64,000 bases of DNA from Ilex aquifolium (Eukaryota; Streptophyta; Magnoliopsida; Aquifoliales; Aquifoliaceae), in contig OX637391.1 in assembly GCA_951799425.1 (NCBI GenBank), positions 53,977,069-54,041,068 of the forward strand, written 5' to 3'. Position numbers and translations under genes: made by a program. Below are positions 1-64,000 of this stretch, one piece after another (position 1 is the first letter of the stretch; each line of letters starts with the position of its first letter). Under the pieces are notes generated by a model. That model ran no database searches, was not told the origin of the DNA, and saw nothing but the letters and a program-made list of their open reading frames with translations.

Positions 1-160
1 TCTCCTCGCCTTTTTCTCATATTACCTTGTTTGGAGGAGCTCCAGTACCGGCTGGACGAGCTCAGACTATGGCTTGGATGAGCTCTGCTTCTCTTCTCCG
101 AGCTATCGAGCTAAGCTCATTGCCTGAGCTCAGGTTTGGGCTTTATCTCAGGTATCATCA
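1..160 (-). repeat. 3' LTR of the Tat element (partial)
   Basis: These bases match 12031-12190 with five substitutions and end with the same CATCA terminus. They are the inner 160 bp of the 3' LTR (start of U3 in element orientation). The other roughly 570 bp lie left of the window. Confidence 0.95.
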
Positions 161-180
161 GTTGCCCCCCAGCCCTTGGT
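161..180 (-). other. polypurine tract of the Tat element
   Basis: Directly inside the 3' LTR the minus strand reads a purine-rich run, AGGGCTGGGGGGCAAC, abutting the LTR start TGATG. This is the expected position of the plus-strand priming site. Confidence 0.75.
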
Positions 181-834
181 TTAAGCGAGCTTGAGCAAGG
201 GCTGAGCTGCTTTTAAACTGAGCTAGATCTGCACGTGGCTGTCCCAGACTAGCACGTGACTGTAGCCCTTTGACGGTTTGTATCAATCATGGCTCTCCTC
301 GATTCCCGCACACGTTTCAGCCCACGTCTTTTAAGCTTTAAATGCTCAAACGGCTGCCTGAACCGCCTTTCTCCACTGTTCACCTTCTTCTCTGTTCTTC
401 TAACTTCTTGCCTCTGCGAATTTTTGACTTTCTGTCTCGAAGCTTCCTGATTCTTGCCCAAAATCGATTTTTCTGTGTTCGATTCGAAGACTCGTAGTGC
501 TTCCCCTCTTGATTTGGCCTCGGATTGTTGTTCGTTGCTCTCCCCCAACTAGGTACGCCATTTTTGCCATCTTTTCGCATCTTTCCTCGTTCTGGATCCC
601 TCGAGTTCGAGGTGGTTATTGCATTTTTGGTCTTTTCGGTTCTTTTATTGCTGGAATCGTGATCGTTGTCTATCCCCTCTTCCTCATTTTGTGGATTGGG
701 GCTCCATTGTGGGCTCCATTGTGCATATACTTGCTGTTGGGAGCTATTGTGCTGACCCTAGGGTCATTAGGGAGAGTTTGACTAGTATTCCCTCTCTCTA
801 TCGTTCATTTAATCTTCCCTTTTCTTGCTCAATC
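181..834 (+). promoter_or_regulatory. leader/promoter region of antisense gene 1
   Basis: This 650-bp stretch separates the polypurine tract from the first ATG of the antisense gene at 835. It holds no domain I recognise. If the antisense gene is transcribed, its promoter and 5' UTR must lie here or in the LTR. I see no strong TATA box; a weak TTTAAATG lies near 337. The assignment is by position only. Confidence 0.35.
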
Positions 835-3426
835 ATGTCTGCCTCTTCTGGCGCCACCCGTTCCTCAGTTTCCCTTCTAGGCAATCGGTCTGATGACACC
901 GATTTAGGGGACGTAGGCGACGAAATTGATAATTTTCCTGGTGTGGAGGCTGTGGAAGCTGAGGTCGGCACTGAGGAACCTCCTTCTACATCATCTCCCA
1001 TGCCCCCCAAAGGTAAGGGTAAGGTGAGTGGAGTTGGGGTTGATGAAAAAGCTTCATACCTGGGGGGCTGCCTTTAGGCATGCCGAGCTCGTGGGCTATA
1101 GTAGAGAGGCCCCTGCGTTAATGAGAGCTTACAAAGCTCGATACGGTTTTCCTCCTGGGGTTGAACCCTGGTGCCCAGATAAATCTATTTACTATGTAGA
1201 ACAAGTGCACAAGAGGGTCTGCTTCTTTCTCGCTGCCTTTGAGAATGGTCTTCGCTTTCCCCTGCATCATTTTATCAAGGCTATTCTGCAGCATTTTCAT
1301 GTATGCCCCTCCCAGCTCTCCCCCAATTTCTACGACATTATGGTAGGCCTCTTAGTCATCTTTAGGAAGCACAAGCTCGGGGTTCCTAGCATTTCTCTGC
1401 TTATGGAACTCTTCAACGTCAAGCTGACCTCTTCTGAAGGCTTTCTGTATATCTCTAAGCGAAATAATGTTAAGAAGATCATTACCGACCTCCCAACTTC
1501 TCACAAAGCGTGGAAAAAACACTTCTTTTTTATTGGGGGTTCCAACTGGGAGTATAATCCTGCGGATAAGACAGATACTCTTGGTATCCCTACGGCCTAG
1601 ACTAAACCAGAAAACTTGGGTGAGTCTTTATTCGAGCTGGCTGAGCTCTGATCTGGAACTTATGGGCCTCTCGCCTTTCTCTTACTTGCATATTTTTCTT
1701 TTTAGGTGGTCGGCCTGAGCTCAGTCCCGAAGATAAGAAGGTGCTAGTGAAGTTGGGAAAAATCAAGCCAGAGAGGTACGCCGATATTATTGAGCCTCGA
1801 AATCTGGTCGAGCTAGGTCTGAGTCCCCCTTCGGCAACCTTAGCTATTCCACTATCTGTTATAGACGCTGAAGAAGGTAATATCACTATCTCTTTCCTTC
1901 TCTTCCTCTTTCGTTTTCTTTTTATATCTCCTGATTCCATTCAGACCTTCCAGGTCCCTCTACCATGAAGTCTACTCCTGAAGAGCTCAAGGCTAAGGTT
2001 GAGGAGCTGATGAAAGATGGTAAATCCAGCAAGCGCAAGGCCCAGGCCAGCTCTGGGAGTGGTCCAATTACTCGGGCTAAAATCCCAAGATTGGAGATGC
2101 CTTCACCCTCCTCATCTGCTAAAGGAATGGCTCCCATCAAGGCACCGCCTTCCTCATCTGACACTCCTCAAATTACAGTCACCTCTTCCCCTCCAGAGGC
2201 CCAGCCTGCGTTGGTGCCAGCTCCAGTGGGAGATCAGGCTTCCCTTTCCTCCTCTGAGGTCGAGAAAGCTTTGGGACTGATCTCCGATCTCCAACCCAGA
2301 AATTTCTCATACAGTGCTTCTGGGAAGATGGTTGAAAAAGAGAGAAAATCTGAAGAAGATGAAGATTCTTTCTTTGATAACATGGACCTTGCCGCGGGAG
2401 CTGTTTCTTCTATTTTCTCTGAGTCTGATGTCCTGAAGGCTGCTTCTATGCCCCTTGAGGAATCCATCTCTTCAGCTCTTCAGGGAGCAGCTGTTGTAAG
2501 TGCTAGCACTTTTCCCTTTTTACCTACTTTTATTTCGTAGTTTCACGCAATTTGTTGAACTTCCTTTATATCCTCAGGCTGCCCTCCATGCGAAAGGTCT
2601 ACTGCACCGGATTCGGTCTCATGAGAGCTATGTTAAGGCTCTGAAGACGTATAAGGTCAAAGTTACTGAATTGTTCCTTGAAAACGAGGACCTCAAGGCT
2701 CAGGTGCAAAGCCTTAAAGAGCAAACAGTGAAGCAAGCCTCCGACCTCAAGCATACATTAACCGTCAAAGTCAGAGCTGAGGAAGGGGAAAAGAAAGCTC
2801 GAGATGAGCTACGGCTAGCTAAGGAGGATCTGCAGCTCAAGACTGAGACGTGGACCAAGGCTAGTCAAGAGGCTTTTGACGCCAAAAACTCCCTTATGCA
2901 GACAAGGCAGGATTACCTCACTCTTAGTGAGGCCAATGGCAAGCTCTGCGAGGAGCTTGAGGGGCAGAAAGACCTGGTCAAACAGAGGGATAGCGAAGTA
3001 GCCGAGCTAAAAGATGAGGCCACCACCTTGTGGGCTACTGGGTGGCTCGCCTTTAGGCGCAAGGCTATCAAAGCTTTTCCAGACCTTGACTTCAACTTCC
3101 CTATCCCTACCGAAGAAGAATTGGAAGGAACAGACTCTGATAACGAAGAAGAGGCCTTGGTCCCACCAGCTGAAGCCTTGAGTCAAAACGTACTTGCCAC
3201 TGGGATTTCTGGAGCTCTTGCCAGTGGGCCAGGCTCTCTTGCTGCATTCCCTGAGCTCCCAACTGCGACTCCTGCTGTCCCTGTTACTACACCGTTCTCA
3301 GCTGACCTGGTGACTGAGGCCCTTGTTCAAAATTCGGCATCCATTGAAGCTGAATCCCATGCGGCTGGCACCCCTGGAAGTTCTACTCTTTTGCCTACTG
3401 CTGAGGCCTCATCCACAGATACTTAG
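835..3426 (+). pseudogene. antisense gene 1 of the Tat element (plant 'gypsy-type transposon' N-domain plus coiled coil), spliced
   Basis: The gene runs opposite to gag-pol. Visible exons are 835-1619, 1706-1876, 1954-2495 and 2578-3426, each intron having GT-AG ends and phases that keep the frame. Exon 1 carries a short acidic Ser-rich head and then a domain with FENGLRFPL and CPSQLSPNFYDI. That matches the plant domain found in extra ORFs of Tat elements and often annotated as 'putative gypsy type transposon'. Exon 3 is Ser/Pro-rich and exon 4 encodes a long coiled coil (about 2660-3020) and an acidic, Ala/Pro-rich tail. Two lesions are visible: one extra G in the run at 1062-1067 breaks the frame, and a TAG at 1598-1600 lies just before the first donor. 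The molecular function of this protein family is unknown to me. Confidence 0.8.
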
Positions 3427-3461
3427 AGCTCTTTTTGATTTCATGTAATTCTATCTTTTTT

Positions 3462-3495
<34 letters not shown>

Positions 3496-4026
3496 TACTT
3501 CGAACTTGTGTTTTGGAATACAACCTTCATAAAGTGATTTCTGAATTCCGTTTTGGATTGTGATGTGCTGTGATTTTGATTTGAGACATAACTCACATGG
3601 TTCTGCTTTTCTGCGTTTTCCTCTCTTCTCTTCTCCTTGTAGCAGGGTCCTTGGAATTGAAGGTCTCAAAGACTTGCTATAGAGATGCTATGTTGCCAAC
3701 CAAGCTGAGCTCAAATATGAGGAATATTCTATTTAGGAGGGGACAGACTCATTTTCGGTTGTTTTGAGTGCATCGGGAGGGGTAATCTTGTGCTGAATTC
3801 TTTTTCCCGCCTTTTCCCAACTGCTTCCCATAATCGTAACCACCTTTATTAATTAGGAAACCAAAAAGACCACCGACTCCAATTCGCGTGACTCTTGGTT
3901 TCCTTAAAACTTACAATCTTCTTTAAGCCCCCTAACATCTGCTGAGTTTCTTTTCTCCTGCCAAAAATATTTCTGAGTTTTTTCTTGATCCTTCGTGGTT
4001 TCCCTCTGTTTTGACCATAATCTCTA
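3427..4026 (+). promoter_or_regulatory. spacer between the two antisense genes, with a long T tract
   Basis: These 600 bp lie between the stop of antisense gene 1 and the ATG of antisense gene 2. A T tract of about 30 bases (roughly 3465-3494) follows the first gene. No coding similarity is seen. It must hold the 3' end of gene 1 and, if gene 2 is transcribed separately, its promoter. Confidence 0.45.
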
Positions 4027-5111
4027 ATGGATGCCTCTATTTCTTCTCTGTTCAAGGAACGCACTTCCTTCGGAATCGAATGGGAGTGGCATTGTCGCTA
4101 CTTGTCTCCTTCGGCCTTAGAGCCCTCTGATTTGGTAGCCATCAAGAAATGATTTTTTCCTGATCTTGATTTGCCTCTGTGAGTCCCTACCCCCGATGAG
4201 TCCTGCAACTACCTTTCTCGAGGGGAAGTCTGCCTTTTTGAGGGTGCCATGGACATGGGACTTCGTCTTCCCATTCATCCGACTATTGGGCGAGTTCTTG
4301 CCTATTATGGGTTATGTCCCTCTCGCCTTTCTCCACGAGGATGGGCTGCTATGGTGAGTTTCTTCCTGTTCTGGCGCCTGTATGGTGGCGGTAGATTCCC
4401 TTTTGTTTCCGAGTTCCTTTACTTCTTCGAGATCGAGGAAGATGATGCCCCCTGCTTCAGCTTCTTTCGTTTGAGAAACTTTAGTTCACCCCCTTTGATT
4501 CTAGGCCTTCCTTCTAATCCTGAAGGGTGGTCTAAACGTTTTTTTTTTTACTTCTGGGGAGTCTTGGCGGTCCCCAGAGGTGCGTAGTCGTGATGCTAGG
4601 ATTCCACGGGCCTGGAAGAGCTTCTCTCGTATTGATAAGCTTGAGCCGAGCTCTCTTGAATATATTTGAAGGCATATTCTTATTATATTCTTGTGGCGCA
4701 GGTCCACCTGATCTGGATGTGCCAGAGATAACGAATATTGAGGAGTTGCGGCTTGTGGAGCCTATGACTTATTCTGAGTTGATGACGAATGAAAACCTTT
4801 ATTTGCTTGGGGCTGAGGCTACTGAATATGAATTTTCCTCCGTTCCTTACTCTTCCTGGACCTCTTTCTCTGAGTCTGACGAGGAAGGGGACTCTGATGA
4901 GGAAGGGGTCACTGGCGCGAGCTCGAAGAGGCGCAAGAGGGATGGCTCTTTCTCACCTGACTCTCTCTCCACTATTTTCCTTACCCCAGCAGGTCAGAAG
5001 CTTCTTGATGCGCTCTACAAGGCTGAACAAGAAAGGGATGAGCTGAAGGAGGAGAATGCTCGCCTGAAGGAGAAAGTTGTTGAGTTGAAGTCACAGCTTA
5101 AGAATGACTAG
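4027..5111 (+). pseudogene. antisense gene 2 of the Tat element, second copy of the same domain type
   Basis: From the ATG at 4027 one frame reads a protein whose middle part (MGLRLPIHPTIGRVLAYYG, then CPSRLSPRGW) aligns with FENGLRFPLHHFIKAI and CPSQLSPNFY of antisense gene 1. The two are related, probably tandemly duplicated, genes. After an intron ending at the AG near 4700, the last exon (about 4701-5111) encodes an acidic linker, a basic patch (SSKRRKR) and a short coiled coil rich in E, K and L ending KSQLKND. Lesions are in-frame TGA at 4150-4152 and 4180-4182 and a frame change at the T run near 4540-4549. The donor of the intron is uncertain. Confidence 0.72.
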
Positions 5112-5530
5112 GAGCTCTGGCCCTTGTATTTCCCTTTTTTTTTTTTGATTAATGTCAAACTTTGTTTCTCCTTGCATTTTCTTGAACGCATGTATTCTTG
5201 GATTCTTTGAATATCAGATCTTTCTTTTTGAATATGCATGTTAACATATGAGCTGAGGGGCTCATCTCTTATGAGCTAAGGAGGTCATTCTGAATTCTAT
5301 AAGCTTGTTTCAGCACATTTTTCGTGTTCAGAACACGAACGTGGATGAAAAACAGAAGATCATGTTTGCACTGACCTCAATCCCTGACTGGTTCCCCAGG
5401 TGATCTCCACTGCACTAGACATATTGGGGTCTTTGAGTGCGTAGGTAGCACACGAAGACCACTGGTCGTGGGGGAAAGACTGTTGGTGTCTCCAAGAAGA
5501 GCTCAGCTTGAACTTTAGAAGCTTTATCGT
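5112..5530. other. spacer between antisense gene 2 and the 55-bp repeat array
   Basis: No coding signal is seen. The stretch includes a T run after the gene and one degenerate precursor of the downstream repeat near 5249-5290 (an ATATGAGCTGAG-like motif). Confidence 0.5.
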
Positions 5531-5815
5531 TTGCATATGAGCTGAAGAGCTCATCTTGGATTTTATAAGCGGAGAAGCTTATCGTTTGTATATGAGCTGA
5601 AGAGCTCATCTTGGATTTTATAAGCTGAGAAACTTATCGTTTGTATATGAGCTGAAGAGCTTATCTGGAATTTTATAAGCTGAGAAGCTTATCTTTTGTA
5701 TATGAGCTGAAGAGCTCATCTCGAATTTCATAAGCTGAGAAGCTTATCTTTTGTATATGAGCTGAAGAGCTCATCTTGAATTTTATAAGCTGAGAAGCTT
5801 ATCTTTTGTATATGT
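5531..5815. repeat. 55-bp tandem repeat, five copies, each with two mini-hairpins
   Basis: The motif GAGCTGAAGAGCTC (or a one-base variant) starts at 5539, 5594, 5649, 5704 and 5759, an exact 55-bp period. Each unit has two short inverted repeats: GAGCT/AGCTC and ATAAGCT/AGCTTAT around three-base loops. The array lies between the 3' ends of the two convergent transcription units of the retrotransposon (gag-pol ending at 5910 on minus, antisense gene 2 ending at 5111 on plus). Confidence 0.95.
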
Positions 5816-5909
5816 ACTTGTTGCACATTCCTTTACTTTGGAGACCATATAAAGATGAATAAAAAACTCGTTTATTTTTATTAAAAAATAGCTCTATTAC
5901 AAGTAAAAC

Positions 5910-8900
5910 TTACTGAAAGAACTTCTTAAGATGTTCGGCATTCCACGAGTGAGGTAGGATCTTCTCTTCCTCTGTTTGTAGCTCGTAGTTTCCTGGTCTG
6001 ATTACCCTTGATACGATATAGGGTCCTTCCCAGTTGGGTCCCAGCTTCCCATGCGTGGGATCCTTCTTCGCAAGCAGAAGCCTCCTAAGTATCAAGTCTC
6101 CGGCCTTGAAACTTCTGTGCCTTACCTTCCTGTCGTAGTATCTTTCAGTTTTCCTTTGGTAAACTTGGACGCGATGCAGAGCTCTCTCTCTCTTTTCATC
6201 CAAGAGATCGAGATTCAATAGGAGAGACTCATCATTGTGCTCGGCATTTGCAAACTCCACCCTAGGTGATTGGAGTCCTACCTCGACAGGTGCCACTGCC
6301 TCGGTCCCAAAGGCCAAAGCAAACAGGATTTCCTGAGTTGCAGATTTGACGGTGGTCCTATAGGCCCACAATACCTCAGGGATGTACTCCACCCACTTGC
6401 CTTTTAGGTTTTCTAATTTGGTCTTCAGAGCTGTCTTTATGATTCTGATTGTGACCTCTGCTTGTCCATTGGATTAAGGATGTGCAGGAGCTGAGAAATA
6501 GTTCTTTATCCCGAGCTCAGCACAAAACCCTTTAAATTTTGAGTTGTCAAACTGTTTTCCATTGTCAGACACGACTGCTCTGGGAACCCCAAACCTGCAA
6601 ACTATCGATTTCCAAACGAAGTTTTGGACTTTTTGTTCGGTGATTGTGGCCAAAGATTCGACCTCTGCCCATTTGGTGAAGTAATCCACCCCTATGATAG
6701 CAAACTTGCATTGTCCCATACCGGTGGGAAGGGGTCCAAGGATGTCCAAACCCCACTGCTGAAAGGGCCATGGGTTTACCACCGAGGTTAGCAGCTCGAG
6801 TGGACAATGGGAAACATTGGCATGCTCTTGTCAAGGCTTGCATTTTTTGACCAAATCGGTGGCATCTTTGGGCATGGTCGGCCAATAATATCCCTGCCTT
6901 AGTGTTTTTCCTGCCAAGGCCCAAACTCCGATGTGATTGTCACATATTCCCTCATGTACTTCTCTGAGTATATAATTGACGTCTTCATCTCCCACGCATT
7001 TAAGGAGAGGTGCTGAGAATCCTCACTTGTACAGGTTTCCTTGCAGTAAAGAAAATCTGGCTGACCTGGTTTTTAGCTTGGAGGCCTCTTTAGCATCGCC
7101 TGGCAAGGTTCCTTTCTGCAGGTATTCTATGATGGGGTCCATCCAATTCGGCTGAGTTACGATCGGTAGCATTTCCTCCCTTTCAATACTTACTGAAGGC
7201 TTTGGAAGGTGCTCCACTGGTATTAGCCTATCCAAGTCTTCTTGTGAGGCAGTTGCTAACCTCGCCAACGCATCTGCACGTGAATTCTCTGCTCTGGGCA
7301 CGTGTCTGACCTTAACCTGCACAAACTTCTTCATTAGTTCTCGTACCTTTCTGAGGTAAAGGATCATTTTTTTGCCTCTCGCTTCGTAGGATTCCTCTAT
7401 CTATTTTATCACTAGTTAAGAGTCACTGCAGATTTCCAGCTGTTCTGCTTCCATAGAATGAGCAAGATTGAGCCCAGCGATGACAGCTTCATATTCTGCC
7501 TTGTTATTTGAAACCTTAAACCCAAATCTAAGGGCATACTCGACATCTATTCCTTCTGGAGAGGTCAAGATCATACATGCACCGCTTCCCTGAGCATTGG
7601 CAACACCATCCACTGAAAGCCTCCATATTGGGAGATCTGGTACTAAACATGTGGTCTCCATAGGTGCTGCTACTGTGAACTCTGCGATGAAATCCGCCAA
7701 AATTTGCCCTTTAATGGCAGTCCTTGGTTTATATCTGATATCATACTCACTGAGCTCTATGGCCCATTTAACCAACCTCCCCGAAGACTCTGGCTTATGT
7801 AGCACTTGTTTCAACGGCTGGTCTGTTGGAACCTCGATAGTATGAGCCTAGAAATAGGGTCTTAGTCTCCTAGCTGTTGTAACCAAAGCTAGAACGAGTT
7901 TTTTCATATTTGGATATCTCTCATCTGCCCCCCTCAGAGCTCTGCTGCAGTAATAGACTGGTTGCTGAACTCTGTCTCGCTCCCTGACCAACGCTGCGCT
8001 TGTTGAAAAATCTGAAACTGCCAAGTAGAGAGTAAGGACTTCCCCTTCTAAATGGCTCACCAAAACAGGAGGGGAGCTCATATAATTTTTCAAGGTTTCG
8101 AATGCTTCTTCGCACTTGGTATCCCACTGGAATACCTTCTTCAAGACTTGAAAGAATGATTGGCACTTATCGCTTGACCTGGACACAAAACGACTCAAGG
8201 CAGCTATTCTACCTGTCAGGCGTTGTACCTCCCTTGTGTTGGATGGTGATTGCATATCTAACACCGCCCTAACCTTCTCTGGGTTAGCTTCAATTCCCCG
8301 GCTGCTAACTATAAAACCAAGAAACTTTCCTGCCGAGACCCCGAATGCACACTTCGCAGGGTTAAGCTTCATCTTGTATTCCTTTAGGATCTAGAATGAT
8401 TCGGCTAGGTGTTCGATGTGGAGCTCTGTCTTTAGTGACTTTACTAACATGTCGTCGATGTAAACTTCCATGGATGCACCTATCTGCTTTTGGAACATCC
8501 TATTCACCAATCACTGGTAAGTGGCTCCAGCATTCTTCAACCCGAAAAGCATGACCTGATAACAGTATGTTCCCTGTTCAATTACAAATGAGGTCTTCTC
8601 TTGGTCACTGGGATCCATCCTGATCTGGTTATAACCTGAGAAGGCGTCCATGAAGCTAAGGAGCTCGTGTCCGGCTGTGGCGTCCACTATTAAGTCGATC
8701 CGAGGTAAGGGAAAGCTATCCTTGGGGCATGCTCGGTTGAGATCAGTGAAGTCGATGCACAGTCGCCACTTACTATTATTTTTTTTGACAAGAACCACAT
8801 TTACTAGCCAGGTGGGGTAGTCAACCTCCCTGATGGCCTTTGCGTGGAGGAGTTTGTCGACCTCTTCGTTGATTGCTTTTTGGCGTTCTGGGACGAAACT

Positions 8901-9251
8901 TCTTCGCTTCTGTTTGATAGGTTTGCAGGTAGGATTCACGCTGAGCTTATGCGTGATGATCGAGGGGTCGATACCTTCCATATCTTCTTGTTTCCATGCA
9001 AACACTCCTATATTTTCCTTCAAGAACTGGATGAGGAGATTTTTGACCTCTCTGCTCAGCTTGGACCCTATATAAACGAAGTGTTCTGGTTCCTTGTCCA
9101 GCTGAACTGGCTCCAGCTCTTCTAAGGGCATTGGTCTCGTTTCCAGCTCATCCCTCATGTCGAGTTCATCGAGTTGGATGTTCTCAACTTCTTTCATTTT
9201 TACAAACGCCATATAGCATTCTCTTGTTATACGCTGGTCTCCTTGGACCAC
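5910..9251 (-). pseudogene. pol: pol of the Tat element: reverse transcriptase, two RNase H domains, integrase
   Basis: Reverse transcriptase (9251 to about 8370) shows LCIDFTDLNRACPKDSFPLP, FMDAFSGYNQIRM and a YIDD box at 8451-8462. A decayed RNase H remnant (LYLAVSDFSTSAALV...YYCSRAL) follows to about 7850. A second RNase H, the archaeal-like type, has SVDGVANAQGSGA near 7610 and NKAEYEAVIAGL. Integrase shows the HEGICDNH / KKC zinc finger, WGLDILGP (first Asp at 6744-6746), VSDNGKQF (second Asp at 6564-6566) and the Glu of NGQAE 36 codons later (D-35-E), then the NWEGPYIV motif near the C-terminus. Premature stops lie at 8511-8513, 8391-8393, 7848-7850, 7416-7418, 7401-7403, 7023-7025, 6831-6833 and 6474-6476. 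The last of these separates the catalytic Asp and Glu of integrase, so this copy cannot encode an active pol. Confidence 0.93.
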
Positions 9252-11266
9252 TCCGACTCCATTTTCAGTAGAAATTTAACGACCAAGTGATAAGCAGACG
9301 GGATTGCCCTCATAGAATTAAGGGAAGGCCTTCCAAGCAGAATGTTGTATGCTGAGGGTGCATCAACCACTAGGAATTTTACGGTCGTGGTGGCTTGGCA
9401 AGGTGACTCCCCTAGGGTAAGCACGAGTTGGATTGAACCCAGGGGGAGCACCCTTTCCCCAGAGAATCCCAGCAAGTGAGTATTTACAGGTTCGAGTCTT
9501 TCCTTTCCTATTTCCATTTTGTCGAAGGCAGGTGCAAAAATGATGTTTGCCGAGCTCCCGTTATCGATCAGAACTCGCTGAACAATCCTATTAGCCACCA
9601 CGGCTCTTACCACCAATGGATCATCATGGGGGTAATGGCATCCCTCCAAATCGGAATCGAAAAAAGTGATAGCTGTGTCTAAGCGTGGTGTTTTGAACAC
9701 AGCATGCACTTCGAGAGCTTCTTCGGCTCTGATTCGTCGAAGGTATGCTTTCCTGGCTGAGCTGGACTCTCCGCCTCCCGCAAATCCTCCAGATATTACT
9801 CTGATCTCACCTAAAGGCTGCTGATGTGGTGCAGGTGCCTGCTGTTGAGGTGGCAGCGGTGGAAGAGCTCGATTCTGGTTGTCATGGGCCACAAAGCGAC
9901 GCAACTGTCCTCGCTGGATTAGGAACTCGATCTCCTTCTTTAACTGAATGCAGTCGTCAGTATGGTGACCATGGTCCCTGTGGTAGTCACAGTACTTTGC
10001 GGGGTCTCTTTTTGCTGGATCAGCCTTCATCCGAGATGGCCACCTTAGGAACTTCTTGTTTTGGACCTCATACAGGACTTGGGATACAGTGGCTGTGAGT
10101 AGGGTGAATCGTTGAGGTCCGTACCTGGGCTGCAGCTCAGGCTGCATGGGGCCCAAGCGGTCTCTAACGTTTCCTCTTCTCTTCGGCGAGCGATCTCTAT
10201 CCCTCCTTGGAGACCTTTCTCGCCTCTTTTCCTTCTTGGGACTTCAGTCCCTTCTCTTTTCTTCTTTTTCCTTCTCCTTTCGTGAGGATGTACTCCCTAC
10301 TTTGGAAAGGAGTGCTTCTTCACCGTTTATATACTTTTCTGCCTTGGCTAACACCTCGGCCATGCTTGCTTGGGGATTATTAGATACAGAGAACATTAGA
10401 TCCTTTGATTGGACTCCTAATCCTGCAATGAAGGCAGTTATGGCAAACTTTTCGTCTGGAATATCCACCTTTAGAGATTCTGAATTGAACCTCTGTACAT
10501 AAGATCGCAGGTTTTCCTCGGGCCTCTGCTTGATATTTAATAGATAATAGCTCGGCTTCCTGTAGATCTGAGCTCCAATGAAGTGAGATACAAAGGAAAT
10601 GGAGAGTTCCTTGAAAGAAGAGATCGAGGCTGCGGGGAGCCTATTGAACCATGCCAAGGCTAACCCCTTCAAGGTGATGACGAAGGCCCTGCACCGCACA
10701 GGGTCCTGGTATCCGTGCAGCTCCATTTGATTTTTGTAGGTGTTGAGGTGATCCACAGGGTCTTTGGTCCCATCAAAGACCTCTATTTGTGGCACTCTGA
10801 ACTTCGGAGGAAGGGAGAAATGCAGTACCCCGGGGGTGAACGGGGATTCAGTTTGTTACACCAAGGCATCCATTGTTACGAGGGTTTTGACCTTTACTCC
10901 CTCTCTCATGTTGCTGAGCTCTTGCTGGATATCCTTGAAGCGGTGCTCCCAGTATTGCTCCATTCTCTCCTGTTGGAAAGGCAGGAAATCATTCCTCTCC
11001 AACCCCTCATTCTGACTTTGCGATTCTTCATTTTCTCCCCTTCTTGGAGGCTGATGAGATGCCTGACTACTTTGTCCTCCTTTGTTTGCTTCCCTGAGGG
11101 GGTCAAGGCACTGCCGATCCCTAAGAGGAAAATTATTCGGACCTTGTCGGGGTGGTTGCGTCTGCTGAGGGCCTTGTAAGAGCTTCAAGAGCTCCTCATT
11201 TTGTTGGAGTAAGCGTTGATTAATCAGACGAAGGGCGTCCAGTTCATTGTTAGGGGGAGGATCCAC
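9227..11266 (-). pseudogene. gag: gag and protease of the Tat element
   Basis: From 11266 the product starts with a Gln-rich N-terminus. The retrotransposon gag core follows at about 10820-10250, containing LNTYKNQMELHG and GLALAWFNRLP. A Lys/Arg-rich linker comes next, then a degenerate zinc knuckle YCDYHRDHGHHTDDC (about 9993-9950). The aspartic protease has its active site in VLIDNGSSANIIF (Asp codon at 9563-9565). In-frame stops are at 10856-10858 (TAA) and 10244-10246 (TGA). A frameshift near 9270-9280, just after the protease, breaks the joint with reverse transcriptase. In Tat elements gag-pro-pol is normally one polyprotein processed by this protease. Confidence 0.92.
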
Positions 11267-11443
11267 CGTAAGAGGGTCGTTTTCAGCGGTAGGAATGAAA
11301 TCCTAAAGGTTTTCTGGTTGCCTCCCGCTGGTGACCTCCTGGGGATTTTGTGCCCTTTGAGAATTCATCTGACTTTTACTCATGTTTCGCGTAGAGACCA
11401 TCAATCACTGAAAAATCAGTATATTTGTAACAAGAACTGTCGT

Positions 11444-11460
11444 TCCCACAGACGGCGCCA
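11444..11460 (-). other. primer-binding site of the Tat element
   Basis: Three bases inside the 5' LTR the minus strand reads TGGCGCCGTCTGTGGGA. The first nine bases complement the CCA end of plant tRNA-Asp; later bases diverge from it, so the primer tRNA is only suggested. Confidence 0.75.
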
Positions 11461-11463
11461 AAC

Positions 11464-12190
11464 TGATGGTGTTTATCTACGTGAATGGGCTATGGACCAG
11501 GATTACTTCGTATGAATGATATGCGTGGAGTTGAGTGCGGTGTCTGAGCTGCAAGGCTCGCGTATAACAATGTTGGTTGATGCTTAAGGGAATTGAGGAA
11601 AGGGGTGGTAACACAACAGAATTATAGTGGTTCACCGGCCTGAGCTCCGCTAGTCCACTCTGCCATGGAGTCTCTAGCTCCTCTCTTTTTTATTGACGGT
11701 GTTGAATGTATTACAGTATGCTAATGAGGGAATTAGGGTTCCTGGTGGCTCTATTGCCCTCTCCTTCGATGAAGGCCCATCCTCCATTTTATAGCCTCTT
11801 CCTTACCTCTAATCCGATATTGCCTCCTATGATCCAGGGATCTTCTCCCATCTCTCTCTCTCTTATCCCTGAATTCCGTATGGCTGGCTTTGATGGTCTA
11901 TATCCCGAAATCTTTGCCTTCTACCATGGGATCTTTCTACATATTCGAAAAAGATCTTGGTTAGTTGAGCTTTTTACGCCTAGGTTCCAATTTGGCTCCT
12001 ACTTTGGAGGTGTCCTCTGTCTCCTCGCTGTCTCCTCGCCTTTTTCTCCTATTACCTTGTTTGGAGGAGCTCCAGTACCGGCTGGACGAGCTCAGACTAT
12101 GGCTTGGATGAGCTCTGCTTCTCTTCTCCGAACTATCGAGCTGAGCTCATTGCCTGAGCTCAGGTTTGGGGTTTATCTTAGGTATCATCA
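11464..12190 (-). repeat. 5' LTR of the Tat element (727 bp)
   Basis: The ends are the inverted repeat TGATG / CATCA and the inner boundary abuts the primer-binding site. On the minus strand a TATA box (TATAAAAT, 11786-11793) and about 100 bp downstream an AATAAA (near 11690-11695) mark plausible R-region limits. Because the element shares the direction of SDIR1, this AATAAA could cut SDIR1 transcripts short. Confidence 0.93.
11786..11793 (-). promoter_or_regulatory. TATA box of the Tat LTR promoter
   Basis: TATAAAAT on the minus strand, in the middle of the LTR as expected for the U3 promoter driving gag-pol. Confidence 0.6.
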
Positions 12191-12667
12191 TAAACAAAAA
12201 GACAAGCCCATAAAATTGAATATAAAATTGAACTTGTAAAAACTATTTTAGCTCACTTCTTCTCAAGGGAAGATCTGAAACTACTTCAGGATTGTTGGCA
12301 GAGTTATCACAGAATACTTAAGTGGTGAATGCATTAAGAAGAAGAAAACTAGTTCATATCCATTCAAACATAAGCCACATGTACTTACGTCTACAGATTT
12401 AGTTATTTGTAGCACAGCTATTCAATGAGTATCTGCTAGCATATATCGAACGAAATGCTCCCCCCCCCCCCAAAAAAAAAAAAAAAAAAAAAAGAAGACT
12501 AGACTAGCAATAGTTGGATCACATAATAGGGCCTTGTACAGTTGGACGGATACTTTGTGGTGCTTATGTAAAAGAAATGTCAATATGCAACTACTTTCTA
12601 CTGCCAGAAAATGAATGTTCAAATAGAGGAGATAAGAGTAAAAATCACTGCAAGAGAGAGAAGCAAC
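12191..12667 (-). other. SDIR1 last intron, part right of the retrotransposon
   Basis: The donor GT at 12667-12666 follows the exon ending in LPCLHQ. No sequence resembling the expected last exon (FHA-x-C, PWL, CPVC) occurs between here and the LTR end. A C run followed by an A run lies at about 12460-12494. Confidence 0.85.
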
Positions 12668-14638
12668 CTGATGCAAGCATGGCAAGCTACGGATAAGTTC
12701 TCCCACATTAACTTGCTCCAAGCAAACACTGCAAGTCAGATCATCATCTGAGGCTTTTATGCCCCCATTGACAGTCTCTTGCTTCTTCTGCTTAAATTAA
12801 AAAAGGAAGGGAAAGAGCAAATAATGGGACTTTCCAGTTATGAAACAACAAAGTAGGAAGCAAAATAAAAGGGCATGTCACATGCAAATACATAATTTTG
12901 AGTCTTGTGGCACAGTGGAACAACTGCCAGACATCCCAAAACTGCTCTGCACAGCACTGAAAGACGCAATTCAGTTGTCCCACTAGTGTTGTCTAAGGGC
13001 CACCAGCAAATAAGTACCACATGGATGCCTCATCGGCTATGAATATATAACAATAATCTACATAAATACATATGATGCAATTCAAAGTAGGGTAATGCAT
13101 ACGACACAATGCAACCAAGTTATAAAATAAGGCAAACATAGTATTATCTCTCAGAGCCCCATGTATCTAGAATCAGACTTGACACAGAGACATGTTCCAA
13201 ATATTGCATAAAAAATCTCTACATGCAATAGACTGGAAAAAGTTTCTTCTACATTTGGGTAACATATTCCGTCAATTCGTTTACAATAAGCCAGCTTGTG
13301 TGGTACACCCCACTGGCACAACCATCGAAGGTATAAAAATCTGGGCCATACCAAGTGAGTCATAGTACCACTCAATGCACTGCTGGAAATAGAATGATCA
13401 ATTTCTTTGATTCTGCCTACTTATGGTGATTAATATATTTCACATAGATAGGGGGCAGAATATTATTATCTACTTGCTTAAACTTGCAACGAGCCTATCA
13501 TCCTTCTTTTTTCTTCCCTCTGTTGATACAAATAAGAACTTAAGATGCAACAAGTGAAAGGATGACCTCAAACATAACTTCAAATCACTTGAGCTAGTGG
13601 AACTAGCTTTCATTCAACATTCAACCTTAAGTAAAAGTTGCAATGATTCCTTACAGAACATCTCAAGAATAGAACATCTGACAATCCATCCAAATATAGA
13701 TCTGTGGTTTCAAAGATGATGAATAACTAAAAAAGCTGACTTGCTCGGAACTTCTCTATTACGTATGATTCCAATGAATTAATGAGACAGCTACTATTTC
13801 TACCACAGAACCCTAATCGATACCTCAATTTTAACAGCACTTACATTGCAAATATTGGAACTTTTAGTCTATCGGCTCCACCTCAACTAAAATACATAAT
13901 ATAGTTCAACAAGTCATTAAACATAGAAAACAGTAACATCACACATTCAATATGAAAGAATTTTGGTGCAGAATGACCTTTCAACTTGTCATAAAAGCGT
14001 GGTCATAATTTGAAATTAAACCCATAACAGGTAAACAGAACTTGTGTGATGCAGACCAATCATGCCTCACGCACACGCTAGGAAGAAAAATATATGCGTA
14101 ATTGACTTTATCCGAATGATAGAGACGAAATAACTTAGAAATAGCTTTTAGACAAATAGCTTTGCTGAAACATCATTCGATAGTGCACTCATTTTAGAGC
14201 ACTAATAGAGGAAGAAAGAATACCTCAGCTACCGCTGAAGACGAAGCCTGGTGTATTGGTGAGCCAGTGCTGTTAAGAAAACCAGCATAAAGAAACATTA
14301 AGCCCAAGGAGATTGTACACAACTGTATAGGTGCATTATATATTGATTCCTAAACCAAGACAGAACAACTATACACTCCAATAGCTGCTTAGAAAATATT
14401 ATGTTTAGATTACATCCAGAGCTTATGGGACAACTCCTGTAATTTTAAGATTCACTCTACCTTCTTAACTTTTTGTTCAGTTGTCACATGAAAATTACAC
14501 TTCCTGCAAGCTCCTCGAGGTTTTGATTAATCCAAAGAGATCAAAAAGAAGTTAAGCAAATTGTGCACCAATGAGACACTATGCATGCAGCATGGTAAGG
14601 AGCAAATACATAGACCAACAGAATGAAATGATTTTGAG

Positions 14639-14695
<57 letters not shown>

Positions 14696-17031
14696 AGCCT
14701 GCATGCGCACGTGAGAGGCCATGATAAATATGGACTCGGTACAACCATTGTGCATGGTATGCCTTTGCTCTAAGAGGAAAATGTGTGCATGAAGTTTTTG
14801 CCCGGGCAATTACACTTCATTGTTTTGGTTCCCCTAGGTTTTCTTTACAGTGTCACATTAGGGAACAAAAATTAAAATTCCACAATAAGGCCAAAAAAAA
14901 TGGTTTTCTATTTCAAAAAGTACAAAAAAACTGAATCTTGATCGATGCAAGCTTGCATGTCAAGTAGGTTGATTGAAGTATACTTTTTCTTGCAGAAAAG
15001 CTTCAAAATTTCTAATAATATAATCATCTAAACAGAAATAAACACCGCAATAATCAATTTAAGAGAGAGAATAAATTCATGGGTGACAAAAGGATTAAGA
15101 TGGGGATAAGAAAAATGGCCTATGCTGCAAATGGAATTAACCAGACAAAAAGTGGACTGAAATGGACAACAAACTGAAAAACAAGTCAACATTTTAAGCT
15201 TCCAAAAGTTGAAGAAAAACAATTCATAATTGTCTGCAATTCAATGATGATGTGAGGTACAATCCAGCATAAAAAAAGAATAGAAATGCACTCAACCCTG
15301 CTGCATAGCTTTGCAGGAACAAATGAAAGCACTCCAAAAAATACACGTAACCAGCAAACCCTCATAACTAACCTTTGAGGGCCAGCAACCTTGTATTTAT
15401 GAACTGGAAGAGAATTTATCTCTTCCTCAGTCATTGAAGTAGCTGTGGGAACATTATCGGCATCCAGTGCTCTCAAAGTTTCATAATCTGCATGTAAAAG
15501 TAGATTACAATTACAAACTCCTTTCTAACTGTACATGCTAGGGACGTTCAAACCAAAATCAATTGGCAATGGGTGGTTAGGTAACGCCACAAGGCTAATG
15601 TAGTAGTTTGAAAGATGTTATTTTATCATCGTGGAGTAAGCGCTAACAATCCTCTGCACATGCAATCCCACTCAGACATAGAGAGATAAACCAAAAACGA
15701 AAAACAAATTCGACATAACAAGTGCATGTATGACACGAACAAAAGGGGAATCAATTGAAAAATCGACGAAATCAAAACTTATTCAAAATCTCTAAAAGCC
15801 TCACTTTTGACCATGTTACAACATATTGGAACACCCTAAAAAGCAACGATACAAATATGAATACAGGAACTATACAATATGGACACATCAATACAGCAAA
15901 ACCTCAAATATTAGGATACAGATCGGGAAAGGGTACGTCTATAATAAAACATATTTATTATTCTTATTTTGTTTGCGATTGTTTAATCATAATTGTTAGT
16001 AAATTCTTTAATAGAAATTAAAAAATAAACGATTTTTACTTTCAAAGAAGCATAGATTGTCTTAGGGCACTATCTATCTGGTAATCTTATCCTGCGCCAC
16101 AATAGAACGAGATCTCACACCTCCCAAAGAAAAATATTTTGACACTATCTGTCTGGTAGTCAACAAACAAGCATGATTAACAAATTAGGTAAAAGAGAAC
16201 AAGATTTTATATCCATAATCTGGGTAAACTGCACAAGATAAGATTTCCATACATCATACCTAAGTCATCAAATTCCCGGTCAAGAAGCGCAAGTTGGAGT
16301 CTAAGACCTTGCAATCGACCTCTTGTTGCAAGTGTTATGGATGGTGGCATATGCAACCGCAACTCAGTGTGACCGAGAAGGCCACTTGCTGCAACTGCAT
16401 GAGCTTGGGCCTGAGCTTGCAGTTGCTGACAAGTTGCATACATCCTAAGGCTTGTCGCCATCAAAAAGACACCAAGTACCAGCCAGAGCTACAAACATAA
16501 ATTTGAGCAAAAGCCCGTTAAATTGCTTATATAATAAATACTATTCCACAATATTAGCTAGAAGATTGATATGCAGGAATGTCATAATTGTTAAGAGAAT
16601 ACCAGAAAATTAGGTGACATTTGGTGTGAGTTTAGGATCATGAACAGCAACAGAACTGTTAAATCAAACAAAAAATTACAAGTTGCAGTATATGGTAACA
16701 CAAAAATTTTGTAACAAAAGCACAATAAAGACCAAAAGTTAAGGAAGTACTGCAATACTAGCAAACCTGTGACTAGAAAAGCAAGTGAGTTGGTATTAAC
16801 TGGTCGAGCTGCATGAACACGCTGATGGAAAGCAGAAACATAACATACATATTATTAGATTAACTGAAAGACTATGCAAACGAATTCCGGAGCATCGTAG
16901 ACTGCAAACACAAACAATATCATAAGTAATGTTACAGAAGACTAGGAAAATACCACTGCACGCCTCTCAGGAATAAATCCTGGAAATCCGGATTCTACAT
17001 CTGCTCTAGTCCCTCGGAAAACAAAGCTCAT
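12668..17031 (-). CDS. SDIR1: SDIR1-type RING-H2 E3 ubiquitin ligase, final exon missing from window
   Basis: Arabidopsis SDIR1 is a RING-H2 E3 ligase of the endomembrane system that promotes abscisic acid, salt and drought responses. Coding exons here are 17031-16954 (MSFVFRGTRADVESGF), 16821-16767, 16655-16603, 16488-16260 (LRMYATCQQLQAQAQA), 15487-15373 (TEEEINSLPVHKYKV), 14269-14224 and 12787-12668 (LTCSVCLEQVNVGELIRSL). All have GT-AG borders and matching phases. Two membrane segments are visible (NSLAFLVTVLLLFMIL and FLLWLVLGVFLMA). The exons sum to 232 codons; the Arabidopsis protein has 273, and the 41 lacking residues are exactly the end after LPCLHQ, including the last four zinc ligands of the RING. 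That exon is either beyond the retrotransposon at left or lost. The last visible exon has a tandem AAGCAG acceptor (12788-12793), allowing one optional Gln. Confidence 0.93.
12788..14223 (-). other. SDIR1 intron between exons TGSPIHQ and KKQETV
   Basis: A 1.4-kb AT-rich intron. I see no other gene or clear transposon in it. Confidence 0.75.
14638..14697. repeat. compound CT/CA microsatellite in SDIR1 intron
   Basis: A run of about 19 CT units is followed by (AC)n on the plus strand, inside the intron 14270-15372. The rest of that intron shows nothing recognisable. Confidence 0.95.
15800..16100. repeat. decayed GATACR-type repeat relic in SDIR1 intron
   Basis: AACACCCTAAAAAGCAACGA followed by scattered ATAC motifs, GGGTACGTCTATAA and an AT-rich tail resembles, in the same order, 17260-17420 in the first intron. 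It seems to be an older, diverged copy of that repeat. Confidence 0.45.
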
Positions 17032-17124
17032 GGTTTTCGAGTTTTACAGATACTTTAACAGTAAAAAAAAAATTAACTCAGAAGGTCCCAGGAAAATGAA
17101 TCCACTCCTCCAAAAATCAATAAT
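16954..17124 (-). other. SDIR1: SDIR1 exon 2: 5' UTR end plus start codon
   Basis: The acceptor TTTGCAG ends at 17125. The exon carries about 93 bases of leader before the ATG at 17031-17029. The ATG was chosen because MSFVFRG is the conserved SDIR1 N-terminus. Confidence 0.8.
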
Positions 17125-17125
17125 C

Positions 17126-20100
17126 TGCAAAGTTAAAAAAGAAGAAAGTGAGTAAGAGATCAGGAATGTAGCTCCCTATAGCATCATATCTGAAGCTAGT
17201 AATCAGGGATATAGATACGAGATACGGGTACGATACGAATACGGCAATACGGAAAAACCCTAAAAAATAGAATACGGATACGACTAAAATACATCTATAA
17301 AAATGTATATCTTATATTTTTACTATTATGTAATGACTTGATAACTATAATTTTAATGATTCTTCAATAATAATAAAAAACATTAACAATTTTTATTTTA
17401 AAAAATTCATATATTGTCACACTATAGTACATCTACAAAATGAACGTGACTAATTAAAGGAATAAAAACCAATATTTAACTAGATTATTTGTTTAGAAAT
17501 GTTTGTTGCTAAGATTATAGTGTAATCAACTTATTTATACTCTTTAAACATGTGATAATGAATAATTCTTGGAAAACATCCATGTGTCTTCAAAGTCATA
17601 TGGATTGTTGTTGTGTATTGCATTATATGTGAAAATCGAAAGGAAGGGATAAAGATTAAAACTAAAAATTACACATACTTCTATATATATAGAAGTATTC
17701 CCAAAGTATCCATATATTTTATTTATTTTTTAATATGTTTGGTGTGTATACGATACGTATCATCAAGTATTCGACGAGTATCGTATCCGAGATGAATACG
17801 TCGACCTTAACGAAGTATCCGTGCTTCATATATCTGAAGTTAAGAGAAATTGATAAGTGATAATCTACAAGAGACATCTTTCCCTGTAAATATGAAGAAG
17901 TACACATTGTAGCTGCAGAATCATTTGCAATGCCCATTAACTACACCCTAGAGAGCTCCAAAAATTCAAACTCTCTCCCATTTTCATCCATTGAGCTAAA
18001 TCTTAAAAGTGAAATGGCTATAAAAACTCAAAACAAAATCTGAAACAAAAAAGGACAGTTGGCAACCCTACTCAAGGAAATGTGCACATAACAGACAGGA
18101 GTAAATAATGAACATAATAATCATTAGCAATGTTGTAGCCCTTCCCCTTAGTTTTCCACGGTAAAATCTTTCAATAAGACTCATAAATAGAAAAGTTAAA
18201 ATCATATACCTAGACGCCCCAGACCCAAGACTTAATCGACAGTGATAGTATATCTTTAAAAAACTTAATTGCAATAAAAAAGGATGAACATGCAATACAC
18301 TACGCACAACCGATCCCACTATCCTCTTGACATTCTATAAACCAACAATGAGTTTTAATTTCACCAACTCAATTGTCATTTCAATTTACTTTTGGGAACT
18401 CTTGCTCAGGACTTGGGACATAGGAGGCAGCACACCACCTAATACTTATTAACTGAATCATCAGCCAATACTCTTTTTCTCACTAATCCAACCAGGACTT
18501 GTTAATGGTGTATTGCTAGTCTTTGTAGCACACACTTAAATTGAACAAACCCGTGCACACACCCACACACTGTAGAAGTGGAAAAATTGCAATATTTATC
18601 AATGAGGTCAATTTTTCTATGCTATAAATGGGGTAATAAAAAGGTCAATGCAAAATATTTTTTAAAAATGGATGCCTCTATAATGACATGGGTACGTTGA
18701 AATCAAACACAACTAAGAGCTTCAACGAAAGAAAATAAATTCAAGAGCATTTAAGAGGGTATCCTAATCATCAGTTCCACTGAGAATGTGTTGGGCAATA
18801 AGAGCGTTCAGGCAAATAAGACATGCCATGGTGTGTCAACCAAAGGTACTTGATTCATTTCAAAGAGTCTATGACTCTGTTTGACATGATTTGGAGGACA
18901 TTCAATACCTTTGATAGCTACAAAAGGATCACTAAAATGGCAGTATACAGTATATTAACATTAATACTTTATAAAGCATATTACTCAAAAAAGTAGAAAG
19001 TCACATAATGAGAGACTCTGGCCAATATTTAAGCAACCATTCACATTAATTCAGACTTAATGCAACAAAAAAAATTAGGAAAAAAAGGGTGGTGGTTCAA
19101 TGCACAAGACTCCCAAAATCACATACTTGTCCAATAGGTAGGGTTCGCTATTTTGACTACGTTTTCCACGAAATTGGACATTCGGTAATGCACAACCACC
19201 CTGCCGGTGGACAAGCAACAGTACGATTCAGGGATTTGGACATTGTAGGAATGCATATACCAAAAAATCAAGTTGCAAGGGAACCTAATCGTGGGTTGCA
19301 GCTCTCAAACCAAGTCTTACTATCAATGTTCACTACAGTGCTGTTGCGGATCAGCTAAACAAAACTTTACCAAGTAGATACTAGATTCTCATAACCAGTA
19401 TCTCAGGCCCATTCCAAATTTGGATGAACACTTAAAAATTGTCAAGCAATGAAGACAGCAACATAATCTCATAAACATTCACCAATATTTCAAGATATTT
19501 AAAAAATGATTCATTCCTATCAATCTTTGCAAAACCGCAAGGAAGACAAGATTAACTTTTTCCACAATAATAACCACCCAAAGATTACCATATGTCACTT
19601 TCAGTCATTCTTTATCTCCTGGATCTTGTTCCATTGACCATAACAATTAATACATTTTATCCATCAAGAAAACAAGTTACACATTTGATTATCATATTCT
19701 TAAAAAACAAAACGAATAATACCATGACCCAGGAAGCCGAGTCATATATTGAATTTTTGCTCATTTGGACATCCCTGATTTAGAGGCATCAATGTACAAT
19801 GAAAAGCAGCATAAATAAACCACTCCGGAGGAAAGGGAAGGCATACCAACCACATTGTTCCAGTATTTTACAATTAACCATAAAAGAGGGCTTTTATTTC
19901 CTGAGATGAGATCAAAGCTACACTGGCGGTAAAAGGGAAAAAAAATTCTATTATTTTTTGCAACAAATTCAAAAGTGCCCTTGTAGCTCACTTAATAAAA
20001 CTGTCACTTAATTCTAGATTGAGACCAATACAAACAGGCAAAAATACCGCCACAGTTGCAAAAATTTCACCTATTTCAAATCATGATTTAAACAAGTACT

Positions 20101-20359
20101 CCCAGCTATATCCCCCCAAGTTTTCTCAGGTAACAAACAAAACAAAATTTTCCCAAGGAAAATAAATTATCATACAATCTTCAACAGATCATTCAAAGAT
20201 AAGCCATCCCCTCTTACATAACTTGGTTTACAAAATTAATACAGAAAACCCTAATTTCTGTAGTTTCAACCCGCAATACTTACAAGCTGATACAACTTTT
20301 TGCGCGTAGATATACACATAATTCAAGATGAGAGGGAGAGAGAGAGGGGGATCACTTAC
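17126..20359 (-). other. SDIR1 5' UTR intron (about 3.2 kb)
   Basis: The donor GTAAGTG begins at 20359 and the acceptor CAG ends at 17125. Apart from the foldback element it holds no recognised gene. A stretch at 19089-19370 is less AT-rich than its surroundings and starts with a segment like the end of some plant SINEs, but this is too weak to call. Confidence 0.7.
17205..17830. repeat. foldback element with GATACG-rich arms, in SDIR1 5' UTR intron
   Basis: The left arm (about 17210-17265) repeats GATACGAGATACGGGTACGA-like motifs. The right arm (about 17745-17815) contains the same motifs in inverse orientation (GTATCGTATCC, CGTATC). The 480-bp centre is very AT-rich. The structure suggests a nonautonomous foldback element; I cannot place it in a superfamily. 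Confidence 0.55.
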
Positions 20360-20565
20360 GGAGATAACTAAGAACCATGGATCAAAGAGTAGCTATGGTG
20401 TATGAATGAGCTTCACGCTGTTTCTGTTACCAAAATTCGATCTTTCTGAGTTTAGAGAGAGAGAGAGAGATGACTCGGACGATTACCTTTGGGAAAGGTA
20501 AGCGAACGTTTTACCCCTCGTAAGTTTCTTGTCTTCGAGTTATGATTGACTTTTAATTATTGAAG
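20360..20565 (-). other. SDIR1: SDIR1 exon 1 (noncoding 5' UTR)
   Basis: The 3' border at 20360 is set by the donor ATCTCC|GTAAGTG. The right border is estimated from the TATA box. The exon includes a CT-rich run (minus strand, near 20455-20470), common in plant leaders. Confidence 0.6.
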
Positions 20566-20587
20566 CATTAATCGATACGTCGTCGTG

Positions 20588-20595
20588 CTTATATA
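20588..20595 (-). promoter_or_regulatory. probable TATA box of SDIR1
   Basis: The minus strand reads TATATAAG, giving an expected transcription start about 30 bp downstream, near 20560, consistent with the leader exon. Confidence 0.6.
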
Positions 20596-20619
20596 GCAGT
20601 CTCTTGTTTTTTTTTTTTT

Positions 20620-20905
20620 TTATTGATCCCATTAAGTAAAGATTTTTAGGTTTTTTCTTTTGAGTATTTTTTAATCTTCTTTCTCAAATTGTCACCTTTG
20701 GAGAATGCATTAGGATAAGAAATAATAATACAAAAGAAAAATTAATTATATAAATTAGTCAAAAATTATTGTAAACAATTTTGAAGCCTTAAATTCCTCT
20801 TCCTTTAGTCTAGTTTCAACCGGTCCCTACAGTTAACACCTTCCTACTACAAGGTGGGGCTCTGACCTTCTGCTAGAATCCATTTTGAGTGAGATAAGCA
20901 GATTG
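20620..20905. other. SDIR1 upstream region, nothing recognised
   Basis: AT-rich sequence upstream of the SDIR1 promoter, with a T run near 20608-20622. No gene or repeat family is recognised. Confidence 0.6.
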
Positions 20906-20906
20906 T

Positions 20907-23165
20907 AACACCCCAAGGTTTATTCAATTCAAGAATGGAACCAAAATTTTATCTCCAGGGGGGCAACCACAACATAGATAAAAATTTAATTCAATAGGTT
21001 TATTCAACAGTCATTTTCAATGATACATTTTTATTTATAAAAAATCTATTAAATTTAATTTTATGCAATGGTATCAAAAAAATTATTTTTGAGCACAAAA
21101 CTCAAAAGTGGTTCATAGCATCATAAAAATTCATTTGTAATAACCTCCTCTCTTTTTTTTTCTTTCTTGTTTATAACGTAATCTTATGTCTATAAATAAA
21201 TCAAGGTCGCAAATAATAGTTTCATATGATACCATAATAAAAATGAATTATAAGTGAATTTTTTTTAGTATAAACTATATTTGTATCCCTATTTTTTTAT
21301 AAAAATTATTTGCTTTTTCTCTACATCATTAAAATAATATAACAAGTGTCTTCGTTAGTACAAGCGACATTCATCCATGTGATTACATCCTAAATGGTTA
21401 CTAAATATTAAGTCATTGATCTTTTTTAGTACACTAGGGTGAGATACTAACACATTGGGTGTTTTGAAAAGGTAGAAGTTAACAATAAAACTTGACGAGC
21501 TCAAATTTGTCTGGGCCGAGCCCAATGAAAATAAACTGAGAAAGCCCAAAGGAGAGCCCAAACAAAGAGAAGACATCAAGAGGTCAACACCCAAAGCACC
21601 AAGGTCAACGCCCAAAACAGGAAGGCATGGCAACCCTTGGGCGCCGCCCATGGCAGCCCTTGGGCGCCATGCATGGCTGCACTTGGGCGCCGCTGGGCAG
21701 GTCCCTTGGGCGCCTACTTCTCTCCATTCCTCTTGACTCTGTCACTCCAACTCAAGTCCAACCCAGCTCAAGAAGACAACTCAAGTCCAACCCAGCTCAA
21801 AATCCTCCTCGAAGGAATAGGAACACGAGGGAGAAAATATCGGGATGCAGACGGAGATCTATTCCTACCTTAACTGTGCTTGCCAAAGAGATCTATTCAT
21901 ACTGAGATAACCAGTAAATGAGATTAAATAGTTTAAATGCTAACAAACTAATAAAGCATAAATTAAACTATTGAAATTATGAGGTTGAAATTTAAGTTGC
22001 TGAAAGCAATAGATAAAAATAAGTAGATAAATGTAAGTGTTAAAATTCAAGCAGTAAATTAATGTTTGATGCTAGAATTTTTATATAGAAGCTAAAATAG
22101 TTTTCTTAAGTGTGGAAAAATAATAGTTAGAAATTGATAGTGTGATTATAGTACCTAGAATTGAAATCATCTGATCATACACGTGATTTAGAAGTTGTAT
22201 ATCAATTGATAGCAGTTTAAACATTATATTTCAATGCTAAAAATTAGCATAATATCATGTTACTGCAGACAAGGGTTGCAATTGTTTTAAACCTACTTAA
22301 ACTTTTGGCTTAGGGGTAATAAATTACATTTTAGATGAATGGTATTATTGAAATACTATAAAAAATATTATAGTGAATTAAAGTAGTTCCTAAATGTGAT
22401 CGAAATATACTAATTTGAAAAAATTAAGGAAATCTAAGTATGGTCATCGTATACAACCAAAACAGAGCATCAAATATACGTTCATATGCATTTATTGACA
22501 TCAATTGAGTAATTTTAGGGTCGATGCTCACTTGCATTTGCACATATGCTAATTATTAGGGTCGGAGGCTACTACGTCGGTTACACATAGGGATCGATCG
22601 TAAAAGCGAGGAGGTGTATCTGTCAGAAATAAATGTGAAGCGTACTACTTCATAATAATTTGAAATAAAAGTATATGATCTGTGAATTATTTTTCACTAT
22701 GTGAAATGAAGTTTTTGATGAATTGATTTGGGGTGTGTTGCTTAAACTATGGATCAAATGTATTTTTATGAAAAGTTTGAGATTTGAGTATTATACACTA
22801 TGTCGAGGTGTTAATAGTTTGACATGGTTTACATGTTGTTGGTTTGAACGCTGCACATTTGTCATGAGACAACTTGACATTGCTTAAATGTTGTTGATAG
22901 CTTGACATGCTTAAAATTTATTGTTTGACTCATTGCTTATGTAGATATTTATTATTTTGACATATGAGGTTGATTTGAGTTTTAAAGTGACTTAAGTTCA
23001 CTTTGGTTGTGATTTGTGGGTTATGAGTATTTTTTTGGTAGAATTATATTTGATCCCTGCTTTTGTTATATTTCATTTGATTATGATGTTCAGTACACTC
23101 AAGAAAATTATTGGTTTCAGGATACCACAGTCTAAAGTGGGGTCCACTACTAAACTAGCATGGTA
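20907..23165 (+). repeat. unclassified repeat-like region, possibly a degenerate LTR
   Basis: The block begins TGTAACACCCCAAGG, a start typical of many plant Ty3/gypsy LTRs, and ends near CTAAACTAGCA. It contains no coding domain. A 23-bp phased GC-rich repeat lies at 21636-21727 and a GC-richer patch at 22500-22630. The LTR interpretation rests only on the terminal motif and base composition. Confidence 0.3.
21636..21727. repeat. 23-bp phased repeat of CTTGGGCGCC, four copies
   Basis: CTTGGGCGCC starts at 21636, 21659, 21682 and 21705, an exact 23-bp spacing, with diverged bases between. It is a GC-rich island in AT-rich DNA. Confidence 0.95.
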
Positions 23166-23182
23166 GAGATGGAGAAAAACTA

Positions 23183-23463
23183 GGGCCATGTTTGGTTTGC
23201 GTCTGCAAAACAGTTTTTTGTTCTCAAAATTTTAAAAACACCCAAATCCTGTTTGTTTAGCATTTTTGTTCTCAAAATTTTCGGAAAAAATGAGATTTGA
23301 GTCAAAGAAATAGAAAACAAGTTTAACTTGTTTTCGGAGTTTTCTTTGAAAATTTTGAAAACAAGGAGAACAATTTTGGACTTTAATGAGGTCTGCCCTT
23401 CGAATCTCCTTAGCAGCAAATTTTTTCATTCATTTTTTTTTTTACTTCTTCCTCTCTCTCCTA

Positions 23464-23495
<32 letters not shown>

Positions 23496-23653
23496 CTATT
23501 ATATTATATAATATTATTATATAATATATTAGTATTATATTATATAATATTATTAAAATTCGTATATATATATATATATATAAATTGGTATATATATGTA
23601 TATATTTATCTACGAATTTATATATACGAATTAATAAATAAATAAATAAATAA

Positions 23654-23703
<50 letters not shown>

Positions 23704-24203
23704 ATGTATAAATATATATATAAATTGGTATATATATGTATATATATATCTACGAATTTATATATAAGAATTTATAAATATATATTATATATGTATCTAT
23801 ATATTATATATATGTATAAATATATATATTATATTATACATATATATAATATATATATACATAATGTATATATATATTATATATATGTATAAATAGGTAT
23901 ATATGTACATATATATACATATATATATGTACACCCAAATACATACATATATGTACATATATATACATATATATACCAATTTATATGTATAAATATATAT
24001 ATTATATTATATATATATTATATATGTATTAATATATTATATATATGTATAAATAGGTATATATCTACATATATATGTACATATATATACATATATATAC
24101 CAATTTATATGTATAAATATATATATATATTATATTATACATATATATATATTATATGTATATATATATATGTATAAATGTATAAATATATATATATGTA
24201 TAA

Positions 24204-24247
<44 letters not shown>

Positions 24248-24709
24248 AATTATATAATATAATATAATATATGTATGTGTAAATATATTATATAATATAA
24301 TAGAATAGAATATATATAAATATTATATAATATAATAGAATAGAATATATATAAATATTATATATTATATAATATATAATATATAATAGAATATTATAAT
24401 ATAATATATTATATTATATTATAAGATATATTATATTTTAAAGTTTGGTTTATTGAATTTTTTTTTTTATGAAATTATCAATCTAAAAATAACTTTCTTA
24501 TATTTTTTTATTAATGTTTGAATTACTGTTCAAACATATATTTAGGCTGTCCAAACAGGTTTTACTATTTTCTGTTCTGTAAAACTGTTTTTGAAATCAT
24601 CTAACCAAACAAGTTTTTTATCTCAAAAAATATCAAAACCATTTTCTCAAAACTCTTCTCAAAAACTGTTTTCGGATACCTGTTTTTGAAACGCAAACCA
24701 AACAGGCCC
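23183..24709. mobile_element. foldback (PIF/Harbinger-like) element enlarged by TA satellite
   Basis: The ends are inverted: GGGCCATGTTTGGTTTGCG at left, and CGCAAACCAAACAGGCCC at right. CTA occurs next to both ends if the right terminus is one base short, which would fit a 3-bp target duplication. No transposase is encoded. The centre is almost wholly TA-rich simple sequence. Confidence 0.6.
23463..24435. repeat. TA-rich microsatellite block, about 970 bp
   Basis: Long runs of TA mixed with ATATAC, TGTG and AATA variants. Several longer blocks recur, for example around 23603, 23723 and 23973 with AAATTGGTATATATA or its complement, so local duplications have occurred. Any open frames in it are low-complexity artefacts. 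Confidence 0.95.
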
Positions 24710-24719
24710 TAGGGAATCT

Positions 24720-25885
24720 AGTTTATGTATATATTATACAGGAATGTTTATTTTTCCTGTTATTGTAAAGGGATGGAATCCCTAATCTTTTGTTTTGGTA
24801 CAAACGACACCGTAGTTTATCTGTTTTTTTATGTTATTAGATGGCATTATTGATTTTAAATGGTTTATTGCATTATAAACATAGATATTGTCACGTGTTG
24901 AGTTATGCTTTCATCTCTAAGAAACCGAGGAGGTCTGTATATACATATACATGAAAACGATTTCAAAATTGTAAGAGTTATAAATCAACAATTGCTACCA
25001 TCATGTACCCAAATATCAAACCATAGTTGTGTCATACTGGGGAACGCAATCTTAACGACCACTTAGCGTCAATACGAACTATACAATATAACCTTTTAGA
25101 AGACTCTCATCCCGAGGAAGATACACTCCCTATTTCAAACCAACACCCAAGCTCAAAAGCCACAAAGCCACCAGAACTAATGAATGAACCCGTGAATCCC
25201 TCTACAGACTCATCGCCACTCACAAGTCCTCTGCGCTCGACACTATAAGCACAATACTCTTCATAAATTGGTTCCAAGAAAACAATTTCACAACAATAGC
25301 TTAACAACTCAAAAGTTCATAGCTCTATAAAGAGGTCATTAGATCCGAAAATTCATATCAGTATTCAACCAATCATATAATTGAAGAAATTTATTAAAAT
25401 AATTTCTAAAATAAGTTTCATATGTAAAAGAGTTAGAAAATCGGTGTTTAGAACAGAACCGGAGTAACCTACCACTTATGCGAGTCGGTGCCTCCTAAAT
25501 CCTCGGTGTAGTCAAAAATTGCATCGATGGATCAAACTGGTACCAATAAAAGGTAAAATGGTAACTTTCAGTTCAATAGGCAAACGACATCAAATTTCGA
25601 AGAGCCACATATCGTTGGAAAGCTCTTATAGAGAGGATTCTAAAGCCACCATTTAGAGCCCCAAAAGAGCTCCCAAGAACTCTCACGCGTCATCGGGATA
25701 AGAAATGAGAGAGTTAGGCTAGAAACAATGAGAGGGGGTCAAGTTGGGTATGGTCTTCCCCATATCCTAAAATTTGAGTTGTCAAATACATAACACAAGA
25801 AGTTTTAAGTTTCTTAAGAAAGCTAGGGTTCTAGTTCTTCCACATCCAACCCAACTCAATAAAATCAGAGAATACTAATATCTTA
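24720..25885 (-). repeat. probable degenerate LTR-like repeat, left flank of the solo LTR
   Basis: No coding domain is seen. On the minus strand the 25480-25800 part resembles leaders of plant Ty3/gypsy LTRs, an impression from style rather than an alignment. Similar-style sequence continues at 26880-27570 beyond the solo LTR, suggesting that the LTR landed inside an older repeat. Confidence 0.3.
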
Positions 25886-25891
25886 TATGAT

Positions 25892-26862
25892 TGATGGGAC
25901 ACTTCTGAGATAGAAGCAGATTGCGACACGTGTCCTCGGCACCGAGGACATCCTTCCCTCTGACGAGGCCACGTATCCTCGGCACCGAGGCACGTTTCTA
26001 TCTGACAAGGTCCCCTCGGCTTCGAGGAAATCTCCATTATCTTGAATAAACTACGTACCCTCGGCTCCGAGGGTACCTCGACTCCAAGACGCCCTTGTGC
26101 CCTCGGCGCCGAGGGATACTTGCTGGGACTGTGGCCCTACCACATAACTCCGACTTCTAAAAAGATTACTGACTAACAGCTGATCAGTCTCAACTAGAAT
26201 AGGAATCATGAGGGTACTTTGCACAAGAATGTCAGAACGGCAGGACCAACACGACACTCCACCAAGGGGAGCAGGACGCGTGGCATAAAGTGCATGATGA
26301 GGGGCGAATAGACAAATATACCCCTGGTGACATACGGCTATCTCAGGCAGGCATTTAATGAACCCTCAGTCGATGGGACATCCACAGTGACTCGAGAAGC
26401 CAGGAAGGAGGAGCATTAAATGCTCCAGCGCCAAGACATTTAATGCCTCAGCATTGAAGAAAGAGCATTAAATGCTCCAGGATCTGAGCATTTAATGGCT
26501 TTGCTTAAAGAAAGGGAATTGATTGCTCGGGGATCCTAGCAATTAATAATGGGGTCTCCCCCATGTGAAATAGGGGGCACACTGCCCCATATCTGATCAC
26601 TACCTACGTTCTAGGCCCTCAGTAATGATGAGCCTTTGGTGGGTATAAATAGCTTCAAAAAATACAATGCAAAGGTAAGCAAAATCACCTTCCAAGAACA
26701 CACATTGCTTTCTCCTTCCCCTCTCTCAAAGAACTGACTTGATCATAGGAGGGGGTACGCCGAAAAACACTCCGGCGCCTTTTCTAACCTGTTTTCTGTG
26801 TATCAGGAACCATCCTCAATCCGCCCGGGTTGATCGAGCAGCCCTCCCAAAACAATTCATCA
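25892..26862 (+). repeat. probable solo LTR, Tat-like, with internal palindromic repeats
   Basis: It starts TGATGGGACAC and ends AATTCATCA, so the termini form TGATG...CATCA like the Tat LTR at 11464-12190. A TATA box (GGGTATAAATAGC, about 26640-26652) and a CG-rich downstream part (ACACTCCGGCGCC) fit an LTR promoter. No internal retrotransposon sequence adjoins either side. I could not find matching 5-bp target duplications, so the exact limits are uncertain. Confidence 0.5.
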
Positions 26863-27570
26863 CCACTCCATAGGCCCTCTTTGGCCTTTGAAGTCTTCTT
26901 TGCTATGGGATCTTCGACATTCAAGGCTAATACGAGTTCATCAAGGGAGATATCTGTCTTTTACAACTATTATGCGAAATCCACCTCACACAATGATTAT
27001 ATTAAAAACCATTTTAGATCATCAATTCAAGGAAAAACACATGACATCACATAAATACACCACCCCATTCAATTTCGATTTTCTAGATTTTAGCCAAAAT
27101 TCCATCAACTAACATTTTTCCTTGTAATCAAAAGACCAAAACTCAAAATCTTAATAGGTTTATAGCACTTACCCAAGCTTCCCAAATGAAGATTCGAGCT
27201 TGAAATCATGTTAAGTAGCCTCAGATTAAAATCCCCAAAGTTTTCTCTCACTTTCTCTCTTATTTTTCCTCCTAACTTTCTCACCTTCTTTCTCTAACTC
27301 CCAAATTCGTTTTTGGTGATTCCTACCACTAGAGTTCAGCCTCTTGTGTCCCTCATCCAAGTCATTATGGCTTGCATGGATAGATATCACCATAGAACGG
27401 CACACTGCACTTGAGGTGTTGTGTTCTTATTGGCTTGATTTTGGGGATTTATCCCCTAGTTTTTATTTTTTTTTAATCTTTTTCAAATTCACTCGTGCTG
27501 ATCGAAATATCATTTTGGAGTATTGTTTTAGTCAGCTAAAAAATAGAAACGTTTCGAAAACGCAATAGAA
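26863..27570. repeat. right flank of solo LTR, repeat-like
   Basis: AT-rich, with a pyrimidine-rich tract at 27240-27310 (TTTCTCTC-type). It is probably the continuation of the older repeat on the left of the solo LTR. No gene is seen. Confidence 0.3.
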
Positions 27571-28660
27571 GCGCAGAAAAATATAGAAACATGTGAAAAC
27601 ACAAATACAATATATTTATTTATAAAGATAAACTGCTGCTCAAAAAAAAAAATTTATAAAGATAAACTTAATAATTGATTAATTGAGCATATTTATTGGG
27701 TTAACATCCATTTATATAAGATAACATCAAGTTAGATGGAAAAAAAGATTGACACGAGACGGAAATCACTTAATTTAGTTTCAAATACTTAATTTTCATC
27801 CAGCAAACACATTTGTACATACTGTATGACACTTTTAAATTAAAATGTGTACAAATTTATTACATTCATGCTATTATAATAAAGAAGACTCAGATCGAAG
27901 TCTCAACAACAGTCACTAACAAAGAAGGAAGAAAAAGAGAAAAAGAAGAGAAAGGAGGAAGATTTGTACTTGGAGGAGGCTGGAACTAGACGTGATATGC
28001 ACTGGGGGAGTGAACGGGGCTTGGATATGCTCTGATTCGGACTCATCGACCCCTAGTAAGCTTTTGACTCCTCTCCTGTTAATTTATTTCACACACCCTC
28101 TCTCTCTGTTTTGTTGAAGATAGGGATGAACAGAAGTTTCGACCGAATGATGTTTGTTTCGATCGAAACATAGGTATTTTTCTTTTCAACCCTAGTTTCA
28201 TTTCGGTTTGTTGAAAATTCGAAACGTTTTGAACATTTCAGACGTTTTAACACAATATTTAGATCCTTTTTCACCAGCCCATTACCTACCATAAAAATAC
28301 TATCTATCCAAAAACACAAAAATCCCTCTCATTCTCGATTTAATCCGATTTTATTTTTATCAGACAATTTTACCCCTAGTGTGTATTTGCGCAATTTCGA
28401 ACCCACCTCCTCATTACATCTTTTCAAAACCCCCAAATATCATATTCCTTACGTTGAAATTCTTCATTTTTCCCAAACTTTAATCCGATAATTTTATCGG
28501 ACGATTTTACCTTTTTCACATACTCACACATTTTCAACCCAATTGCTTCATCATAGCTTATCCATCCCTCCTTATTTCAACACTCAAACCCTTATTTAAT
28601 ATTAAACAAGCTCGAGTGGTACACAAATGATCCAAATTCCAGGAAAAAGACGAGTAAAAA
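27571..28660. other. AT-rich intergenic, nothing recognised
   Basis: A purine-rich tract (AAGAAGGAAGAAAAAG type) at about 27920-27965. Nothing else can be assigned. Confidence 0.5.
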
Positions 28661-28668
28661 GATGCATG

Positions 28669-28715
28669 CAATATTCTTGTGTATCAATTGTAATTTTTGA
28701 TACACAAGAATATTG
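28669..28715. repeat. perfect 19-bp inverted repeat (hairpin)
   Basis: The arms CAATATTCTTGTGTATCAA (28669-28687) and its exact complement (28697-28715) flank a 9-base loop. Part of the right arm is repeated directly just downstream (TTGTGTATCAAAAATTACAC). Confidence 0.95.
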
Positions 28716-29280
28716 TGTATCAAAAATTACACAATATTCTTCACCCTTCTGAGTTATCACGTTTTTTGCACGTGATCAAAAAATAGACGGTAAACTCAAC
28801 TGCGGTTAGGTGTTGGACCTAATTGTTACCGTTTTTATTCTTTTAGGGTGTGTGAGAATTTTTATCTTTCAAGGTGTAAAGTGAGAATTTATCAATTTTT
28901 AAGGGTGCAAAGTGAAATTTGCCCTAAATATAAACAATCTCCCCCATGGGTTACAAACCAAACCAATGGGATATATTGTCTAATTATTATAATACCCCTT
29001 CTTTACCATTTAACCCTGGATCACTTGCCCTTGCTTTCTCCAAACCAGAGAAAGTCGACTGTGGATGACAGGAATATCAGACTCGACTGTGTCGTTGCTA
29101 TGTCTTCTCATCCTCTCCAATACATTAGCCTCCATTCCACTATTCATCAACTTGAAAGCAACCGAAGAGAACACCTGGGTGTTGAGGTATGTTCTCTCCA
29201 AACCTGTGACAGATTTAATTTTTTTTTTTAAATTTCTTTGAGCTGTTGAACCAGAAGCCATAACCCATCAACAAACATTT
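28716..29280. other. intergenic, nothing firm
   Basis: Around 28850-28930 runs of 'GGTGTAAAGTGAGAATTT' and 'GGGTGCAAAGTGAAATTT' resemble the terminal region of the MITE at 46428, but no second terminus is visible. No gene is recognised. Confidence 0.4.
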
Positions 29281-29284
29281 TTTT

Positions 29285-29487
29285 GTGGAAGGGGTGGTGG
29301 CAAAGAAGAGCACCCAAGGACCACCCTGTTAGGCCCCCATAAGACCCCTGACACCTCTCGGACCAGACTTAGTTAGGCTAGTATAGTGGTCAACCACCAA
29401 GCCCTAATGGGGACTCCAAGACTCGAACTCCCAACTTCTAGGTGAGGAATAAGACCGTTACCACCACTAGACCACCCTACTCGGTGG
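29285..29487 (-). mobile_element. tRNA-derived SINE
   Basis: The minus strand shows an A-box-like TGGTCTAGTGGTGGTAACGG (29455-29474) and a B box GTTCGAGTC (29420-29428) at tRNA-like spacing. About 130 bp of unrelated body follows, ending in a short A run. No intact tRNA fold is present, so it is a SINE rather than a tRNA gene. Confidence 0.75.
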
Positions 29488-29599
29488 TTACTTGGTAATT
29501 GGTAGAATATCACTTATCATAAACCAAATAGAGCTCATAGTTTTTTAATTGATAAATTTTTTAAGTTACATAGTGTCTTTAGGCATGTACATTAACTAG

Positions 29600-29891
29600 T
29601 ATATATATAATAAATCACATGAGAAGTTGAATTTTATCTCTTACATATTTTCTCCCCTAATTCCATCACATCACCCATCTTATTACATGCTCAATCATTT
29701 AATATTTAATTAATTTATAGTTTAACATAATTTTTATTTTAAATATTATGAGAAAATTTTGTCGAATTACGTATTTTAAGAAAATTTTGTGTAATCAAAA
29801 AGAAATAATTGTTATTTAATATAATATGATCAATTTTTTGGCTGTTCGAATTTTGTTTTTCTTCTTGCCTTCAGGCACGGAATATAACTAG
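29600..29891 (+). mobile_element. small nonautonomous Helitron
   Basis: The 3' end has the hairpin TGCC-TTCA-GGCA followed by ACGGAATATAACTAG and then T, closely matching the end of the Helitron at 58262-59736. The 5' end TATATATATAATAAA resembles that element's TCTATATAATAAA. The 5' limit is approximate. Confidence 0.6.
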
Positions 29892-30655
29892 TAACATTTA
29901 TATATCATAATATCAAAGGTCACTCTCACATGTCTATACACGCAAGTCTAGCCAAAGAACTAAAACTCACAGTTCATAATCATCATAATTCAAACAAAAC
30001 ATATAACCACCAAAATAATGAACAACATAATGGAAAACCAACTCAATCTCCATCTATCATATTATAATTCTGGGAAATTAAAAACTCTAAATAAACACTT
30101 TTCAAAACAAAACATCTACTTCTTGTAAAATTCAAATTCAAAACTAAAGGGGAACACTATACACAGGACGAAAATTTAACCGAAATTATTTACAAATCAA
30201 GTCTAGAATAGAAAAAAAAAAAAAAAAGGTCACACTCATCCCTGGAGGCATTGTAACCGAAAAACAAAAAGTTGACAATTCATGCATTAAGAAAAAAATT
30301 CACTATGAAAAGAAAAAATATTTCAGGCATCTGGTTTACTTGAGTTAATAATTTAACTTTGCAATTAAAAATGAGCATCAATATTTTGATCATCAAATCC
30401 AAAGTCATGCAGTAAAAATAATCAGAATTTGCAACTCATTGTACGTCTTTCTTTCAAAAGATGAAAACACGCCATTTACTAATAGAAGGCCAGGCAAAAG
30501 CAAGACTAAAACTATAAACTAAAAGCAGACTTGTTCCTATTATAAGATAATACAATATTATTCCCCATGAACTAAGCCTAAGTTCCCTATAAGTCAAAAG
30601 CTAGTCTTACAACTAAAGCAAGGTCGAAACCAATTTTTCTTTTTCCTGTGCTTTA
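29892..30655. other. intergenic, nothing recognised
   Basis: AT-rich, with an A run near 30212-30227. No gene or repeat family is recognised. Confidence 0.6.
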
Positions 30656-30659
30656 CTAG

Positions 30660-30960
30660 TAGGGCTAATGAACTATCCCTTGATCTGTCGTTCCCAGTTA
30701 GTTCAGCCAGTTCTGATTAGAAGTGCTAAAATGAGTGGAGCGAAAGGTTTTAGAGGGAAAAAAGGGGGTGGAGCTCTACCAAAAAGCATGCAACGACACA
30801 ATCAACTGGTGAACCCTTACCCGTACTCGAGCAGGTGGGTATCGACAGACACAACGACTTAATCAAGCGGATCCACCGAAGCAATTTCCTTTAGACAGAA
30901 TGAAATGCACTTTTTCTAAAGAACAAAAACAATTAGCATATTGGCGTGAAGGATCCATAT
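30660..30960. other. GC-richer island of unknown origin
   Basis: Base composition is clearly less AT-rich than the flanks. An open frame 30668-30862 (plus) gives a 64-residue peptide without recognisable domains. The look of the sequence suggests a transferred fragment, possibly organellar, but I cannot name a source gene. Confidence 0.3.
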
Positions 30961-32640
30961 ACATTAAGCATGGACAAAAATGAAAGATAACATTCAAAGA
31001 TTTTGCATTAATAGCATTTCAATGATAACACCAAGATTTTTTTTTTTTTTTTGGGTCTGGGATAACACTAAGATTTGAATATAGTACTAAATCCTGTAAA
31101 TCATGTCATAAGGAACAGGACATCCATACAAATTCCAAGCTCTCATAGTGAGTAGAATAAAGAGTCATTGAGAGCCTTAATCTTTATAATGGAGAGAACC
31201 AAGTCTAACTAAATATAAAAAAACCAAGAGTAACTTAAATTTAAACATATCATGATAATAGTACACAAATTCAATAGGAAATTGAGGCTACATATAAAAT
31301 CATTCATGTTAAGATACAAATAAAAAAAAAATTGATTGTCACTCACTCAAGACTAACATTTTTCACCTTAAAAGGTTCTAGTAATTCATCACAATGCATA
31401 CAAATATATATCAATTATGCATCTTATTGTTTGGCTTATCAATGGACATTAATATCAATCTTTACTAATAAAACATAGACTTTCATGGATTCTTTAAAAA
31501 TGGTCCGAGTGAACCTTTTGTATGTAGGAACAACCCAACTTTTTCACCAGTTCTCTAGTCAAGAGGTGCATCCACTGTCAACACAGATCCAAATGCCTAA
31601 AATTAAATCCATCACCATGTAAATAACCCAATTTCATACTTAAATGGAATCCATGAAGCCACCAAGCATATGTCCAAAAGAAAGCATAGCAAACATAAAA
31701 AGTACTTGACCTCCAAGAGGGTTTCTCTTTCATAGTTCTATGTTGTAGATAGATACATTTAAGCACCCCACTTGCAGAAAACACACCCCCACCCTTGCCC
31801 CAACCAGTAACCACCACTTTCGAACACCCAATCCATGCCAACCGAATGCCAGGTTCATTATAAACATTTCTAGTAAAATCAAACTGAAATTAAAAAATTG
31901 CGCAATTAGCATAAAAACAAAGATTGAAAAATAAAATCATAGAATATGACAGAAATTAAAGTAGGAAACTATTTGCTTTAAAATTATGTACTAATTCAAG
32001 TTTAAAGCAAAAAAAAGTGAAGTACTAAAAAAAATCACATATTAAATCACTAAATGAAATCCCACAAATCTGAATATGTTTTAACAACCAATCTAGTGTA
32101 ATCATCTTCAAGGCAATAGTACAATGTGTTTCATCTCTGATTTGCTTATTTGGGAATCGATAAAACATAGATCAAATCAAAGAATAAAATAGTAACAAGG
32201 TTATTGCTAGATAGCACTCAGTTAAACCAGCAATGAGTATCCAAAGTCATATTGGGGCCGCCAAATACAACCTGAACATTGAATTAATTTATCAATCAAA
32301 CAAAAACAATACTGTAAGCAAGAGAAAAAGAAAATATGTTCGTTAAAGAAGCAAAAAAAAAATTTCAAAACTCTCTGCAAGACCCAAAAAATTGTCTAAA
32401 CCCAACTATGTGCATAAACTTCCTCCACATGCTAAAAACAAAGGCTAAATGAAAAAATAAATCAAGTACCTGAAAGGGATTTTTTTTTTCTTTTTAAAAA
32501 TAGATGATTTATACGTAAATAAATCAACTGAGAGAAGCACATTAATTACAAAATGCCAATGGCATGTATACAAGAATCAAATGACAAAGAGAAACGCAGT
32601 CCATGGAATACAAATTCCAACGATTATGTTTTACCAGCCT
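30961..32640. other. intergenic, nothing recognised
   Basis: AT-rich DNA with T and A runs (about 31038-31052, 32355). No coding or repeat signal I can name. Confidence 0.6.
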
Positions 32641-32647
32641 AATTTTG

Positions 32648-33085
32648 TTAAGCCTCTATACACTTCTTGAGGTTCTTCAGCCACATTAAATATTCTCTGT
32701 TGTCTTTGTTGATCATGTACTCATGCAAGAAATTGGTCGTGCTCGGCTTGATTCCCCTGGTCTCAAGATACTTGTGGAAAGCATTCTGCAAATTCTAATC
32801 CAAATCCCTATAAAAAAAATTAAAACGGAGGAATTTTTATATGTTACAGTATAGAATCAACTACCACCATAAGTGCGAAAACATAATTCTTCAAAAATTT
32901 AAACTCACCAGAAATCAGGTCCTTCATAGGCAATTTGATCTTCAGCATTAGGATCCTTAATAGACAAACTATCAATTTCAACCTCATCCGAGAAAGCTGT
33001 ACAACTAAACTCCAAACAGAGTTCACCCTTCTTGGAAACTTTTACATCCAGTTGAATGCTGCCCCTTTCAGAGTTCACCACTTTA
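32648..33085 (-). pseudogene. 3' fragment of a MAM33/p32 mitochondrial glycoprotein gene
   Basis: MAM33/p32 family proteins are acidic trimeric proteins of the mitochondrial matrix. Two exons are visible: about 33085-32909 (KVSKKGELCLEFSCTAFSDE, then AYEGPDF) and 32807-32648 (NAFHKYLETRGIKPSTTNFL, HEYMINKDNREYLMWLKNLK, stop TAA). The intron between has GTGAGT and a T-rich acceptor. In exon 2 a TAG at 32795-32797 replaces the conserved Glu codon of the DLDENLQ motif, and upstream of about 33085 no coding continuation is seen. Lack of the 5' two thirds and the internal stop mark it as a dead fragment; a sequencing error at the stop would not restore the missing part. Confidence 0.85.
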
Positions 33086-33239
33086 TTGCACCCTTGTTAT
33101 TGCTCCTTTAAAAGCCATTTAAATTCTTTATAAGAAAATTACAAAGTTTTAAAAAAAAATTATTTTATTCTTATAGTTTACTGGTAATACTACCTCTAAT
33201 TCTAGTCCTAGACACAATCTTCCCATTGAATCAAATGAT

Positions 33240-33750
33240 CTTTGCTCCACCAATAGGTTTCTACGTAAAATTGCTTGTATTGTGTTTGAAATTCTATCTT
33301 TCATATCCCATAAAAAAATTCCTTTTCATTCCCTCAATTGTCCTTGCCAGCAAAGAAGGTATATTAAAGAGAGGTAAGAAATAAATGAGAATACTAGTCA
33401 ATGCTAATTGAACTAATTTGACTCTTCCACCTCTAAAAATAAAGCTTTCTTCCATCATCTAACCTTTCCCATTTTTCTCGATAACTGAATCCCAAAATTC
33501 CAAGGATAAAGAATTTCACCTAAGGAAAGCCCCAAATAGTTGAGAGGTCGCACTCCCACATGACACCCCAAAACCCCCCGCCAACCTACTAATCGTATGG
33601 TTGGAATTAATTTCAACAATCAAATTCTTATAATTTTTAATCTTAGGTCTTGACACCACACCAAGCACATCAATAATATTTCTAAAATTTAGAAACTTCT
33701 CTTCATCCCATCAGGAGAAGAATATGATATCAGTTGCAATCTGGAAATGT
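33240..33750 (-). pseudogene. LINE (L1-type) reverse transcriptase relic, copy A
   Basis: The minus strand, in broken frames, reads motifs typical of the C-terminal part of plant LINE reverse transcriptase: SHLQIATDIIFF, then RPKINNYKN, then a YLG-like segment and a 'W-I/V-EK-M' helix region. Many stops. The portion 33551-33750 is repeated in copy B at 56934-57133. Confidence 0.7.
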
Positions 33751-36700
33751 CATACCCCCACCTCAGATCATGTAGGGTGGGCGATGGACTGACCACCAAG
33801 GCCTTAACGAACCAACCTTGTGCGTAGTAAATACAAAATATAATCAAAGACAAATAATAAAGTGATTCAGTTCACCTACCTAATGAATATCAAAAGAATA
33901 AACTAAACATCATCCAATATCATTATTAAACCCAAATAGAACCATAATCAAAACATAAGGTTTACAGACTCCAAATATAAATAACATTATTCCCAAAATA
34001 ATTAAATAACTATCTCAAAATCATAAATGACACTTATTTCTAAAGCCCTGCAATAGAATATATCTTATGTCCTTTAAGCCCTTGTCTGCGTGTAAACTTC
34101 CTCCTCACCTGAAAATGTTAAATATCTGTATGAGCATGATGACATGTGAATAGCAACCACCTCTGATAAGGTGTGAAAATACGTCTCATAGTTTATATAT
34201 AAGGAATAAACTGTTGCATAAGTACAATAAATTCAACCCTATCCTTCCCACACAATCATTTAATAAAAATGATCATATGTTCACAAACAACTTTATAAAT
34301 AAAAGACATTTATACCCCCCAGATTTAATTTCAAATAAATTTGCTATCCTTAACCTGATGATAGCTAGGCCACATCTTACTGTTTATTATCACTAGTCTG
34401 GTAACTGGCTCAATATCGCTTGTCATCACTAGCCTGATAAGTGGCCACTATGTGCATATTTATATACCTGTCACACTGGTATTCCTTCAATCTCGTTACC
34501 ATTTAGACTTGGTAACCTAGTTCCGTCTCATAAAATATGATTTTAAGACACATACACACCAAAACTATTATTTTAGTCCCATGCACGCAAAATTCTCTTT
34601 TATCACCAAAACACATTTAAACAATGCCATAAAATCATCCCACATATTTTCATAGTTAAAATGTATAACAAATCACAATTGGAATAATTAACTGTAAAAT
34701 ATTTAGTTCCAACCCCAAACATCAACATACATAGCATATATATGAAATATCCACAAACATGCACCTACAAGTTTAATATAAAAATGCTCCCAAAAGAAGT
34801 AGTAAACTAATCACCTTGATTCCCGAACTCTAATTCAAAACCCTTTGTTCCAATCTCAATACTATCACCACCTAGACCAAAATAACATATATCGATTAAT
34901 CCATATTTCTATCTTTGTAATTTCGTATCTCTATATTTAATTTTCGCATTTCCTACACATTGGATTATATATTTTATATATACTTTGCATAAACATAACC
35001 TTTTTAATATGAGATAATACAGTGTGTAAATAACCTGGGCAGTTTAAAATAAGTTTCTAAAATTTTGGGGCTAAATCATAATTTTTGAAATTTTTTGGGT
35101 CAGTGTGATTCTCTTGAAACGAATTTCTATTTTAGGGCTGCTATAAAAATTACAAATCAATATTTTAGGCTATAGAGGCAATCTGAGATTGATATAACCT
35201 TGATTTTGAGTTATTATGGCTAAACCATAATTTTAGAAAACATAATTTAAACTTTTTGGGGTCATTTTAAAATTTTAGAAACTTTCCAAGGCACTAAGGT
35301 TGTTTTAAAATGATAAAATTTGTTTCAAACCTATTGGGGTCATATTTATAAATTACCAAGTTAAATGGTGGTCAAAATTAAGTTTATAAGAATATAGTGG
35401 TCAAAAATAAGATTTCATGTACTTAATGGGGATATTCTGTAATTAATGGCATTACATCTTCCTCAACCCACATAATTCCAAATTGTATGTTTTGCAACTT
35501 AGAAACTCTTAATCTCTTCCTCCAATAACATATTGATTAAACCCATCAAATCCCAAACAAATTCAAACATAATTTTAACCTAATAACTTCAAGGAATAAC
35601 AAGTTACAAGATATTTATCATTATTTTTCATCATCAACATACATATATTCATTATATACTAAAGTATGATAAACCTAGCATCATGTGATCGAATAAAATA
35701 TGAAATTCATAAAATAAGTGAGTAATTCATACCTTTAATAGTTCCAAATCATTTTCTTTATTTTTTCTCCTTCTTCCTTCTCTCTGTCTCCCCCTCGGTA
35801 GGGTTGGACTCAATTGGAGATTTTAAAAAATATTATTTTCTATTTAACCCAAACCCATCTATTATTGAATTGATTAAGATTTCAAGACTATATTCTATCA
35901 TTAATTAGTTATTAGAGTTAATTTATTATTTAAATTAGTTGTCTTATTGGATAAGACATCTTGGTCTTCTTGAGGTATATCGGCAGAGCTTTGCTTTGAC
36001 AAAATAAATTTGTTGGGAAAAAAAATCAAATTTGTGAAAAAACAGGAGGAAGAGACAAAGCAGAGAGAGAGAGAACATGGCAATTCAGTCATTTTAATCC
36101 ATCTACATGAGTTAAATGAAATCCAAGTGGTGGTGACTCCATGCCCCTTCATCTACGAAACAAAGTCCAAGAAATTTCAATCCTTATGGTCATAACCCTT
36201 CTTGAAATCAATTAAATTGGGTTTGATCACATACAAATTAATATAACTCAAGTTATGCAAGTCATGGGAGTGTCAAAAAAGAAAAGTTTTGTGGTCAAAA
36301 TTTCATGGATATTTGAAAAGAATGTTTTGTAAAATTGCAAATGCGAAAGTAAAATAGATGACCCTAGAATTTGTTTTTCAATAAATATGAATCTTTTGAA
36401 TTTCTGATAAAATCCCCCTACACTAATTTCACTTGAGTCACCACCACTTGATATTCTCATATGAATCCGTAGGAAAATCCATTATCATTGCTACCAAAGT
36501 ATAAGGCTAAATTTAAAGAGAATAGAATCGAATAATCTACCTTCTTTTTTAGAACATCCATCCCGTTGATTCCCCCCCGACAATCAAGCTGCACTTCCTT
36601 CTAACAAGTGGCTGACAGTTAGCAAGCATATAGTTAAACATTGAATAAATGTTTTTTAGAACTTGAGGATGGATAACACTAGCTTGAAAAGGTTCATTAC

Positions 36701-38413
36701 AACAAAGATGCAACTTTCAATTAATGACCATGTTATGCTCTTAAATGTACAACATTAATGACCTTCCTAGTTCTGTCTCTCTCTCTCATTAATATTATAC
36801 AAAAATAAAAAAATTTGATGTAAAATTCTTATTGCTGACATCAAAACAAACAACTCAAGCTTCTGATAAGGGGTTTTCTATCTTTAACAAGTGGACTAAT
36901 AGCTAAAATTGAATATCTTTTAAGTTCAATTTTTGGCCACTACCTATTGTAAAAATATGATTTAACAATTGTAAATATCAAATTAAAACATTGTATCATA
37001 AACATGTAGTAGGTTACATCTCTTTTCCTACCTATCTTCCATTTGCAACAGGAGGCTTTTACCTTGCTATGTTCTGATTAAATTTTTTTTTTTTTGTTTG
37101 TCTTTGCTTAGCAAGTTCAACATTCATAGGTAGTCTTATGCATAATAGAAACTACAAGTCATTCTTTGCAAATGTGGTGGTGATGTGGCAGAGCTAGAAG
37201 TCTCGCTTGATTTTCTACTAAATTGCAATCACATGCCAAAAAATATATCAACCACTCATAGTAAGTTATGAGCGCATAAGTCTCCTTACATACATAATAT
37301 CAGTTATCAAAAACACATTTCACCATTAGAAATTATAATCTATCTCCCTTTCTCCACACTTTATTTTATGAGATTTGTGAACTTTGGTGCACCATTTCAC
37401 GCAAAGGAGAAAGTTATCCGCACTGAACTCTCCAAAGTAATTGATGGGTTTTTTTTTTTTTAACTTTCCTCGAGCAATTTTTGTCTTGAAGGTTTGACTA
37501 TATAGGTACTTGAATAGCGTTTATTTTTTCACCAAGTGTAAATCAATGTTGATGATCAAGACGGATATTTATGAGAAGTTTTTGAGGAATTAAGTCGTTG
37601 CATATAAAGCTTGAAACACTTGAAATACATATTGAATATTTGCTTCAAATACCACAAAAGTCAAACTACTAATTTGATTTCGGGATCTTGCGAATCTGTA
37701 ATTCAGATAAACACACAATCCTGACATTTCATCCATCATCTTAATTTCATCATTTGTTTATGCTTACAATTTTCATTGAGATTAGATTATTCCTCCTAAA
37801 TGCTACACTTTCATGAATTTTTTTCGTTTTCAATCAAGGTTCTATTACTTAATACTATGTCGGGTCCCTAAATTTAAAGTTTTTGGCTTACAATTTGAAA
37901 TTTATATCTTGCCAATTGTTTAAACTTTCTACTCCAATTGGTTCATCATTTAAATTCTGTAGTTGAATATTATGATTTTCGGGTTTCCATCAATGAGACT
38001 GTGCTCTACACAAAAATGAAATATATGGAAAAGTGGACGTGCTAAATTAGCTGAGCATGAAATAACTAATTTTGTGCTACTTAAGCCTCTTCCTTTTGCA
38101 CTACGTCACTTCCTAAGGCAGAAGGAAACATTTTCACTCAATTGACATACTTACAATCAACCCTGAAGAATGTTTCCTATATTTTTTTAGTGCTAGTGGT
38201 TTCCTCCTACTTTGAAAAGAAACAGAAAAAGCACATGGGTGTTGATTGAAGTCATTATTGTGCACGTGGTTCGTCATTACTTTCTCAATCAAGCTAATTT
38301 TCATTGTTAAACAGTTAGCCAAGAGAAAGACAAAGCAGTGATACTAAATTCCTTTCTGAATCAAGCTAATTTCCATTACTGGTCAACATACTATTCTTCA
38401 ACCCTACAAGTAA
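33551..38413. repeat. segmental duplication, copy A (adjoins the NLR 3' end)
   Basis: It is nearly the same as 56934-64000, with the same order throughout; the copies differ by substitutions, a 132-bp deletion in A, a Helitron and other short insertions in B. It contains a LINE relic, an LTR-like stretch beginning TGTCATACCCC (33754 on), CT-rich tracts, and the spacer leading to the NLR. No intact gene lies inside it. Confidence 0.95.
33754..35850. repeat. possible LTR-like repeat inside copy A
   Basis: It starts with TGTCATACCCC, a common LTR start, and includes a pyrimidine-rich tract near 35755-35800. No coding part is seen and the end is not defined. The equivalent in copy B begins at about 57264. 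Confidence 0.3.
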
Positions 38414-38573
38414 TTGCAATGCAATGCAACAATGATGTCTACAAGTCAAAAACTAAAGGTTTGAAAATAATGGAAATGATGAGAACCTAAAGTGTATCAA
38501 CATTAGTTCATACCTCTTTAAAAACGCGTTGGACAGTGTTAAAGGTCGCCTTTCCAGAACCTTTCCAACCACC

Positions 38574-41500
38574 CTATAAACTGATATGTAGCTTTGGTGT
38601 AATTAGGAGCCCTGAAGAGAAGGTCTGCATCTTGGGACAGTTTTCCAATTCCACTTTTGTTAAGGATGGCCATTCCAAAGTCTGATTTCCCAAGTAGAAA
38701 CTCTTGAGGTTTGGTAGATGTACAAGTTCAAGAGTGTGAACATTAGGGAACACAAGTTTTCCTCCAGAATCTTCTCCTTGTTCTAGGACCTCTTCCACTA
38801 AATCACATTCTCGTACAACGAGCTCTCTCAAATTGTGTAGCATCGGGAGTACTTTGGATGGTACAACTTCTAACAAATTGTAACATTCACACACAAGTAG
38901 ATATTCTAGTTGATTAAAGCAATCTCCTGAAAGAGTGTATTGCCATATCTTTTTCATGTTATCTAGTTTATGAAGATTCAACTTCTGTAGGGCGTGAAGT
39001 ACAACCTGCCAATGTACGTTATATTAACACATGAATGTTCATAGTTAGACAAATACTATAAAATTCAAGGAGAGAAAAGGAACTAGAAATTCACTTTTGC
39101 TTGATTAAAATATAGGATAAGAAGAATCATCAATAGTAATTAAAAACTTTGCCACCTTGAACAATTCAAACTTTCTTCACCAGTCACGTGGGCATTTTCA
39201 CAGTCATGTGTTGGGCTTGAGAAACAAGGAAGTAAAACAAAACATTGACCCAAACAAAAGAAATAAAAAATAGATAACTAGATATTACTAACAAAACAAT
39301 TGCCATAACTTTTTGTTTGCATGCGTCAGTTTCAATTTCTATAAAAAAAAATTGAAAAAGAGTATCTGGCTTCGAGTTTGGGTCCAATCAGGCTCAACTC
39401 AATTTCTCACTACTTTAATTTGAATTTACTACGAGTAAGAAAAAGTGAAATGAGTATTTTTCACAAACAGGTGGTGAGCGAAGTAGATACGAACTAGGGA
39501 CCACAATTAGAATTGGTTACGTGTCACATTTGCAATGCTGAAAATTGATCGTCTTATGGAACTGGTAAATCAACATAGATATATGATAAATTTTCTCCTA
39601 GGTTTACCCTTTGTATACATAAGTAGTTTAGAAAGAGAGAGAGAGAAAGAGAGTGAGCGAGAGAGAGAGAGCATGTACCTTTTCATTGAAAAATGGTTGT
39701 ATGGTGACGCTAGAGTTGCTTTCTTGATCCATTTGTCCCTCCAACCCTTCTTCACTTGCTTCTTTTGACCTTTTTGTGCTTGAACCAACAAATGTTTGCA
39801 TCATGGGACATTTTTCAATCACCAAATCTTGCAAAGAGTGGAACTCTAAAGTACAATTCCCTTGGTAGAAACTTGTGAGTTCTGGCAATTGAGAGAGGCG
39901 AAGGTAAGATAATTTAGGGAACACAATTGTGTCAACGACCACTGCATCTTCCTCTCTTTCGGTTGCTATTATCTCTTTCATCATGTCGCATTCTTCTAAC
40001 TTAAGCCATTGAAGTTGAATAAGAAGTTTCGATGCGGTAAAAGAGAGAAGATATCTCCGACATTTGCATCCCCGGATAGTAAGATTTGTGAGATTCTGGA
40101 AGTCAACAGATTCATGGAAAACCTTGTTCCACCATATATCCTTCAAGCTTGGTAAACCCAACAATATAAAATTCTTTATCCTTGGTAGTGTTACTAAAGT
40201 TGCATTATGTCCTTCACATAGGTCCTCCAACAAATCACAATTTGAAACGGATAAATCTACCAAATTCTGTAACAATTGTACCAAACTGGATGGAAAAATT
40301 GTGATTAGGTTTTCACAGTTGCCTATTGACAGTTCAGTCAATCTGTTGAAGTTCCCGGCAGGAAGCAATTGTTCATGCCATATCTTTTCCATTTTGTGCA
40401 GTTCATCGAGATACAAGCTCTCCAATGCTGGAAATACAACCTGCATGCGAAATTACATTATTCGTCAATCTTAATAAATAAAAAAAAAAACTTCTCATTT
40501 GTCTTGTTAGCATTTTTACAGTTATCTGGCGGGCTTGAGGAAGAAGGACATACAAGCACCAAGTGACCCAAACAAAGGAAATAAGAAATAAAGAAATAGA
40601 CATTACTAATAAAGAAATATCCTCATAATGAGTTGTGAGAAATGAAGAAAAATATTGTTGACTTCAATTCTACAAAAACGCTTTTTAGTAACACATTTCA
40701 TGGTCACATACCATTCCATCGAACAACAGAGGTTCATGTGCTCGGATATGAGGACTGCTATCTGAAGCCGAACTATTTGTTTGGCCAAAAAAACTCACGA
40801 TGTTTGGTAGATTAACAAGCGTCAACTTTTTCAAGTTGTGTAAAACAATTTCATCCTCTTGTGCCGCTGCTCCTTCCGCATTGATTGCAAGTATCGCTTC
40901 CATATTGTTGGAGTCGTATATCTCTAGGATTTGGAGCTGCCCAAGATCTCCTCCTATATATTGCTGAAACTGAAAGATGCATTCCATTTTGTCACACGCT
41001 AATACTCTTACACTCCTTAGGCTAGAAAGTCGTGCTTGGCCAGTGGGATCCTCCCACAAATTTATTAACTCAGGTAAGTCGTGTAGAGTCAACTCACGTA
41101 GTTCACAAAAAGATGTAGGTGGGAGATGGCCATGGCATATCTGTCTCAACTCTTGCATGTTTCTGAGATATAATATCTCCACCGCAGGAAAAACACAACG
41201 TGGCATCCTCTCCTTGGTGTCAACTAGATATTTAATCTTACCACCACATCTATCAACTCTCAAAGCCTTCAGATTTGAAAATCCATCTATTCTAAAATCA
41301 TTGAGAACAGTCTCCACATCCTCCAATTCCTCTAGGTCCAATGTTTCTGCTTTTTTTAACAGCATATTGATCCCACCACCTTCTTGAATATTACTTTGAC
41401 ACCGCACGAGTTTCAAGACCCTTGACCCTACACGTGACAAAAGCCAAATGTACGGCAAATAGGACTCCGAGCCTATACCAATGTGGTATTCAATCAACTG

Positions 41501-43657
41501 ATTCCCAAACACTAAACTTTTAGGATACATCTCGAAATCTGGTATTTCAATTTCTAAGGTTCTTAAATCAGAAAGATGTTTCAACTCAATAAGGCTTGCA
41601 TTATTTTTTCTCCTGTCTTGACCATCAACACTCCAGTCCTTGAAACTCTCTCTCATGTACAAGCATTCCAATCGTGTCAATCTTGCTATAACACCAGCTG
41701 GAATTACATTTAAATTCCAACACCTTGACAAATCTAAGAGCCTTAAACGAATGAGCTGTCGCATCTCCAATGGTAATTCTTTGATATCAGAGTTAACAAG
41801 GCTGAGAATTTCAAGGTCCTTTAACTCTCCAATCACTGAGATGTCTAGTATCGTACAACTCACCAAGAATAATGTTGTAAGTTTTTGTAAACATCCGACA
41901 GATGGTGGCATTGTTGGAATAGACATTCTAGACATGCTTAGAACTCTCAAGTTTTTCATCCCCTCGAAAAAAGCACCTGAAATATTACTGTCTGAACATT
42001 TACCATTATTGCTCAACAACAATATTTCAAGTTTTGGACAATCGCATGCATCAGAGAAATCTTGGATAAGATTGTCAAGTAGCGAGATTGCGGTATAACG
42101 ATTGAGTGTCTTGTCTCTGGACCATTCTATCAACTTGGAACCAGCTCTTACCAAAAATACATGCTCACCACTAGATGCCTCCCATATGGCAAAATCTCTG
42201 ACAACATCATGCATTCTAATATACCACCCTCGGTCTTCATCATCCAACCCTATGCCTTCATCATTCAATAACAAACAATGTGCTTTAAGTTTATCAATTA
42301 TCGACTTTACCCTACCTCTTGCATCTATAATATTAATCATATATCCAAACAACCTTAAGCCCATTCCATATCTCATCAAATCTTCGACATTGATGTGAGA
42401 ATCTTCTGGAAAGAGGCAACACAATAAGAAAAAATACTTGATTTCTGCACTTTCCAAAAAATTATAACTCAACTGTAGCGCCGAATAAACCTTTTCATGC
42501 ATGCCTGTGATAGTTCTTGGCTCAGAATTCTTTAATTGGAAAAGTGCGTCTTTCCACACATCGTAATCCTTACCCTCCAAAGCTGCTGCAACAGTAACAA
42601 TTGCAATTGGCAAGCCTGCACACTCTTTAGCTATATTGATAGCTATTGGATGCCGCACATCTCGCAACTCAACATTACCTGCGGTTTTGTTGAATAAAGT
42701 CCATGCCTCTGTCTCAGATAAGACGTCAATGGGAAGTTTTTTTTGGGCCTTCATCTTTGTACATACATGCTGATCTCGAGATGTCAAAACAATTTTGCAA
42801 CCTTCATGAGCATTGCCGTGCGGAATTCCTACAGCCACCAAATCAAGTCCTTCCCACACATCATCCAGGATTATAAGTATTTTCCCCACTTTCTTTATTC
42901 TCTCGCATAAGCGACCCGCCCTACCCAAATCACTTTCAACATCAAATTTTAATCCCAATTTCTCTGCAATTTGAGTTTGAATTTTGCTGGTGTTTGGCGT
43001 TTGGGAAACCACTGCCATCACTACCTCATCAAAGAGGTGATGTTTCTCAGCAAACTTTGCAACTTCTGTGATGAGGGTGGTCTTCCCAACGCCTCCCATC
43101 CCAAAAACTCCCATGACGTTGATCTGATCATCATTCAGCGCTTCAATGATCTCATCAAAAGTTTTTTTTCTAGACTCAAAAATTTCCATCTCGCTCGTAA
43201 ATATGGATTCATATGTTGGTGGGGGCGCAGGGTGAGAAAAACAGTCGAAGGTGTTGCCTTTGCGTACGAGCTGATCAACTGCCGAACTCTTATGCTTGGC
43301 CATCTTGCTTACTTGGTAGCGTGACTTCAAATCAGGGCACAACCCAATAAAGCACTTGTTGTTTGTCACAGCTTCATAATCATGTAAAATCTGGTAGGAC
43401 TCTTGGGTAATTGTGTCCGCATGTGTAAGCCATGTTTGAACTTCTGGTAGGATGACTCGGGGATTCCTATTGTCCACATCGACTCTTCCTTGGATTCCAT
43501 CTCGAACGTCTTTCAGGTCGTTATCAACTCGAGTTTTGAGATCGTTGATGTTGCGATGGTAATAAATTATATACCCAAATTGACGCCCAATAGGTATGAC
43601 CGTGTACGCTCCAATTGTAGTAACAACAGAACCCAAAAAACCCACAGCGGCATCCAT
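38574..43657 (-). CDS. CC-NB-LRR disease resistance protein (RPS2/At4g27190-like)
   Basis: NLRs of this class are intracellular receptors that detect pathogen effectors and trigger cell death. Exons are 43657-40712, 40440-39679 and 39005-38574, all phase 0, giving 1379 residues. An N-terminal coiled-coil domain (1-150, with EVQTWL) is followed by NB-ARC: P-loop GMGGVGKTT at 186-194, kinase-2 ILIILDDVW at 260-268, KIVLTSRD at 288-295, GLPIA at 348-352, CCLFPED at 413-419 and MHD at 482-484. All these are intact. LRRs fill the rest of exon 1, and exons 2 and 3 are extra LRR modules that both start with Val-Val and carry FPALE/LHALQ-like openings. The TAG at 38574-38576 is followed by 20 more family-like codons in frame, so the C-terminus may be slightly truncated. 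Confidence 0.94.
39006..39678 (-). other. NLR intron 2 with CT microsatellite at its donor
   Basis: A 673-bp intron. Directly after the donor GTACATG the minus strand has an imperfect (CT)n run (39634-39672). No other content is recognised. NLR intron 1 is 40441-40711. Confidence 0.8.
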
Positions 43658-43960
43658 TCTTTTATGCTTTTTGCTTCTTTTTTTTCCCTGCCCTAAAGAA
43701 ACAGGCCCAAAGAAATATAATGAAAACCAGAGGGATTGATTATATAAGAAAAGCTATTAGAAGAAATTAAAGGAAGGAGTCTGCAAAACGTACCTCTTTA
43801 TGGAATAATACGCATAAAACAACGAAGCTGAGATTGAAATATTAATATCTCAGGATGGAATTGAGAACAAAAATCTCTACCAGTGAAAGTGGAAACACTC
43901 CTACACCCACAAAAGACAGGAAATTAGAAGAAGAGCAGAGGAGCATTAGTCAAATGTCAG
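43658..43960 (-). other. NLR 5' UTR with a 101-bp intron
   Basis: The donor AAAGAG|GTACG at 43793 and acceptor CTTTAG ending at 43693 define a leader intron 43693-43793. The leader exon lies right of 43793; its start is placed from the TATA box. Confidence 0.55.
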
Positions 43961-43983
43961 TTTTCATGTGTACTGGGTGTCAG

Positions 43984-43991
43984 CTTTATAC
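43984..43991 (-). promoter_or_regulatory. candidate TATA box of the NLR gene
   Basis: The minus strand reads GGTATAAAG around these positions, about 190 bp upstream of the leader donor. It is assigned by motif and position only. Confidence 0.4.
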
Positions 43992-43999
43992 CACATGGA

Positions 44000-44823
44000 T
44001 CACTGGACTGGTCATAAAATGTTGGTTCGGATCCTCTTAGTATCAAACTTAGTTCATATTAATCTTCCACTCCCCTAATGTTTCTTTTTTCTTTTTGGGT
44101 ACCTATTATTCTCAAGAAAAAAAAAAAAGATGACATAGACTATTCATCACTAAATATTCCCAATTAGAGCATCATGGAAAGAATATTTTCTCCATTTACT
44201 AGGTCTCGTCTAGATCACAATCATTCTTTTAAAAACCAGATATAATATTTTTAATATTGGTTGTTCCACTAAAAGAATAGTAGTTACATGTTGGATTAAT
44301 GTGCAAAATGAAAAGTAAATTCTTCAATAATTCACCTACTTTGGAAAAATTTGTCCTCCACGAGCCCAACATTACCCAGGGCTTTGTCAAAAGTGAATGA
44401 CTTTATTCTTCTTTCTAAAAGGTCAAACAAGAAAAGAGAACAACCAGAAAAAAAAAAAAAAAAAAAAAGGGGAGGAGGAGAAGAACATGAATCAAATTGG
44501 GTACAGGGTCCCATAAGCAGTGCACATCTCATAGGTGAGGGTCCCAATCACGTGGACTATCTATCATCATAAATTATGATGTTCTCCGGTCTCCACAAAT
44601 AATATGTCGGATAAATTGTTGTATTAAAAAACCTGATAAAAAATACTAATTGCATTTGGTCTTATCGGAATTTTAGGCTATGAGTTTTCACATTAAGGAC
44701 GTACTTTAAAACCGAAATTGAAGGCTTCATTCAGTATTTGTCAAAAGGGAAACACAAAATACTATTTTCATAATATGAGTTGTTTGTCGCTAGTCAATAA
44801 TGGCATATTTAGTGGTTCTTACA
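44000..44823. other. NLR upstream region
   Basis: AT-rich, with an A/G-rich tract at 44450-44485. A piece near 44300-44345 (AAGTAAATTCTTCAATAATTC) recurs at about 48958-48980 beyond the tandem array. Confidence 0.5.
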
Positions 44824-45800
44824 ATATCTCTAACTCAGACTTTAATTTAGATTCAAATTTAAATTTAAGTTTAAATGGTCTAAAAAAATTTTCTAACATT
44901 AGACTCAAACCTATATCAAATTAAGAAAAAATTTCTTTTAGACCCAAATTGAGTGGAACTCAAATTCTATACCAAATTTTTCAATAACTTTTTACCTAAT
45001 CCGAAGCCAAAACGCTTCTTCGACGACTCGTTCTCTACCTCTTCTAGCCTCTATCTTCTACGCTGCTTCTATTGCTGACTACCACTGTTGCCGACTACCA
45101 CCGAAGTATTCACAGATCATTTAAAGACCTGTAGATAAGCTTCTTCTTCTTTGTCTTTCATCTTCTTGATTTTTTGTATTTTTTAAAACCCTAATATCAA
45201 TCATCTTTAATACTATATAAATCATAAGTCTACTCATCAAATTTTGCTTTGATTTTTTCGAGTTAAACAATGTTAGTAGTGCAATTTCAGGCCAACGATT
45301 CTTACCGGAAGTTTAAGTCTTCACTACCCACAAATTTAGGAAATTCATTATTTTATTTCTTCAATCATCAATTTTTGTTGAAAATGATCCATTTCTTGTG
45401 TTCTTCAGATCAAACTCATGTCAAAGTAACTGTTTTTTTCTTTTTCTTTTTTATCTTGATTTATAGAAGAAAGAGATTAGAACAATTTGAGAATTCTAGA
45501 GTAGTTTTCTTTTATTTTTTTTCCGTTTCTTTTTATTCCTAGGTGGTGCTGTTGTATCTATATTCAAGTTTTTTTTTTTGAATTACCCATTTTTGGAGAA
45601 ATATGAAAGTTTCATTTATTTTATCAAATTTTATGATTTAAATGACACAAAAAAATAAGTTTGGGGATAAGAAGATAATTTTTTTAAAAAATTGAGTAGA
45701 TATTTGAATTTGTCTATTGGAGTACTCTATATCAAATCAAGTTTTTTACTCAAAATTAAATTCAAATTTGAATTTAAATTTGAGTCATGGTTAGAGATGC
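44824..45800. mobile_element. foldback element with ATCTCTAAC termini, copy 1
   Basis: The left end (ATCTCTAACTCAGAC, then ATTCAAATTTAAATTTAAG) is the inverse of the right end (AAATTTGAATTTAAATTTGA, GTTAGAGATGC). No coding potential. A related copy in the opposite orientation is at about 51600-52277. The class is uncertain. Confidence 0.55.
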
Positions 45801-46129
45801 TTTTCTACATTGATTTGCATATTTATAGTTTTCTTGTTTCAATTTCTGATTAAATTTTGTAGTTGGTCTCTATATAAATAAGTATAAACAAATATCAACT
45901 TATTTTTATTTATAAAAAAACAATTACCACATATAATTAGAGTGTCCACCCAAAAATTCATTCATGGTTCCGCCCCCAATGACCGTAAAATTCTTTTCAA
46001 ACTCGTTTTGAATACTTCCTCAAACCTTGAGGGGGATAGAACTAAAGAGAAAGAACTCATTTTTGAGGACTTGAAAGCAAAACCCTAATCTTGATAAAAT
46101 ATATATATAGACCCAAACAGATCTACTGC
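45801..46129. other. AT-rich intergenic, nothing recognised
   Basis: No gene or repeat seen; a short TA run near 46100. Confidence 0.5.
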
Positions 46130-46427
46130 AAAACAAAGGAACTATATAACAACAAATATCATTACCAAAAGAAATTGAAAGAAAGAGTCTGCAAAACATA
46201 CCTCTCAAGAGAATCATATGCCTAAAAGAAGATCAAATTGAAATACTAATATCTCCAGACGCAACTGAAAAGAAAGGTTTTTCTATCGATGGATTGCCAC
46301 GGAGAATTGGAATGGAAGACGAAAAATGAACTTTGGGACAAGCACAAGTTGATAGTTGAAACACTCCTAAATCAAAAGAAGATTGCTTCTCAATCGGATT
46401 ATTAATGGAGGCATGTCTTTGATCTTA
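46130..46427 (-). repeat. duplicated fragment of the NLR leader and promoter region
   Basis: GAGTCTGCAAAACATACCTC at 46185-46204 corresponds to the NLR leader donor region at 43778-43797 (one or two changes), and AAATACTAATATCTCCAG continues the match to 43840-43857. No NLR coding exon adjoins it, so it is a promoter-side relic. The donor GT itself is kept. Confidence 0.7.
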
Positions 46428-46790
46428 GGGAAAATAGCAGTTTGCACCCTAAAAAATTTTAAAAAAATTCAAATTGTACTCTCAAAGATTAATTGTCTCA
46501 AATTACACTTTCAATGAAATTAATTGATAGCAATGTAAACCCCAACCATAATGTCCGTTGTAATTTCGTCAAATTAATAGCCATGTGATGACTTTTGTTG
46601 GATTATGACCCTTCTTCTTTTTATGTGTGTCTCACGTGATTGTCAATCTGACGAAAATCACAACAGATGTTATGCTTGGGGTTGTATTGCTACCAATTAA
46701 TTTTATTGAGGAATAATTTAAAATAACTGATCTTTGAAAGTGTAAATTGAAAATTTTATAATCTTTTGGAGTGCAAACTGCCATTTGCCC
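46428..46790. mobile_element. MULE-type MITE with perfect 9-bp target duplication
   Basis: The termini are inverted (GGGAAAATAGCAGTTTGCA at left, TGCAAACTGCCATTTGCCC at right). TTGATCTTA stands immediately before (46419-46427) and after (46791-46799), a 9-bp duplication typical of Mutator-like elements. No coding capacity. Confidence 0.85.
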
Positions 46791-48975
46791 TTGATCTTAT
46801 TCATTGTTCGTCATTATTTGTAAGGTGCCATTCTGTCGTTATTAGTCGAGACTTTCAGATTCTTGCATTACCCTTTTGGCTTTGCGTAAGGTAATATGAT
46901 TCTAGCTATAAGTTATCTGTATACAATAAAGTATTCTTTGTTGTGTAATGGAGTACAACTTGTTGGATGGTTTTGATTTCTTTATAATGTCAGTTTAACT
47001 ATTGGGTGATGTTCGTATAATAAGACAAATGCCAGTTGTGGGTCACTCTTATATTAATCAAATTAATATCGATTATCAAGTCTATGCTAAATAATTTCAA
47101 ATTTTATAATCTTTTGGACTGCAAACTGCCATTTGCCCTTGATCTTATTCATTGTTCGTCATTATTTGTAAGGTGTCATTCTGTCGTTATTAGTCGAGAC
47201 TTTCAGATTCTTGCATTACCCTTTTGGCTTTACGTAAGGTAGTATGATTCTGAGTGTAAGTTATCTGTATACAATAAAATATTCTTTATTGTGTAATGGA
47301 GTACTACCTGTTGGATGGTTTTGATATCTTTATAATGTCAGTTTAACTATTGGGTGATGTTCGTATAATAAGACAAATGTCAGTTGTGGGTCACTCTTAT
47401 ATTAATCAAAATAATATCGATTATCAAGTCTAAGCTAAATAATTTCAAATTTTTTAATCTTTTGGAGTGCAAATTGCCATTTGCCCTTGATCTTATTCAT
47501 TGTTTGTCATTATTTGTAAGGTGCCATTCTGTCGTTATTAGTCGAGACTTTCAGATTCTTGCATTACCCTTTTGGCTTTACGTAAAGTAGTATGATTCTG
47601 GGTGTAAGTTATCTGTATACAAAAAAATATTATTTGTTGTGTAATGGAGTACAACCGTTGGATGGTTTTGATTTCTTTATAATGTCAGTTTAACTATTGG
47701 GTTCTGTTCGTATAATAAGACAAATGTCAGTTGTGGGTCACTTTTATATTAATCAAAATAATATCGATTATCAAGTCTATGCTAAATAATTTCAAATTTT
47801 ATCTTTTGGAGTGCAAACTACCATTTGCCCTTGACCTTATTCATTGTTCGTAAATAAGGTGTCATTCTATCGTTATTAGTCAAGCCTTTTAGATTCTTGC
47901 ATTACCCTTTTGGTTTTACGTAAGGTAGTATGATTCTGACTATCAGTCATCTGTATAAAATAAAGTATTATTTGTTATGTAATGGAGTACAACCTGTTGG
48001 ATGGTTTTGATTTCTTTATAATGTCAGTTTAACTATTAGGTTATGTTCGTATAATAAGACAAATGTCAGTTGTGGGTCACTCTTATATTAATCAAAATAA
48101 TATCGATTATCAAGTCTATGCTAAATAATTTCAAGTCCTTATCACATCAGACTTGATTGAACAAATGTCCTCTTGTTAGACTATTGATGCTTCACTAGCA
48201 AAATGAATAAGTAAATTCTTCAAATTTGCCCTTGATCTTATTCATTGTTTGTCATTATTTGTAAGGTGCCATTCTGTCGTTATTAGTCGTGACTTTCAGA
48301 TTCTTGCATTACCCTTTTGGCTTTACGTAAGGTAGTATAATTCTGAGTGTAAGTTATTTGTATACAATAAAGTATTCTTTGTTGTGTAATGGAGTACAAC
48401 TTGTTGGATGGTTTTGATTTTTTTATAATGTCAGTTTAAGTATAGGGTTATGTTCGTATATTAAGACAAATGCTAGTTGTGGGTCACTCTTATATTAATC
48501 AAAATAATATCGATTATCAAGTCTATGCTAAATAATTTCAAATTTTATAATCTTTTGGAGTGCAAACTGTCATTTGCCCTTGATCTTATTCATTGTTCGT
48601 AAATAAGGTGTCATTCTATCGTTATTAGTCAAGACTTTCATATTCTTGCATTACCCTTTTGGTTTTACATAAGGTAGTATGATTCTAAGTGTAAGTTATC
48701 TGTATACAATAAAGTATTCTTTGTTATGTAATGGAGTACAACCTGTTGGATGGTTTTGATTTCTTTATAATGTCAGTTTAACTATTAGGCTATGTTCGTA
48801 TAATAAGACAAATGTCAGTTGTGCGTCACTCTTATATTAATCAAAATAATATCGATTATCAAGTCTATGCTAAATAATTTCCAGTCCTTATCACATCAGA
48901 CTTGATTGAACAAATGTCCTCTTGTTAGACTATTGATGCTTCACTAGCAAAATGAATAAGTAAATTCTTCAATAA
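46791..48975. repeat. tandem array, about 348-bp unit, six copies
   Basis: TTGATCTTA-type unit starts lie at 46791, 47139, 47487, 47831, 48232 and 48580 (spacings 348, 348, 344, 401, 348). Each internal copy ends with the last ~45 bp of the MITE (TTTTGGAGTGCAAACTGCC). Copies four and six also carry a 95-bp segment (48135-48225 and 48884-48975). Open frames of 68 codons recur because the DNA repeats; I see no sign that they are genes. Confidence 0.95.
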
Positions 48976-49857
48976 TTCACCAACTGTTGCAAGCACAATT
49001 TTACTGACTAGTCATCATCTTTATTCAATGTTGATGACTTCTTTTTTCTACGTATTATATTGTTTGGACTTGAAATACAAAATTATAAAAATATTCGATG
49101 CATGTGTTGTTAGCAAGCCTAAATTTATTAAAAGATTGTCACATGTTAAAATCCGAAGAAAATGCGGGAAATGATCAGCCACATTTTTGTTTAAAAGAAA
49201 GAATAACTGCATGAGATTTACAAGCCAATTAACCGTCGAGAAAGGAAAACCGTCAAAGGGAGTGGCTATAAAAGAAGCAGAGAAGGAAGTTAAAGGACAA
49301 CTCAAATCCCCCACAAGACCCACAATCACGGCATATTTTTAGACAAGAGTGGATTCAGAGGTCACACAAGCGCTTGTGCTCACTGACGAAAGATGAGAGG
49401 AGTTTGCAGAATCACTCCTGATCGCATGGAAGTCATGACTTGGATCTAAAACATGATATCATACAATTAAATTTTGATTAAATAGTCCTTAAATTTCAAC
49501 TCGAAGGCATAAGTAACATGCTTATCAACACAAATGTCATTCACCCTACACTATTGTCTGTTGTTATCTGGTGGCTATTACTTCGAATACTGGTATTATT
49601 ATAATGCAAAACATTGGTTCACCTCAAACATTTCTTCCCTCCCCTGCTCCTTTTTTATATTTTTCTACTAAGTAATTTATTTGAAGTACCCCTCGATAGT
49701 GTATCTTGTTTCACGTGCTCAATGCCCAACTCCAAAAAACTTACTTCCATAATGTGAAAAAACATGTGCACTGTTTTGAGGCTAACAATTTTAGAAGTTT
49801 TAAACCACTTACTTTAACCTCGAGTTGTATTTTGAAAATTGAAGTCGAACGCTTCAC
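48976..49857. other. intergenic, nothing recognised
   Basis: No gene is identified. A small palindrome CACAAGCGCTTGTG lies near 49366-49379. Confidence 0.5.
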
Positions 49858-49860
49858 AAG

Positions 49861-50336
49861 GGATTTGTTTGGATGAATTTTGGCGAGGAGTTTGGATTGA
49901 TTTCTTCAAATCCTTCCAAACTCAAACCCCTCTTTACAAAGATGGGATTCGACATTCAATCCGGTTCGCACCCATATTTGGTATGCAACACATACACATG
50001 TAAGACCCACAGATATATCATAATTATTAACAACTATTTGTCCTATAAATGACTATTTTACCCTTAATCAATCCAATTCATATCCATGTTAAGGGATACA
50101 ATTGTCTTTTATATCCTTAACCCCTTAACCCATCTTCTCAAACCCACCCCCTCCCTAGGTTTGATGAAACCCATAATCATGGATTTAATCTTTGGGTCAG
50201 CTACAGGCCGAGTTTGGAAATCCGGAATTGAATTTTCAATCCAAACATGAGGTTTGCGCGTCCTTTGAACTATTTTTCCCTAACCCTTCTTGTTAAACCC
50301 CCAATACCCCCTTACCAAACAGCCCCAAGATGTGTT
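49861..50336. mobile_element. foldback MITE (PIF/Harbinger-like), 476 bp
   Basis: Inverted termini GGATTTGTTTGGATG and CTTACCAAACAGCCCC, flanked by AAG on both sides (3-bp target duplication). No coding capacity. Confidence 0.6.
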
Positions 50337-50690
50337 GGCTACAATAGGTGGCGTCTAAACGATAGGAAAGATAAAAATGCCAAATTGAAGATAATAAAAC
50401 ACAAGGAAAAGAAGAAGAATAAGTAGAGGTAACCGATAAAGTCTACCTTGGATTCCTTGGAAAGCACCCTAATGAGAAACTTGCATTAAACTTTTGCCAA
50501 CAAACCCCAATAAAAATACACATAATGCATCACGAACAAAAATATTTAGATCCGCAATTCCAATAAAAAAAAATCAGCGACTATAATATGGAGACTAAGA
50601 GAACTTTTGTAGCGAAATACGAGTGCACTTTTCAAGAAGCCTTAATACGATTTGACAAAATTAAAATAGCAAAACACCATGGGCGTGTTT
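50337..50690. other. intergenic, nothing recognised
   Basis: AT-rich, no feature I can name. Confidence 0.5.
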
Positions 50691-51430
50691 GGATTACATT
50701 TCATAAAATAGTATTCAAAAATAATTTTTGAGAAGAATTTTAAGAAAGAACTTTTAAAAAAATTTATATTGTAAAACTTGTTTGGTTATATGATTTTGAA
50801 AATAGTTTTAAAGAACAAAAAATACTAAAACATGTTTGGACAATAATCCACAAAATCCCCCACCCCAATTTTTATCTTCACTCCTGCTCCTTCTCTTTCC
50901 AGCCCCGTCTCTCTGTCTTTCCCTTTCCCCTCCCCCTCTCTCTCCATTATCTTCTCATAGTGCAAACACACACACCCACACCCTCACGCACCACACACAC
51001 AACAAACAACACACACATACAATCGCGGTAAACATTCACAAAGAGAACCCACACAGAGATCTGTGTACACAGATCTCCTGGATTCTGTAGAAAGGGAGAG
51101 TTGCGAGATAGAGAGGGAGTTGCGAGAGAGAGAGAGAGAGAGAGAGAGAGGCTGCTGAACTCAGAACTGTGTTGTGAGCGAGAGGGGCTGCTGTCTCCAA
51201 CAAAACTTGAAGTTGAGACCTCATTAAAGAGGAGATGGCCTATTTCTTGTGTTTTCATTTTTGGCTTAGAAAACTTAGAGAACATCATTTTGTTATTATC
51301 AAAAAACATAGTTCATTTCCCACTTTTTTTTCTATAAATTGGAACGAAAAATCTGACCAAACAAGTTTTCTCTTATTTTCATAAATTTGAGAACAAAAAA
51401 TTATTTTACAAAAACAATCCAAACACCCCC
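50691..51430. mobile_element. foldback element (PIF/Harbinger-like), 740 bp, with microsatellites inside
   Basis: Inverted ends GGGCGTGTTTGGATT and AATCCAAACACCCCC are flanked by CAT on both sides. The centre has a CA-rich tract (50965-51020) and a GA run (51117-51150). It shares a GACCTCATTAAAG segment (about 51216) with the element at 23183-24709 (inverse, about 23380), so the two are related. Confidence 0.65.
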
Positions 51431-51599
51431 CATATTTTCGTAACTTTTGACTTAAAAACATTGTTCTTCATTTTAGCCCTCAATATGTCATGTTATTTAA
51501 AGTTTCAACTCTCTAAGAATAAAATATAGATAAATAAATATGATCTCTATAAATTTGACCAATGACAATAACATATTTTCTAATTAGATTGAGATTTTT
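51431..51599. other. short intergenic spacer
   Basis: AT-rich, nothing recognised. Confidence 0.5.
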
Positions 51600-52277
51600 T
51601 AGGTACAAAATGATATATTTTAAGGAGAATTCAATTCCTTAAAAAGCTTGATCTGATATAGAGTATTCCAATGGATAAACTCAGCTATAACTATTTTGAC
51701 ATAGGTCTGGTATGAAGAACATAAAAACATACGTTTTTAACAAAAATTGAGGATTGAAGAAATAAAATGACGAATTTTCTAAATTTGTGGATAGCAAAGA
51801 CTTAAAATTTTAGGAAGAACCGGTGGCCTGAAACTATATTACTAATAGTGTTTAACTCGAAAAAATCAAAAAAAAAAATTGATGGGTAGGCTTAGGTTTA
51901 TATAGTAAGAAATATGGGTGAGATTAGAGTTTTAAAAAATACAAGAAATTAAAAAGATGGAAGATGAAAAACAAAAAACTTACCTACAAGCCTTCAAATG
52001 ATTTGTGAAAGTTTCAGTGGTGGTTAGCGATAGAAGCAGCGTAGTAGAGAAAGACAATAAGAGGCAGAGAACAAGTAGTCGAAGAAGTCTTTTAGTGTTG
52101 GATAGGTTAAAAAGTTATTGTTAGAAGTTTGGTATAGAGAGTCTGTTTCAATTTGGATCCAGAATAAGTTTTGTTTTGATTTGATATAGGTTTGAGTCTA
52201 AGGTTAGAGAAGTTTTCTAGGCCATTTTGACTCAAATTTAAATTTGACTCTATATTTGAGTCAAAGTCGGAGATGCT
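51600..52277. mobile_element. foldback element with ATCTCTAAC-type termini, copy 2 (inverted)
   Basis: Read in the opposite direction it matches 44826-45800 in several blocks: GATATAGAGTATTCCAATGG, TAGAAGCAGCGTAGTAGAG and the terminal AAATTTAAATTTGA. Its right end is GTCGGAGATGC. The left end is diverged and approximate. Confidence 0.55.
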
Positions 52278-52491
52278 TTAACAAATCAATGTATAACTTG
52301 ATACCTTGTGCATATTCTATAAAATATTTTACCCACCAAATTAATTTTATAAAATTTTGAAAAATCCATAATCTAGAATTGTATTGGTGTCACATGAATA
52401 GCCTTAGCAAATATGAGATCACCTCTAACTTAATTTCACGAATACTTCTTGTTCTTGTTATATATTCATCCAAAAAAAAAATTAATTTTTT

Positions 52492-52521
52492 CCATGTGCA
52501 ACGCACATGGTGCATTGCTAG
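52492..52521 (+). mobile_element. Helitron 3' terminus
   Basis: A perfect 8-bp stem CCATGTGC/GCACATGG with loop AAC is followed by TGCATTG and CTAG, then T. This is the canonical Helitron 3' end (hairpin plus CTRR, inserted before T). The 5' end is not recognised; it may lie near 52280. Confidence 0.6.
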
Positions 52522-52985
52522 TATTTGATAAAATTGGAAGCTGAATTTTAAGTGTTGAATACTGAATTTTTTAATTCGTAAATTGTTTGGTATCCATTGA
52601 AATTTAAATATTGAATTGAGTCAAAGTGTTTGATAAATATAAGAAGCTGAAGTCTGAAAATTATTATTATAATTATAATTCCGCCTTTTTTTTTAATCAT
52701 CTCACCGCAACTACCTTATTCCTACTATCACCATCACAAGTTAAGAGTGTAAAATGCATTAAAGATATATTTGTCCATTACGAAGAATTTATAAAATCCT
52801 TACTAACAAACATTTTCAACAAGTGATATGTAGGTTGCCCACTTCTTAAATTTTTTGACTATTTTTACGAAGTACTTGAAATAAGTTGAATAAGTTTTAG
52901 ACTGTCAAACGAGTTTTATTCACTACGTACTTAAAATATTCAGTTTTCAATATTAAGTGGTGTTATCAAACAACCTAAATATTTG
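52522..52985. mobile_element. possible nonautonomous element with inverted ends
   Basis: GTTTGGTATCCATTGAAATT near 52586 and AAGTGGTGTTATCAAACAACC near 52960 are loosely inverse and border an AT-rich stretch with ACTGAATTTTT / AATATTCAGTTTT motifs. Weak, possibly hAT-like. Confidence 0.3.
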
Positions 52986-53488
52986 ACAGAAATAGATATC
53001 TAACAATAATCATCAAAAGACTTTAATCGCAAAGTAGCGACCGAAGTATTTAAAAACAAATTAGAACATTAAGACCAACATCATACATAATTGTAAAGAC
53101 CGAACATACTCTGTAGACCAGAACTATTTTTTGATAGGAAACAATTTGATGGAATTCTTTTATCTTAATTTCAGATATTTTTTCAAGTTTGGCTTCATAT
53201 TAATTATCTACGAAGTAGTGAATTTATTTGAGCTTTTTAGTAGGTCCCCTAATGCGACACGTGTCCGAGTGCGTCCGTGTCCCAGACATGTCCAACATCA
53301 ATATTTTGGCCAAAATGAAGTGCATGTGCTTTTTAGGTGTACGCGTGATACATAAACACAAAGGGGGGAAATGAAAAAAAAAAAAAAAAAACTACATTAA
53401 TGCCCCCATTTTACTTGAGAAATCAATCCAATAATTTATTCCCAAACCATGGTATTCTGATCTGTGAGTTGTGTATTTTTTATCTTCA

Positions 53489-53517
53489 CTAGTTAATGCA
53501 CACGTGTGTTGCACGTG
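53489..53517 (-). mobile_element. Helitron 3' terminus, minus strand
   Basis: On the minus strand CACGTG-CAACA-CACGTG is followed by TGCATTAA and CTAG, then T. It closely resembles the terminus at 52492-52521, but in the opposite direction. The body would extend rightwards; its 5' end is not recognised. Confidence 0.55.
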
Positions 53518-53520
53518 AAT

Positions 53521-54955
53521 CATTTTAAATTATAATTACAATTTTTTTTTTGGCAGGTTAAGTTTTTTTTAGAGTATTTGAGTATGTGTGCATAGATGAT
53601 GTTTTACTTAAATGATCAAAATTGAATGAAAGATAGAGAGAATCGAATCCATAAGTTTATTTATTTGTTTCAAGAAATATCTAATTTATCACCAAAACAA
53701 ATTCTACTATTAACAATCCAATTCTGACATAAATGAAGGTCATTTTTTCCTGTAAATCAACCTTTTAACATAAAACTAGAGCATGAACAATAAAGTAGGT
53801 AAAATAACATCACATCTTTATACCTTCACTTGTGGAAAACATTTAAACAACACATGAGAGCCTTGCAAAGTGGCACATTGCAACTTTCTCAATAATGTCC
53901 CTCTTTTATCTTCTTCTTTGACAGCTCGTCTTCATAAAAGTTCCAACATTAGTATTTTCCATAACATAAATGAGATAATGGACATTATTGGGCTTCAAAT
54001 AAACCCAGTATTGATCCCTCCTAGTTCAATTTGAGCTAGCTATTGAATCCACTTTTTCTATGCTTTTTTGCCTATACAACTTTCGAGAATCACTTAGCCC
54101 CTTGACCTCTTTTCTCAACAAAACGCTTTACAGGCAGGGTCGATCAAAGTCGGAGCGGGGAGGGAAAAAACCATCTGATTAGTGTCCCTAATTTAAAAAA
54201 TGACTGACAAACAATTAACATTTGATCTGCATTGTGAAACACATCATCAAATTCATATGGATACTTAAGCCACTAAATCAAGAATAGTTCAATAAGGTCA
54301 CTTATATGTAAATGCAACTGAGGCTAAATTCTCTAGAAATAGGTATAGTCACTTACATTTTCATCTATTTCCTTAATTAATATGGTAACTCTAAGCTAAT
54401 GTGCATTGCAAGTACACTATTCAAGTGATAATTGATAAATGAACATGGAAATGGCTTAACACAAACAGAGGCTCCCATGGTTTATGCAAACATAACAACA
54501 AATTAAGTTTAAACATCAAGCTTTAGATTCATATGACACTGACATAACAACAAATTATATAATATCACTTATGAAACACCAACTAAAGAAAAACAACAAA
54601 CTAAGGTCCAACCAACTAATCCACAACATAAATATTCTCCAACCAACTCAGTAAATTCATGCCTTACAAAGATCAACCTATTGAAAACAAAATTCCACAT
54701 CACAAATTAATGTTCCTAAACTCTGGCCTTTAATGAAAAATCCATTGCATGCCTTTCAATATTTTTATAAAACAATCATAAGATAAACTTGCTTAACATA
54801 AAGACAGAGATATAGAGATGGATGGCATACCAATTCAAACACAAAAGAAATTATGTATTGTGTCAAGTACTGTAAAATAAAGTAAACTATCAATATGAAA
54901 TACAAAGCCCCACCAAAGCTTGTGTTCCATGAAAATTTTAAATTATGTTGTCTGA
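53521..54955. other. intergenic, nothing recognised
   Basis: AT-rich. Possibly holds the body of the minus-strand Helitron. No gene is recognised. Confidence 0.4.
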
Positions 54956-54957
54956 TT

Positions 54958-55156
54958 TAACAAAAAATAAATTGCAGAACAAAGAAAGCAAAATTCAGAA
55001 AAGAGAGAACAGGACAACAACTGTGGCAACACAATGCATTAAGCATCAGTCCTAGCAAAAAATAAATTGCAAAGGCAATACGGACAAAGAAAGGAAAATT
55101 CAGAAAAGAGAGATCAGGACAACAGCTGCGGCAATACAATGCATTAAGCATCAGTC
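54958..55156. repeat. direct duplication of about 95-100 bp
   Basis: CAAAAAATAAATTGCA...GCATTAAGCATCAGTC occurs twice (about 54960-55050 and 55056-55155) with several substitutions and a small indel. Confidence 0.9.
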
Positions 55157-56520
55157 TCAATAGACACAAAGCAAGTTACATGAACACAGTGCAGTTTTCA
55201 TCAAGAGCAGTGGTCCACAAAATTTACTGGTCCACAAAATGTACTGCTTAAAGTTTGACCATATCTCCTCATATATTAACCATTTCTCAGGAATTATTTC
55301 CTCATAAAAACCATATCAAAAGTTGAAGTATATCACAAAGAAAACCATATTAATCCAAGAAAATTTTCATAAACAACATGCTTCATTTAAATCCAACAAA
55401 GCAAAGAAAATGATCTAAGGCAAATTTGTACAGGAAAGCATACCGCAACAAACACATAAAAAATTGGAAACTTCAAATGAGAGACTTGATCCATGAGTAC
55501 CCAAGGTCTCACTCTCAGAACATGTTAATATAAAACCCACAATCAAGTGGCAATTGATGAAGAGATCTGTCAACCATGTAAATAAGTTGCTAGCTTACAT
55601 CCCCATTCAAGTTATTCTATGCTAAAAAGTGAGTAAAGAGAATGACATATTGGAACCCATTACCACAAAAAAAAAAAAAAGTTCTTGAGAGGAAGATTCT
55701 TGGAGAACCCATTGATAGAAGTCCAGTATCTCCAACTATGTGGAACCTATTAAATATCATAATTTATCATGGGTGTCACATATGTGTGGTGTGCAAACTA
55801 AATCCTAAAGATCATTTGATATTTGAATATTGAGATTTTGATTAAAAAAAAAAAAGTGATCCTCTACTAAATTTTGTGATATTCAATGTTTGAATCAGCG
55901 GTTTTTCTGGTGAAATGTCTATAGAAAATTAAACACATAAATAATAATCAATCAAGAAAAAGTATAAGCAGATAATTCCAAAACATAGTCACCAAAGGAA
56001 CTAAGAATTACAAAAGATGCCACATTCTCTCACAATATTTGTCTAGAACTAAAGAGTAATTTCAATAAATAAAAAAAATCAAAAACCCGCATACACACAA
56101 AGAGAGACAGAGAGGATGTGTGATGGAGAAGAGCAATTGTGGCTTAAAAATGCTGATTTCATTTATTTATTAAACCATGCAACCAAAAAAAAACAAACTC
56201 AAACACAAATATTATACAAAAAGAAAAACGCAGTACCTGTTAAAGAAGGACACCTTTGGTTCGGAAATGGCAAGACTGATGGTGTGTGTGGCCTGTGAGA
56301 GAACGGAAGTAGAAGAAAAACTGAGTACATGATGAATATAAAACAATATTTAACCATGGTGTATTGAGAATTAATATTAAGCAAAAAACCATGCAAACCT
56401 AAATGTAGGAAAAATAAATTCGCATGTAAAAGATAATTTCAGCATCAAACAAAGTCCTAATAGACCGTAACAACTTCTATTGGCCAAGTCTTAATTTTCA
56501 ATATTGATTAATTTTAATGT
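55157..56520. other. intergenic, nothing recognised
   Basis: A runs near 55665-55680 and 55842-55853. No coding domain is found. Confidence 0.5.
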
Positions 56521-56530
56521 ATGAGAAAAC

Positions 56531-56665
56531 ATCATAGATTCAACATATTCAAACAAGAAGTAGATTTAGCACATAGATTCAACATATTCATTTATAAACA
56601 TCGTTTAGAACATAGAATCAACATATTCAAATATACAACAGATTTAGCACATAGATTCAACAAAT
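56531..56665. repeat. 39-bp minisatellite, about 3.5 copies
   Basis: CATAGATTCAACATATTCA-type units recur about every 39 bp. Because the period is a multiple of three, one plus frame repeats HRFNIF, but no gene context supports translation. Confidence 0.85.
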
Positions 56666-56933
56666 TAGCAAAAAAAGAGGGAATTAGAAATATGAGATAT
56701 TATTGACTGAATTAAGCTAAAGGAGGATTGTTACCTGGTCCGGGAGGGGGGGGGGTCGAGCTCCTCTAGTGGTGGAAAGCTCAAAGAAGGAGAAGGGTTG
56801 CTATGTAAACTAAATTGATTTTTCGGGTTGCAGTGTGATTACGAAGAAAGTTATATTCAGTGCAAAGTTTTTATCAAGAGAATCATATCAATATGGATAT
56901 AGATTTGGTGTCCACTTATAAGTTAGGTGTGTA
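56666..56933. other. junction region left of copy B
   Basis: A G run (about 56743-56753) and no recognisable gene. Homology to copy A starts at 56934. Confidence 0.5.
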
Positions 56934-57262
56934 CACTCCCACATGACACCCCAAAACCCCTCGCCAACCTACTAATCTTCTGTTTAGAATTAATTTCAAC
57001 AATCAAATTCTTATAATTGTTAATCTTAGGTCTTGACACCACACCAAACACATCAATAATATTTCTAAGATTTAGAAACTTCTCTTCATCCCATCAGGAG
57101 AAGAATATGATATCAGTTGCAATCTGGAAATGTGACACTGATACCCTATCACTACCTACTACAAGCCGTTTCTCTCTGCCCTCACTATTAACTATTCAAT
57201 CCATCCACAATAAAGGTAATAACGGATCACCCTGTTTAAGCCCCCTGAAGGCACAAAACATA
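56934..57262 (-). pseudogene. LINE reverse transcriptase relic, copy B
   Basis: The minus strand reads FRGLKQGDPLLPLLW near 57230-57250 and SHLQIATDIIFFSWDEEKF near 57080-57135, then RPKINNYKN, all in the order of L1-type reverse transcriptase. Premature stops are present. It keeps 132 bp that copy A has lost. Confidence 0.78.
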
Positions 57263-58261
57263 TGTCATACCCCCCCCCCCCAAACCTCGGATCACGTAGG
57301 GTGGGCGATGGACTAGCCACCAAAGCTTTAACGAACCAACCCTGTGCGTAGTAAATACAAAATACAATGAAAGACAAATAATAATGTGATTCATTCCATC
57401 TACCTAATGAATATCAAAAGAATAAACTAAACATCATTCAATATCATAATTAAACCCAAATAGAACCATAATCAAAACACAAGGTTTACAGACTCCAAAT
57501 ATAAATAACATTATTCCCAAAATAATTAAATAACTGCCTCAAAACCATAAATGACACTTATTTCTAAAGACCTACAATAGAATATATCTTATGTCCTTTA
57601 AGCCCTTGTCCGCGTGTAAACTTACTCCTCACCTTTATCCTCACCTGAAAATGTTAAATATCTGTATGAGCACGATGACCTGTGAATAGCAACCACATCT
57701 AATAAGGTGTGAAAATATGTCTCACAGTTTATATATAAGAAATAAACTGTTGCATAAGTATAATAAATTCAACCCTACCCTTCCCACACAATCATTTAAT
57801 AAAAATGATCATATGTTCACAAACTACTTTATACATAAAAGACATTTATACCCCCAAGATTTAATTTCAAATAAATTTGCTATCCTTAACCTGATAGCTA
57901 GGCCACATCTACCTGTTTATTACCACTAGCCTGGTAACTGACACAATATCGCTTGTCATCACTAGCCTAATAAGTGATCACTATGTGCACATCCCTATAC
58001 CGATCATATTGGCATTCCTTCAATCTCGTTACCATTTAGACTTGGTAACCTAGTCCCCGTCTCATAAAATATGATTTTAAGACACATACACACCAAAACT
58101 ATTATTTTAGTCCCACGCACGCAAAATTCTCCTTTATCACCAAAACTCAATTAAACAATGCCATAAAATCATCCCACATATTTTCATAGTTAAAATGTAT
58201 GACAAATCACAATTGGAATAATTAACTGTAAAATATTTAGTTCCAACCCCAAACATCAACA

Positions 58262-59736
58262 TCTATATAATAAAGTAGTTAGATTGTTTGTCTTGAGCTT
58301 TTCGCGGCTCAGATCGTTTTGATCCGATGGTCGTAATTGAACTTTTATTCATTTTACAATTCTAAGACTTCTATCTCTCATATAACTTTATATCTCTCTC
58401 ATACTATTTTTTTTTTCCTATGTTGTTTTTGTTATTATTTACTCCATAAAAATAAAACTACATGTTATACAATTATTTTTTCGATGAAACTAATTCAAAG
58501 TTTTTATATATCTGACAGCATGTATTTTGTCACTTACTTCTTAATTTGTAAATAACACTTAATGTAAATAAAAAATAGCACATTGACAATAAACACCAAA
58601 TAATATTCAACACGAATGAACCTTAAATTATAAATTAATATATAATTTTATCAAAAATTGACATTTAATTTTGTCCAATTTATATTCAACTTTACCGAAT
58701 TAATATCAAATTAATTTTTATTGTTATCAAATTAATATTGAAAATTCATTGAATCAATTTTTTGGGTACTAAATCAAATTTTATTAATTTTTTAATTTTT
58801 TTGGTACTAAATTTGGAAAAGGATAATTGTAAAAATAATAAAGTTTTTTGGGATGAAATTATCAATTTCCATTAGCAATATTTACGGAAGGGAGACATAA
58901 GGAGTCTCCATGTAATAAATTTTAGACCTCAGGGGGTCTCCATATTATTTATAAAATGTCAGAAGGTGTCTGTGTAATATTGTCAAAACTTAGAGGATGT
59001 CCATTATTTTTATCCTATTTCTTAATTAAATATTATTTTATCTTAAAAATATGAATAATTGTATTTCTAAAAAGTTGTTATTGGTTAGGAGGGTTTGTTG
59101 GTAACCAAAAAAGAAATGTGAGTGAGTTTGTTTCTGTGTATATTTATATGTGAAGGATTCGACATTTGGTGATTAAATTTATAATTATATTATATCATTT
59201 GGGGGTTGAATGGTGATAGTGGTGATAAATTCATAAGTTTTATAAATGAACAAGATTTGAGTTGATTTTATTTATCGCTTAAAAATTGTGAATTTAATGT
59301 GTTTGTTAGTATTTTTTTTTTTTGGCTTGAGGTATTTATTTCATGGGGATAGGTGGATTGGAAACATAGTGGTTGAGTTTATAATTATATTGTGCTATTA
59401 GATTGAGTGGTAGTAAATGTGATAAATTCGTAAGTCTTATAAATGAACAAGATTTTATTTATTTTTTTAATTACTTAAAGATTGTAAATTTCAATAAGTT
59501 ATGTTTGTATTTGCTTTATTTTTCTAGAGGCATTTGTATATATGATGTTATTTTAGAGAGTTTTTATATATTTTTATGGCAGTTCCATTAATATGGAGGA
59601 TATGGTCGATATATTTCGAACCATTTTGAAAGAAGAATTTGTATAAATATTTTTAAGTTATTCCTTTTTAATTTGGACAATTGTTTAAGATTTTTTTGTT
59701 TGTTGTATAGTGCCTTCAGGCACGGGTAATAACTAG
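58262..59736 (+). mobile_element. nonautonomous Helitron, 1475 bp, with empty site in copy A
   Basis: The 5' end is TCTATATAATAAAG. The 3' end has hairpin GTGCC-TTCA-GGCAC (59710-59723), then GGGTAATAA and CTAG. It is inserted between A and T without target duplication. Copy A has the uninterrupted site (ATCAACATACAT near 34722-34733). No Rep-helicase is encoded. Confidence 0.88.
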
Positions 59737-61109
59737 TACATATATATGAAATATCCACACATATGCACCCACAAGTTTAATATAAAAATTCTCCCAAAAG
59801 AAGTAGTAAACTAATCACCTTGATTCCCGAACTCTAATTCAAAACCCTTTGTTCCAATCTCAATACAATCACCACGTAGACCAAAATAACATATATTGAT
59901 CAATCCATATTTCTATCTTTGTAATTTCGTATCTCTATATTTAATTTTCGCATTTCCTACGCATTGGCATATATGTTTTATATATACTTTGCATAAACAT
60001 AACCTTTTTAATATGAGATAATACAGTGTGGAAATAACCTGGGCAGTTTAAAAAAAGTTTCTAAAGTTTTGGGGCTAAATCATAATTTTTGAAATTTTTT
60101 GGGTCAGTGTGATTCCCTTGAAACGAATTTCTATTTTAGGGCTGCTATAAATTTTCCAGAACAATATTTTAGGCTATAGAGGCAATCTGAGATTGATATA
60201 ACCTTGATTTTGAGTTATTATGGCTAAAACATAATTTTAGAAAACATAATTTAAACTTTTTGGGGTTATTTTAAAATTTTAGAAACTTTCCAAGGCTCTA
60301 GGGTTGTTTTAAAATGATAAAATTTGTTTCAAACCTATTGGGGTCATATTTACAAATTTCCAAGTTAAATGATGGTTAAAATTAAGTTTATAAAAATATA
60401 GGAGTCAAAAATAAGATTTCTTGTAATTAATGGGGGTATTTTGTAATTAATGTCATTACATCTTCCTCAACCCACGGAATTCCAAATTGCATGTTTTGCA
60501 ACTTAGAAACTTTTAAACTCTTCCTCCAATAACATATTGATTAAACCCATCAAATCCCAACCAACTTCAAACATAATTTTAACCTAATAACTTGAAGGAA
60601 TAACAAGTTAAAAGATATTTATCATTATTTTTCATCATCAACATATATATATTCATTATACACTAAAGTATGATAAACCTAGCATCATGTGATCGAATAA
60701 AATATGAAACTCATAAAATAAGTGAGTAATTCATACCTTTAATAGATCCAAATCATTTTCTTTATTTTTTTCTCCTTCTTCCTTCTCTCTCTCTCCCCCT
60801 TCGGTAGGGTTGGACTGAATTGGAGATTTAAAAAAATAATATTTTCTATCTAACCCAAACCCATCTATCATTGAACTGGTTAAGATTTCAAGACTATATC
60901 CTATCATTAATTAGTTATTAGAGTTAATTTATTATTTAAATTAGTTGTCTTGTTGGATAAGACATATTGGTCTTCTTGAGGTATGTCGGCAGAGCTTTGC
61001 TTTGACAAAATAAATTTGTTGAAAAAAAAATCAAATATGTGAAAAAATAGGAGAAGGAGACAAAGCAAATGAGAGAGAGAGAGAGAGAGAGAACATGGCA
61101 ATTCAGTCA

Positions 61110-61590
61110 TTTGTATTAGTTATCTTGTCTGACAAAAAAAAAAAAATTCTCTACCCCCTTGGATTTCATTTAAATGTAGATGGATTAAAATTTACTTTTC
61201 AATCCTGATTGTGATGAAATATGAATGGAATTTTCAATGTATTTTTTACTTACCAAATGTGGGATGTATGGGCCTACATACTTTTTTATCCTATCCTACC
61301 AGAATTATCCCCTTTAACTCGGGATCCAGACATACCCTTTGTTCTCTCAAGGTATCGAAAATTTAATATTTCTATATAAGTGGACATCTATGGCAACATG
61401 TAGAATTTTCCTTAATCACACTTTAATCCCCTCTATCTATTATTATTATTAAATTATAAATACTATTGATATTCAATGAACCAAATTAAATAGATTTTTT
61501 TTTTATGCGTTATTACAACCTACCCCTAGGTTTGCTGTTTAGAATTATTGAAAAATTCATAGACTTCAAACAACCTCTAAGCCATTTTTT
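61110..61590. other. sequence present in copy B but absent from copy A
   Basis: About 480 bp lie between the shared CAATTCAGTCATTT and the shared CTCCATGCCCCTTCATCTAC. Copy A has only about 55 bp of different sequence there. No terminal repeats or coding signal are recognised, so it may be an insertion in B or a deletion in A. Confidence 0.6.
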
Positions 61591-62210
61591 CTACCTCACT
61601 CCATGCCCCTTCATCTACAAAACAACAAAGTCCAAGAAATTTCAATTCTTATGGTCGTAAGTCTTCTTGAAATCAATTAAATTGGGTTGATACAAATTAA
61701 TATAACTCAAGTTACGCAAGTCATGGGAGTGCCAAAAAAGAAAAGTTTTGTGGTCAAAATTTCCTGGATATTTGAAAAGAATGTTTTTTAAAATTGCAAA
61801 TGGGAAAGTAAAATAGATGACGCTAGAATTTGTTTTTCAATAAATATGAATCTTTTGAATTTCTAATAAAATCCCCCTGCACTAATTTCACACGTGTCAC
61901 CACCACCTGATATTCTCATATGAATCCATAGGAACATCCGTTATACTTGCTACCAAAGTATAAAACTAAGTTTAAGGAGAAAATAGAATTGAATAATCTA
62001 CCTTCTTTTTTCCTTCCCGTTGATTCTCCCCGACAATCAAGCTGCACTTCCTTCTAACAAGTGGCTGAGAGTTAGCAAGCATATAGTTAAACATTGAATA
62101 TATTGTTTATAGATAACACTAGCTTGGAAAGGTTCATTACAACAAAGATGCAACTTTCAATTAATGTCCATCTTATGCTGCTAAATGTACAACATTAATG
62201 ACCTTCCTTG

Positions 62211-62241
<31 letters not shown>

Positions 62242-64000
62242 ATATTATACAAAAAAAAAAAAAAAATTGATCTTGTCAAATTCTCATTGCTGACATCAAA
62301 ACAAACGACTCAAGCTTCTGATAAGGGGTTTTCTATCTTTAACAAGTGGACTAATAGCTAAAATTGAATATCTTTTAAGTTCAACTCCAATAGACCATTC
62401 TCTAATGCCATGAAAGATCCCATTTTTCATCTGCCCCTCCATTTCAATTTTTGGCCACTACCTATTGTAAAAATATGATTTAACAATTGTACATATCAAA
62501 GTAAAATATTGAATCATAAACATGTAGTAGGTTATATCTCTTTTCCTACCTATCTTCCATTTGCAACAGGAGGCTTTTACCTTGTTATGTTCTGATTAAT
62601 TTTTTTTTTTTTGTTTGTCTTTGCTTAGCAAATTCAACATTCATAGGTAGTCTTATGCATAATAGAAACTACAAGTCATTCTTTGCAAATGTGGTGGTGA
62701 TGTGGCAGTGCCAGAAGTCTCGCTTGATTTTCTACTAAATTGCAATCACATGCCAAAAAATATATCAACCACTCATAGAAAGTTATGAGCGCATAAGTCT
62801 CCTTATATAATATCAGTTATCAAAAACACATTTCACCATTACAAATTATAATCTATCTCCCTTTCTCCACACTTTATTTTATGAGATTTGTGAACTTTGA
62901 TGCACCATTTCACGCAAAGGAGAAAGTTATCCGCACTGAACTCTCCAAAGTAATTGATGGGTTCTTTCTTTTTTTTTTAACTTTCCTCAAGCAATTTTTG
63001 TCTTGAAGGTTTGACTATATAGGTGCTTGAATGGCGTTTATTTTTTCACCAAGTGTAAATCAATGTTGATGATCAAGACGGATATTTATGAGAAGTTTTT
63101 GAGGAATTAAGTCGTTGCATATAAAGCTTGAAACACTTGAAATACATATTGAATATTTGCTTCAAGTTCCACAAAATTCAAACTACTAATTTGATTTCGG
63201 GATCTTGCAAATCTGTAATTCAGATAAACACACAATCCTGACATTTCATCCATCATCTTAATTTCATCATTTGTTTATGCTTATAATTTTCATTGAGATT
63301 AGATTAGATTATTCCTCCTAAATGCTACACTTTCATGAATTTTTTTCATTTTCAATCAAGGTTCTATTACTTAATACTATGTTGGGTCTCTAAATTTAAA
63401 GTTTTTTGCTTACAATTTGAAATTTATATCTCGCCAATTGTTTAAACTTTCTACTCCAATCGGTTCATCATTTAAATTTTGTAGTTGAATATTATGATTT
63501 TTGAGTTTCCATCGATGAGATTGTGCTCTACACAAAAATGAAATATATGGAAAATTGGACGTGCTAAATTAGATGAGCATGAAATATCTAATTTTGTGCT
63601 ACTTCAGCCTCTTCCTTTTGCACTATGTAATTTCCTAAAAATGAATCTTGTTTTTTTTTTTGAAACTGATTCATTTTTAATAGTTGAGCAAAAATTATCA
63701 CAAGGCAGAAGGAAACATTTTCACTCCAATGACATACTTACAATCAACCCTGAAGAATGTTTCCTATATTTTTTTAGTGCTAGTGGTTTCCTCCTACTTT
63801 GAAAAGAAACAGAAAAAACACATGGATGTTGATTGAAGCCATTATTGTGCACGTGGTTTGTCATTACTTTCCCAATCAAGCTAATTTTCATTGTTAAACA
63901 GTTAGCCAAGAGAAAGACAAAGCAGTGATACTAAATTCCTTTCTGAATCAAGCTAATTTCCATTACTGGTCAACATACTATTCTTCAACCCTACAAGTAA

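Follow-up and report, generated by a model that had tools for sequence, protein, structure and literature searches.

The window analysed here is a 64,000-nucleotide stretch of the Ilex aquifolium genome (C1:53977069-54041068); negative window positions denote its left flank, position 0 being the last base of flank L008. It carries an SDIR1 gene, a plant stress-hormone gene that encodes a predicted RING-H2 E3 ligase. With Arabidopsis SDIR1 as the tblastn query, matches were found in the 12668..17031 region of the window, and SDIR1 residues 232-273 were matched in the left flank at window -731 to -856 (E 1.5e-20). SDIR1 is read from the minus strand, and thus its 3' end is directed past the left window edge. 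The flanking DNA examined comprised 60 kb leftward of the window, together with 20 kb surrounding a second SDIR1 match on contig C18; whole-genome searches covered 800 Mb in 103 contigs. The gene model consists of the following features:

12668..17031, minus strand: SDIR1 coding exons 1-7 (tblastn, gt-ag boundaries, translation)
17031-16954, 16821-16767, 16655-16603 and 16488-16260, minus strand: exons 1-4 (78, 55, 53 and 229 bp)
15487-15373, 14269-14224 and 12790-12668, minus strand: exons 5-7 (115, 46 and 123 bp)
1..12667, minus strand: the part of intron 7 inside the window, continuing to window -733
window -734 to -859 (L008 9266-9141), minus strand: exon 8 (tblastn, splice sites, translation)

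The placement of exon 6 and of the precise junctions was made by eye and checked via the open frame; the introns start with gt and end with ag, and the G of the exon 7 donor is at 12667. Exons 1-7 give 233 codons with the exon 7 acceptor ttaag|CAG. This acceptor is a tandem NAGNAG, so 232 codons are also allowed; an earlier note on this DNA, made from the window alone, had counted seven coding exons, which stand, and 232 codons, which is the alternative count. The first base of exon 8 lies 734 bp left of the window, after the acceptor ttattttgcag, and the exon codes 41 codons plus a stop that ends at window -859. Its content is exactly the 41 residues, including the last four zinc ligands, that the earlier note had listed as missing. 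The leftward extension suggested there as a check thus recovers the exon, and the reading that the gene lacks its last exon is rejected: exon 8 continues the frame and brings a splice acceptor, the four remaining ligands and a stop codon. It was missed because the window ends inside the 3' LTR of a retrotransposon. The idea of a broken gene arose from where the window happens to stop, and is corrected here.

The complete model has eight exons and codes 274 amino acids in a frame open from end to end; stops and frameshifts are absent from its 274 codons, and all splice sites are preserved. The protein is colinear with AtSDIR1 over its full length, the conserved N-terminal region included, with 216 identical aligned residues, and like the Arabidopsis protein it has a complete C3H2C3 RING and ends in DASYMV. 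The RING ligands are divided between two exons (C, C, C, H in exon 7; H, C, C, C in exon 8), and the first of the exon 8 ligands presumably corresponds to H234 of AtSDIR1. In Pfam, the 274 aa product shows the complete RING-H2 with eight ligands (zf-RING_2, residues 211-253, E 1.4e-13), and the 233 aa product without exon 8 gives only zf-RING_11 below the cut-off (20.8 vs 27 bits). Eight exons and seven introns are also reported for wheat TaSDIR1-4A (PMC7501821).

Most of intron 7 is occupied by a Ty3/gypsy retrotransposon on the same strand as SDIR1, 12,757 bp long and extending to window -566 (L008 9434). Its features are as follows:

1..12190, minus strand: the part of the element inside the window, apparently of the Retand type (LTR pair, target-site duplication, ORFs, Pfam)
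11464..12190, minus strand: 5' LTR (727 bp); on the gene's strand it carries TATAAA at 11793 and AATAAA at 11694
window -566 to 160 (1..160 in the window), minus strand: 3' LTR, 727 bp, without AATAAA
12191..12195 and window -571 to -567, no strand: the two copies of the target-site duplication TAAAC
11434..11463, minus strand: putative primer-binding-site region, TGGCGCC..., 3 nt past the 5' LTR
10244..10795, minus strand: gag ORF fragment (Retrotrans_gag, PF03732)
8511..9251, minus strand: reverse transcriptase ORF fragment (RVT_1, PF00078)
7416..8372, minus strand: RNase H ORF fragments (RT_RNaseH_2, RT_RNaseH and RVT_3; PF17919, PF17917 and PF13456)
5910..6392, minus strand: last pol-strand ORF of at least 120 aa ahead of the pol-3'LTR region, integrase-like by eye only and with no Pfam match
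5517..5814, no strand: tandem repeat within the pol-3'LTR region, 55-bp unit, 5.4 copies
1028..1600, plus strand: antisense ORF with Transposase_28 (PF04195, E 2.6e-8)

Both LTRs start with TG and end with CA, and TAAAC stands on either side of the element as a 5-bp target-site duplication. The LTR pair, these duplications and the exon map bear out the earlier note in placing a same-strand retrotransposon in the last SDIR1 intron, where it stands between the exons coding either half of the RING; the TATAAA and AATAAA of the 5' LTR likewise agree with its claim of LTR signals on the gene's strand. A Pfam scan of 10 of the 14 ORFs in the element region placed five at or above the curated cut-off, left four without a match and gave one below the cut-off (ORF 4590-5111, DivIC only). 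The gag, reverse transcriptase and RNase H domains lie in separate ORFs on the gene's strand; thus gag-pol is interrupted. About 5.7 kb separate the final pol-strand ORF (5910) from the 3' LTR (160); this long pol-3'LTR region, together with its antisense Transposase_28 ORF and tandem repeats, suggests a member of the Retand lineage. In Retand elements this region measures 2,933-6,566 bp, tandem repeats occur in about half, and 97% of clusters carry antisense TRP28 ORFs (PMC11963269). The element here differs from these in its interrupted gag-pol and in LTRs that are 3.9% apart, and thus it is not a recently active copy.

The two LTRs show 28 differences (17 transitions and 11 transversions; K2P 0.0396), which gives an insertion age of about 1.5, 2.8, 5.0 or 7.9 million years at assumed rates of 1.3e-8, 7e-9, 4e-9 or 2.5e-9 per site per year. 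Derived states were judged against 19 other LTRs of the family, taken from 41 match rows of which two were the element's own LTRs; 14 of the 28 differences are derived in the 5' LTR and 11 in the 3' LTR, with three unassigned. The family is large, with 2647 first-look candidates, of which 40 were scored. Identity between the element's LTRs and the other scored family LTRs reaches 87% at most, against 96% between its own two; hence the element belongs to a subfamily without a close relative among those scored. AATAAA is found in all 19 of the other family LTRs compared, and it is missing from the 3' LTR of the SDIR1 intron copy. The TATAAA of its 5' LTR is peculiar to this copy, the 19 others having TATAAGAAA at that position.

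Intron 7 measures 13,401 bp and is in phase 0; a working protein does therefore need splicing over more than 12 kb, as the earlier note had stated. Without the element and one copy of the target-site duplication, 639 bp remain, with the insertion point 472 bp into the intron. The corresponding intron of the C18 paralogue is 691 bp long, against 13.4 kb here. A global alignment of the element-free intron with the C18 intron scores 533.5, while 200 single-base shuffles of the comparison gave a mean of 244.9 (s.d. 13.4, maximum 280.5), and BLAST aligns the two in two long pieces at 65% and 59% identity. We also considered whether the last exon might be hidden in the 477 bp (12191-12667) between the exon 7 donor and the 5' LTR. 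The whole SDIR1 protein had no minus-strand match there at E 10 or better, and the RING query gave only a chance six-residue match (E 27); a hidden exon in these 477 bp is thus ruled out, in line with what the earlier note had said of this segment. Beside the 5' LTR, at 12460-12493, a C run is followed by an A run (T then G on the gene strand). These runs have no match in the C18 intron; the frame of a read-through tail would depend on them, and their length may be variable.

This is a structurally complete SDIR1 orthologue, and we consider it probable that its Retand-type intronic insertion is tolerated and spliced out so that normal SDIR1 is made, with some transcripts ending in the LTR. We propose the following course. 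A single Retand-type Ty3/gypsy insertion in the gene's orientation enlarged the last intron from about 0.64 to 13.4 kb; RNA polymerase would transcribe through the element into exon 8; and splicing would remove the 13.4 kb intron, giving the normal 274 aa protein. By analogy with RPP7 and COPIA-R7, some transcripts probably terminate in the 5' LTR with its retained AATAAA. In that case, the main effect of such premature ends would lie in the supply of full-length mRNA, which would be reduced or depend on chromatin state, and not in a new protein. In Arabidopsis RPP7, an intronic Copia element provides a proximal polyadenylation site in its 5' LTR, which EDM2 suppresses via H3K9me2 (PMC7529245). 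Both loci have an intragenic LTR retrotransposon with a polyadenylation signal in the first LTR that the transcript meets; however, RPP7 has a Copia element in intron 1 with proximal 3' ends shown, whereas SDIR1 here has a Gypsy element in the last intron with an AATAAA motif only. Intronic heterochromatin is present in more than 10% of rice genes; many of them are transcribed, and such genes are under the control of OsIBM2 (PMC7145194). SDIR1 here resembles them in having a long intron that bears a transposable element in a gene that can stay functional, but the rice cases show a promoter-proximal bias and here the last intron is affected. The locus is an ordinary, though well-defined, case of a transposon-stretched intron. 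Searches of the literature on SDIR1 with retrotransposon or transposable element and intron returned no insertion in SDIR1, as far as titles and abstract openings tell. With its C18 paralogue the locus forms a natural SDIR1 pair in which only one copy bears the 12.8 kb intronic element, and in which one could measure what it costs to splice across a same-strand LTR.

It is possible, but in our judgement unlikely, that most transcripts are instead cut and polyadenylated at the 5' LTR, leaving a membrane-anchored product with half a RING that is either inert or dominant-negative. The 5' LTR is in sense orientation and has kept the AATAAA that all 19 compared family LTRs share; this hexamer, however, is a weak predictor in plants. 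Read-through from exon 7 would add 81 intron-coded residues to the 233, with the stop preceding the LTR, and such a product would be without the histidine changed in H234Y, a substitution that abolishes E3 activity in AtSDIR1 (PMC7501821). Transcripts of RPP7 end in the COPIA-R7 5' LTR on loss of EDM2 (PMC7529245). Against this, exon 8, its acceptor and the entire frame are intact, transcription occurs in many rice genes whose introns are heterochromatic (PMC7145194), and the dominant-negative protein raised in the earlier note is purely hypothetical here.

A second alternative, which we regard as improbable, holds that the C1 copy is silent and becoming a pseudogene, the C18 copy being the working SDIR1. 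A large insertion can attract silencing marks, and an intact C18 copy is present: it has 274 open codons in the same 8-exon structure, so that the genome would retain an SDIR1 even if the C1 locus were lost. As one outcome that would refute its reading, the earlier note had named an intact second locus with the copy here silent and without a last exon; the former exists, but exon 8 is present here. Against this alternative, the C1 frame is free of stops, frameshifts and splice-site losses. The two proteins have 252 residues in common and 22 differences, and the whole frame gives dN 0.041 and dS 0.342 (NG86); exon 8 alone gives dN 0.047 and a poorly measured dS of 0.74. With AtSDIR1 as the outgroup, 7 of the 22 differences are derived in C1, 7 in C18 and 8 are unassigned; given these equal counts, relaxed constraint is not apparent for the C1 copy overall. 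In residues 209-274 the derived changes are 3 of 7 for C1 and 1 of 7 for C18, too few to weigh. Both dN/dS and the derived-residue pattern mostly reflect the time before the insertion. Since then, about 2.5 neutral changes would be expected in the 126 bp of exon 8, and its frame was kept in 85% of 20,000 selection-free simulations (substitutions only); its integrity thus barely tests function after the insertion and is no proof of splicing. A retrocopy of a spliced SDIR1 transcript would have shown splicing, and none was seen in the whole genome, where exon 4 matches only three places: SDIR1 here, C18 (92%) and C20 (70%). The C20 match was considered as a third intact SDIR1 and rejected, as only broken exon 4 pieces lie within the 10 kb examined; C20:21333030-21333207 is a decayed exon 4 relic, with no further SDIR1 exon matched in that span.

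Conservation before the coding region also speaks against a decaying C1 copy, as four stretches upstream of the ATG are conserved in both C1 and C18. One region, 19803-20341, is 67% identical to the C18 upstream region over 597 columns; it lies about 3 kb ahead of the ATG and is likely a promoter or 5' UTR exon that has been conserved. Nearer to the ATG, at 17210-17260 and 17746-17800, inverted GATACG-rich stretches are seen by eye and may bound a small transposon.

A more speculative idea, to which we give very little probability, is that the chromatin of the element acts as a switch: relaxed silencing, for example under stress, would lead to ends in the 5' LTR and a membrane-anchored half-RING SDIR1 antagonising the C18 SDIR1, and a silenced element would allow full-length SDIR1. 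If true, the element would tie ABA sensitivity to transposon silencing. Finally, a misassembly or a minor allele can practically be dismissed as the source of the insertion: the insertion rests on a single assembly, but the target-site duplications match, the LTR pair has 28 differences, window 1-13000 and L008 contain zero N, and a whole-genome search with the right flank (12191-12700) returned the SDIR1 locus here plus two pieces on C18 and four matches 34-41 bp long, with no element-free second allele in the assembly.

Elsewhere in the window, an uninterrupted 990-codon NLR disease-resistance gene lies on the minus strand at 40685-43657, with an NB-ARC domain (E 3.1e-49) and RPS2-like LRRs. 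It is followed at 39628-40446 (minus strand) by an ORF that is LRR-like by eye and may continue it.
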